Assembly: GCA_026874595.1 (NCBI GenBank)
Contig: CM049319.1
Location: forward strand, 2,942,601 to 3,006,600
Direction of reading: 5' to 3'
DNA from: Sipunculus nudus
Lineage: Eukaryota; Annelida; Sipuncula; Golfingiida; Sipunculidae
Length of the DNA stretch: 64,000 bases
Both the position numbers and the translations under genes were made by a program. The notes beneath the pieces were generated by a model. The model worked only from the letters and a program-made list of their open reading frames with translations. It searched no databases and had not been told where the DNA came from. Shown here in pieces: positions 1 through 64,000 of the stretch; position 1 is the first letter of the stretch, and every line of letters starts with the position of its first letter.

Positions 1-1260
1 CACTCATATCTCTGCAGTGACTTGACTAATTCACCTGAAATTCGGCATGCGTATACATCCTGGATAGCTTTTCTGATTTTATGACAGGTGGCGCCACCTA
101 CATTCACATTTACGCTGCAGACATCCAAGCTCATATCTCGGGAACCGTTTGACCGATCAGGAAAATTCTTTTGCACAAATGTAGCCCTTGGAGAGCTTTA
201 TAACATACACCAAAAATGGTGGCGCTACCTGCAACCATGTTTGCACAGTGTCCATCTGTTTGTCTGCCTTGGGTTAAAATCACTCATATCTCTGCAGTGA
301 CTTGACTAATTCACCTGAAATTCGGCATGCATATACATCCTGGATAGCTTTTCTGATTTGATGACAGGTGGCGCCACCTACAATCACGTTTACGCTGCAG
401 ACATCCAAGCTCATATCTCAGGAACCGTTCGACCGATCAGGAAAATTTTTTTGCACAAATGTAGCCCTTGGAGAGCTTTATAACATACACAAAAAATGGT
501 GGCGCCACCTGCAACCATGTTTGCACAGTGTCCATCTGTTCGTCTGCCTTGGATTAAAATCACTCATATCTCTGCAGTGGTTTGACTAATTCACCTGAAA
601 TTCGGCATGCTTAGACATCCTGGATAGCTTTTCTGATTTTATGACAGGTGGCGCCACCTACAATCAAGTTTACGCTGCAGACATCCAAGCTCATATCTTT
701 TGACCGATTGGGCCAAAATTTTGCATGTGTATAAATCTCACATAGCTCTTTATCATACGCAAAACTGGTGGCGCCACCTGCAGCCATGTTTGCACAGCTC
801 CCGTCTGTTTGTCTGCCATGGGATAAAATCACTCATATCTCGGCAGTGGTTTGACATATCTGCCTAAAATTTTGCAAGTTTATACATCCCCGACAGCTCT
901 CTTGATTTTATGACAGGTGGCGCCGCCTGCATTCTAGTTTATGCAGCAGATATCCAAGCTCATATCTTGGGAACCGTTTGACCGATTGGGCCAAAGTTTT
1001 GCATGTGTATAGTTCTCACATAGCTCTTTATCATACGCTAAACTGGTGGCGCCACCTGCAACCCTTTTTTGCACAGTGTCCATCTGTTTGTCTGCCAAGG
1101 GCAAAAATCACTCATATACATGTAGTGGTTTGACTTATCTGCCTTAAATTTTGCATATGTATACAACTTGGACAGCTTTCTGGATTTTTTGGTAGGTAGC
1201 GCAACCTACATACACAATTTGGCTGCAGACATCCATGCTAATATGCAACACTTCACCCGT
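1..1260. repeat. Degenerate ~280-bp tandem repeat with GGTGGCGCCACCT cores
   Basis: About four and a half direct units, with the start motif CACTCATATCTCTGCAGTG recurring near 1, 281 and 561 and more divergent copies near 830 and 1109. Each unit carries the self-complementary core GGTGGCGCCACC twice (for example near 87 and 216), so the unit is itself a diverged duplication of a ~138-bp half. Similarity falls towards the right end. Short open frames at 88-300, 368-589 and 611-832 are repeat copies and not genes. The same motif family recurs at 33.6-34.1 kb. The repeat class is not recognised. Confidence 0.85.
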
Positions 1261-1299
1261 TCCACTCTGATTTAGGCGGATACAAGTAGTCGCTTGTCG

Positions 1300-1315
1300 A
1301 CTACCCGTATTCTAG

Positions 1316-1347
<32 letters not shown>

Positions 1348-3900
1348 GATAATTCAATAAAATACCAACTCATTAAAATTTGCATCTATACAACCTGAAA
1401 GGTTTAAATTTCAATTCAACGAGTGTGTGTTTTTTCACTCGTCATTTTAGTTCTATTATATCATGTTTGGGCATAATATAGATAATAAATAAAAGAAATA
1501 AATAAAATAACAAACCGATAAGGTATCGTTTGTTTTCCGACGGTATACACACCTGGTTGATTACTATATATATATAGGAAACATTGAATTACTGAGATAA
1601 CATTATAGAGGATGATTTTATATTTTCCCAGACTATTTGTAATTTCTATTTCTGAATATTATTACATTATGAATGTTATATTGTATATTTAGGGAGGCAG
1701 GATATTAACTAGGACGGGCTACCTAAAACGTGTTTAATTTGTGATAACGGTGGCGCATTATTTACACATGTTGTCCATTCCTGAAACAATACAAAATCTA
1801 AAGATTAAACAAATATTCTCAGTCTTTTTAAAGTGACTACGAAATCGTGCTATTAAACATTTCATTGCCCATATTTTTGCGTCAGATCCAGAGTTTGAAC
1901 GGGCCATAATCTAAAAAAAAACTTTATTTACAACAGGGTTCTTTATTCATCTTTTATATTAAAAACAGATTAAATTATCAACAGATCTTTATTTCATGTC
2001 CTTGCATTTTTATTATTTAGAATAAAACATGGCTTAATGTAAAAAATAATGATGGTTTATGTACCCAGATTCAAATTATAAACATTATAACCAATTTATG
2101 ATTTTAATTACATCATAACCAGTGCATAATATACACAAAAAATAAACTGAGGAGCGCGATAGCCTCAAGAAGCCCCCATATGGACAGCTAAAGTGCTTCT
2201 GAGATAGCACCCATATTAGCCTGCTGCCACTTGGTCCACAGAAGCCGATATTTGATTCTAACATTACCGAAAAGGGGCAGTAGACGTTTTGTTCTTTGTG
2301 ATAGCCTAGGGAAGATTTATGGTAACTAGTTAATGTTATAACAGATATATAGGTTATGAGTCTGTGACAGAGCTGAAAGGTTGCCATAATTATCAACTTA
2401 AAGTGTCATTTGCCTCGCAGTCTCGCCACCATACAAAGTACAGAACAATATCAAGGTTTTCTGTTCGAGTATTAGTGTGCACAAAACAGCCTGCATACTT
2501 GTCCTGTGATGGAGACCATGTTTCACTGCAGAGAACGACCGTATTCCTTGTCTTGGCTATTTCTAAAACCATGGTAATTTGTTCAGAATAAGTCATTTTA
2601 CACAATGCATGCGTTCAGGGGAAATTCTCAGCACATATTTTTCGTATTCATTTTTACTGTGTAGAATAAACAAATGTTACAATGAGCGGCTAGTGGATAC
2701 AAAAGGAATAGATTTGGAGTATCACAATTTATTGATTCCTTGGAATAATGGGAGTAAAATACAGCATTCGCTCATCATTGCCACTTATTGTCTTTAATCA
2801 AATTTGTTACGTTATTACATCACAAAGTTATCTTCAAAGTGATATGTTCATGACTCGTTAAATAGGTAAACAAGCCTGGTCACCTAACTCAGACTTTCTA
2901 GCGTGTGCAGGTATCTGATACACAACCCGCTAGTTCACCTTACCTAATACACATTTAAAAGACCTGCTGCAAACCCCAAATTCAGTTACGATCGTTTAAA
3001 TTAACTCAACGCATAGCTGTAATTCAATATAAGGATTTTGATTTCACTTGAACACGTTTGTCGTTTACTCCTATATCATTTATGGTATTTTAACTATGGG
3101 CATTTTATACACCATTTATTATAGATTTGACACCCCTTATCAAACCGGTGTGATTGGGCTGTGTCTTCGTCAGTCCAACTACAAGTATTTCTGTTTGAAA
3201 GCAGTATGTAATAAGTGCCTTGTGGGTCTCTTTGAGGAGGCTGTTTTAAAATTCTGGAGAGGAAAAAGGTGATGTTCAACTCGAGTTAACCTTTAATTCA
3301 TGAGCCAAATGTAATGGCATCGTGAGCAGGCTACGTCACATCGAAAGCTGCACAAATATCAGCACGATAATGAGGCTAAGTCAGATAAAAGATATACTTG
3401 AAACAAACTCAGCACAGAGGCTACATCAGATGCAAAGTAGCCTTTTTATAACCAACGCAGTGAATCCATGTTCGCTTCTAGATTTGATTGGAATCACACT
3501 AAATGGCAAGGTGATGTCGGATGTGTATATAGCCTTTCAGGAGAGCTCGTCAAAGAGAAGATATCCAATGTAGGACGGATCCAAACAAGCTAATTGTGGA
3601 GGCTATGTTGGTTGCAAGGTAGCCTTCAAAGAATAGCTTGATTAAGGCCATGTGGGTGGTTGTATGGACTGTACATGTGCTGGGTACATGGCTATACGGG
3701 TTACAAGTGACGGCCTACATAACGCACGGCACGGCCGGCAGAAAGGACATTTCAGGTCTAAAATAGCCTCCATGGTAGCCCATTGGGATCAGGCTACATC
3801 ATCTTCGCCATTATGGAATCACAAATATTACTATTACTATCACTATTACAACAACAACTACTACTACCTCTACTACTACTACTATTAGTAGTAGTGCTAC
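1300..3900 (+). repeat. Modular dispersed repeat family, copy A
   Basis: Noncoding composite repeat. It begins with an ATT microsatellite (1318-1346) and contains modules that recur at 7.1-10.7 kb and 18.6-22 kb on the plus strand and at 22.9-26 kb on the minus strand. Shared landmarks include a GGGGCAGTAGACGTTTTGT segment (near 2275), a TGTGTCTTCGTCAGTCC segment (near 3160), and a string of short imperfect hairpins of the form GGCTA...TAGCC (3330-3800), followed by a second triplet microsatellite (3825-3897). No open frame is conserved between copies, so the short frames here are not annotated as genes. The class is unknown. Confidence 0.75.
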
Positions 3901-4149
3901 AACTCCTTTCACTTTCCTTCCACATATTCATTTTGGTTAAGTGATGTATGTATTTCACAGAGATAACAGATAAATGCCGCCCTACCTTCGTACGCTGTGC
4001 TATAACCTGTAGTAAATGCAATATAAAACCCAGGGTACAAGTCTGTATTTACGGCAATCACGGTTTCAGATTTAATTTTAAGAGATGCATTCTCAATAAT
4101 GGCAAATTTGTACAATATAACTAATTCAAGAGAATTGATCAAATGAAAT

Positions 4150-4330
4150 ATGCAGGGATAGGACGTAGCCTAGTGGTTAAAGTGTTGTACTTCGGAGTTG
4201 AAGATCCCCAGTTCAAATCCTACCGATGTCTCAATGGCGTCATGACGGTAAATCTCGCTAGAATCTCAGAGATTCGCTCTGATATGTTAATGACAGGTTT
4301 TGACTTCTGGATTATAACAATCTACGTTGA
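4150..4330 (+). mobile_element. tRNA-derived SINE, probable
   Basis: A tRNA-like head has an A box (TAGCCTAGTGGTTAAAGTG, 4167-4185) and, about 30 bases later, a B box (GTTCAAATCC, near 4211). These are the two internal RNA polymerase III promoter blocks of tRNA genes. The predicted cloverleaf is imperfect, and unrelated sequence with a short AT-rich end follows. This fits a SINE better than a working tRNA gene. The family is not identified, and no target-site duplication was established by eye. Confidence 0.6.
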
Positions 4331-5075
4331 ATAAATCCAGAAGGCTAAATAATAATATATCATCCTTATCGTATGAATGCCTTTATCCTGATTCAATAGT
4401 TCCACCAACAGGCCATGGACCTATCTTTATAAATAATGAAATATGTATAATAAATGTAACACCAAAATTATGTCATTTTGACGGGAAAAATATGTTAAAT
4501 GGTGAACGACACATCATTGCTGAATTAATGCAAAAGGATAGGGATTCAAGTCCAATTTTTGAACGGTATATGAATTTTTAACAAATGCAAAATATATAAT
4601 TAAACAATATAAATAAAAACCTTTCCTGTAGTAAACTGGTGACATAGAATTATTCCCGGAGTAACTTTGAATCACATAGTCCCATTTGAAACTGGAACCG
4701 GTATTGAGAGACTTGTGTTATTATCAATGCAAACAAGTGAAAGTCTGTTATGACTGATTTAAATAAACATACATCTGTTTAGATAAATGAACATTTTTCT
4801 TTAACAAATTAAAACATGTTATTCTTCCATTGTTCTTTTGAACGATGAAGCATTAATCCTCAATTCCATTGCACACAATAAATATCATAGTCATATAATT
4901 AGTAAAGAAACATATATAGGAACAGTCTAGAAAAAGTTTTACAAAACCTGAGTCTGCTGGCTGCAGGAGAATATTTGCTTTACTGTAAAGTGATTTCAAT
5001 GTTATGAGTAGGCAAACCTGTCTGAAAAAATATCCAGAATTCAGTTGTCCAATTCCAGGACGAGTGTGTGTGTGT
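4331..5075. other. No recognised feature
   Basis: AT-rich sequence. The short frame at 4327-4581 has no recognisable motif and no splice-site support. Confidence 0.5.
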
Positions 5076-5140
5076 GGGGGGGGGGGGGGGGGGGGGGGAT
5101 GGAGGTTGGAATCAGGATGGAGGCTGTGATTCCAACCTCC
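5076..5140. repeat. G23 tract followed by a 14-bp perfect hairpin
   Basis: An uninterrupted run of 23 G (5076-5098) is preceded by a short GT repeat. Immediately after it, 5101-5114 (GGAGGTTGGAATCA) is the exact reverse complement of 5127-5140, with a 12-base loop. The G run could form a quadruplex, and its length may also be affected by assembly error. Confidence 0.85.
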
Positions 5141-5719
5141 CTCCTCGATAACATCAAATTATGTAAATAAAAATCTATATCTATTTAACAGTGAAAACCG
5201 CGGGAAAAATCCCACCATGACAGGTGACTATTTAACTTTATTCAATGAATAAATCTCAGAGTTAACTGCCATTTGATGCCAGAATAAATTATATTGCTAA
5301 GTCAGAATCAATATTTTTTTCCTTAGTAACTCAAGTGTGTAGGCTTAAAAAAAAATAAAAAACACTACGTTCTCACACTTTGCAAACAGGGGCAGCACAT
5401 GTTTCGTCCCAGGAGTTAGACTGCAGTTAGCCTCCTGATGGTTCATGGTTCCGTTATTACACATGAACGGACTATGATGCTGTGACGGGTCCAAGGTAGC
5501 CTTCAGTTTCGACGGCTTAGACAAAGGCTATGTTACGCAAACCTTTCCTGCCCGTCTAACCGTCTTAAAATAAAATATAAAGAACATGAACTTAGAGGTT
5601 CGTTTTCATGCCCAAGTCCACATAGGGTATATAATTACTCTATTCCTGGCGGGGCTATGTTTGCTTGCGGTGGATATCTATATATCTGTTATCAGTTGTT
5701 GTACTATGATGATTGTTAC

Positions 5720-6834
5720 TAAATGACTTGTTTTACAAGCACAGGGAATTATCAGCATATCATTGATTCAAATCCATATATTTTTTATTGTATAAATAAA
5801 AACAATGACTTAATTAGAGAAAAGAAAACAAGTTTTCAGTATTCAAATTATTTGTTTATCCGTGTGAAAACATTCATATAAGTTTGAATATGTGGCTAGC
5901 GGTTACGGAATGGGTAGATCTGGATTATAATATATCACTGATAATGGATGTACACGAAAAATTGGCATCCCATGTTCATACAGAAGAGTCTGGTTCCGGT
6001 CTAATATTATTCAAATATTCTACAAGTTCCTATGTTTTTTTTAAATTATTTGTTAAACAGTGTGGAAACATTCATAAAAGTTTGAACGTGTGGCTAGCGG
6101 TTACGGAATGGGTAGATCTGGATTATTACAAATCACTGATAATGGATGTACACCATATTATTGCATCCCATGTTCATACAGAAGAGTCTGGTTCCGGCCT
6201 AATATTATTCAAATATTCTTCAAATTCCTATGTTTGTTTAAGTTATTTGTTAAACAGTGTGAAAACATTCATATAAGTTTGAACGTGTGGCTAGCGGTTA
6301 CGGAATGGGTAGATCTGGATGATTACAAATCACTGATAATGGATGTACACGATATTATGGCATCCATTGTACATACAGAAGAGTCTGGTTCCGGCCTAAT
6401 ATTATTCAAATATTCTTCAAATTCCTATGTTTGTTTAAGTTATTTGTTAAACAGTGTGAAAACATTCATATAAGTTTGAACGTGTGGCTAGCGGTTACGG
6501 AATGGGTAGATCTGGATGATTACAAATCACTGATAATGGATGTACACGATATAATGGCATCCATTGTACATACAGAAGAGTCTGGTTCCGGCCTAATATT
6601 ATTTAAATATTCTTCAAATTCCTATGTTTGTTTAAGTTATTTGTTAAACAGTGTGAAAACATTCATATAAGTTTGAACGTGTGGCTAGCGGTTACGGAAT
6701 GGGTAGATCTGGATGATTACAAATCACTGATAATGGATGTACACGATATTATGGCATCCATTGTGCATATAGAAGAGTCTGGTTCCGGCCTAATATTTTT
6801 CAAACATTCTACAAACTCCTATGTTTACAATTGA
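5720..6834 (+). repeat. 197-bp tandem array inside a fragment of the dispersed family
   Basis: Nearly identical units start at about 5882, 6080, 6277, 6474 and 6671, giving a period of 197 bp (198 for the first). Each unit contains TGGCTAGCGGTTACGGAATG and a GATCTGGAT segment. The same segment occurs once, diverged, in the other family copies (near 9565 on plus and near 25,600 on minus), and the left flank (5720-5860) also matches those copies. One module was therefore amplified locally. The period is not a multiple of three, so overlapping open frames arise in several frames and are not genes. Tandem cores inside dispersed elements are known in bivalve pearl/Helitron-like nonautonomous elements; assignment to that class is inference. 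Confidence 0.85.
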
Positions 6835-7079
6835 AAAGAACCCTACGAATTTCGATTACGCACATAAAATATGGTATTGATATGATAATTTGTAATTCTA
6901 AAAGAAATCACAGTTTATCTCACAAAAGAATGTTTAATCAGACCTTTTGTAAAGCCCTGATAAGGTCGCTGATATCAAAATGAAACCTTGCGTTGTAGTT
7001 ATCTGATTATTCAATATTACATCTTAAATAATTAAAAGGGCCCTTATACAACTTAAAGTTTAAGTTAAGGGTTATTTTA

Positions 7080-8408
7080 CTTTCACTTTACTACGGGGAT
7101 TGTTTACATATCATTCTGTTAATCAGTCATAGCATTTTGTGTGTGCCTTTTGTTTACACAAATTTTTGCATTTATGACGTCGATAATCAACCCACCGTTC
7201 AAATTACAGAGTTTAATCTTACTACATCTTCGGCAATTCAACCTTTGGTATCTCTTCTTGATGTGGCATGTAACCAGCGTCATACGGGGCTCTTGGCAAA
7301 GGTCATAATTCCCACACATTTGAAATGTAAACGGTCATGTTCAGCCGCAGTTGGTCTCTCATTTGTGAGCCAAATGGCCTCCAGATCTGCATTGTGAAGT
7401 GGCTATGTCACATCCAACTTAGCCTCCATAGGTGTGAGCGACAATTAGAGCACTTGGCCCATTTTGTGTAGGGTCCACCGGACTGAATGCAATATGACAG
7501 GGCCGGGCTGAAGTGTGTCACCTTAAAATTAATAGGGGGGCCATTATAATGTGGTTTATTTTTTTTGATAACATAGGTTTTTAGCTTTTTAATCATGCCA
7601 AGATAATGTTTTTTTCTGCAGAGATAAAATTTTGACATGAGATGCAGTGAGAGGTGTGCTTTTTCCACAGTTTGCTCTGGGAGGTGCTGCCATCTTCAGA
7701 CAGGGAGGGAACTAGGCTTATAGTTCCTAAATGAGTCACATGAGGCGCCACTTTTTCCGCATTTGTAAACAGATTTCAACATGGTCTTTAAGACCAATGT
7801 GCTGGAGATGTCAAAATGTGGTCAGGTGTGTATGAATACGGCTTTGTTTACAATGATAATATATAGTGCAAATAATGCGTCAGTCTGACCTGACCTCCAT
7901 ATCAGCACGACAGAAAGGCTAAGTCACGTGTAACATAGACTTGAACCAGCTCATCACATCGCTATGTGAGATCAAGGTAGCCTTCATGTTAGCACAGCAG
8001 TGTGAAGGCCAAGTCGGTTGTCAGACAGACTCCAAACAAGCTTGGTACCAAGGCTATGTCAGGTGTAAGATAGACTAGAAACAAGCTCTTCTCAGGGCTA
8101 TGTCACAAGACCATTTCAGATGCAAGATAACCTTCATACTAACTCAAGAATGGCACATTGTTTGTCACATGGACATGAGACAGCTTGTTTCAGAGAAAGG
8201 TAGGATGCAAGATGGCCTTCATACAATCACTACGAAAAGGCTATGTGGGATGTGAGCTAACCTTCAAACATTGTCAGATGGCCTACATAGGCATGTGGCA
8301 ACAACGACATTTCAAATCTAATATAGCCTCCATGTTATAGGCATTTTACACTCAAGCTGGGTTTCCTTCTTGATGTTTTCTCACATTAATGATAATAATA
8401 ACAATAAC

Positions 8409-8453
<45 letters not shown>

Positions 8454-10740
8454 TCTTGTTGTACATTTAGAGAATTTTCACGTTATGGTATTTGATACAG
8501 ATACACTTTGAACACTTTGAACGTTTATAAAATAAGTGAATATACAGTAATACAACGTCCGAACCAGATTTCTAAAAACAAATACTGCCTTTAAACGTAG
8601 ACAGGTCGCTTTCAGAATGGTTACGATTCTGCCGCAGGTAAATTTAGAAAGCTGAGTGCAAATTAAAAAATTATCAACATTTTAATGATAGTTTCAGTTG
8701 ATGATCCTTTTGCAGATCAGTGCCCAATATATAAATGTGCCTCGTGCCTTTTTTATATTTTATATATTTTTTTTATATATTGCTCCTTAAGCAAAGATTT
8801 CTATAACATAGCAATCCAGAAAAATATACCTTTATTAGGTAATCATGAAAAACAGATGAGAGAACATTTAGTCACAGTATGGAATATAAGACAGTCACTC
8901 CCATGCACATTAGTATCATGTAATAATATTTGGTTATGGAGTGTCTTAAAACCTCCGCTGAGGGGTTGGGTAACTTGTCATTTGTCAAGGTTTTAGTCTT
9001 GAAAATATTGCGCAACACACCATACTTAATAAACTAAATAAATCCGAGGTGTCGTTGGATTTTAGATTTGACGGTATACAGGTCTGGTGGATTACAATTC
9101 ATTTAAATAGTAGGAAAAATAACTGGAATAAAATGAAACTAAATGTTTTGATATTATCCGAGATATTATTTGTAATTTCTATTTCTGAATATCATTACAT
9201 TAATTAATTAGTATTAATGATGACCCACTTTTTTAAACTGATATGCATTCCTGAAAACAAATTATAAAAAAAATACAGTCATTTTTTTAACGACGAAGAA
9301 CTCATTTTAATAAACCGTTCATGACACCATCATTACTCAGTGTCAGATCCAGAGGACGCTGCCATATTCTAATAAATCTTTATTTTCAGCATGATTACTT
9401 TACGCCTCTTATTAAAACAGAGAAAATTATCGACATATCTTTATTTTATGTTCATATATTTTATTGTTTAAGTAAAACGATGGCTTCATGAAAGAAAATC
9501 TTCAAGATTCATGTATTTAGATTAAAATTCTTACAGTGTGAAAATAAATACATATGTTAAATCAGTGGCTAGTTAATACGGAATAGTTAGATCTGGATTA
9601 TTACGATTCCTTGACAATGGGTATATTTCAAACAGACATCTTTTGTTTATAATCTTTGTTTTGGTTTCTGATAATGGTACTGTGTTATAGAAAGATTCTA
9701 CCAAGTTGTATATTTCAGCTCGCATTAAAACACACTTTATACTCATCTAACTCAGGTCCTATAATCTGTAGTGTCTGATACACAAGCACTTTACCTTACG
9801 AAAGTTTTATAAAACCTGCTGTAAGTTCTTGATATTCAGTTACTGGTGTCTGAATCAAACCTCGCATTTTTATTATTAGATATTTAAAAAGAGTCAAATT
9901 TGACCTATACAATCGAAAGATTTAAAGACCTTGGAAGTTATAAACCGTGATTTCACGGGAATACTTTTATGGTTTACCCCTGTATCATTTATAGTGTATT
10001 AAGTATAGACTTTTTATTCACTATTGATCAAATATAGAAATGCTTAATCAAATCCCCGTTCTATGGCAGGGGTTAATGGCTGCGTCTTCGTCAATCCCAC
10101 TGCTCTGTTTGAAGACCACTTGTAACTGTCTTATTGCGATCGTTGTGATGAAAGCCTTTTCAGTTAGCCAACTTAATATACAGAAAATGAAAATTGCTGG
10201 ATGAGATAGCTTCCATATGGACAGCATGCAGAAGGGCTCCTGAAACAGCTTCCATATAGCCTTGCGCCACTTGATATGGCGGATTGAGTAAAGAACCCGA
10301 TATTTGTTCCTAAGATAACCGGCAGGGGGCAGTAGAAGTTTTGTCCTTTGAGTTAGCCTCCTGAAAAGTCATGAGTCATATGTTTATTTCATAACATATA
10401 AACAGGCCATGAGGCTGTGACAGCTTTCTCATTTACAAACATGTACAGAACAAGATCATTAAAGTTTTCGGTTCGACTGTTCATGTTTACACAATACAGC
10501 CTGCATACTCACAGGCACTTGACACAATGTTTTCGGAATCTAACATGGCCTCCTGATCAGGACGGTAGCAAAGCAATTGGTTGTGATGGATTTAGTTTTC
10601 TCCTTCAACAAATATACTTTGGGTGTGTGAGGCTGTATGGATTTCGTTACTGCCTACAGCGACACCAGCAGAGAATCTCTTAGTTTGTTACCCTGAGCCT
10701 TTATAACCACTACAGTATATTGCTGGAGAGGGTCAGGGTT
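7080..10740 (+). repeat. Modular dispersed repeat family, copy B
   Basis: This is the longest readable copy. In order it has a CATTTGTGAGCCAAATGGCC landmark (7360), the GGCTA...TAGCC hairpin modules (7900-8340), an AAT microsatellite (8388-8452), a CTGCCGCAGGTA landmark (8630), a GACGGTATACAGGTCTGG landmark (9071), a single diverged copy of the 197-bp unit (9470-9690), the GCTGCGTCTTCGTCAATCC landmark (10,080) and the GGGGGCAGTAG landmark (10,325). No frame is conserved with the other copies. Confidence 0.75.
8388..8452. repeat. AAT microsatellite
   Basis: About twenty AAT triplets directly after the hairpin modules of copy B. The equivalent place in copies A, C and D also holds AT-rich triplet sequence, so the microsatellite appears to be part of the element. 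Confidence 0.9.
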
Positions 10741-10859
10741 TAAATTTCATCTCAATAGATGGAATCCATAATTTACACATTTTTAAAATAATACCCGTAG
10801 AATGACAATAAAAGATGGATATACAGTAGAAAAGCAGTAATCGACATCTCAATTATGAA

Positions 10860-10934
10860 AGATAAGATAAGATATAATTTATTGCCAATACGGAATTTGG
10901 GTATCAAGCAACTAATATATGGCACAACTAAGAA

Positions 10935-10978
<44 letters not shown>

Positions 10979-11251
10979 TTAGGGTAATAATAATACTGTG
11001 TAAAAGCATATGATTAACGACTAGAAAACATATTTATGCTTTATATATGCTTATTGAACAAACGATATGTGATATAGATATGTGTATTACACAATTATAC
11101 CTGTTAAAGTTTCTTCATTTTTTAAGAAAAAAATATAACAAAAAAGGCTGCATGAAAAGTACTTTACAATAAATATCAATCCATAGAATAAAACTGAAGG
11201 ATACAATCATCACATAAAAAAGTTTTAATGATGATGATGATAATGATGTTG

Positions 11252-11282
<31 letters not shown>

Positions 11283-11510
11283 AATTATTATCGATAATTC
11301 AGTAAAGTATTACAACTATACAACCTTAAGATTTAAATTTACATTTTACTATGATTTCATTTTTTTACACATGTTATTTAAATAACAGTATTTTATCTGG
11401 GGGTATACCTAATTTATAACATAAATGGTACCGGTCAGTAATAAAACTACAAGTAGAATGCATGTAACTGGCGTCTCTTAGTGAAGGCTATGTTTTCCTA
11501 TCTAGGTTTA
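10860..11510 (+). repeat. AAT/ATT microsatellites and partial copy of the dispersed family
   Basis: Contains an AAT run (10,936-10,975) and an ATT-rich run (11,247-11,280). From about 11,310 to 11,510 the sequence is a close match, in opposite orientation, to about 23,300-23,530; for example CTACAAGTAGAATGCATGTA occurs here and its reverse complement lies near 23,350. It is an extra fragment of the dispersed family. Confidence 0.7.
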
Positions 11511-13740
11511 CACTTACCAGTCGTCCGACATGTATCACGGCAGATAATGATGCTGAGTGACCGCATTTATCCCAAAATCGCTCCGGTGATTCCTCAACAT
11601 GAAACCTCTCTAAATATATTTAACAAAACAAACAATCTGCACATTCATATTTCTGGTCAGTGTTATTCCAGTGATTTTATGCTCAATTACTGGATATATC
11701 GCTCTCGGGCCTGACAAGCTTCAGCGGACTGCGTAAGTAACATCCAACAGCCTCGCTAAATCAAAAGCCGTGCCGCAGCTGCGCATGACACCACGGTACA
11801 ACAGTTACACAATAGTGTTAATGGGTTTATCATGTCTTAATTGCAATCACACGACTGGCATGCGAGACCTGGCTAAACTTCTCGGAGCTGAAACTCCATT
11901 TGTTATATACTCCTTAGTCAGACGGACTTTTGCAGGCTTTGTTGGTAGCATTCCGATGATACTATTGCCTGAATAAGCCATGTAGGTTATTTGGATGGAC
12001 ATTACATGAAGTGGGTACGGTAGTCGACCAGATGGCCGAAACCCAGAACGCCGAAAACCAGAATACCGAACCCAAAATGCCGAAGCCAATCTTGCCGAAA
12101 AAGAAAATTAATAATAGCAAATAATGTGATTATTGCGCAGTAAAGTGTTTAGTCCGTTGTCTGTTAAGGTACTTTAACAAAATTTGATACCATCCTCTAA
12201 TATTTTCAAATAATTAACGGTAATTTATTTGGCATGTCGGCAGCGGCACTACGATAATGTCGGCATGACAACCCGGTCCAGCTAAATGTCCCTGGCTTTA
12301 TTAATTCCTCATTTTGCAGGTATAGTCAGATTATAACTGATTTTCATGAAGTTATATCTTGGGTCACATTTATGAATCTTTGTGAACTGTTTTTTTTTTA
12401 AATTTACACATAGTTCAACTGCATGTAAGCCAAGATGGCGGCGGTCGCGTGAAGAACTCAAGGAAATCGGAAAAAAAACCTGCCTGACGACACTGGACCC
12501 GCAATCCCTCGTGAAAATGGCAAGGAAACCCCCGAGGGTTTAAGAAGGTTGCACAGACCTTCCCCCTTCATTTAGAAGATTAAATATTTAGCCTATCTTA
12601 CAATACGCTATCATTAATACCGGTATGCATGATTATTCGTATAATACAAAAAATAGCCAACGGTGAAACCGATACAATCCGCACTGCTTTGAAATTATGA
12701 CGAAAATATTAAGGTAAATTTGGAGAAAATCGGGTCTTTTCAATATTTTAACAGAATTTTATTTCCAGAAATCAAAGATTCTTTAAATTGAAAATTTTAG
12801 TGGGAGAATTTCAAAAGAACCAGACCTATGTGAGTTTAACAAAATTTACTTTGAAGAGAGCGAAGTCCAGTTTTGTTAATAAGCTTGTCAATTATGGGGG
12901 CCTCTACTGGTTGTGCGTATACATGTATAAACCATGTCCGACTTTTGATTAGAGTGATGTAGTTGGTCATAGCTTATTGAGCAGAGGCATATCAAAATCA
13001 CATTTTCTCCAGTGAATAATCAATTTATACATCAGGTTTGTATATGTTTGAATTAATAGTTTAATCTGAATCTGATTTAATCTTTATTGTTTTTTAATTA
13101 TCTGTAATACTTTAATATCGTAATTCACATTTGAATCGAGGAGTTATGCTAATATTGCACTGATATATGAAAGAACATCAGATATCGAATGTGAATGCAT
13201 ATTGTTTATCATTTATTCATGTTGAAAATAATGGAAGAACAAACAGTCTGAGTAGAAAAAAATGTGAAGTATGAATTATATGAATATTCTATAATGATTG
13301 AAATATAGTCATAATAAAAATGAGTTACAAATATCCATATACACAAACACACACGTGCAAGTGCACTTTATACATCGTTAATTTATAATTTGCATGTTTA
13401 TTAACAAATATTTTGTTTTAGATTCAAAGAAAAAAAAAATTATATTAACGCCACTAGTATTTTAAAATAAACTGAAATATAAAAAAAATCGCCGTTCCAA
13501 TGTTAATGTATACCATTTTATATGTTAACAAAATTTATAATAGGCCTATATGTTTTACAAATAAAATTATGTGACACTTAATCCTGCACGAAAAGACAAA
13601 CATATGTCATATCAATATTACACGTTTATTTACATTATATACATGTTACTCAAGAAGCCTGTGCATCGTTATCAAACATAGAGCAATTATTTTTTTAATC
13701 ATATACATATAATGGACAAACCAAAATATGAATTTGTAAG
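11511..13740. other. No recognised gene or repeat
   Basis: Unique-looking AT-rich sequence. A small GC-richer patch at 12,420-12,545 includes AAGATGGCGGC, which resembles a YY1 site, but no exon could be supported there. The short frames at 11,481-12,089 show no domain. Confidence 0.45.
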
Positions 13741-13741
13741 A

Positions 13742-13768
13742 ACGAGAGAGAGAGAGAGAGAGAGAGAG
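13742..13768. repeat. GA microsatellite
   Basis: About 13 GA dinucleotides within otherwise unremarkable sequence. Confidence 0.9.
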
Positions 13769-14012
13769 CGCGCGAAAATAAAAGAGAGGCACTTCATAAT
13801 ATTGATCGACAAGCCATATTTTTTCATATTATCAATTACAAACACTAGTGTATGCATGACATGACCGAAGGAACATGATACAGCAGGTACATGAAGTAAT
13901 CGGTTAATGATCGATCTCCAGTAGTTTTTAGTACTCAATAATCGAACCTAACTTCATTTTACAATTTATCTTTCCGTTATAAAACCTGATTTAACAACCA
14001 GGACCTATCTCT

Positions 14013-14015
<3 letters not shown>

Positions 14016-14069
<54 letters not shown>

Positions 14070-14150
14070 GCCCGTAGGCTGTCTGCTGATTGGGAGGGTT
14101 CGTCTTCACTGATGGTGGAACCTTTATAATATATATATATATATATACCC
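14016..14150. repeat. TA microsatellites flanking a short dispersed fragment
   Basis: Two TA runs (about 14,018-14,066 and 14,130-14,148) bracket a short segment with CAGGCCCGTAGGC and GGGAGGGTTCGTC. A related segment in opposite orientation lies at 16,355-16,407, again directly beside a TA run, so this looks like a small dispersed repeat associated with TA tracts. Confidence 0.65.
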
Positions 14151-16350
14151 GATGTTTTCTTTTACCGGAATAAAAACAATCCAAATAAGCAATTTTTAGT
14201 GAATTTTCCACTTTCTCGCCGTGTGTACTGAGAACGTCATATTCAAAGCGTTTCGCAAGCATCTGCTACAGCACAAGTATGGTCATAAGGTGGATTCTGC
14301 TTTATATGCCTATACGTGTAGGCCTTCACTAAACAGGGGCATTTCATTTGCAAAAAAAGTGCATTGACATCCGTAACGTTTCATTTCAGAAAAGAAAACA
14401 ACAATATTCATTGTCAAAATTACACCTCAGTCATCTAGCTGATATTTTCCGGTATTTGTCTATTCGAGTGATTATCAAGTCAACTGACTGTTAAATGAGT
14501 TTGCCTAAAATTGATATACATTCAATGCAGATAAGTTGAAAATTAACATTCTTGGAAAGAAATGAACCAGGTGATGTTTGGTCTCAAGCAGGATGCTGTT
14601 TGCTTTTTCTAGCTGTACTTGAAATTTACATGAAATTAAAAAAAGGACCAGCAGGCGAGGCAGTTAGAAGCTGAAAATATCAGAAATTTATTAATATTCC
14701 TTGACAAATAAGGCAATGTATAGGACACTGTGAACTGGGCCGGAGCTGTAACGTTAAGGGATAAATTAAGATCCCAGGGCACTTCTGCGAGTTTCGAATA
14801 AAAACAAAATGTGTAGTTTGAACAATTTAGGGAGTGTAAAACTGACAAAATAAACGATCAAAGTAACTTAAAAGCGCCTTGGTGAATGAAATCCATGTTA
14901 ATATTAAACATATTATATGATAATTATGTCATTCATCAGTCCCTACAGGCATGGGCACACGCGCACACAGCGGCTGTGCTCCACTTCGGCATATATCTAG
15001 GCCTATATACCAAATCGCCAGCCTGCCCTATGGTACACTGTGGAGGTGGCCTGTTCCCTGATCTGGATTACTCATAAATTATAAAGTATTACCCCCCTGA
15101 AAATTTTCATACCTGACCAATTTTTTTGGTAACTGCATTAGAATTTCAGACCAATAGCTTAAATACATGTATTAACGGTATTTAGAAAATAAAACAACAG
15201 TGCTTAGAAGAAAACAATATGCGATAGTCAAAGTATAGGGTGAAATTCATGGAAGTGATTTAAAATTTGTTGATTACTTTAAAAATACTTTAAATTTCTG
15301 ACCTGATCTTCGGTGTATACTTAAATATAAATTAACTGTAGTTATTTTCTGGATGAACTGAGCTCCAGCTTTAGAGGTTAACATATTCATTGAGAAAAAA
15401 GATTCTCGACCAAACACATGATCCAGTCCATAATTTTTTTTCTAATTACTCAATACTGACTTAATTTTCCTCATATTCATCAGACCTATAATGAAAAGCT
15501 CTGTGCCTTAATCAGAACAATACAAGCTAATTTTTTTTTTATAAAAGGCAGTCCTGAATTGGTAGAATAGGTTTTTAATGCAAACTGGTTTAGTTTAATT
15601 TTTCAAAGGAACAAAGCACAGTGACCTAGTTTCCGGTTTGGTAGAACTTCTGTACATCGTACGGTATGTAAAATTTCAAATCCATAGGTAATGATGTAAA
15701 ATCATGTTAATCTAACGGGCAGACAAATTGCTGATAGGACGACTTTAGACAGTGGATCATCGCCATATAGTCTTCTGAACTAACGAAGCAATATGCAAGG
15801 CCCTCCTTTTATTTTGCAACAACAACAAATCGAAAAGTTTCATAAGCTCATTTATAAATCTCTATATGATATATTTTAACTTTTTTTTCTCCTTTATTTA
15901 TTATTCTTATTGAATCAAGCTTTAGGTTTAGGTTCTTGACACGTATGCCCCCTGTGCTCTATTGACAAAGTGGCCTTAGTTACATCCTTTGGCCCGGAAA
16001 CAAGAGGGTGCTATACTGCATGCCCTCTTTGCATGAGAGGGGGCAATCAACATTTTTCTCTTTTCTCTCACACGGCAACAATCATCCAATTTTGGATTAT
16101 AATCAGAAGCAAGCATTGAACAGGTTATTTAAAGCTTCTTTCAGAGGTGAAATTAAACATTTTTAAACTGTGCTTGCAATCTACATCCCTGACAGAGCTA
16201 AACAAAGAGGCCGCTATAAACAATATTTATACAGAAATATGGTCTCTCCCTATGAGAGTATGCATGGAACCGGACAAAAATGGTTAAACATAAAGTTCTG
16301 TATAATTTTCCCAATTAAAGAATATCACTTTTCGTCAGGTGGAACTCAGA
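14151..16350. other. No recognised gene or repeat
   Basis: AT-rich sequence without supportable coding exons. The short frames at 14,636-14,848, 14,886-15,077 and 16,170-16,406 show no motif. Confidence 0.45.
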
Positions 16351-16402
16351 TGCTCAACGGGGGGGTTCGTCCGAACCCACCGAACCCCCCTAGCCTACGG
16401 GC

Positions 16403-16407
<5 letters not shown>

Positions 16408-16470
<63 letters not shown>
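16408..16470. repeat. TA microsatellite
   Basis: About 31 TA dinucleotides. The Penelope-like fragment starts immediately to the right, and another TA run lies beyond its other side. Confidence 0.9.
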
Positions 16471-16471
<1 letters not shown>

Positions 16472-16499
16472 CTAAAGTACGGTTAGTTTGACTTCATCA

Positions 16500-16563
16500 G
16501 TTTGTGCTACAGATCTGTTTCGTGAGAGCAGCATTCAAGCCGGCTCACTCTTCAGGTACAAAC
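16500..16563 (-). ncRNA. Hammerhead ribozyme (PLE type)
   Basis: Read on the minus strand, all core elements occur in order. Helix I 5' strand GTTTGTAC (16,563-16,556) is followed by the CUGANGA core as CTGAAGA (16,555-16,549). Helix II is GTGAG (16,548-16,544) with CTCAC (16,526-16,522), then the GAAA core. A short self-complementary helix III (ACAG/CTGT, two-base loop) leads to the cleavage triplet GTA ending at 16,508, and helix I 3' strand GCACAAAC (16,507-16,500). Helix I pairs at seven of eight positions. A very short helix III with a palindromic loop fits PLE hammerheads, which are thought to work as dimers. Activity is inferred from the intact core. Confidence 0.8.
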
Positions 16564-16873
16564 TAGTGATCAGATATTTGGGTGAAGTTTGTCGTAATTG
16601 GTAGGATTTATCTGGGGTTACTAGGTTCGGTGAGGCATGTATTTAAAGTTTTTGTTTTGTTGGTGAATAATGGTTACTGGGTGCCTGGCTTATTGTACTT
16701 GTATTAGGGCTATTATGAAGCGCTCGAGGATTTGTTGAATTGCTTAAAGTTGATCATGACCCCAGGTGTTGGTTCGGTCAGGGGATCAGTGGATTAGTGG
16801 TCCAGTTGGTTGTTCCTGCATACATTGGCTGGGATCTTGAGACTGCATATTTAACTTTTTTATCGGCTTAAAA

Positions 16874-17290
16874 TTATTTAAGGTTAAAAAGGAGGTATTT
16901 AGTTCTATGTTTGCATGACGTTGTCAGCTCGTTCCTATTGTTTAGTGAACTCAGATCAGGTCGGCAAATTATGTAGTATTTCTCGGTGGTGCATAAATTA
17001 CATTTTTTTGACGTGTTGAAATAAGCTCTGCATTTAGCCATGATTTTCCATTTGACCGAATAGGGTATGTTTTTTTCTTTCAGAGTCCACACGTACTTGC
17101 TTAGTGTTGTGCTATTTCTGTATTTTTCATTCCTGAAACTACTGATGTGTCCATAGTATCTCGTTTTAAATGCGTTTTCTGTCAGTCCGATATATGTTTC
17201 CACTTGTTTGTTATCTTTTCTGGTAACTGTGGCCTGGTAAATTATGCTTTGAGTAAGGCATCCTTCTTTGATTGGGCATTTTTCGGGTTT
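16874..17290 (-). pseudogene. PLE GIY-YIG endonuclease domain, truncated
   Basis: The open frame is 138 codons plus stop. From its start it reads a CPIKEGC cysteine pair, then SIIYQATVT, then the GIY-YIG-type core YIGLTENAFKTRYYGH, then SSFRNEKYRNSTTLSKYVW, an IPYSVKW strand, and CNLCTTEKYYII before a C-terminal tail. This order matches the PLE endonuclease domain as known: the YIG motif, the conserved Arg in the FKxRY helix and the late TEK Glu are all present. It is open only because the fragment starts after a stop at 17,291; there is no natural start codon, and the polymerase domain is missing. A GTG at 17,201-17,203 gives a shorter apparent start but lies inside the conserved domain. Identification as PLE is by recognised motifs and not by a database search. 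Confidence 0.85.
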
Positions 17291-17315
17291 CTACAGATCT
17301 ATATAGTTTCTATAT

Positions 17316-17368
17316 ATATATATGAGCGAGCGAGAGGGATGAAGGAAGAGAGAGATCGAACCTATAGG

Positions 17369-17444
<76 letters not shown>

Positions 17445-17500
17445 AGCGGTTGAGGGATAGAGAGAGATAATTATAAGAGAGAGGGGGAGGAGAGAGAGAT
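17316..17500. repeat. TA and GA microsatellites
   Basis: A TA run (17,371-17,409) is followed by a GA run (17,410-17,438) and GA/G-rich sequence. They lie just beyond the point where the PLE frame is interrupted. Confidence 0.9.
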
Positions 17501-18640
17501 TTTATTTGGATAAAGGAAACATTGAAGATAAAACTTAGCGTTCATTCTTTTAATTTGCATTGGAAGCTAAAGAATGAATAAGTGGTCAAAAAGTTACAAG
17601 ATAATCCGTTTTTCATTGTGCATGGTAGGATTTATATTAACGTTTTGTTGATAAAGCTGCGGACTCGGGACTAAGTACAGAAAAATCATTCATACAGCTA
17701 ATACTCCATACAGTGCTTGCGGAATAATTATATAACAAACATACACATTTCACAAAGTATGCATCTATAAACATACGAAATCTTATATTGATTTTTTATT
17801 CATTGCAGAATATGTATACGATTTTTATATACCCGTACTCAATTAACTGTGACCTACTTCATCACTCTAATCAAACGCCAGAATTAGTTATTACAACAAT
17901 ATAAACACAACCGGTAACGGACCCCCATCATAGGCAAGCTAATTAGTAAAACAAACAGGAGCTCACTCTCTTTGAAGTAATCTTGTTAGACTTCTCAGTT
18001 CTGGTTTTATTTCACACGTATATTTTTATGAAATTCTCCAACCGTTTTTATTTATAGAAATATTTTCTGTTAGAATTCCGTAAAAATATCGATCAAGACC
18101 GAGAATTATCACTGGTAATTTTTTTGCCTGCAATATTATGAACTAGTTATTGAGACTAGATCATTGATCAACATGTTAATGGTAACTAAGACAAAATGTG
18201 AGAAAAAAATGACTATCATTATGAAAAGAAAGTTCAAATGAGAAATGGATGGATGAATGGATAGAATGAAAGAGGTTTCCTTGCTATTTCCACGGTCCTG
18301 GAGTCTTGGGGGCTTATAAAGGTAATTATAAGGATGATTATTTTACATCAAAGGATATAATAATGAATGAATATATCTAATGTACGGTATACATAATCTT
18401 TCATGCATGTACTGTCATAACACATTCCCATTCAGACAATCAACCCACCAAAGGATAATTTGTCTTACATCACAAGAAACTCATTAAAGCTTCCAATGAG
18501 ATTAAAGGGAATCAGCCTCACAGAGTGTTCCTTCAGATTAGTGGGAATTTACAGTTATTATTCTACTTAATATAGTGGCATTATTTATAATCTGTTAAAG
18601 AACATCTTATGAGGTTATTTTTTAGGAAAATTGGTCACTG
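17501..18640. other. No recognised feature
   Basis: AT-rich sequence. Nothing supportable was seen on either strand. Confidence 0.5.
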
Positions 18641-21600
18641 TTTAGATCTGTCGTACAAAGTCTTATATCACTCACTTTAAAAAAATTGGCGTCCTCTTGG
18701 TATTTCAACTATGGTATTTTATACTGTATTTATCACATATATAAACGCTTAATCAAACCACCGTTCTGTGACAATGTTTGATGGCTGCGTCTTCGCCAAT
18801 CCAACCGCTAAGACCACATGTAAATGGCGTCTTCCAGGCGCCTGGATGAAGGCCATGTAAATTAACCACCACACTGTGTACGGAACAAGAAAGTTGAGGG
18901 ATAAAATAGCCTCCGCATAGCCTCAATATGGACAGCTTGTCGATGTTAGAGACCCATATTAGCCTACTGCCGCATGGTCTGGCGGATGGAGTGCAGAAAC
19001 CGGAATGTGTTCCTAAATTTACCGACAGGGGGCAGTAGACGTTTTGTCCTTTGAGTTAGCCTCCTTAAGAGTCACGGGAACTACATGTAGTTTGTATAAT
19101 AACATATAAACAGGCTATGAGTCTGTGATAACTGACAGGCGGCCTCCAGTATCAACTTAGTTTGCCATTTGACTGGTAGTGTAGCGACCAAAAAATGTAA
19201 AGAATAAGGTCTATAAGATTCTCTGTTCGAGTGTTCTAGTGCGACCAAGATAGCCTGTATACTTGTGAAGGATGACCGCGGATATTGTGTTGTCTAGTTT
19301 TCTATCCCAGTAATCCTTATACACAACTAGATAATTAACTCCACAAACACGTTTTATAAGACATGCTTTAAAACTCAAATTCATTTATTGGGGTCTTAAT
19401 CAAATCTCTGATTACTATAACTCAATATTAAAACCGTGTAAATGCACATATAATAACCTTAATGTTTAAAGGACTTTGATTTCACTTGAATACGTTTGTG
19501 ATTTGCTCCTATTAAATATATAGTGTTTTATTACTGGCATGTTTAAAATATTTAATCAATCAATTACATGGGAGGGTTTGATACTGCTGCGTCTTTGCCA
19601 GTCGAAGTCCAATTTTTCTCTGCTTTAAGATTGCATGTAACTTGCGTCTTGCGGGTCTCTTAGTGAAGGCTAAACTAACCTACTCTGGAAAGCAAAAGAG
19701 TCCTATTCAGCCGGAGCTAGCCTCTTATTCATGAGCAAAATGGCCTCCAGGTCGGGATCGTTGGAAGGCTATGTCTCATGGAACTTAGCCTTCATGTTAG
19801 CAGGACGGAGTGGCTACGTCAGGTGTGAGATGAACGTGAAACAAGCTCGAAACAGGGATAAGTTAGATGCAAGGAAATCTTCATGTGAGAACGGCAGCGA
19901 AGGCCATATTGTATGTGCGATTGACTCCAAAGAAGCCCCGCACAGCGGCTATATCAGATGTAAGGTCACCGTACAACGAACGCAATAGACCCATCCATTT
20001 GTAAGACTTGATTTGAAACACAATGAGTAGTTCATGGTCCTTCCACAAATAGATTTGGGGTATGTAAAGTATATATGGATGTTTTGCTCTTGTAGTTCTC
20101 ATCTTGGTACCCTCCGCAATATCCACGCCTTCAGATTTCATGTTATAACCGAAATAAGCATATTCGCATAACATAACGATATTGAGATAAACATCAATAA
20201 AATTAGAAATGTAAAAAACATGTCACATCAGATGTATGTCATTTGGACCCGTAAATGTGTTAAAAATCGTTAAAATGATGACGGGCCTATTGTTGCTGGA
20301 ACATCATACAATGAAAGGGATTGTTAACACTGTAATGAAGACCAAGTCGTTTGACAGACGGACTCAAAACAGGCACGGTACCAAGGCTATGTCAGGTGTA
20401 CGATTAACTTGAAACAAGCTCACAGGGGTATGTCGGATACAAGATGGCCATCATGTAAGCACGGAAGTGAAGGCCAGGTCACTTGTAAGACAGACTCCAA
20501 GCAAACTCAGTGCCAAGGCCATGTCGGACGGAAGGTTGCCTTCATACAAACCACTACGATAAGGCTATTACGGTTGTGGTTGTATGAAGGCCACAATGGC
20601 TGAACACAGACCCATGTCCAACTTTGGTGGCATACATAAACTGATGGCACCAAGGATCTAAGTTACCCTCCATGTTAGGCTATTTACATCATAATAACAA
20701 CAATAATAATATATGTTTGCATAATTAGGGAGACTCGACGTTTTGACACTTTATACAAATAAATATATATAACTATTCGATGGCTTAAAAAGTCATAAAA
20801 GGGTTAGGATAATATGCGGTTATACAAAGTCGAATCCAGGTTAAAAAAATACTCCGTTAAGATGATTTATACTGCCTTTAAAAGTAAAAATAGGTCGCCT
20901 GCAAAATGTTTTCGGTTCTGCAGCAGGTACATTTGGAATGCTGAGGGCTAACGATATTAATTGTGTATGCCAGTGCCTAATATAAAAGGTACCACGAGCC
21001 ATTCTTTTGTATGTCAGTGCCTTATATACGAGCCTTTTAATATATCAGCGTTTGCTCCGAAAACAAATATTTATATAACATAGAAATATATTCATTTATT
21101 ATGTATTCATGCTAAACAGATGTGAAAACAATTAGTCATAGCATTGAACATAAGTCACTGTCACACTTATTCAATTATGCTTTTAGAATTAACGGCATAC
21201 AGGTCTGATAGATAAATATTCGTTTTATATATTAGGAAACATTAAGTTTAACATTATAGAGGGTGATTTGATATTTTCCCAGACTATTTGAAATTTTTGT
21301 TGTTATTCTGAATGTTATTATAGTGTGAATAATATATTATAGTTTATTAAGGAAGACGTGATAGGAACAAGGACGGTCTACCTAGAACATGTGGTTAATT
21401 TAAGTTAACGGCGACACATTATTTGCATATGTCTATTCCTGAAACAACACAATATTAAAAGATAAAACAATTATTCACAGTCTTGAATAAAATTATCAAC
21501 ATATTTCTTGTCCATATATTTATATTAATTAAAATGAAACGATGACTTCAGGAATAAAAATAATATGTTTTATGTATTAAGTAAGAATAAAAGTTTTTTC

Positions 21601-21960
21601 ATTATAAGAAAATTAACATTATAAGATAGACTTGAAACAGGCTCATCACAGCTATGCTTGATTCAAGTGGGGCTTCATGTAAGAACGGATGGGAAGGCCA
21701 AATCGGTTGTCAGACAGACTCCAAACAAGTTCTTTACCAAGGGCATGTCAGGTGTAAGATTGACATGAACCAGGCTATTCTCAAGGCTTTGTCAAATACA
21801 AGATGGCCTTATTGTAAGCAGGCAGTGAAGGCCAAGTCTTTTGTCAGACAGGCTCCGATCAAGCTCCTCCTTTCCAAGGCCATGTCAAATACAAGATAGC
21901 CTTCACGTTCTTTCAGTTTGTCAATAGGGGGCAGCACATGGTTTGAACATAGCAGTCGTC
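18640..21960 (+). repeat. Modular dispersed repeat family, copy C
   Basis: It contains the GGCTGCGTCTTCGCCAATCC landmark (18,783) and again a related segment near 19,590, so this module is present twice. Next come the GACAGGGGGCAGTAGACG landmark (19,024), the ATGAGCAAAATGGCCTCC landmark (19,731), GGCTATGTCAG-type hairpin modules (19,770-19,990, 20,340-20,680 and 21,610-21,910), a short AAC/AAT-rich run (20,693-20,711) and the CTGCAGCAGGTA landmark (20,918). The short frames at 19,731-19,988, 20,409-20,603 and 21,654-21,899 are translations of the hairpin modules and are not genes. Confidence 0.75.
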
Positions 21961-22849
21961 CCTCAGTGGATACTGAAGGCTAACTTGCCGCCGTGAGAGC
22001 CTCACAATTATTTTTGTGTTATTACGGAACCATGACTCTCTGATTCATCAGGAGACTAACTGCTGGCTGAATCATGGGACAAATCATATACTGACCCCTA
22101 TATGGTGAAGAAAATGTGGTGGTTTGTTTTCTATAGAGTTTCGATTTAAATTACAGTTAAGAGATAAGAAATGTTTTGGACTAATTAAATTCTTTCAATT
22201 AAGCTAAATGTCAATTAATGTTTCAGTTAAGTGAAACCGGCTGTATATATTTTCATGATGCTGCGGAAAATGATTAATGTAAGTAATGTTACTCTAGGAA
22301 AGGTTTTCACTTATCTTGTGGGAAAGGTTTCGGCATCTCCTTTTTTAACGCAGGTTTATGGTACTTTTTTGCATTTGATTGACTAAATGTAATGCTGTTT
22401 TCACTGTATAATTATATATATTTTGCTTTTGTTTAAAAAAATGAAATGCGGGTCCTAAGTTGGACTTTTATCCCTTTCATTGTGCAATTATAGGAACAAA
22501 TAGGTCAGTCGTTTTTATCCTTTTTTCATGGTTTATCTGTCCAAATGATATGATTTTGCGTCTTACATTTATAATACATATCAGATTTTAATGCTTTTTT
22601 ATCCACATCGTAATATTGTGCAAATATGTCAATTGAGATTGCCCCTATTACAATGAAACATAAAAGCCTGAAGACTTCCAGCGCGGGGTATAGTGATGAG
22701 ACGGTGTCGCTGAAATACAAGAACAAATTACATACATACATCACCAACACCAAATATTATTGTACAGGAAAAATGAACAAAATCTGGCACAATTTAACTA
22801 CGCCATTATCCACAATAATTATTTTTTTTTATTTTAATTATTAAAGCAT

Positions 22850-25800
22850 TATAATATATAGCGATGAAACTGTTATAGCGAATATAATATACAGCCTTTT
22901 CCTTATAGGCTACCATTGAGGCTATATTATATCTGAAATGTCCTCACTGCGGAACGTTTATAGAGGCTATATCGTATCCATGTAGCCGTTTCGTGTAGAA
23001 CCATTCCAAATAACCTACATGGCGTTATTCAGGTGATACCATAAATGCTACCAGCATAGCATGCATAGTGATGTTCTTTGGAGTCCATCGTATACAACCA
23101 GGATGGCCTTCACTGCGGTGCTCACATGAACGTTATATACCTTGTAAATGGCATAGCCCTGGTATGAGCTTGTTTCAGGTTTATCTTACACCTGAGATAG
23201 CCTCAGTGCTGTGCTGATATAGAGGCTACGTTAGATGTGAAAAAGCCGATGTGGAGGCCATTTGACTCATTAATAAGAGGCAAACTCCCACTGAACATGA
23301 CTTTTTCCATTTCAGAGACAGGAAAACTTAGCCTCTACTACGAGACGCCAGTTACATGCATTCTACTTGTAGTTTTATTATTCACCGGTATCATATATGT
23401 TATAAATTTTGTATACCCACAAACGAAAAAAAATATAACTCAAATTACATGTGAAAAACCACAATCCAAGTTAAAATGACTTCATAGTAACAATCAAATT
23501 TAAATCTTAAGGTTGTATAGTTGAAGTTTTATCGATAATAATAATAATAATAATTACACCATCATCATCATAATTAAAAGTATATATGTGATGATTGCAT
23601 CCCTCCGTCTTTATTTTACGGATTGATATTCATTTTAGCGTTCTTTGCACGCAGCCTTTGGATTATTGTTTTCGTAAAATAATTTAAGAGAAAAGAGCAG
23701 GTATAATTAGGTAATACGTTTATTTTTAATAATTAAAATGTCAATTACTTCTTTTCTACTGTGTAACGGTCTTTTATTGTAATCAAACGGACGGCTATTA
23801 TTTAAAAAATGTATCTATTTTGGATTACATGTATTAATATGAAATTTTAAGCTCTGACTGCCGTCTCTCAAGCATTTTACTAGTTTTAATAAATAACGCA
23901 GAGTAAAAAAACTGAGAGTTTCTCTGCGGTTGTAGGTGAAAGGCAATAAAGAAATTCACATAGCATCACATACCCTAAGTGTATTTGTTAAAGAAGAAAA
24001 CCAAATCCGTCACAACTATACTAGCCTTGCTACCGTGCTGATATTGAGGCTATGTTAGATTTCCGGCTATCGGAAAACACAGCTTCCACTAAGAGACTCG
24101 TAAGGCGGTAGGTACATTTAAAGGTGACATTCCATACATGCGTATGCCGTAAGCATGCGTAACGTTTGCGTATGCAGCTGGGAATCGGACACATATTTTC
24201 TTGGAGTAATTTTGATACATGCGTATGCAGTATGTATATGTATATATGTATGCTAATGCAGCACGTTTCGATTGCTCAGGATAGCCATTGAAAACGCATA
24301 CGCATGCTAACGGAAAGGGGAAATTCCACACTTTGACGTCATTAATGATGTATTCCTCTAGGGAATGACTTCTCTACTCATGAATCTACATGTATATACA
24401 ATAGGCCCGATTTTGTTGCATACGTAAGGCATACACATACGTATGAATGGAATAAGAGGCGTTCCTTATTTAGCTGCATTACGCATATGTGCTGCATGTT
24501 CATACCTGCCGCATACGAATGTATGGAATGCTAGCTTTATTCTAATATTCAAATAATTTATTCATTTTGTGTTCAATAAATTGTGATACTCCGAATCAAG
24601 TCCTTTTGTATTCACTAGCCACTCATTATTCTACACAGTTTAAATGAATGCAAAATAAATGTACTGAGAATTTCGCGAAATATATGTGCTGATAATATCT
24701 CCTGAACGTATGCTTCTTCTTACTTATTTTGAGCATGTTTTCAGCAACAGACAACCCAAAAGTTTGGTCGTCCTCTACACAGACACGTACATAACCTCCG
24801 TCACAGGACCAGTAGGTAGGCTGTCTTGTGCACACATGAACAGTCTAACAGAAAACGTTAAAGATCTTTTTTTCTGTACATATTTGGTGGCTAGACGGCA
24901 AATGACACACTGAGTTGATATTGAAAGGCACCTTTCAGCTGCCACAGCCTTATAGCCTGTTTATATGTTACAATATAAACGAAGTTCTCATGACATTTCC
25001 GGAGGCTAAATCAAAGGACAAAACTTCTATACTGCCCCCTGTCGGTAAGCTTAGGAACAAATATCGGGTTCTGTACTCCATCCGCCAGATCAGGTGGCGC
25101 AAGGTTGTATATGGAAGCTGTTTCCATCTCTCATTCGGCAATTTTCTTTTTCTATATATCACATGTCTTGAAACGGAGATACCCGCGGTGGGTTTGACGA
25201 TGACGCATCCATTAACCCTGCCATAGAACAGTGGTTTGATAAAGCATTTGTATATATATGTGATAAATGGTGTATAATATGCCCATACCTAATACACTAT
25301 AAGTGACCCAAGGGTAAACCATAAAAGTGTACCACTGCAATCAAGGTTGGCCTTTCAAGATCTTTAAATCTGTTGATTTTATAGGTCAAAATGTACTCTT
25401 TTTGAATATCTAATTTTATCAATTCTGACCTGCATTAGATGAGTATGAAGTAGTTTTTATGCGAACTGAAATATACAAATTAGTGGAATCTTTCTATAAT
25501 ACAATACCGTTACCAGAAACCAAAACAAAGATTATAAGAATGTAAACATGAGATGCCATGATTTGAAACACACCCATTGTCAATGAATTGTAATTATCCA
25601 GATATAACTATTCCGTATTCACTAGCCACTGATTTAACACGTTTTTTAACACTGTTAAATCTTAACTTAAATACATGAATTTTGTTGATTTTCTTTCATG
25701 AAGCCATCGTTTTTATTTTCAACAATAAAAATATATGAATATGAAATAAAGCTGGGTTGATAGTTTCTTCTGCTTTAATAAGATGCGTAAAGAAATCCTG

Positions 25801-26060
25801 CTGAAAATAAAGTTTTAAAAGAATATGGCAGCGTCCTCTGGGTCAGACATTGAGTAATGGTGCCATGAACGGTATTATAACACGATGTCGTTGAATTGTT
25901 AGAGCGTATCTCTGAGGTTCAAGCGGGATATCACAGTATATGTCCAGTTATGCAGTTATCATTCAGCAGCAAAATATCGGTAACGTGAAAAGGCCATGTC
26001 ATATACAAGTTTGCAAGATAGACTTGTTACAAGCTGATCACAGGGCTATGAGATTAAGAT
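22850..26060 (-). repeat. Modular dispersed repeat family, copy D (inverted)
   Basis: The same modules as copies A-C but on the minus strand: hairpin modules (22,880-23,240), the reverse of the ATGAGY-AAATGGCCTCC landmark (near 23,260), an ATT/AAT run (23,537-23,556), CTGCCCCCTGTCGG (25,042-25,055), the reverse of the TGCGTC landmark (near 25,203), and a single diverged copy of the 197-bp unit (25,540-25,660). With copy C it forms a large imperfect inverted pair centred near 22.4 kb. It is interrupted by the element at 24,128-24,530. Confidence 0.75.
24128..24530. mobile_element. MITE-like element with 20-bp terminal inverted repeats
   Basis: The ends CATTCCATACATGCGTATGC (24,128-24,147) and 24,511-24,530 are reverse complements with one mismatch. 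The interior is rich in GCATACG/CGTATGC variants, so it has several nested palindromes. Sequence on both sides matches parts of the dispersed family, so the element appears to sit inside copy D. No coding capacity and no clear target-site duplication were seen; the superfamily is not assigned. Confidence 0.65.
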
Positions 26061-27900
26061 CTTAATTGGTTTAATGTGAGTTTGAGTGAATTGGGTGTTT
26101 GAATAATCGTGTGTTTACCGCATTGAAAAGACATTGACATTTTGATTTAATATCATAGGTGCACTTGGGACAAAATTCAGTCAGCTCCTATTTATTTGAA
26201 TAAATTGTGTTACTGTCGTGGTTATATCAGACTTATCAGGGCTACATTGATTGTGATATAGCCCGATGCTGAGTGTATTTTAAAGAGAACCTGGACTCGC
26301 GTCCTACGTGGGTCCGTACAAGCATAGTTTGTCAGGGCTTTGGAACACATCTTGTATGGGTTATATGTTGGATCCTACATGGCCGTCACTGCCAATTAAG
26401 GGCGTCAATATATGGGTGAGGGATGGGTGGGATATTAACCCCCCCCCCACCTACACACACACTCACACATACTTTTTTTTGGCAAGAGGGGGATGGTCAA
26501 TATAATCCCCCCTCCCCCAGCCCCCCCCTCTATTTAGAGCAAAATATTTATGTGTTGCAAATGAACTATATTAATAAATAGAATGATAGATTTTAGTTCA
26601 ATTAATGAATTAACTATGAAATATAATATCTAAAACTGGCTTCGAATCAACTGATACTGTTGCGGATGTCGAATTAATCGACGCAAGTTTCGACGTATAC
26701 ACCTTTATTTTGGACACACAAGCTTATCATGCACGTCGTGTATAGGATGAAAACGGTGAATGGTACAAGCGTGGTGAAACTATAAGAAGAAGAAGAATAT
26801 GTGGTAATACACAAAATGTGACAGCATACACAAATTGATAAATACACAGAGTATGACAGAATATTTAGTTATGAATGCATACATCGTTATGTATCAAATA
26901 TTTCTACAAATACCCTTGGTTCCAAACTCACGACAAACCACAAATATACGTGTAAGGCCCTTACATTTAACATAGAATTCAATATAACGACACGTTTATT
27001 GATACACGGTTAATGTTATTAATATGGGAATATGGGAAATACCATCATTTACAACATAGTGCGATCGTAGAATAGTCTTCCATTCAGGGCATATCGTGGG
27101 TCCAATTATAATGAAGCTGAAACAGATACACAGAAATTCAGCGCTAATAAAAATATTAAACTCAAATTTCATATCATTTTCAAGGCGTAGCGGTATCAAT
27201 ACGATAGGGTCTTCTCTTTATACGAGTGAATTACCGACTACACATAATCTTAGCTCTCAGACAGATCATTCAGACCATGGCGGTATCTACATAGAAGGGT
27301 CAGTCTAAGACCCTCTCCTCGATATACAAATGCTTCGATATGCGAGTGATTTACCAACCACACTTAAGAGTTAAGAATAGTCACAATATCTCCATATAAA
27401 GAGTATGACTCGTATACTGATTTATACGCCTAAAAGAGGTGAGAAAATACTCATCAGTTGAGCATAGTATACACAGTATGTGTGAAAGGAGGATATGCTT
27501 AAGCTGCATATTTCAGGACCCCCGAGTCCTACATCACTGATAAATACAATGTAATTTTAATTCGGACTATTCTAAGACAAATCGGCTTATTCTGAATTTC
27601 TGTGATTGTCAACTATGTAACCCTTGTCTCTGTTTCTTTTAACCCATTATGTAGGTTTGAATAGCGCAAGATATTACATTATTACCAGGTATTAACGATA
27701 CTGAAATGAGTATTTTTTAAAATTCTAAATTGATGGGTATTTTTTTATGCCCGCCTCATAAGAAGATGCGAGAGAACAAATATTTGTCTGGAGATTCAGA
27801 ATAAAGATTTAAAAATTAAGTCTTATGTGGCCTGTTTCTTGAAATAAGTGCTGGTGCATCTGGACAGTACAGAGCTTATTGCGCTCCGAATGGCTTCGAG
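26061..27900. other. Mostly unrecognised; C-rich and CA-rich low-complexity patch
   Basis: The only marked structure is low-complexity sequence at 26,441-26,530, made of C runs, a short CA repeat and T8. No coding exon was supportable. Confidence 0.5.
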
Positions 27901-27929
27901 ACTGCATTTAATAAGTCTCATTATTGTCT

Positions 27930-28120
27930 CCCCAAGAGAGGAGGTAATGCGTTCTTCCCGTTGGTGTGTGTTTCTGCGTGTGTGTTGGTTCACAACATAC
28001 CTTGCGCAGTCATGAACAGAGTCTCATAAAATTTTCAGGGCCTTTTGAGAATGGGCCGTTTATGAATCGATTATATTTTGGTGTGGATCCGGAAAATGAT
28101 CCTGATTCAGACACGTCATC
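27930..28120 (+). repeat. Dispersed repeat, copy 1 of a pair
   Basis: It shares with 29,220-29,400 an ordered set of landmarks: a GAGGAGGTAA segment, a GT-rich TGTGTGTTT/TGCGTG segment, CACAACATA, TCATGAACAGAGTC-like, AAATTTTCA, and TTTTGGTGTGGATCCGG-like sequence. The two are diverged copies in the same orientation. The family is not identified. Confidence 0.6.
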
Positions 28121-29219
28121 AAAGTATATTCAGAAACCTTAAGTCAGTAATGCACGAATGAACCTAGAAATATGAGCCGAATAAGTGAATGAAATCACGG
28201 ATGCAGAACAAGTCACAATAGAAAAGTTTGCAAACCTTAGTTTGTAGACAGCTATTATTTATTTATGTTTCAGTGGTTATTTAATTCAAGGCACGTTTCT
28301 GTGATAATATAAAGTCATATGTCGACTTCCTGTGACTGTGCAGTGTATAACGTTATGTTCTCCTGACTGAGCTTCTCATTACTCCACGTCACGTCACGTG
28401 ACTGTATATTAAAGCCATATGCCGTAATGACAGCCTTGGATATTTCTGTTACGGGAAGATAGTATAGGGACAGGTTTGATATTTACTCTTGACGTTAAAA
28501 TCTACGCTGATTATCACGAGCTACAACTGGCCTTTGTTTTCCTGGTGAATAAATGGACAAAAAGGATAATATCTATTGGGTTTTGTTTGTTCTTTTTTAA
28601 CATTTATCTCTTATTTCTAGTTGACTGATGAAAGAATGAATGTGGTTTCATAACCATATAAATATTTAGATATCGAGAGAATGAAACTATTTTTTTAACC
28701 ATATCTACATACCCATATATGAATACAAATGAAAACACTTTCTTCCTGCATGGCGATAATTATAGTCACTCGTGTATTAATTTAAGGTATTAAGACAGGG
28801 TTCGATATTTACGCTAAGTCTCTTGTCCGAGTATGGGCGAATGCACTGGGTATTTTTATTCGACATCCCTTTCGAGTAATTTCAATTTTCAAGCAATCCA
28901 GATTAATAAGAAACAAATACAATGAGGACGTCTAAAATTAAGACCACGTGTATATCAGACACTATACGTACATTTGTGCATGTATATCATCTCAGAAACT
29001 ATACCTGAGTTTGATTTCGTATATTGTGCCCTTATTTTAATAGAATAAATAAAAATAAATTTCGATGACTACATCTTAAGGAGTGTTTGGCTGTACTGGT
29101 CCTCCGGGAGGGTTCTACGTTTCTGCTAATGTCGATCCCTTGGAGAAGTATATAGTGTCTTTACAAACCCCAAGATTATAAATTGACCTGGACTGATAAA
29201 GGAAGAGAGAGGATCCAAG

Positions 29220-29400
29220 CACTTACCGCTTCCGTAAGGAGGTAACGCATTCATTCTCCTTCGTGTGTGCATTTGTGCGTGTTTATTTACAACATAACTA
29301 TCGCCATCATCAACGGAATCATATGAAATTTTCAAGGTACCTCTTGGGCCAATAAAGAATTGAATAGATTTTGGTCAGGGTCCGGCTGATGATCCGGTTC
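29220..29400 (+). repeat. Dispersed repeat, copy 2 of a pair
   Basis: Second copy of the repeat at 27,930-28,120, with the same order of landmarks (GGAGGTAACGC, TGTGCGTGTTTATT, ACAACATAAC, GAAATTTTCAAGG, TTTTGGTCAGGGTCCGG). The apparent frames at 29,126-29,704 overlap it and show no protein motif. Confidence 0.6.
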
Positions 29401-31560
29401 CAAGAACGACTTCCAGGAATGTTAACAAATGTACAGTAACGTATGCATAATTGAACATGAGAATATGGGCCGAATTAGTTAAGACAAACATTTGTTGGGG
29501 AACACATGCACCATTGAACTTGTGAATATGGGCCAATAATTGAATGAAAACGGGTTGCGGTGTACCCCACTTTAAGGACCACCAACATGGCGGAAGCCTG
29601 TAATCTTGTTCCATTGTTTGGCGTCCGCCTCCTGTATCTTTAAATGTTTTGTGGGTTGTCTTTTTATGTAGGGACGTTTTCAGCTGGAAGGAATATTTCC
29701 ACACAATGTTGTTTGCTCAAGCCTGATAATTGCCCGTTTGGATTGTAGAACTCCTTTGATCACTTCTTCCTCTACTTGATAAATATTTTGTTTTTGATAC
29801 CTATGTAGTCTAGATGATTGTTTCTTGAGGTGGGCCGTCATTTTTGTGTCCATAAAAGCAAAACCAAAATCTATATTATTAGCATTTTTAGAAATACATG
29901 TATCAAAATAGTGACTGAAATTAATTTATTTTCCCATTTTTGACCAGTCTTGTGTTTACAAAGGCATAATGTTCAGCTGGCATCTACTATTATTTTGACA
30001 ATATCAATGATGATGGAACCGAAAAAAATCGACTGATTTACAACCTTCCTTTCTTTTTATCATTTCTGGTACCAATGACATACCTGGAGACGAAATCAGA
30101 GGTCACCAAATTGATCAGAAAAACCTAGTTATTGACATAAAAAATCCGTAAGTATATAAAACTCGCCGGCCGGTGAGACCTTTACGGATTTTCCAGCCGT
30201 TGTAAAATATTCCGCCGCTAGATTGGATAATGTGTTGGTAGCTGGGAGGCCGGCTTTATTATACAGTTTACAGATGCGGGTTGTTTTGCAGGCATCTTGT
30301 TTTTGTCCTGTTGTGTTAACAGTGAATAAGAATCATGTCAATATTTGACGTTTTGTAATTAAGGTTCCATTAGGACAAATCCGATTATTTCATATTCATA
30401 TTTTTATGGTTATCCATGTCACATAAGAATAGGCAGTGGTGTGATGAAACAGTTATGACAGTGAAAGGCCCTTGCTGCCCTCGGCCAGGATAATGAAATC
30501 GGCCTATCTCAGAAAATTAAAAAAAAAATATACTAAAATCGTTCGAACGTGATGTGGATTATCTCCAAATTTTAGTTGCTTGATCTTTGGTGTCACCCTA
30601 AATCTCTGTCGAAACCCGGTCATAACTTTCCTGTAAAAAAAACATAAACCAAAAACAAACAAAGGATAAAACGAGTTAGATTAGCCCATGGTGGATGTAT
30701 CAAAATGAAAGAATGTTTGTTTACAAACAGAGGTTCCTGATATTTCCTACAAGCTCCTAACAATCTAACCTACACGGCGTGAGCCTAGCTGTTCTCTATA
30801 TACTTCTTCGTGCCCTAATGTTCACCATTGTCAATAAAGTATATGTAATTGGAAGGCCAAATATATGTGCATTTGTGCATGGAATAAAACATTGATTCCT
30901 TAATGGAATGCCATTTGTAACTCACATTTTATGATACTGCATGTCCCTCAGACACAGACATGCTGATACGTTATCTCCTTTAATTGACAAGGTAAACTTA
31001 TACGGAGTTTCACTTTCGGATTTGTAAAGCCTACGTTATAATTTAGTATGAAACTAACCATTTGAGGCCTGTTTAACCAAAGAGTAGCTGAATGATCCTG
31101 CACTCTATGTTCCCAGAGCAGCTAGGGATTAACATACTGAAAACATGTAAAACTAAACCGATCTCTGACCCTGAGAAAATCTCTAAACGTAGATTACTGT
31201 ACGTTATTCACGCAGCGGTTGTCCTGTCGTCCAGATCTCCTTTTTAACCGTCATGTGCTAGAACCGGTGTAATCAGACCAAAGAGAGCTTAAAATACCTT
31301 ATCAATGTTTTGCTATATATATAATAAATATATAATATAAATATAATTGTTCTGTTGATTTGCCGCTTTTATTTTTCATGGCTCATTTTTTGCGAAAAGA
31401 GAGCAGGTCTTTGGCAATGTTGCTATCTAAGTTTTGTAGTTCAACCAGTAATAACAAAAATAAAGTACAAAATAGTCTGAACGCACTGTATTTTTTTTTC
31501 TGTTCCTAGAGTCCACAGAGTAGAAAATTGTTTTTATGTGGCCTTATTTCATTATCAGAT
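29401..31560. other. No recognised gene; one short hairpin
   Basis: The only marked structure is an inverted repeat, AAAATCCGTAA (30,141-30,151) with its complement at 30,182-30,192, enclosing a second GC-rich palindrome around CGCCGGCCGG (30,164-30,173). Confidence 0.55.
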
Positions 31561-31580
31561 AACACAAATCCATATTATCT

Positions 31581-31641
31581 CGTGACGTGTTTAGTATATT
31601 AGACGCTTAACCAGAACTCAGCTCACTGCTGCGTTTAGAAC
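31581..31641 (+). promoter_or_regulatory. Possible core promoter of the lectin-like gene
   Basis: A TATA-like TATATT (31,595-31,600) lies 25 bases before the A of an initiator-like CTCAGCTC (near 31,620). A CRE-like TGACGTG occurs at 31,583-31,589. A start here would leave a 5' leader of about 22 bases before the ATG at 31,642. The spacing is good but each motif is weak, so this is a suggestion only. Confidence 0.3.
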
Positions 31642-31711
31642 ATGGATTACTGGGTTTACCTCCTTTTTCCCTTACTTGTTCTGATACAAAGGACTGTCCA
31701 GGCAGACATTG
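31642..31711 (+). CDS. Lectin-like gene exon 1: signal peptide
   Basis: The ATG at 31,642 starts MDYWVYLLFPLLVLIQ followed by RTVQADI. This is a short N-terminus, a hydrophobic core rich in Leu/Val, and a VQA-type cleavage site. The exon ends after one base of the next codon at a strong donor (G|GTAAGT). There is no coding sequence upstream in frame that would compete as a start. Confidence 0.8.
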
Positions 31712-34700
31712 GTAAGTGGTGGGTTTAAGTTAGGATTAACTTTGACGTAATACTGTTCTGTTATATATAAGCTCATCCTCTAACTCTTCCCATATACTCC
31801 AATAGTGCATAGCAGCGCTGTGCTCAACTACTTTCTGTAAAACGAAAACTCTATACTGAAAGTTGCTTAGTGACTTCTGTTTTATATGTACAGAGCATTG
31901 CAAATAGCTCAGCTGATTGTAAGTCAGCCAAGCCATAGTGACCGGTCAGCGTCCGTCATTCGTCCATCCGTCCTTCTGTCTGCCTGTCACGTTTAAACAT
32001 CGTTGAACCTAGAATCCTGTAAGTGAATATCCAGGGAGGTCAATAAAGATCTTGGAAAAATTGAACTTCGGTCACTATGATCCATATATCTCCCAAACCA
32101 TGGGACTTGTAATACCCTTACAATTGATTAAAACTTTGATATTAAACCTGCAGTAATTAATGCATGGATTGCCCTGAATCTTGCTTTGAATATTGACCAA
32201 GATTAGGGTTTTAAGTTGCCTCAAAGAGGTCGCGCCACCTGCATCTTTTCTAATTTTTACGCTTTTTTGTCTGTTTTGAGACGCTCAAATGAAAGCAATC
32301 ATGCCAGTTTCTCTACTGCATGGTTTCATCTAATGTCTCGAAACCTTGTGTACTTATTGATTGTGACTGTTTTTTTCTGTTCCTGAAGACTGGTGGCCCC
32401 AACTTTATTTTTATCTATTGTTTAAAGAATTTTTCCTTTATTTCCAGATTTGCAACTATGGTTTCATCTAGGATCATGAAACCTTTTGTATCCTGAATAA
32501 GCGGACGCCCTAAAGTAATCACCGTTTGGGTCCGTCTGTCTAAGGCAAAAACTCTATCAATTTTGGGTAATGTGGTCAAAGGCCAAGGTCACAGGACCAC
32601 CTATATAGAATGATTGTGGATGCATTCAAAGCCAAACCTTTCAATCCAAACGTTTCATGACCTGCAAATAGGAGGTGAACCTGATTGATTTTGTGGTAAC
32701 AAGGTCAAAGGTCTATGTATATGTAACAGTGGCCATCTGTCCACATATTTGTTTCTGAATGATAACTACAGTTTAGATAAACATATTGATTTCAAACTTT
32801 ATTTATTTATGGCCCACCAATGTAGTAAGAACCCTTTTTATCTTGAGGATATGAGGTCAAAGGCCAGGTTCACAGGATAGAAGGCTTTATTCAGTATTTT
32901 GTCAAATCACAGTCTGATTCAGGATTTCGGCTGGACAAGATCCTGAGCAGGGTTTGGACTGGGCGGAAGGGTGGGATTAGTCCAGCCAAATTGGCGATTG
33001 GTCCAAACCAAATCCCGATCGGGATTCAAGTTTATTTAAATAACATTTGGCTAAATTATTGGACCTTTGCCTTTGGACCACATTATTGGACCATGAAATA
33101 CTTTGGTAAACAAGTAGATATATTGTATTAACAGACTGAGCTCTGTGGGTAAATCCAACTTATGTGTAGGATAAATCAATGACTAAAACATATCTGTATT
33201 CTGATTTAGCTTTCAATAGGCATCTTTTATCTCCTAAACATTATTATAAAAAAAATCTTATCAATATGTCAGCCTAAAAAAAAAGCATTGTAGCCAAAGT
33301 CTTTCAGTGTGTGTAAACAGATTTATCAATAGACAAAGATTGTGTCTGTGTCAATAAATTTCTTGGCAGACTGCCAACGGTGTCAAATTTGGCAACAGGC
33401 CAAGTGTAGGCTGTATATATCTTTGTAGCTTGGACAGACTGTCAACTGTATCAGCTTAGGCAACAGGTCAAGAGTTCAGTCGGTACAACTAAGTGAAGGT
33501 CGGGATTTCCCTCAGTGCAGTAGCTGCAGCTGGCAATTTGTTCCGGTTCGCTTGGGGCAACTGCCTCCTCAGCTGAGCTTATTCTGCCGAGTGCACATAA
33601 CCCGAAGAGAAGTTTAATGTATCTGCCTGAAATTTTGGTCGTCCATGCATTTTTATGGCTTTCTCGTGTACAAGGCTGGTGTTGCCACGCAAATGATTTT
33701 TGCTCTTTGTATGTACCTGCTTATTTCTCAGGAGGGATTTGATATATTAGCCTAAAATTGTGCATCGCTATACTTATTGGATAGCTTCGGCGTATACAAG
33801 AATGGTGGCGCCACCTACAGATTTCTTTGCACAGTTAATGTCTCTACTTATTTCTCAGGAGTGATTTGATAAATCAGCCTGATATTGGACATATGTATAA
33901 TTATCGGATAGCTTCGTTGTACATGAGACAAGCGGCGCCACCTACAACAATTTTTGCACAGTTAATGTCTCTTCTTATCTCTCATGAGTTATTTGATATA
34001 TCAGCCTATGTATACATCTCGGATAGTTTTGTTGTATTCAAGACTTGTGGCACCAACTAAAATTGTTTTTGGGTTTCATAGCCCAAGAGTGATATGAAGT
34101 ATCTGAGGGAAATTTTGCACGTCCATATATCTTTAAGGTCTTTCTCATACACAAGACTATCATGATATAGCTACAGGCCTGAAACGCATACAACTCTTTA
34201 ATTATTATTTCTTGAATGGAGGCTAAATGGTCGGGCTAATCACATATATATGGAACCCAAGGAAATAAGATGATAAGGAGAGGAGGATGTAGCTGCACAA
34301 ATAGATTAAAACACCTCTAGAAACATGGCCTGTTTATCACCAACCTAATCTGTTCATGACATCGAAACAATGCAGCCAATCCAAACACACATTAATTTTT
34401 GTAAAACCTGCGGTTATCATAGTATAATGACTGTAACAGGAATAAATGAGGTATTGTGGGATTTCTTCATATTTATAATAGATACAAGTACTGGTATATT
34501 TACATCGTATAATATGGGTACAATCGCGAAAATGAAACCCTGCAAAACGTTAAAAATGAAGAGATTGAAGAAGTTGCGAATAGCTAATACAAAGCTAACC
34601 AAAGTATATATTTGCATCAGATACCACCCACAATTTAAAACCTTGCCATAAAATTTTAGGGAGATTGGCGAATTTTATTGGACTGTAACTAGGATAGAGA

Positions 34701-37252
34701 AACATAATTGAGGCTATATATGATTATACTTTATTATTTAAAAAAGCGAAACTCTTTTTGCATGTCAGAGTTCACATGCCAGAGTTTACGACCCACACAC
34801 CTGTAGGGAAAGGGAATGGACCTAACGCACAGGAACATATATGTAGAATCAAGTCAGGTTAATTTCTTTTTATGCTAAGTTTAATCGAAATATTTAAAAC
34901 TGGAATTATAACTGGAAATATCGATTTTTTAATATTTTATATTTTATTTGATGTGTAAATAACCAGCTGTTGGTACTGATTACTGAATCACAAAAAGCGA
35001 CTGGCTTGACATTCCCTGGGAAACAAAAGAATACATGTTGACACACAAATGAACATGTGTACATGCATGTCAGAATAATTTTTCAGCTGATGATACACTG
35101 TGACAGGCGGGTAGAAGAATTTACCATGACAGGATGATGACTGACAGTATAGCAAACACAATTACGATTATGTACCTATTGTATGCATATGATCTTTGGC
35201 TCAGCGGAATCGCAATTATCAAATCTTAACAATTTTTTCCCAAAAGCTCTAACTTAATATGCAACAATGTCCTGGGGAAATCTCCTTTAAAATGTTAAAC
35301 TATGTCTATCGTGAACTATAGAAAAATCTCCTTTGAAAAGTTAAACAATGTCATGGTGAACTATATTGAAACCTCCGTTGAAATGTTGATCGAGGTCATG
35401 GTGAACTTGATTGAAATCTTTGAAATGTTAAGTTAGATCATGGTGAACTATATTGAAATCTCCTTTGAATGTCAAATTAGTTCATCCTTAACTATATTGA
35501 AATCTCCTTTGAAATGTTGAACTAGGTTTTTGTGAACTTTATTGAAATTTCCTTCGAAATGTTAAATTAGGTCATGGTTAACTATTTTGAAATCTCTTTT
35601 GATATGTTGAATTTGGTCATGGTGAACTATATTGAAATATCCTTTGATATGTTAAACTAGATTATGGTGAACTATAATGAAATCTCCTTTGAAATGTAAT
35701 ATTAAGTCATGGTTATCTATATTCTGCGAATTAAGGGAAAACATGACTTTGACCACCGTTAGTTTTCTTAGTGTTCAGGGTTCATTGACATTAATAAAAA
35801 TGACAATATAGCCCATAGGCCAGTGGAGGTAAAACTCCCCCCCCCCCCCCCATCCTCCCGGAGGAGATTTTTTAAGACCCTAATTTTCTTATACCTAGAG
35901 ATCCCTAGTTTTTTTAAAATGAATGTTTTGCACTTGAAACAAAGCATATTTTTCGAAAAATGGCCCTTTTATCAAACCGCGTCAAAGTGCGAAGTCTTCG
36001 ACTTACGGAGATCGGCTAAGGGGGTATCGACTGTAAACTCCTTAATATTAACCCCTTTATGCCTTAAAATGATCGATATGACTGTGTTTGTATTTGGATG
36101 TGTTACTTGCTTATTAAATGCAGTTATATCCAATTCACAAAATAATATTGAAATGTTGGTAGTTGAAACAATGTCGGTATTTCGAGAAATGGCAATTTTA
36201 TTATATCGTGTCAAAGTGTCGGGTTCGCGGCTGAGGGAAATGAGTAACGGGGTATGGTCACAGAATCGACTGTAACTTGCTTAATACCAGTCCTTTAGTT
36301 TTGAAAGAACCACCATTTAACTCCTCTCTTATTGCTCAATAATGCAGATGTAAATGTGCATGTATATGGATGAATAACATGCATATTAAGGGTAGTAATG
36401 TCCAATTCAAAGAATAATTTTGTTTTTTTTTTTGCACGTTTAAAACCAAACGTTTAGACACAATAAATTGTTTGATTTTACTTTATTATTTGAGTTATTT
36501 TTTGTTTCTTATGGTTCATAGGTTATGTAAAGTAATGGTCTGTTTATAAAACCTAGTCAAAGTGGAAGGGCTTAAGGAAGGAGGAAACGGGGTATGATCA
36601 CTAAAATCTAAAATCAACTATAACTTCCGAATAAATAGGTCTAGGAACCATGGAATAAGTACCAATTTATATTTTTTATTGCTGAATAAGACAGATATAA
36701 ATTGGTGTAGAAACTGCAGTGACAACTAGGGGCAATTATTTTCAGGATTCACAGCCTGGAAAGTTGGATATGAGAGTGATGTCCCTTCGTGGGTGTGTGT
36801 TTTTTTTTTGTCATTAAGAACATGAGCAATTTCGACATAATTGCGGTATCAATTAACTTAAGAAACCTACAAGAAATGAAAATCCTTGTCCTAAAATTTC
36901 AAAGAGTAGGCCAATGCCCCCTTAATAATAGATTTATTATACATTTTATGAATTGTCCTTTAAACAGAAATCATCAAACATAGTCGGGGCTCCTTATACT
37001 TGATCCATGGGATTTGTAGTTGTAGGGGATTTGTAGTTGGTCACAAATCAAAACACCTCCTGACCAACTACAAATCCCCTGGATCAACTATAAGGAGCCC
37101 CGATAAGACCACTCAGTGTTCCTTACGAGTGAGGGTCCGTAGGGGCCCTTACGTAACAGAGCTGTCGACCACAAGTAAGTGTGTTTAAGTCCTGAAATAT
37201 ATGTATTACAGCTCCTAGTATTAGTTGAGCACTTTAAAACCCCATGGTTTTG

Positions 37253-37298
<46 letters not shown>

Positions 37299-40200
37299 GG
37301 TACTTATTCCATGATCCTACGAAAATCATTAAGGAACTTTCTTTCAGCAAAGAGCATGACAATTTGACACGGTTTGATAAACAGGCCGTTGCTCCAAAAT
37401 ATCACATTGTTTCAACTACCAACATTACTTTTCATAACTAAGGGATCATAGAAAAAAAGAACTGAGATTGTGAAGTAAAATTAAACAATTTATTGTATCC
37501 AAACGTGTCCAAAAATTTGCATAAAATTAAAAAAAAAATCTAAATTATTTTCAATATTGGATATAATTTCTCTTAATGAGCATGTAATTCATCCAAATAC
37601 ATGCATATTTATATCTAACTTATTTAAAAATAAGAGAGGAGTAAAACGGTGCTTATTTCGTTACCAAAGGACTAGTATTAAGGAAGTAACAGTCGATTCT
37701 GTGACCATATCCTGTTCCCTCAGCCGCGAACCTTGCATTTTAACGCGGTATCATAAAAGGGCCATTTCTCTAAAAATCGACATTGTTTCAACTACCAACA
37801 TTAATTTTGATTATTTAGGGACATATGAAAACGATAAAAAAAACAATAGATCATATGGATTTTCTTCGCAATCTGAGCTTATGTTATTGTTTTAAGGTCC
37901 CTAAATTAGAAAATTAACGTCAAAATTTATGGTAAAAAAATACGCACACTTCCAAAAAAATCCAAAATAATTTTGTGAATTGGATAAAACTGCATTTAAT
38001 AAGCAAGTAACACATCCAAATACAAACACAGTTACATCTGTCATGTTCAGGTATAAAAGATAAGTAAAATGGTGTTTATTTTACTATCATTGGGTTAATA
38101 TTAAGGAAGTTAAATTCAATACCCCCTTAACCGATTTCAATCAGTAACAATCTTGGCATTTTGACGCGGTTTGATAAAAAGTCAGCCTTGTTTCAAGTTC
38201 AAACATTCATTATGTCAAACTAGGGACCTCTAGATATACAAAAATTAGTGTCTAGAAAATCTTCCCCTCGAGCGGGGGGGGGGGGGGGGGTGGGGATGTA
38301 TACCCCTAATGGTGTAAAGACTAATGTGATTTGTTGGTTCATTAAAGTCTGGTGTCTGATTTTCATATTTGAGACTAACACCAATATTGCACAGTTTAGG
38401 CATAATCGACCCAACAAGATTTTTTTTCAGATATTTCAACTAAAGTTGTTATTTTGCACCGATATTTGTTTCTGTTATCTTTCTCGAATATCGCGAATTT
38501 GAAACCCTCGCGAACAAAAGATAACCACAGTATTAAGCCTAGTGTAAGTGGTCCATCGCCAGGGTCTCATGTGGAAGATTAATTTTTTTTCAGAAAGACT
38601 CACCTGGAGAGAAGCAGAAGGGAAGTGTAGGAACGAGAGCAAGGACCTCTACAGTAACCTTGACAACCATGGGGTCAAGGACGTTGGTTTGACCGGAGAT
38701 TCGTGGACGGTCTGGACCGGAGCAAGGCGGGAGGACTTTAACACTCCGCGCTGGATCAATGGATCAGACGTTGGTAAGCTTGAGCTTTGTTTCGGGGGGG
38801 GGGGGGGGGGTTAAATCGTTTTGAGCAATATGTATTTGCTTTTATGTCCATGTTTTCCTTAACTTACGGACATTGACTTGACCGCAATGGAAAGGCGCCC
38901 GTAGAAGTGAGGTTGTAGATCTTGGGAAATATATATCCATATATATATATATATATATTTTATATATGCATATGTATGTACGTATCTCGAATTTAAAATT
39001 AGCATAACTGTAAAGTATTGTGTTCCAGACCTGACCATGCTATCTTACTACACCAAAGGTGACGAAACACCCATATGTGGCTATCTCCACACACGGGATA
39101 ATACCCTGGAGCTGCAAAGCTGTGATGTACAGCATATAGGATACCTATGTCAGATACCTGGTGAGCACACTACAATGATGGTAAAGATAAATCAGAAACA
39201 CTAAAATAAGGGTCGATATACACCAGATACCTGATGAGTACACTATAATGATGGTCCATATACATCAGATACCTGGTGAGAACACTATAAGGATGATCAA
39301 TATACATCAGATACCTGTTGAGTACACTACAATGATGGTCAATATACATCAGATGCCTGGTGGGAACATAATAACGATGGTCAATATACATCAGATACCT
39401 GGTGAGTACACTATAATGATGGTCAATATACATCAGATACCTGGTGAAAACACTATAATGATGATCAATATACATCAGATACCTGGTGAGTACACTACAA
39501 TGATTGTCAATATAAATCAGATACCTGGTAAGAACACTATAATGATGATCAATATAGATCAGATACATGCTGAGTACACTACTATGCTGGTCAATATACA
39601 TCAGATACCTGGTGAGTACACTATAATGATGATCAATATATATCAGAAACCTGGTGTAAACACTATAATGATGATCAATATACATCAAAAACCAGGTGAG
39701 TACCCTATAATGATGATCAATAAACATCAGATACCTGGTGTGTACACTGCAATGATGGTCAATATACATCAGATACCTGGTGAGTACACTACAATGGTGG
39801 TCAATATACATCAGAAACCTGGTAAGAACACTATAACGATGGTCAATATACATCAGATACCTGGTGAGTACACTACAATGATGGTCAATAGACATCAGAT
39901 ACCTGGTAATAACACTATAATGATGATCATTATACATCAGATACCTGGTAAGAACACTATAATGATGATCAATATACATCAGAAACCTGGTAAGAACACT
40001 ATAATGATGGTCAATTTACATCAGATACCTGGTGAGAACACTATAATGATGATCAATATACATCAGATACCTGGCGAGAACACTATAATAATTATCAATA
40101 TACATCAGATACCTGGTGTGTACACTACAATGATGGTCACTATACATCAGAAACCTGGTAAGAACACTATAACGATGGTCAATTTACATCAGATACCTAG

Positions 40201-43200
40201 TGTGTACACTACAATGATGATCAATATACGTCAGATACCTGGTGAGAACACTATAACGATGGTCAATATACATGAGATACCTAGTGTGTACATTACAATG
40301 ATGATCAATATACGTCAGATACCTGGTCAGAACACTATAACGATGATCAATGTACATCAGATACCTGGTGAGTACACTACAATGAAGGTCAATATACATC
40401 AGAAACCTGGTAAGAACACTATAACGATGGTCAATATACATCATATACCTAGTGTGTACACTATAATGATGATCAATATACATCAGAAACCTGGTAAGTA
40501 CACTATAATGATGGTCAATATACATCAGATACCTGGTGAGAACACTATAATGATGATCATTATACATCAGATACCTGGTGTGTACACCACAATGATGATC
40601 AATATACATCAGAAACCTGGTAAAAACACTATAACGATGGTCAATATACATGAGATACCTAGTGTGTACACTACAATGATGATCAATATACATCAGATAC
40701 CTGGTGAGAACACTATAATGTGGTTGATCAATATACATCAGATACCTGGTGAGAACACTATAATGATGATCAATAGACATCAGATACCTGGTGAGAATAC
40801 TATAACGATGGTCAATATACATCAGATACCTGGTGTGTACACTACAATGATGATCAAAATACATCAAATATCAGGTGAGAACACTATAATGATCATCAAT
40901 ATACATCAGTTACATGGTGAGTAAACTACAATGATGGTCAATAGACATCAGATACCTGGTGAGAACACTATAACGATGGTCTATATACATCAGATACCTG
41001 GTGAGTACAGTACAATGATAGTCAATATACATCAGATACCTGGTAAGAACACTATAATGATGATCAATATGCATCAGATACCTGGTGAGTACACTACAAT
41101 GATGGTCAATAGACATCAGATACCTGGTAAGAACACTATAATGATGATCAATATACATCAGATACCTATTGTGTACTCTACAATGATGGTCAATATACAT
41201 CAGATACCAGGTGAGAACATTATAATGATGCTCAATATACATCAGATACCTGGTGAGTACACTACAATGATGGTCAATAGATATCAGATACCTGGTTCAA
41301 TCGGGAACACTAAAACGATGGTCAATATACATGAGATACCTAGTGTGTACACTACAATGATGATCAATATACATCAGATACCTGGTGAGAACACTATAAT
41401 GTGGTTGATCAATATACATCAGATACCTGGTGAGAACACTATAATGATGATCAATAGACATCAGATACCTGGTGAGAATACTATAACGATGGTCAATATA
41501 CATCAGATACCTGGTGTGTACACTACAATGATGATCAAAATACATCAAATACCAGGTGAGAACACTATAATGATCATCAATATACATCAGTTACATGGTG
41601 AGTAAACTATAATGATGGTCAATAGACATCAGATACCTGGTGAGAACACTATAACGATGGTCTATATACATCAGATACCTGGTGAGTACAGTACAATGAT
41701 AGTCAATATACATCAGATACCTGGTAAGAACGCTATAATGATGATCAATATGCATCAGATACCTGGTGAGTACACTACAATGATGGTCAATAGACATCAG
41801 ATACCTGGTAAGAACACTATAATGATGATCAATATACATCAGATACCTATTGTGTACTCTACAATGATGGTCAATATACATCAGATACCAGGTGAGAACA
41901 TTATAATGATGCTCAATATACATCAGATACCTGGTGAGTACACTACAATGATGGTCAATAGATATCAGATACCTGGTTCAATCGGGAACACTAAAACGAT
42001 GGTTAATATACATCAGATTCCTGGTGAAAACACTATAATGATGATCAATATACATCAGAAACCTGGTAAGAACACTATAATGATGGTCAATATACATCAG
42101 ATACCTGGTGATAACACTATAATGATGATCAATATACATCAGGTACCTGGTGAGAACACTATAATGATGATCAATATACATCAGATACCTGGTGTGTACA
42201 CTACAATGATGCTCAATATACATCAGAAACCTGGTAAGAACACTATAACGATGGTCAATATACATCAGATACCTAGTCAGAACACTACAATGATAATCAA
42301 TATACATCAGAAACCTGGTAAGAACACTATAACGATGGTCAATTTACATCAGATACCTTATGTGTACACAAGAATGATGGTCAATATACATCAGATACCT
42401 GAGGTGTACACTACAATGATGATCATTGGACATCAGATACCTGGTGAGAATACTATAACGATGGTCAATATACATCAGATATCTGGTGTGTACACTACAA
42501 TGCTGATCAAAATACATCAAATACCAGGTGAGATCACTAAAATGATGATCAATATACATCAGATACATGGTGAGTAAACTACAATGTTGGTCAATAGCCA
42601 TCAGATACCTGGTGAGAACATTATAACGATGGTCTATGTACATCAGATACCTAGTGAGTACACAACAATGATAGTCAATATACATCAGATACCTGGTAAG
42701 AACACTATAATGGTGATAAATATACATCAGATACCTGGTTAGTACACTACAATGATGGTCAATAGACATCAGAGACCTGGTAAGAACACTATAATGATGA
42801 TCAATATACATCAGATACCTAGTGTGTACTCTACAATGATGGTCAATATACATCAGATACCAGGTGAGAACACTATAATGATGCTCAATATACATCAGAT
42901 ACCTGGTGAAAACACTATAATGGTGGTCAATATACATCATATACCTGGTGTAAACACTTTAATGATGATCAATATACATCAGATACCTGGTGAGAACACG
43001 ATAATGATGATCAATATACATCAGATACCTGGAGAGAATACTATAATAATTATCAATATACATCAGATACCTGGTGTGTACACTACAATGATGGTCACTA
43101 TACATCAGAAACCTGGTAAGAACACTATAACGATGTTCAATTTACATCAGATACCTAGTGTGTACACTACAATGATGATCAATATACGTCAGATACCTGG

Positions 43201-46200
43201 TGAGAACACTATAACGATGGTCAATATACATGAGATACCTAGTGTGTACATTACAATGATGATCAATATACGTCAGATACCTGGTCAGAACACTATAACG
43301 ATGATCAATGTACATCAGATACCTGGTGAGTACACTACAATGAAGGTCAATATACATCAGAAACCTGGTAAGAACACTATAACGATGGTCAATATACATC
43401 ATATACCTAGTGTGTACACTATAATGATGATCAATATACATCAGAAACCTGGTAAGTACACTATAATGATGGTCAATATACATCAGATACCTGGTGAGAA
43501 CACTATAATGATGATCATTATACATCAGATACCTGGTGTGTACACCACAATGATGATCAATATGCATCAGAAACCTGGTAAAAACACTATAACGATGGTC
43601 AATATACATGAGATACCTAGTGTGTACACTACAATGATGATCAATATACATCAGTTATCTGGTGAGAACACTATAATGTGGTTGATCAATATGCATCAGA
43701 TACCTGGTGAGAACACTATAATGATGATCAATAGACATCAGATACCTGGTGAGAACACTATAACGATGGTCAATATACATCAGATACCTGGTGTGTACAC
43801 TACAATGATGATCAAAATACATCAAATACCAGGTGAGAACACTATAATGATCATCAATATACATCAGTAACATGGTGAGTAAACTACAATGATGGTCAAT
43901 AGACATCAGATACCTGGTGAGAACACTATAACGATGGTCTATATACATCAGATACCTGGTGAGTACACTACAATGATAGTCAATATACATCAGATACCTG
44001 GTAAGAACACTATAATGATGATCAATATGCATCAGATACCTGGTGAGTACACTACAATGATGGTCAATAGACATCAGATACCTGGTAAGAACACTATAAT
44101 GATGATCAATATACATCAGATTCCTATTGTGTACTCTACAATGATGGTCATTTATACATCAGATACCAGATGAGAACATTATAATGATGCTCAATATACA
44201 TCAGATCCCTTTTGAGTACACTACAATGATGATCAATAGACATCAGATACCTGGTTCAATCGGGAACACTATAACGATGGTTAATATACATCAGATTCCT
44301 GGTGAAAACACCATAATGATGATCAATATACATCAGATACCTGGTGAGTACACTACAATGATAGTCAATATACATCAAAAACCTGGTAAGAACACTATAA
44401 TGATGATCAATATACATCAGATACCTGGTGAGTACACTATAATGATTGTCAATATACACCAGACACCAGGTTAGAACACTATGATGATGATCAATATACA
44501 TCAGATACCTAGTCACAACACTATAATGATGATCAATAGACATCAGATACCTTGTGAGTACACTACAATGATAGTCAATATACATCAGATACCTGGTGAG
44601 AACACTATAATGATGATCAATATAGATCAGACACATGGTGAGTAAACTATAATGATGGTCAATATACATCAGATACCTGGTGAGTACACTTTAATGATGG
44701 TCAATATACATCAGATACCTGGTGAGAACTCTATAATGATGATCAATATAACTCAAATACCTGGTGAGTACACTACAATGATGGTCAATATACATCAGAT
44801 ACCTGGTGTGAACACTATAATGATGATCAATATACATCAGAAACCTGGTAAGAACACTATAATGATGGTCAATGTACATCAGATACCTGGTGAGAACACT
44901 ATAACGATGGTCAATATACCTCAGATACCTGGTGTGTACACTACAATGATCATCAAAATACATCAAATACCAGGTGAGTACACTAAAATGATGGTCAATA
45001 TACATCAGATACCTGGTGTGAACACTACAATGATTATCAATATACATCAGAAACCTGGTGAGAACACTATAATGATGATCAAAAGACATCAGATACCTCG
45101 TGAGAATACTATAACGATGGTCAATATACATCAGATACCTGGTGTGGACACTACAATGATGATCAAAATACATCAAATACCAGGTGAGTACACTATAATG
45201 ATGATCAATATACATCAGATACCTGGTGAGTAAACTACAATGATGGTCGATAGACATCAGATACCTGGTAAGAACACTATAATGATGATCAATATACATC
45301 AGATACCTAGTGTGTACTCTACAATGATGGTCAATATACATCAGATACCAGGGGAGAACACTATAATGATGGTCAATAGACATCAGATACCAGGTGAGAA
45401 CACTATAACTATGGTCAATATACATCAGATACCTGGTGAATACACTACAATGATAGTCAATATACATCAGATACCTTGTAAGAACACTATAATGATGATC
45501 AATATAGATCAGACACATGGTGAGTACACTATAATGATGGTCAATATACATTAGATACCTGGTGAGTACACTATAATGATGGTCAATAGACATCAGATAC
45601 CTCGTAAGAACACTATAATGATGATCAATATACATCAGATATCTGGTGTGTACACTACAATGCTGATCAAAATACATCAAATACCAGGTGAGATCACTAA
45701 AATGATGATCAATATACATCAGATACATGGTGAGTAAACTACAATGATGATCAATATACATCAGATACCTGGTGAGAACATTATAACGATGGTCAATAGA
45801 CATCAGATACCTGGTGTGAACACTATAACGATGTCTATATACATCAGATACCTGGTGAGTACAGTACAATGATAGTCAATATACATCAGATACCTGGTAA
45901 GAACACTATAATGATGATCAATATACATTTGATACCTGGTGAGTACACTACAATGATGGTCAATAGACATCAGATACCTGGTAAGAACACTATAATGATG
46001 ATCAATATAGATCAGACACATGGTGAGTACACTATAATGATGGTCAATATACATCAGATACCTGGTGAGTACACTATAATGATGGTCAATATACATCAGA
46101 TACCTGCTGAGAACTCTATAATGATGATCAATATAACTCAAATACCTGGTGAGTACACTACAATGATGGTCAATATACATCAGATACCTGGTGAGAACAT

Positions 46201-49200
46201 TATAATGATGATCAAAATACATCAAATACCAGGTGAGTACACTAAAATGATGGTCAATATACATCAGATACCTGGTGTGAACACTAAAATGATGATCAAT
46301 ATACATCAGAAACCAGGTGAGAACACTAAAATGATGATCAACAGACATCATATACTTCGTGAGAATACTATAACGATGGTCAATATACATCAGATACCCC
46401 ATGTGTACTCTACAATGTTGGTCAATATACATCAGATACCAGGTGAGAACACTATAATGATGCTCAATATACATCAGATACCTGGTGAAAACACTATAAT
46501 GATGATCAATATACATCATATACCTGTTGAGAACACTTTAATGATGATCAATATACATCAGATACCTAGTGTGTACTCTACAATGATGGTCAATATACAT
46601 CAGATACCAGGTGAGAACACTATAATGATGCTCAATATACATCAGAAACCTGGTGAGAACACTATAATGATGATCAAAAGACATCAGATACCTCGTGAGA
46701 ATACTATAACGATGGTCAATATACATCAGATACCTGGTGTGGACACTACAATGATGATCAAAATACATCAAATACCAGGTGAGTACACTATAATGATGAT
46801 CAATATACATCAGATACCTGGTGAGTAAACTACAATGATGGTCGATAGACATCAGATACCTGGTAAGAACACTATAATGATGATCAATATACATCAGATA
46901 CCTAGTGTGTACTCTACAATGATGGTCAATATACATCAGATACCAGGGGAGAACACTATAATGATGGTCAATAGACATCAGATACCAGGTGAGAACACTA
47001 TAACTATGGTCAATATACATCAGATACCTGGTAAATACACTACAATGATAGTCAATATACATCAGATACCTTGTTAGAACACTATAATGATGATCAATAT
47101 ACATCAGATATCTGGTGTGTACACTACAATGCTGATCAAAATACATCTAATACCAGGTGAGATCACTAAAATGATGATCAATATACATCAGATACATGGT
47201 GAGTAAACTGCAATGATGATCAATATACATCAGATACCTGGTGAGAACATTATAACGATGTTCAATAGACATCAGATACCTGGTGTGAACACTATAACGA
47301 TGGTCTATATACATCAGATACATGGTGAGTAAACTACAATGATGATCAATATACATCAGATACCTGGTGAGAACATTATAACGATGGTCAATAGACATCA
47401 GATACCTGGTGTGAACACTATAACGATGGTCTATATACATCAGATACCTGGTGAGTACAGTACAATGATAGTCAATATACATCAGATACCTGGTAAGAAC
47501 ACTATAATTATGATCAATATACATTTGATACCTGGTGAGTACACTACAATGATGGTCAATAGACATCAGATACCTGGTAAGAACACTATAATGATAATCA
47601 ATATACAACAGATACCTAGTGTGTACTCTACATTGATGGTCATTATACATCAGATACCTAGTCACAACACTATAATGATGATCAATAGACATCAGATACC
47701 TGGTGAGTACACTACAATGATAGTCAATATACATCAGATACCTTGTAAGAACACTATAATGATGATCAATATAGATCAGACACATGGTGAGTACACTATA
47801 ATGATGGTCAATATACATCAGATACCTGGTGAGTACACTATAATGATGGTCAATATACATCAGATACCTGCTGAGAACTCTATAATGATGATCAATATAA
47901 CTCAAATACCTGGTGAGTACACTACAATGATGGTCAATATACATCAGATACCTGGTGAGAACATTATAACGATGTTCAATAGACATCAGATACCTGGTGT
48001 GAACACTATAACGATGGTCTATATACATCAGATACATGGTGAGTAAACTACAATGATGATCAATATACATCAGATACCTGGTGAGAACATTATAACGATG
48101 GTCAATAGACATCAGATACCTGGTGTGAACACTATAACGATGGTCTATATACATCAGATACCTGGTGAGTACAGTACAATGATAGTCAATATACATCAGA
48201 TACCTGGTAAGAACACTATAATTATGATCAATATACATTTGATACCTGGTGAGTACACTACAATGATGGTCAATAGACATCAGATACCTGGTAAGAACAC
48301 TATAATGATAATCAATATACAACAGATACCTAGTGTGTACTCTACATTGATGGTCATTATACATCAGATACCTAGTCACAACACTATAATGATGATCAAT
48401 AGACATCAGATACCTGGTGAGTACACTACAATGATAGTCAATATACATCAGATACCTTGTAAGAACACTATAATGATGATCAATATAGATCAGACACATG
48501 GTGAGTACACTATAATGATGGTCAATATACATCAGATACCTGGTGAGTACACTATAATGATGGTCAATATACATCAGATACCTGCTGAGAACTCTATAAT
48601 GATGATCAATATAACTCAAATACCTGGTGAGTACACTACAATGATGGTCAATATACATCAGATACCTGGTGAGAACACTATAATGATGATCAATATACAT
48701 AAGAACCCTGGTGAGAACACTATAATGATGGTCAATATACATCAGATACCTGGTGAGAACACTATAACGATGGTCAATATACCTCAGATACCTGGTGTGT
48801 ACACTACAGTGATGATCAAAATACATCAAATACCAGGTGAGTACACTAAAATGATGGTCAATATACATCAGATACCTGGTGTGAACACTAAAATGATGAT
48901 CAATATACATCAGAAACCAGGTGAGAACACTAAAATGATGATCAACAGACATCATATACTTCGTGAGAATACTATAACGATGGTCAATATACATCAGATA
49001 CCCCATGTGTACTCTACAATGATGGTCAATATACATCAGATACCAGGTGAGAACACTATAATGATGCTCAATATACATCAGATACCTGGTGAAAACACTA
49101 TAATGATGATCAATATACATCATATACCTGGTGAGAACACTTTAATGATGATCAATATACATCAGATACCTAGTGTGTACTCTACAATGATGGTCAATAT

Positions 49201-52200
49201 ACATCAGATACCAGGTGAGAACACTATAATGATGCTCAATATACATCAGAAACCTGGTGAGAACACTATAATGATGATCAAAAGACATCAGATACCTCGT
49301 GAGAATACTATAACGATGGTCAATATACATCAGATACCTGGTGTGGACACTACAATGATGATCAAAATACATCAAATACCAGGTGAGTACACTATAATGA
49401 TGATCAATATACATCAGATACCTGGTGAGTAAACTACAATGATGGTCGATAGACATCAGATACCTGGTAAGAACACTATAATGATGATCAATATACATCA
49501 GATACCTAGTGTGTACTCTACAATGATGGTCAATATACATCAGATACCAGGGGAGAACACTATAATGATGGTCAATAGACATCAGATACCAGGTGAGAAC
49601 ACTATAACTATGGTCAATATACATCAGATACCTGGTGAATACACTACAATGATAGTCAATATACATCAGATACCTTGTTAGAACACTATAATGATGATCA
49701 ATATACATCAGATATCTGGTGTGTACACTACAATGCTGATCAAAATACATCTAATACCAGGTGAGATCACTAAAATGATGATCAATATACATCAGATACA
49801 TGGTGAGTAAACTACAATGATGATCAATATACATCAGATACCTGGTGAGAGCATTATAACGATGTTCAATAGACATCAGATACCTGGTGTGAACACTATA
49901 ACCATGGTCTATATACATCAGATACCTGGTGAGTACAGTACAATGATAGTCAATATACATCAGATACCTGGTAAGAACACTATAATGATGATCAATATAC
50001 ATTTGATACCTGGTGAGTACACTACAATGATGGTCAATAGACATCAGATACCTGGTAAGAACACTATAATGATGATCAATATACATCAGATACCTAGTGT
50101 GTACTCTACATTGATGGTCATTATACATCAGATACCTAGTCACAACACTATAATGATGATCAATAGACATCAGATACCTGGTGAGTACACTACAATGATA
50201 GTCAATATACATCAGATACCTTGTAAGAACACTATAATGATGATCAATATAGATCAGACACATGGTGAGTACACTATAATGATGGTCAATATACATCAGA
50301 TACCTGGTGAGTACACTATAATGATGGTCAATATACATCAGATACCTGCTGAGAACTCTATAATGATGATCAATATAACTCAAATACCTGGTGAGTACAC
50401 TACAATGATGGTCAATATACATCAGATACCTGGTGAGAACACTATAATGATGATCAATATACATAAGAAACCTGGTGAGAACACTATAATGATGGTCAAT
50501 ATACATCAGATACCTGGTGAGAACACTATAACGATGGTCAATATACCTCAGATACCTGGTGTGTACACTACAATGATGATCAAAATACATCAAATACCAG
50601 GTGAGTACACTAAAATGATGGTCAATATACATCAGATACCTGGTGTGAACACTAAAATGATGATCAATATACATCAGAAACCAGGTGAGAACACTAAAAT
50701 GATGATCAACAGACATCGTATACTTCGTGAGAATACTATAACGATGGTCAATATACATCAGATACCTAGTGTGTACTCTACAATGATGGTCAATATACAT
50801 CAGATACCAGGTGAGAACACTATAATGATGCTCAATATACATCAGATACCTGGTGAAAACACTATAATGATGATCAATATACATCATATACCTGGTGAGA
50901 ACACTTTAATGATGATCAATATACATCAGATACCTAGTGTGTACTCTACAATGATGGTCAATATACATCAGATACCAGGTGAGAACACTATAATGATGCT
51001 CCATATACATCAGATACCTGGTGAAAACACTATAATGATGTTCAATATACATCATATATCTGGTGAGAACACTTTAATGATGATCAATATACATCAGATA
51101 CCTGGTGAGTACACTATAATGATGATCAATATACATAAGATACGTGGTGTGAACACTATAATTGTGGTCAATATACAACAGATTCATGGTGAGTACACTA
51201 CAATGATGGTCAATATACATCAGATACCTGGTGACAACACTATAATGATGATCAATATACATCAGACACCAGGTGAGAACACTATGATGATGCTCATTAT
51301 ACATCAGATACCTAGTCACAACACTATAATGATGATCAATAGACATCAGATACCTGGTGAGTACACTACAATGATAGTCAATATACATCAGATACCTTGT
51401 AAGAACACTATAATGATGATCAATATAGATCAGACACATGGTGAGTACACTATAATGATGGTCAATATACATCAGATACCTGGTGAGTACACTATAATGA
51501 TGGTCAATATACATCAGATACCTTGTGAGAACTCTATAACGATGATCAATATAACTCAAATACCTGGTGAGTACACTACAATGATGGTCAATATACATCA
51601 GATACCTGGTGAGAACACTATAATGATGATCAATATACATAAGAAACCTGGTAAGAACACTATAATGATGGTCAATATACATCAGATACCTGGTGAGAAC
51701 ACTATAACGATGGTCAATATACCTCAGATACCTGGTGTGTACACTACAATCATGTTCAAAATACATCAAATACCCGGTGAGTACACTAAAATGATGGTCA
51801 ATATACATCGGATACCTGGTGTGAACACTAAAATGATGATCAATATACATCAGAAACCTGATGAGAACACTAAAATGATGATCAACAGACATCATATACT
51901 TCGTGAGAATACTATAACGATGGTCAATATACATCAGATTCCTGGTGTGTACACTACAATGATGATCAATATACATTAAATACCAGGTGAGAACACTATA
52001 ATGATAATCAATATACATCAGATACATGGTGAGTAAACTACAATGATGGTCAATAGACATCAGATACCTTGTGAGAACACTATAACGATGGTCAATATAC
52101 ATCAGATACCTGGTGACAACACTATAATGATGATCAATATACATCAGACACCAGGTGAGAACACTATGATGATGCTCATTATACATCAGATACCTAGTCA

Positions 52201-55200
52201 CAACACTATAATGATGATCAATAGACATCAGATACCTGGTGAGTACACTACAATGATAGTCAATATACATCAGATACCTTGTAAGAACACTATAATGATG
52301 ATCAATATAGATCAGACACATGGTGAGTACACTATAATGATGGTCAAAATACATCAGATACCTGGTGAGTACACTATAATGATGGTCAATATACATCAGA
52401 TACCTTGTGAGAACTCTATAATGATGATCAATATAACTCAAATACCTGGTGAGTACACTACAATGATGGTCAATATACATCAGATACCTGGTGAGAACAC
52501 TATAATGATGATCAATATACATAAGAAACCTGGTAAGAACACTATAATGATGGTCAATATACATCAGATACCTGGTGAGAACACTATAACGATGGTCAAT
52601 ATACCACAGATACCTGGTGTGTACACTACTATCATGTTCAAAATACATCAAATACCCGGTGAGTACACTAAAATGATGGTCAATATACATCGGATACCTG
52701 GTGTGAACACTAAAATGATGATCAATATACATCAGAAACCTGATGAGAACACTAAAATGATGATCAACAGACATCATATACTTCGTGAGAATACTATAAC
52801 GATGGTCAATATACATCAGATTCCTGGTGTGTACACTACAATGATGATCAATATACATTAAATACCAGGTGAGAACACTATAATGATGATCAATATACAT
52901 CAGATACATGGTGAGTAAACTACAATGATGGTCAATAGACATCAGATACCTTGTGAGAACACTATAACGATGGTCTATATACATCAGATACATGGTGAGT
53001 ACAGTACAATGATAGTCAATATACTTCAGATACCTGGTAAGAACACTATAATGATGATCAATATACATCAGATACCTGGTGAGTACACTACAATGATGGT
53101 CAATAGACATCAGATACCTCGTAAGAACACTAAAATGATGATCAATATACATCAGATACCTATTGTGTACTCTACAATGATGGTCAATATACATCAGATA
53201 CCAGGTGAGAACATTATCATGATGCTCAATATACATCAGATACCTGGTGAGTACACTACAATGATGGTCAATAGACATCAGATACCTGGTTCAATCGAGA
53301 ACACTATAACGATGGTCAATATACATCAGATACCTGGTGAAAACACCATAATGATGATCAATATACATCAGATACCTGGTGAGTACACTACAATGATAGT
53401 CAATATACATCAGATACCTGGTAAGAAAACTATAATGATGATCAATATACATCTGATACCTGGTGAGTACACTACAATGATGGTCAATAGACATCAGATA
53501 CCTGGTAAGAACACTATAATGATGATCAATATACATCAGATACCTAGTGTGTACTCTACAATGATGGTCAATATACATCAGATACCAGGTGAGAACACTA
53601 TAATGATGCTCAATATACATCAGATACCTGGTGAAAACACTATAATGATGATCAATATACATCATATACCTGGTGAGAACACTTTAATGATGATCAATAT
53701 ACATCAGATACCTGGTGAGTACACTATAATGATGATCAATATACATAAGATACGTGGTGTGAACACTATAATGGTGGTCAATATACAACAGATTCATGGT
53801 GAGTACACTACAATGATGGTCAATATACATCAGATACCTGGTGACAACACTATAATGATGATCAATATACATCAGACACCAGGTGAGAACACTATGATGA
53901 TGCTCATTATACATCAGATACCTAGTCACAACACTATAATGATGATCAATAGACATCAGATACCTGGTGAGTACACTACAATGATAGTCAATATACATCA
54001 GATACCTTGTAAGAACACTATAATGATGATCAATATAGATCAGACACATGGTGAGTACACTATAATGATGGTCAATATACATCAGATACCTGGTGAGTAC
54101 ACTATAATGATGGTCAATATACATCAGATACCTGCTGAGAACTCTATAATGATGATCAATATAACTCAAATACCTGGTGAGTACACTACAATGATGGTCA
54201 ATATACATCAGATACCTGGTGAGAACACTATAATGATGATCAATATACATAAGAACCCTGGTGAGAACACTATAATGATGGTCAATATACATCAGATACC
54301 TGGTGAGAACACTATAACGATGGTCAATATACCTCAGATACCTGGTGTGTACACTACAGTGATGATCAAAATACATCAAATACCAGGTGAGTACACTAAA
54401 ATGATGGTCAATATTCATCAGAAACCTGGTGAGAACACTAAAATGATGATCAACAGACATCATATACTTCGTGAGAATACTATAACGATGGTCAATATAC
54501 ATCAGATACCTGGTGTGTACACTACAATGATGATCAATATACATTAAATACCAGGTGAGAACACTATAATGATGATCAATATACATCAGATACATGGTGA
54601 GTAAACTACAATGATGGTCAATAGACATCAGATACCTTGTGAGAACACTATAATGATGCTCAATATACATCAGATACCTGGTGAGTACACTACAATGATG
54701 GTCAATAGACATCAGATACCTGGTTCAATCGAGAACACTATAACGATGGTCAATATACATCAGATACCTGGTGAAAATACCATAATGATGATCAATATAC
54801 ATCAGATACCTGGTGAGTACACTACAATGATAGTCAATATACATCAGATACCTGGTAAGAAAACTATAATGATGATCAATATACATCTGATACCTGGTGA
54901 GTACACAACAATGATGGTCAATAGACATCAGATACCTGGTAAGAACACTATAATGATGATCAATATACATCAGATACCTAGTGTGTACTCTACAATGATG
55001 GTCAATATACATCAGATACCAGGTGAGAACACTATAATGATGCTCAATATACATCAGATACCTGGTGAAAACACTATAATGATGATCAATATACATCATA
55101 TACCTGGTGAGAACACTTTAATGATGATCAATATACATCAGATACCTGGTGAGTACACTATAATGATGATCAATATACATAAGATACGTGGTGTGAACAC

Positions 55201-58200
55201 TATAATGGTGGTCAATATACAACAGATTCATGGTGAGTACACTACAATGATGGTCAATATACATCAGATACCTGGTGACAACACTATAATGATGATCAAT
55301 ATACATCAGACACCAGGTGAGAACACTATGATGATGCTCATTATACATCAGATACCTAGTCACAACACTATAATGATGATCAATAGACATCAGATACCTG
55401 GTGAGTACACTACAATGATAGTCAATATACATCAGATACCTTGTAAGAACACTATAATGATGATCAATATAGATCAGACACATGGTGAGTACACTATAAT
55501 GATGGTCAATATACATCAGATACCTGGTGAGTACACTATAATGATGGTCAATATACATCAGATACCTGCTGAGAACTCTATAAAGATGATCAATATAACT
55601 CAAATACCTGGTGAGTACACTACAATGATGGTCAATATACATCAGATACCTGGTGAGAACACTATAATGATGATCAATATACATAAGAAACCTGGTAAGA
55701 ACACTATAATGATGGTCAATATACATCAGATACCTGGTGAGAACACTATAACTATGGTCAATATACCTCAGATACCTGGTGTGTACACTACAATGATGAT
55801 CAAAATACATCAAATACCAGGTGAATACACTAAAATGATGGTCAATATACATCAGATACCTGGTGTGAACACTAAAATGATGATCAATATACATCAGAAA
55901 CCAGGTGAGAACACTAAAATGATGATCAACAGACATCATATACTTCGTGAGAATACTCTAACGATGGTCAATATACATCAGATACCTGGTGTGTACACTA
56001 CAATGATGATCAATATACATTAAATACCAGGTGAGAACACTATAATGATGATCAATATACATCAGATACATGGTGAGTAAACTACAATGATGGTCAATAG
56101 ACATCAGATACCTTGTGAGAACACTATAACGATGGTCTATATACATCAGATACCTGGTGAGTACAGTACAATGATAGTCAATATACATCAGATACCTGGT
56201 AAGAACACTATAATGATGATCAATATACATTTGATACCTGGTGAGTACACTACAATGATGGTCAATAGACATCAGATACCTGGTAAGAACACTATAATGA
56301 TGATCAATATACATCAGATACCTAGTGTGTACTCTACATTGATGGTCAATATAGATCAGATACCAGGTGAGAACACTATAATGATGGTCAACAGACATCA
56401 GATACCTGGTGAGAACACTATAACGATGGTCAATATACATCAGATACCTGGTGAGTACACTATAATGATGATCAATATACATCAGATACCTGGTGAATAC
56501 ACTACAATGATAGTCAATATCCATCAGATACCTGGTAAGAACACTATAATGATGATCAATATAAATCAGATACCTGGTGAGTACACAACAATTATAGTCA
56601 ATGTACATCAGATACCTGGTAAGAACACTATAATGATGATCAATATACATCAGATACCTGGTGAGTAAACTACAATGATTGTCAATATACATCAGACACC
56701 AGGTGAGAACACTATGATGATGATCAATATACATAAGATACCTGGTCACAACACTATAATGATGATCAATAGACATCAGAAACCTGGTGGGTACACTACA
56801 ATGTGGTCAATATACATCAGATACCTGGTAAGAACACTATAATGAAGATCAATATAGATCAGACACATGGTGAGTACACTATAATGATGGTCAATAAACA
56901 TCAGATACCTGGTGAGTACACTATAATGATGGTCAATATAGATGAGATACCTGGTGAGAACACTATAATGATGATCAATATACATCGTATACCTGGTAAG
57001 TACACTATAATGATGATCAATATACATCAGATACCTGGTGACAACACTATAATGATGATCAATATACATCAGATACCTAATTAGAACACTATAATTATGA
57101 TCAATATACATCAGATACCTGGTGAGAACACTATAATGATGGGCAGTATACATCAGATACCTAATTAGAACACTATAATGATGATCAATATACATCATAT
57201 ACCTGGTAAGTACACTATAATGATGATCAATATACATCAGATACCTGGTGAGAACACTACAATGATGGGCAGTATACATCAGATACCTAATTAGAACACT
57301 ATAATGATGATCAATATACATCAGATACCTGGTGAGAACACTATAATGATGGGCAGTATACATCAGATACCTAATTAGAACACTATAATGATGATCAATA
57401 TACATCAGATGCCTGGCGAGTACACTAAAATGATGGTCAATATACATAAGATACCTGGTGAGTACACTACAATGATGGTCAATATACATCAGATACCTGG
57501 TGTGAACACTATAATGATGATCAATATACATCAGATACCTGGTGAGTACACTACAATGATGTTCAATATACATCAGTTACCTGGTGAGAACACTATTATG
57601 ATGATCCATATACATCAGATACCTGGTGAGTACACTATAATGATGGTCAATATACATCAGATACCTTGTGAGAACTCTATAATGATGATCAATATACCTC
57701 AAATACCTGGTGAGTACACTACAATGATGGTCAATATACATCAGATACCTAGTGAGTACACTACAATGATGATCAATATACAGCAGATACCTGGTGAGAA
57801 CACTATAATGATGATCAATATACATCGTTCTATGTTCTAATATAATGCTCTTATTTTTAATTATTATCCTCTTGATCACAATGTGACAGGCAAGGACACG
57901 GACGATATTTATATTTTTATTTCAGCCTCTAGAACATAAAACTTCCCCGCCTGTCTTATAGAATCTTTCCCAGTGTTTAATATTCGCCGCACAATCTTGA
58001 TGTTTACAGCAATGACCAATATCAAGTAATAAATGTATATTTTCATGATGTAGGCAATGTCTGTCCAGAAACCAATTTTCGTTAACCCTCCCATTAAAAT
58101 CATGCACCTATACAGACCGGTCACCTTAAGTCAGATTTAATCCAGTGTGATTTTTTTTCCCAGATTTTTCGCAGCAGAAAATCTGATTAGGAAGATATAA

Positions 58201-58206
58201 GTACCT

Positions 58207-58265
<59 letters not shown>

Positions 58266-61200
58266 GGGGGGGGGGGGCATTTATTCAACTAACATAGTAG
58301 ATTTTATTATGAGCTACCATCTGAGTAGGTCGATGATCTTGAATCTTAGTTCAAGATGTACCGAATATACAACCTCCATCTGTAGTGACATGAGGTACCG
58401 AATATACAACCTCCATCTGTAGTGACATGATGTTCCGAATATACAACCTCCATCTGTAGTGACATGAGGTAACGAATATACAACCTCCATCTGTAGTGAC
58501 ATGAGGTACCGAATATGCAACCTCAATCTGTAGTGACATGATGTACCGAATATACAACCTCCATCTGTAGTGACATGATGTACCGAATATACAACCTCCA
58601 TCTGTAGTGACATGAGGTTCCGAATATACAACCTCCATCTGTAGTGACATGAGGTACCGAATATACAACCTCCATCTGTAGTGACATGAGGTACCGAATA
58701 TACAACCTCCATCTGTAGTGACATGATGTACCGAATATGCAACCTCCATCTGTAGTGACATGATGTACCGAATATGCAACCTCCATCTGTAGTGACATGA
58801 TGTACCGAATATGCAACCTCCATCTGTAGTGACATGAGGTACCGAATATACAACCTCCATCTGTAGTGACATGAGGTACCGAATATACAACCTCCATCTG
58901 TAGTGACATGATGTACCGAATATACAACCTCCATCTGTAGTGACATGATGTACCGAATATACAACCTCCATCTGTAGTGACATGATGTACCGAATATACA
59001 ACCTCCATCTGTAGTGACATGATGTACCGAATATACAACCTCCATCTGTAGTGACATGATGTACCGAATATACAACCTCCATCTGTAGTGACATGATGTA
59101 CCGAATATACAACCTCCATCTGTAGTGACATGATGTACCGAATATACAACTTCCATCTGTAGTGACATGAGGTACCGAATATAGAACCTCCATCTGTAGT
59201 GACATGAGGTACCGAATATAGAACCTCCATCTGTAGTGACATGAGGTACCGAATATAGAACCTCCATCTGTAGTGACATGAGGTACCGAATATACAACCT
59301 CCATCTGTAGTGACATGATGTACCGAATATACAACCTCCATCTGTAGTGACATGATGTACCGAATATACAACCTCCATCTGTAGTGACATGATGTACCGA
59401 ATATACAACCTCTATCTGTAGTGACATGATGTACCGAATATACAACTTCCATCTGTAGTGACATGAGGTACCGAATATACAACCTCCATCTGTAGTGACA
59501 TGAGGTACCGAATATAGAACCTCCATCTGTAGTGACATGAGGAACCGAATATACAACCTCCATCTGTAGTGACATGAGGTACCGAATATAGAACCTCCAT
59601 CTGTAGTGACATGATGTACCGAATATACAACCTCCATCTGTAGTGGCATGATGTACCGAATAGACAACCTCCATCTGTAGTGACATGAGGTACCGAATAA
59701 GCAACCTCCATCTGTAGTGACATGAGGTACCGAATATACAACCTCCATCTGTAGTGACATGATGTACCGAATATACAACCTCCATCTGTAGTGACATGAT
59801 GTACCGAATATACAACCTCCATCTGTAGTGACATGATGTACCGAATATACAACCTCCATCTGTAGTGACATGATGTACCGAATATACAACCTCCATCTGT
59901 AGTGACATGATGTACCGAATATACAACCTCCATCTGTAGTGACATGATGTACCGAATACACAACCTCCATCTGTAGTGACATGATGTACCGAATACACAA
60001 CCTCCATCTGTAGTGACATGAGGTACCGAATATACAACCTCCATCTGTAGTGACATGAGGTACCGAATATACAACCTCCATCTGTAGTGACATGATGTAC
60101 CGAATATACAACCTCCATCTGTAGTGACATGATGTACCGAATATACAACCTCCATCTGTAGTGACATGATGTACCGAATATACAACCTCCATCTGTAGTG
60201 ACATGATGTACCGAATATACAACCTCCATCTGTAGTGACATGATGTACCGAATATACAACCTCCATCTGTAGTGACATGAGGTACCGAATATACAGCCTC
60301 CATCTGTAGTGACATGATGTACCGAATATACAACCTCCATCTGTAGTGACATGATGTACCGAATATACAACCTCCATCTGTAGTGACATGATGTACCGAA
60401 TATACAACCTCTATCTGTAGTGACATGATGTACCGAATATACAACTTCCATCTGTAGTGACATGAGGTACCGAATATACAACCTCCATCTGTAGTGACAT
60501 GAGGTACCGAATATACAACCTCCATCTGTAGTGACATGAGGAACCGAATATACAACCTCCATCTGTAGTGACATGAGGTACCGAATATAGAACCTCCATC
60601 TGTAGTGACATGATGTACCGAATATACAACCTCCATCTGTAGTGGCATGATGTACCGAATAGACAACCTCCATCTGTAGTGACATGAGGTACCGAATAAG
60701 CAACCTCCATCTGTAGTGACATGAGGTACCGAATATACAACCTCCATCTGTAGTGACATGATGTACCGAATATACAACCTCCATCTGTAGTGACATGATG
60801 TACCGAATATACAACCTCCATCTGTAGTGACATGATGTACCGAATATACAACCTCCATCTGTAGTGACATGATGTACCGAATATACAACCTCCATCTGTA
60901 GTGACATGATGTACCGAATATACAACCTCCATCTGTAGTGACATGATGTACCGAATATACAACCTCCATCTGTAGTGACATGATGTACCGAATATACAAC
61001 CTCCATCTGTAGTGACATGATGTACCGAATACACAACCTCCATCTGTAGTGACATGAGGTACCGAATATACAACCTCCATCTGTAGTGACATGAGGTACC
61101 GAATATACAACCTCCATCTGTAGTGACATGATGTACCGAATATACAACCTCCATCTGTAGTGACATGATGTACCGAATATACAACCTCCATCTGTAGTGA

Positions 61201-63458
61201 CATGATGTACCGAATATACAACCTCCATCTGTAGTGACATGAGGTACCGAATATACAACCTCCATCTGTAGTGACATGAGGTACCGAATATACAGCCTCC
61301 ATCTGTAGTGATATGATGTACCGAATATACAACCTCCATCTGTAGTGACATGAGGTAACGAATATACAACCTCCATCTGTAGTGACATGAGGTACCGAAT
61401 ATACAACCTCCATCTGTAGTGACATGAGGTAGCACAAAGGAAGGGTGTATTCTAAAACAATAATAATAGCCTAATATCTGCCATGAAAAATGTTCTCATT
61501 ATAATTCACAGCAATTCTGACTTTAAGACTGTGATTAGTATAGTATAGGCGGGCCCCTGGAACCAACCAATGAACGATGACCCCCTAATGAACTCATATT
61601 GAGAACGATTTCGTTATTTCACAGATTTTAATAGTGAATAAAACATATATGTGGAGGTTTATAATTCGATATCACCCACGATGTTGGGCTCTCTCCTACT
61701 GTACACTTTGCCTCTCTGTTACATTTCGTAGGGTTATTTGGTATACATTTGCCTCGCGTCCATGACCAATACCCATTCATAGCTGGGTGGAGAGAGTGCC
61801 CTCAGGTGGTCATAGCGAGGAAGGTGTGAACGAGACGCGAACCCACGAACTTGTGAACCCAAATCCAGGGCCTTATTAAACCATTACGCCAACTACCCAT
61901 CACAAATGTTGGTAAACTGCCTTAACAAGAATCAAGAACACTATAATTTTAATCAAAATGTTAACTTGAAATTCATGTTTTATTTTAAGGATGTACCCTT
62001 TGTCCCAGAGGCCTGTACGATTATCAGTGTTTCTCCTTGGACAACAATTGTTACGTGAACTTCTGTGGTATAGACAACTGGTATTCGGCCAGAGACACCT
62101 GTGCTCGTCGCGGATGGACGCTGACATTGATAAAATCTAAGACCCTTATTAGCAGTGTGGCGGGGAAACTGTACAAATCCACGGACAACAAACCGTGCAA
62201 GACCTTCTGGGTCGGCTTCAGGACGGCCGACTGGTTTGATGGTGAGGAATTGTATTTCCAGCTACATGAGACAGATAATAGAAAGGAACGAATTAAGCCG
62301 AACTGGATTAGGCATATGTGAATATTATAATGCTCACGTGGTTGTCCTTTCTAAGTAACATGTCTCATTTTGTAATAATTAAGGTTTGAATGTTTTAAAG
62401 ATAATTTATGATAGGTATTCCTAAGATTTCAATTTTTATATGTGTTTGACTTAAAATTACTTACTTTTCACAAAGTAACATAATTTGATCACTTAAAACT
62501 TTTACAGAGGTTGTTCACAAACGTTAAATGACGCTTGCATATTATTGCTCGTTCTCTGATATATGAAATGTATATATGTAAAAAATATACGACATATATA
62601 TTACATATGTAAATTTGCCAACATAGGCTGTCTAGAAATTAAAGGCTTCTTCCTTTGGAACATTAATCTTTTTTCTGTGATTTACATTTACAGTCATGCG
62701 TTTCGCTTTAATTAAGATTCCATACTTTATTCATCTGGTTTGTTAAACAGTCCAGCACAGTCACTGGGGTTTGAATCTTTCACCGTCCTTATACATTTGA
62801 CAATCCAATGTGAATAAATTAACTACTAGAGAAGAACACTTGCGTTTATTCAACAGCAAAAACCCAATATGACGGCCATCTTGACCCATCTCCGTTCCCC
62901 GTTCCAATCATACCTCAGTACAACTATATCACAAATCACACATCTATAATCTAAAGATCCTAGATAACATTCTTACAGGCCAGACACCTGTCATGAATGA
63001 GGACAGTATTTATCCTAGAGCTCTAAAGTTGTTATATTAATTCAAATACGTTGAACGTGAACACAACGGTGAAAAATGTACTTTTGTGTGTAACAAAATG
63101 TATGATTATAATATACAAATTACAATGCTTAATGCAATTAAAATTCCCTTGTGTAGAAGTGGATGTTGATCGAATAACATATCAAATTATTGATGATCTG
63201 TGACTTAACGACCAAGAAAGAGGTTAATAACAAAAGTTTACAAAATAGTGTGCAATGGCTGACAGAGAGCGGTTTTCAGCTCACCTGACTATAAGTCATC
63301 TGAGCTCTAGTAATGGTCCTTTGTTCGTCAGGCCATCCTTTAACAAGACAAACTGTTGGACTTGCAAATCCAAAATTCTACATGCAAATAAATGTACCCA
63401 CGTTCTCTTAGGAAACGGAAAACTGGGTCACTGTGACTTCTTTCTTTTGAGAAATTAA
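31642..63458 (+). CDS. Secreted protein with two C-type-lectin-like domains (five exons)
   Basis: Joined exons 31642-31711, 38594-38773, 39029-39160, 61990-62241 and 63280-63458 give 813 bases, i.e. 270 residues plus stop. Every intron is phase 1 with GT donors and AG acceptors. Exon 1 encodes a signal peptide. Exons 2-3 form a first C-type-lectin-like fold (LTWREAEGKC helix, WTGARR, PRWING, then CGYL...LQSCD and GYLC). Exons 4-5 form a second one (YSARDTCARRGW, FWVGF, DWF, then CW...C and a final C). Neither domain shows a clear EPN or WND sugar/calcium motif, so classical calcium-dependent sugar binding is doubtful. The protein is predicted to be secreted; a recognition or immune role would be typical of mollusc lectin expansions but is inference. 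A further small exon in intron 1 cannot be excluded. The splice model is by eye. Confidence 0.8.
31712..35260 (+). other. Intron 1, left part: short dispersed repeats
   Basis: Degenerate repeats of the AGGTCA type (GGTCAAAGGCCAAGGTCAC and variants, 32,570-32,880) lie beside 32.2-32.4 kb sequence with a GCGCCACCTGCAT segment. At 33,600-34,150 there are about four diverged units carrying TGGCGCCACCTAC and TTTGCACAGTTAATGTCTC, related to the tandem repeat at 1-1260. No further lectin exon was recognised. Confidence 0.55.
35272..35722 (+). repeat. ~45-bp minisatellite in intron 1
   Basis: About ten imperfect units built on GAAATCTCCTTTGAAATG, then TTAAACTAGGTCATGGTGAA, then CTATATT. Units vary by substitutions and small deletions. 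Confidence 0.8.
35837..38290. mobile_element. Foldback element with ~1.2-kb inverted arms
   Basis: It starts with C15 (35,837-35,851) and ends with G18 (38,273-38,290). Moving inwards, the left side reads CCCTAG, then ACTTGAAACAA, then TATCAAACCGCGTCAAA (near 35,970), and the right side reads the reverse complements, for example TTTGACGCGGTTTGATA near 38,159. Each arm is made of about three diverged ~250-300-bp direct repeats. In the centre a second inverted repeat, 36,985-37,102, starts and ends with CGGGGCTCCTTATA and its complement. The frames 35,823-36,275, 35,972-36,214 (minus) and 37,557-37,895 share peptides such as DIVSTTNI only because the DNA repeats. Class inferred as foldback-like. 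Confidence 0.8.
37258..37297. repeat. TA microsatellite within the foldback element
   Basis: About 20 TA dinucleotides in the right inner part of the foldback element. Confidence 0.9.
38594..38773 (+). CDS. Lectin-like gene exon 2: N-terminal half of first CTLD
   Basis: The acceptor is a T-rich tract ending in CAG. In the phase set by exon 1 it reads ERLTWREAEGKCRNESKD, then LYSNLDNHGVKDVGL, then SWTVWTGARREDF and PRWINGSDV, ending at donor G|GTAAGC. The first helix with its Cys, the WTGA strand (equivalent to WIGL) and the W-I-N-G stretch place it as the first half of a C-type-lectin-like domain. The domain begins directly at the helix, so it is a short form lacking the usual N-terminal strand and Cys pair. 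Confidence 0.85.
38774..39028 (+). other. Intron 2 with G17 tract and TA run
   Basis: 255 bases. G17 (38,794-38,810) lies 20 bases after the donor, and a TA run is at about 38,938-38,959. The acceptor is TGTTCCAG. Confidence 0.8.
39029..39160 (+). CDS. Lectin-like gene exon 3: C-terminal half of first CTLD
   Basis: It reads DLTMLSYYTKGDETPICGYL, then HTRDNTLELQSCDVQHIGYLC and QIP. The three Cys fit the C-terminal disulphides of a C-type-lectin-like domain. It ends at CCTG|GTGAGC. The last ~11 exon bases (TCAGATACCTG) and the donor are the sequence repeated hundreds of times in the following intron. Reading on without splicing meets an in-frame TAA at 39,202-39,204. Confidence 0.85.
40719..42000 (+). 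repeat. Higher-order repeat of 681 bp
   Basis: Rare marker variants recur at a fixed offset. AATGTGGTTGATC (a +3 unit) is at 40,717 and again 681 bases on; GGTTCAATCGGGAAC (a +6 unit) also recurs 681 bases apart (near 41,294 and 41,975). 681 equals sixteen 42-bp units plus 9, exactly accounted for by these two insertions. A third copy of the first marker lies at about 43,675. Confidence 0.85.
45800..51000 (+). repeat. Higher-order repeats of 714 and 2604 bp
   Basis: The rare variant CAGATACCCCATGTGT occurs at about 46,391 and 48,995, 2604 bases apart (62 units). The rare variant ATATACAACAGATACC recurs 714 bases apart (17 units) near 47,600 and 48,315. These show recent segmental duplication of blocks within the array. 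Confidence 0.8.
51200..56030 (+). repeat. Higher-order repeats of 882, 1728 and 1434 bp
   Basis: The variant ACTATGATGATGCTCAT occurs at about 51,281, 52,163, 53,891 and 55,325. Spacings are 882 (21 units), 1728 (41 units plus 6) and 1434 (34 units plus 6). The extra 6 bases come from the GGTTCAATCGAGAAC unit present once in each of the two longer blocks. Confidence 0.8.
57833..58345 (+). other. Spacer between the two arrays, with TA run and G14
   Basis: About 500 bases of non-repetitive intron, including a TA run (about 58,209-58,261) directly followed by G14 (58,264-58,277). No exon was recognised. Confidence 0.7.
58350..61432 (+). repeat. 37-bp minisatellite, about 83 units
   Basis: The unit reads ACCGAATATACAACCTCCAT, then CTGTAGTGACATGAGGT. 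Its main variation is GAGGTACC versus GATGTACC. A block of 27 units (999 bp) is duplicated: the rare variant AGTGGCATGATG at 59,642 recurs at 60,641. The period is not a multiple of three and the unit lacks minus-strand stops, so all three minus frames are open (up to 1028 codons), with a 37-residue repeat containing SLQMEVVYS and HVTTDGG. These frames are repeat artefacts. Confidence 0.95.
61433..61989 (+). other. Intron 3, right end
   Basis: Non-repetitive sequence up to the acceptor of exon 4 (TTTTATTTTAAG). A second pyrimidine-rich stretch ends in TTTCGTAG at about 61,731, but no lectin-like frame follows. Confidence 0.6.
61990..62241 (+). CDS. Lectin-like gene exon 4: N-terminal half of second CTLD
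   Basis: In phase with exon 3 it reads GCTLCPRGLYDYQCFSLDNN, then CYVNFCGIDNWYSARDTCAR, then RGWTLTLIKSK, and later CKTFWVGFRTADWFD, ending at donor G|GTGAGG. The CP-G-L-Y start, the WYSARDTC helix and the FWVGF strand give the first half of a C-type-lectin-like domain. This domain has the extra N-terminal Cys absent from the first. If the donor is not used, the frame runs 26 further codons to a TGA at 62,319-62,321, a possible truncated form. Confidence 0.85.
62242..63279 (+). other. Intron 4
   Basis: 1038 bases of AT-rich sequence from GTGAGG to GGTTTTCAG. No further feature was recognised. Confidence 0.7.
63280..63458 (+). CDS. Lectin-like gene exon 5: C-terminal half of second CTLD and stop
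   Basis: In the phase set by exon 4 it reads AHLTISHLSSSNGPLFVRPS, then FNKTNCWTCKSKI, then LHANKCTHVLLGNGKLGHCD and FFLLRN before TAA at 63,456-63,458. The spacing of the last Cys residues mirrors exon 3 (C...C...C near the end), which supports the exon. The ATG at 63,255 lies in the intron, so it is not a start in this model. The match to the lectin fold is weaker than in exon 3, so this exon is the least certain. Confidence 0.7.
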
Positions 63459-64000
63459 GAAAAACATTCGTTTTCAAGTAAAACATATTTTTCATTTAAA
63501 AACTGTGCACTAAAAAATCACTAGTGTTAATGTATTCCTGTTTAATATAACCATTCCTACATATATTTCCTATTGACAACCCAGAAAGTAGATCAATGTT
63601 GCATCAATTGTTAAAGTTATAGGCTCAAATATAATGCAATTAGTATAAAAAATCAGGAAATATGTTTGCTCCCATTACAAGATAATTGTTGAAGCTAGAG
63701 ACTTTTTTTAACTAAGGATATATCTTTATTTAATCAAGATGTAAATTGTATAATAGAAATCAGTTCAGACCTAATCAGACTCGCATTATTGTAAAAACAG
63801 TACCATAAATTTGGCCGAACTGTCACCAAGGTACATTTTGTTCTTATAAACACTATTTATTTAACTTTCACAGTATTTATAAATAAGGATTTAAGCTTTT
63901 AAAATCTTAAGTTTGAAAGTTAGAGATTAAAAATTGGGCTTGAAATTGAATTTTCATTTTGAGGCCCTTTTGTTTCGTTTTGCATTGTAAATCCCAAGGC
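63459..64000 (+). other. 3' untranslated and downstream sequence
   Basis: No canonical AATAAA was seen close to the stop. A variant AATATA occurs at 63,544-63,549, about 86 bases after it. The rest is AT-rich without recognised features. Confidence 0.4.

Follow-up and report, generated by a model that had tools for sequence, protein, structure and literature searches.

A 42-bp minisatellite apparently grown from an exon–intron junction in a C-type lectin gene of Sipunculus nudus

In Sipunculus nudus, the third intron of gene A, which encodes C-type lectin domains, carries a minisatellite with a 42-bp unit and about 443 copies, a length taken from one assembly. Comparisons of its units with the adjacent exon and across the genome support the view that this array grew out of the junction between exon 3 and the intron of the same gene, and that it occurs in no gene other than A and one paralogue (gene B). 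The window, that is, the whole stretch of 64,000 nucleotides that was analysed, lies on contig C14, and the genome searched comprised 1.43 Gb in 153 contigs.

With respect to the gene itself, the peptide encoded by exons 2–4 scored 33.9 bits with the Pfam profile Lectin_C, above the curated cut-off of 22.6, which places gene A among the C-type lectin domain genes; its second lectin domain scored 23.2 bits. Exons 2–5 form one open frame with phase 1 joins in both genes A and B (dN/dS 0.31, dS 0.17), and in gene A exon 3 would join exon 4 as G/GA TGT, the frame continuing through exon 5 (Table 1). Exon 2 differs from that of gene B by eight substitutions in 60 codons. At the site of B's exon 5 donor, gene A reads GGAAGG, with no GT, and a GTAAGA is found 15 bases further on with the phase kept; with this donor GT lost, gene A is possibly not entirely intact. 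Intron 3 starts at 39,161 and ends before 61,990, and its 22.8 kb include 18.6 kb of 42-bp array and 3.1 kb of a second, 37-bp array. Since intron 3 of gene B measures 1.9 kb, the length of this intron in gene A is due to its arrays. The C-type lectin family is large in this genome (L011–L038), with clusters on contig C12 at approximately 19–21 and 34.6–34.8 Mb.

Table 1. Features of gene A and of its third intron (window coordinates unless stated otherwise).
Feature	Position	Strand	Remarks
Exon 2	38594..38773	+	Open frame, splice sites read directly; phase 1 at both ends from the frame
Exon 3	39029..39160	+	Closes the first lectin domain (...GYLCQIP); phase 1
Junction unit (first repeat copy)	39150..39184	+	Donor side together with 11 bases of exon 3
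Authentic 5' splice site GTGAGC	39161..39166	+	Predicted from frame and homology; GTGAGT in paralogue B
42-bp junction-derived minisatellite	39186..57826	+	~443 units; TRF and unit parse
TAA in the exon 3 frame	39202..39204	+	Met on readthrough into the array
37-bp minisatellite, 83 copies	58355..61431	+	Second minisatellite of intron 3; not splice-site-derived
Exon 4	61990..62241	+	First part of the second lectin domain; both ends in phase 1
Exon 5	L039:1311-1500		Beyond the window

An earlier note on this DNA had described a 42-base repeat over about 18.7 kb after exon 3, with all copies in one orientation and frame and each carrying about 11 exon bases plus the donor. In line with this, TRF returned 442.7 copies of a 42-bp unit between 39,197 and 57,826, and a unit parse gave 443 units, with starts from 39,186 to 57,781 and the junction unit not counted. 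The stretch across the junction (39,150–39,184) agreed with the array unit in 33 of its 35 bases, and the next best ungapped match to this 35-mer on the plus strand of the window reached 21 of 35. The copies lie on the same strand and, as 42 bases make 14 codons, indel-free units retain the exon phase. Next to the junction lies a degenerate remnant of a unit (39,186), followed by one that has lost the GT (39,221). Between 39,263 and 57,822, 202 of the 441 units are distinct, and their sequences suggest that blocks within the array were probably duplicated. The higher-order structure is modest, with unit identity peaking at lags of 62, 70 and 75 units (0.87–0.88, compared with a mean of 0.86).

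Genome-wide, an exact search with a 30-base pattern containing two free positions found 45 matches, 44 in gene A and one at the junction of gene B (control, 0). A 45-base pattern with up to three mismatches allowed found 163, of which 161 were in the window and two in L007 (reversed control, 0); all 163 lay at the two paralogous junctions. The unit was thus not found at unrelated loci of the genome, where a dispersed satellite family would be expected and where the earlier note had placed the observation that would speak against its proposal. Within the window, a profile search for weak units elsewhere gave a best E of 1.8. A run of 13 exact bases near exon 4 (61,935–61,947), considered as a relict unit, was attributed to chance, given that the aligned stretch of gene B is less unit-like and that another 13-base match occurs at 26,492.

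Gene B lies 183 kb from gene A, is collinear with it and has the same exons 2–5, with intron 3 at the same position and in the same phase. Its array contains about 13–14 units (12.8 copies by TRF; 14 in a manual count that takes in the junction unit and some irregular copies, the starts having been placed manually with a pattern that itself detected 13 of them), so that the paralogues differ in repeat number, ~443 in A and 13–14 in B, in this one assembly. The 42-mer at B's junction matches, letter for letter, the unit at 39,601 in gene A. The last B unit resembles an A unit at 0.88 and its closest fellow B unit at 0.81, a weak hint that several units were already present at the split of A and B, weak because A supplies far more units to match.

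The direction of change could be read from more distant relatives. A protein search with exon 3 gave 33 matches, which, with the three weakest left out, correspond to 30 loci (A, B and 28 distant paralogues). A tandem repeat with a period of at least 10 starting near the exon end was present in none of the 28 distant paralogues, and none had a unit match within 1.5 kb; the same profile gave 20 matches in the A locus and seven in the B locus. Two of the 28 (L012 and L013) read TGTCAGATTCC, the CQIP codons, at the exon end, and the bases common to exon 3 and the unit encode this same CQIP end of the lectin domain. Because the CQIP end is present in distant paralogues devoid of the array, the exon is the older and the array the derived element. 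The proposal of the earlier note that the minisatellite was born by duplication of the splice junction thus gains support from the junction match, the privacy of the unit and the array-less paralogues. The reverse order, in which a satellite arrived at the junction and gave the exon its end, would also account for the 11 bases common to exon and unit, but it is hardly credible with the CQIP end in two distant paralogues without an array and with the unit nowhere else in the genome.

Both arrays end in ...CAATATACATC and then diverge, from which it follows that the founding duplication probably brought that point of the intron and the exon together at a TC common to both. The founding step would have been a tandem duplication of a 42-bp segment across the exon 3 donor (11 exon and 31 intron bases), and the route we infer is, probably, either slippage or an unequal exchange that involved a pair of TC dinucleotides. 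This duplication would predate the split of the lectin genes A and B and would have been followed by a short array in B (~13–14 units) and by neutral minisatellite growth to ~443 units in A. We consider it likely that the junction segment was duplicated before the split and that the array then grew neutrally in A with its donors as passengers.

Regarding the donors carried by the units, GT is kept in 408 of the 440 indel-free units. When scored with a human donor matrix and with the human 5' end of U1, 153 of these 408 units exceeded the authentic CTG/GTGAGC by matrix and 219 of 408 had a U1 duplex energy at least equal to that of the authentic donor. The earlier note had pointed to many copies with GTGAGT, which has one more match to U1 snRNA than the authentic GTGAGC. 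The commonest array donors are CTGGTGAGT (74) and CTGGTGAGA (65). Sites scoring at least as high as the authentic donor by matrix numbered 153 on the plus strand of the array (8.2/kb) and none on its minus strand, compared with 0.07/kb (plus) and 0.22/kb (minus) in window positions 1–39,100 plus 61,441–64,000, and with 0.17/kb after mononucleotide shuffling of the array sequence (50 shuffles). Two features of a donor-copying VNTR are present, namely the putative authentic donor within the start of the array and units carrying donors in sense orientation.

Arrays of this kind are known, and the earlier note was mistaken in regarding none as described, since those of 6-16/IFI6 and ABCA7 precede the present one. 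The minisatellite of the human 6-16/IFI6 (G1P3) gene, as Turri, Cuin and Porter reportedly found in 1995, gives multiple splice donors. It consists of ~26 units of 12 bp. Like the array studied here, it is a splice-donor minisatellite within one gene; however, its units are far fewer and shorter, and their usage is seen in its transcripts, two downstream units being described as donors (PMC4526556). For ABCA7, the published account describes a 25-bp VNTR of ~12 to 427 units in intron 18 that opens with the two bases of the exon 18 donor, the use of the donor one unit downstream in ~2% of transcripts independently of VNTR length, and more exon 19 skipping and lower expression with a longer VNTR (PMC5954066). 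The array of gene A is similar in that it is intronic, has its beginning at the GT donor of the adjoining exon and reaches hundreds of units. This contrasts with differences in the unit itself, which in ABCA7 starts at the GT and, at 25 bp, shifts the frame when a decoy is used, whereas here it carries 11 exon bases and, at 42 bp, is in phase. Moreover, the ABCA7 VNTR is G+C-rich and resides in a human non-lectin gene, and its polymorphism and splicing effects were measured.

Two further comparisons concern tandem duplication at exon–intron boundaries. Human paralogues are reported to contain internal tandem repeats, some of them at such boundaries, with an average of four 30-bp units (PMC2812944); as with genes A and B, these are recent paralogues differing in minisatellite length, but the repeats described yield exon elongation or new introns and are small, unlike ~443 × 42 bp. 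Tandem genomic duplication of AGGT is described as a route to new introns (PMC3443670) and likewise involves a tandemly duplicated donor-like segment, although there an exon segment is duplicated and the intron is new, whereas here an old intron has only grown. A new intron bounded by duplicated AGGT was not found, B having an intron at the same position and in the same phase. Among the literature matches listed, there was no paper on gene A or on a donor array outside human. What is new is therefore not the kind but the contrast between sister genes, the in-phase 42-bp unit and the setting, and the array is probably an extreme member of the known donor-VNTR kind that arose by largely passive expansion.

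As for splicing, the authentic donor, which lies nearest to the genuine acceptor of exon 3, would probably remain the main donor, and a few exon-near units may serve as low-level donors. In gene A, the TAA at 39,202 lies in frame, so that readthrough to any decoy is predicted to produce a truncated, decay-prone transcript; decoy use would therefore end either in decay or in a product with one lectin domain. In gene B, no stop interrupts the frame over four added units, of which the second and fourth have donors that read CTG/GTGAGT like B's own; donors 14, 28, 42 and 56 codons further on would lengthen the protein by inserting as many residues in frame. Skipping of exon 4 would preserve the frame, as its phase is 1 at both ends, and, by analogy with the length effect on ABCA7 exon 19, the array may weakly bind U1 or reduce exon 4 inclusion.

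It is conceivable, albeit with less than even chances, that exon-near donors are used as alternative exon ends, giving isoforms longer by 14 residues per unit in B and stop-containing, unproductive transcripts in A, with repeat number tuning expression. The exon phase of indel-free unit donors, the open frame of B with its two matching donors, the ABCA7 donor used one repeat downstream in ~2% of transcripts (PMC5954066) and the two downstream IFI6 units reported as donors (PMC4526556) are consistent with this. In gene A, however, the closest decoys are degenerate, GT-less or below the authentic donor in score, and the first to exceed it by matrix belongs to the unit at 39,389, whose donor at 39,402 would define a 373-nt exon; decoy use in ABCA7 is, furthermore, reported as independent of VNTR length (PMC5954066).

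We regard as improbable a further-reaching version in which the copy number of the junction minisatellite acts as an evolvable rheostat, with steps of 14 residues in B and, in A, hundreds of U1-binding decoys that together with the stop just past the junction cut productive splicing or alter exon 4 inclusion, decoys near the exon being weeded out. GT was missing in three of the first five units compared with 30 of the 438 later ones (Fisher p 0.0034, with the cut set post hoc); p was 0.004 for the first ten units and 0.05 for the first twenty, and three losses in five units occur at two other places of the array as well. This early loss of GT fits a weeding-out of decoys close to the exon, or else the ordinary decay of an array at its edge.

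Still less probable is selection of the copies as a U1 array, in which they would recruit U1 and either strengthen exon 3 definition or block premature polyadenylation. The 219 units whose pairing with U1 equals or exceeds that of the authentic donor would be compatible with it, as would the reported enhancement of a human PAH exon by U1 binding 3' of the natural donor (PMC5933811), but the donor columns are the least conserved of the unit. Of 42 windows compared along the unit, the one covering the nine donor columns varied most (mean entropy of 0.68 vs 0.41 elsewhere, in 202 distinct units). Relative to the inferred ancestral unit, substitutions occurred at a rate of 0.21 in the seven columns that flank the GT within the donor, 0.055 in the GT itself and 0.082 across the remaining 33 columns. 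GT was retained rather better than the majority of dinucleotides, ranking 9th of 42 in 440 units and 14th in 201 distinct units, which counts to some degree against the passenger reading. The mean effect of donor changes was slightly milder than expected (–1.71 vs –1.86), a direction for which no significance is claimed because units are not independent. Similarly, the 18.7-kb array contains two AATAAA and four ATTAAA, compared with 71 and 44, respectively, in the 41.7 kb of the window outside both arrays, which leaves little for a polyadenylation shield to protect, and the intron to be shielded owes its length to the arrays (22.8 kb vs 1.9 kb in B).

Intron 3 also grew an array unrelated to splice sites, which counts against selected donors. 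This 37-bp minisatellite has 83 copies and is 97% uniform, for which reason it is perhaps younger than the 42-bp array; with up to three mismatches, all 83 genome matches of its unit fall inside the window, and gene B has at the corresponding place one degenerate stretch and no tandem repeat. The variable donor columns, the two AATAAA and this unrelated second array thus give no support to the U1 sink or polyadenylation shield suggested in the earlier note, and the donor copies are probably passengers rather than selected sites. Translation of the 42-bp array into 14-residue repeats was rejected, since open stretches, of up to 722 codons in one plus frame, follow from a unit length divisible by three and that frame contains 119 stops (115 in the best antisense frame).

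Several additional repeats were noted. By eye, the 37-bp unit contains an acceptor-like CCTCCATCTGTAG. The string GATGTACC, common to the start of exon 4 and the 37-bp unit, was taken as chance, the matching stretch of gene B lying mid-intron. Tandem repeats at window positions 1–1244 (period 280) and 33720–34008 (127 bp) carry GGCGCCACC motifs and are possibly parts of a dispersed element; the period-280 repeat has blastn relatives at two places in the paralogue region. A 197-bp unit is repeated five times at 5848–6826 (94% matches). On the minus strand, a 138-codon open frame at 16874–17290 resembles part of a mobile-element endonuclease and gave no Pfam match above the cut-off.

Taken as a donor-derived VNTR, the array of gene A is the third case after the two human genes found in the literature, one of them linked to Alzheimer risk, and it is a case with a known polarity (exon first) and with short and giant versions in sister genes of one genome. 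The A/B pair thereby amounts to a natural experiment in how large a number of decoy donors can accumulate in an intron before splicing suffers.
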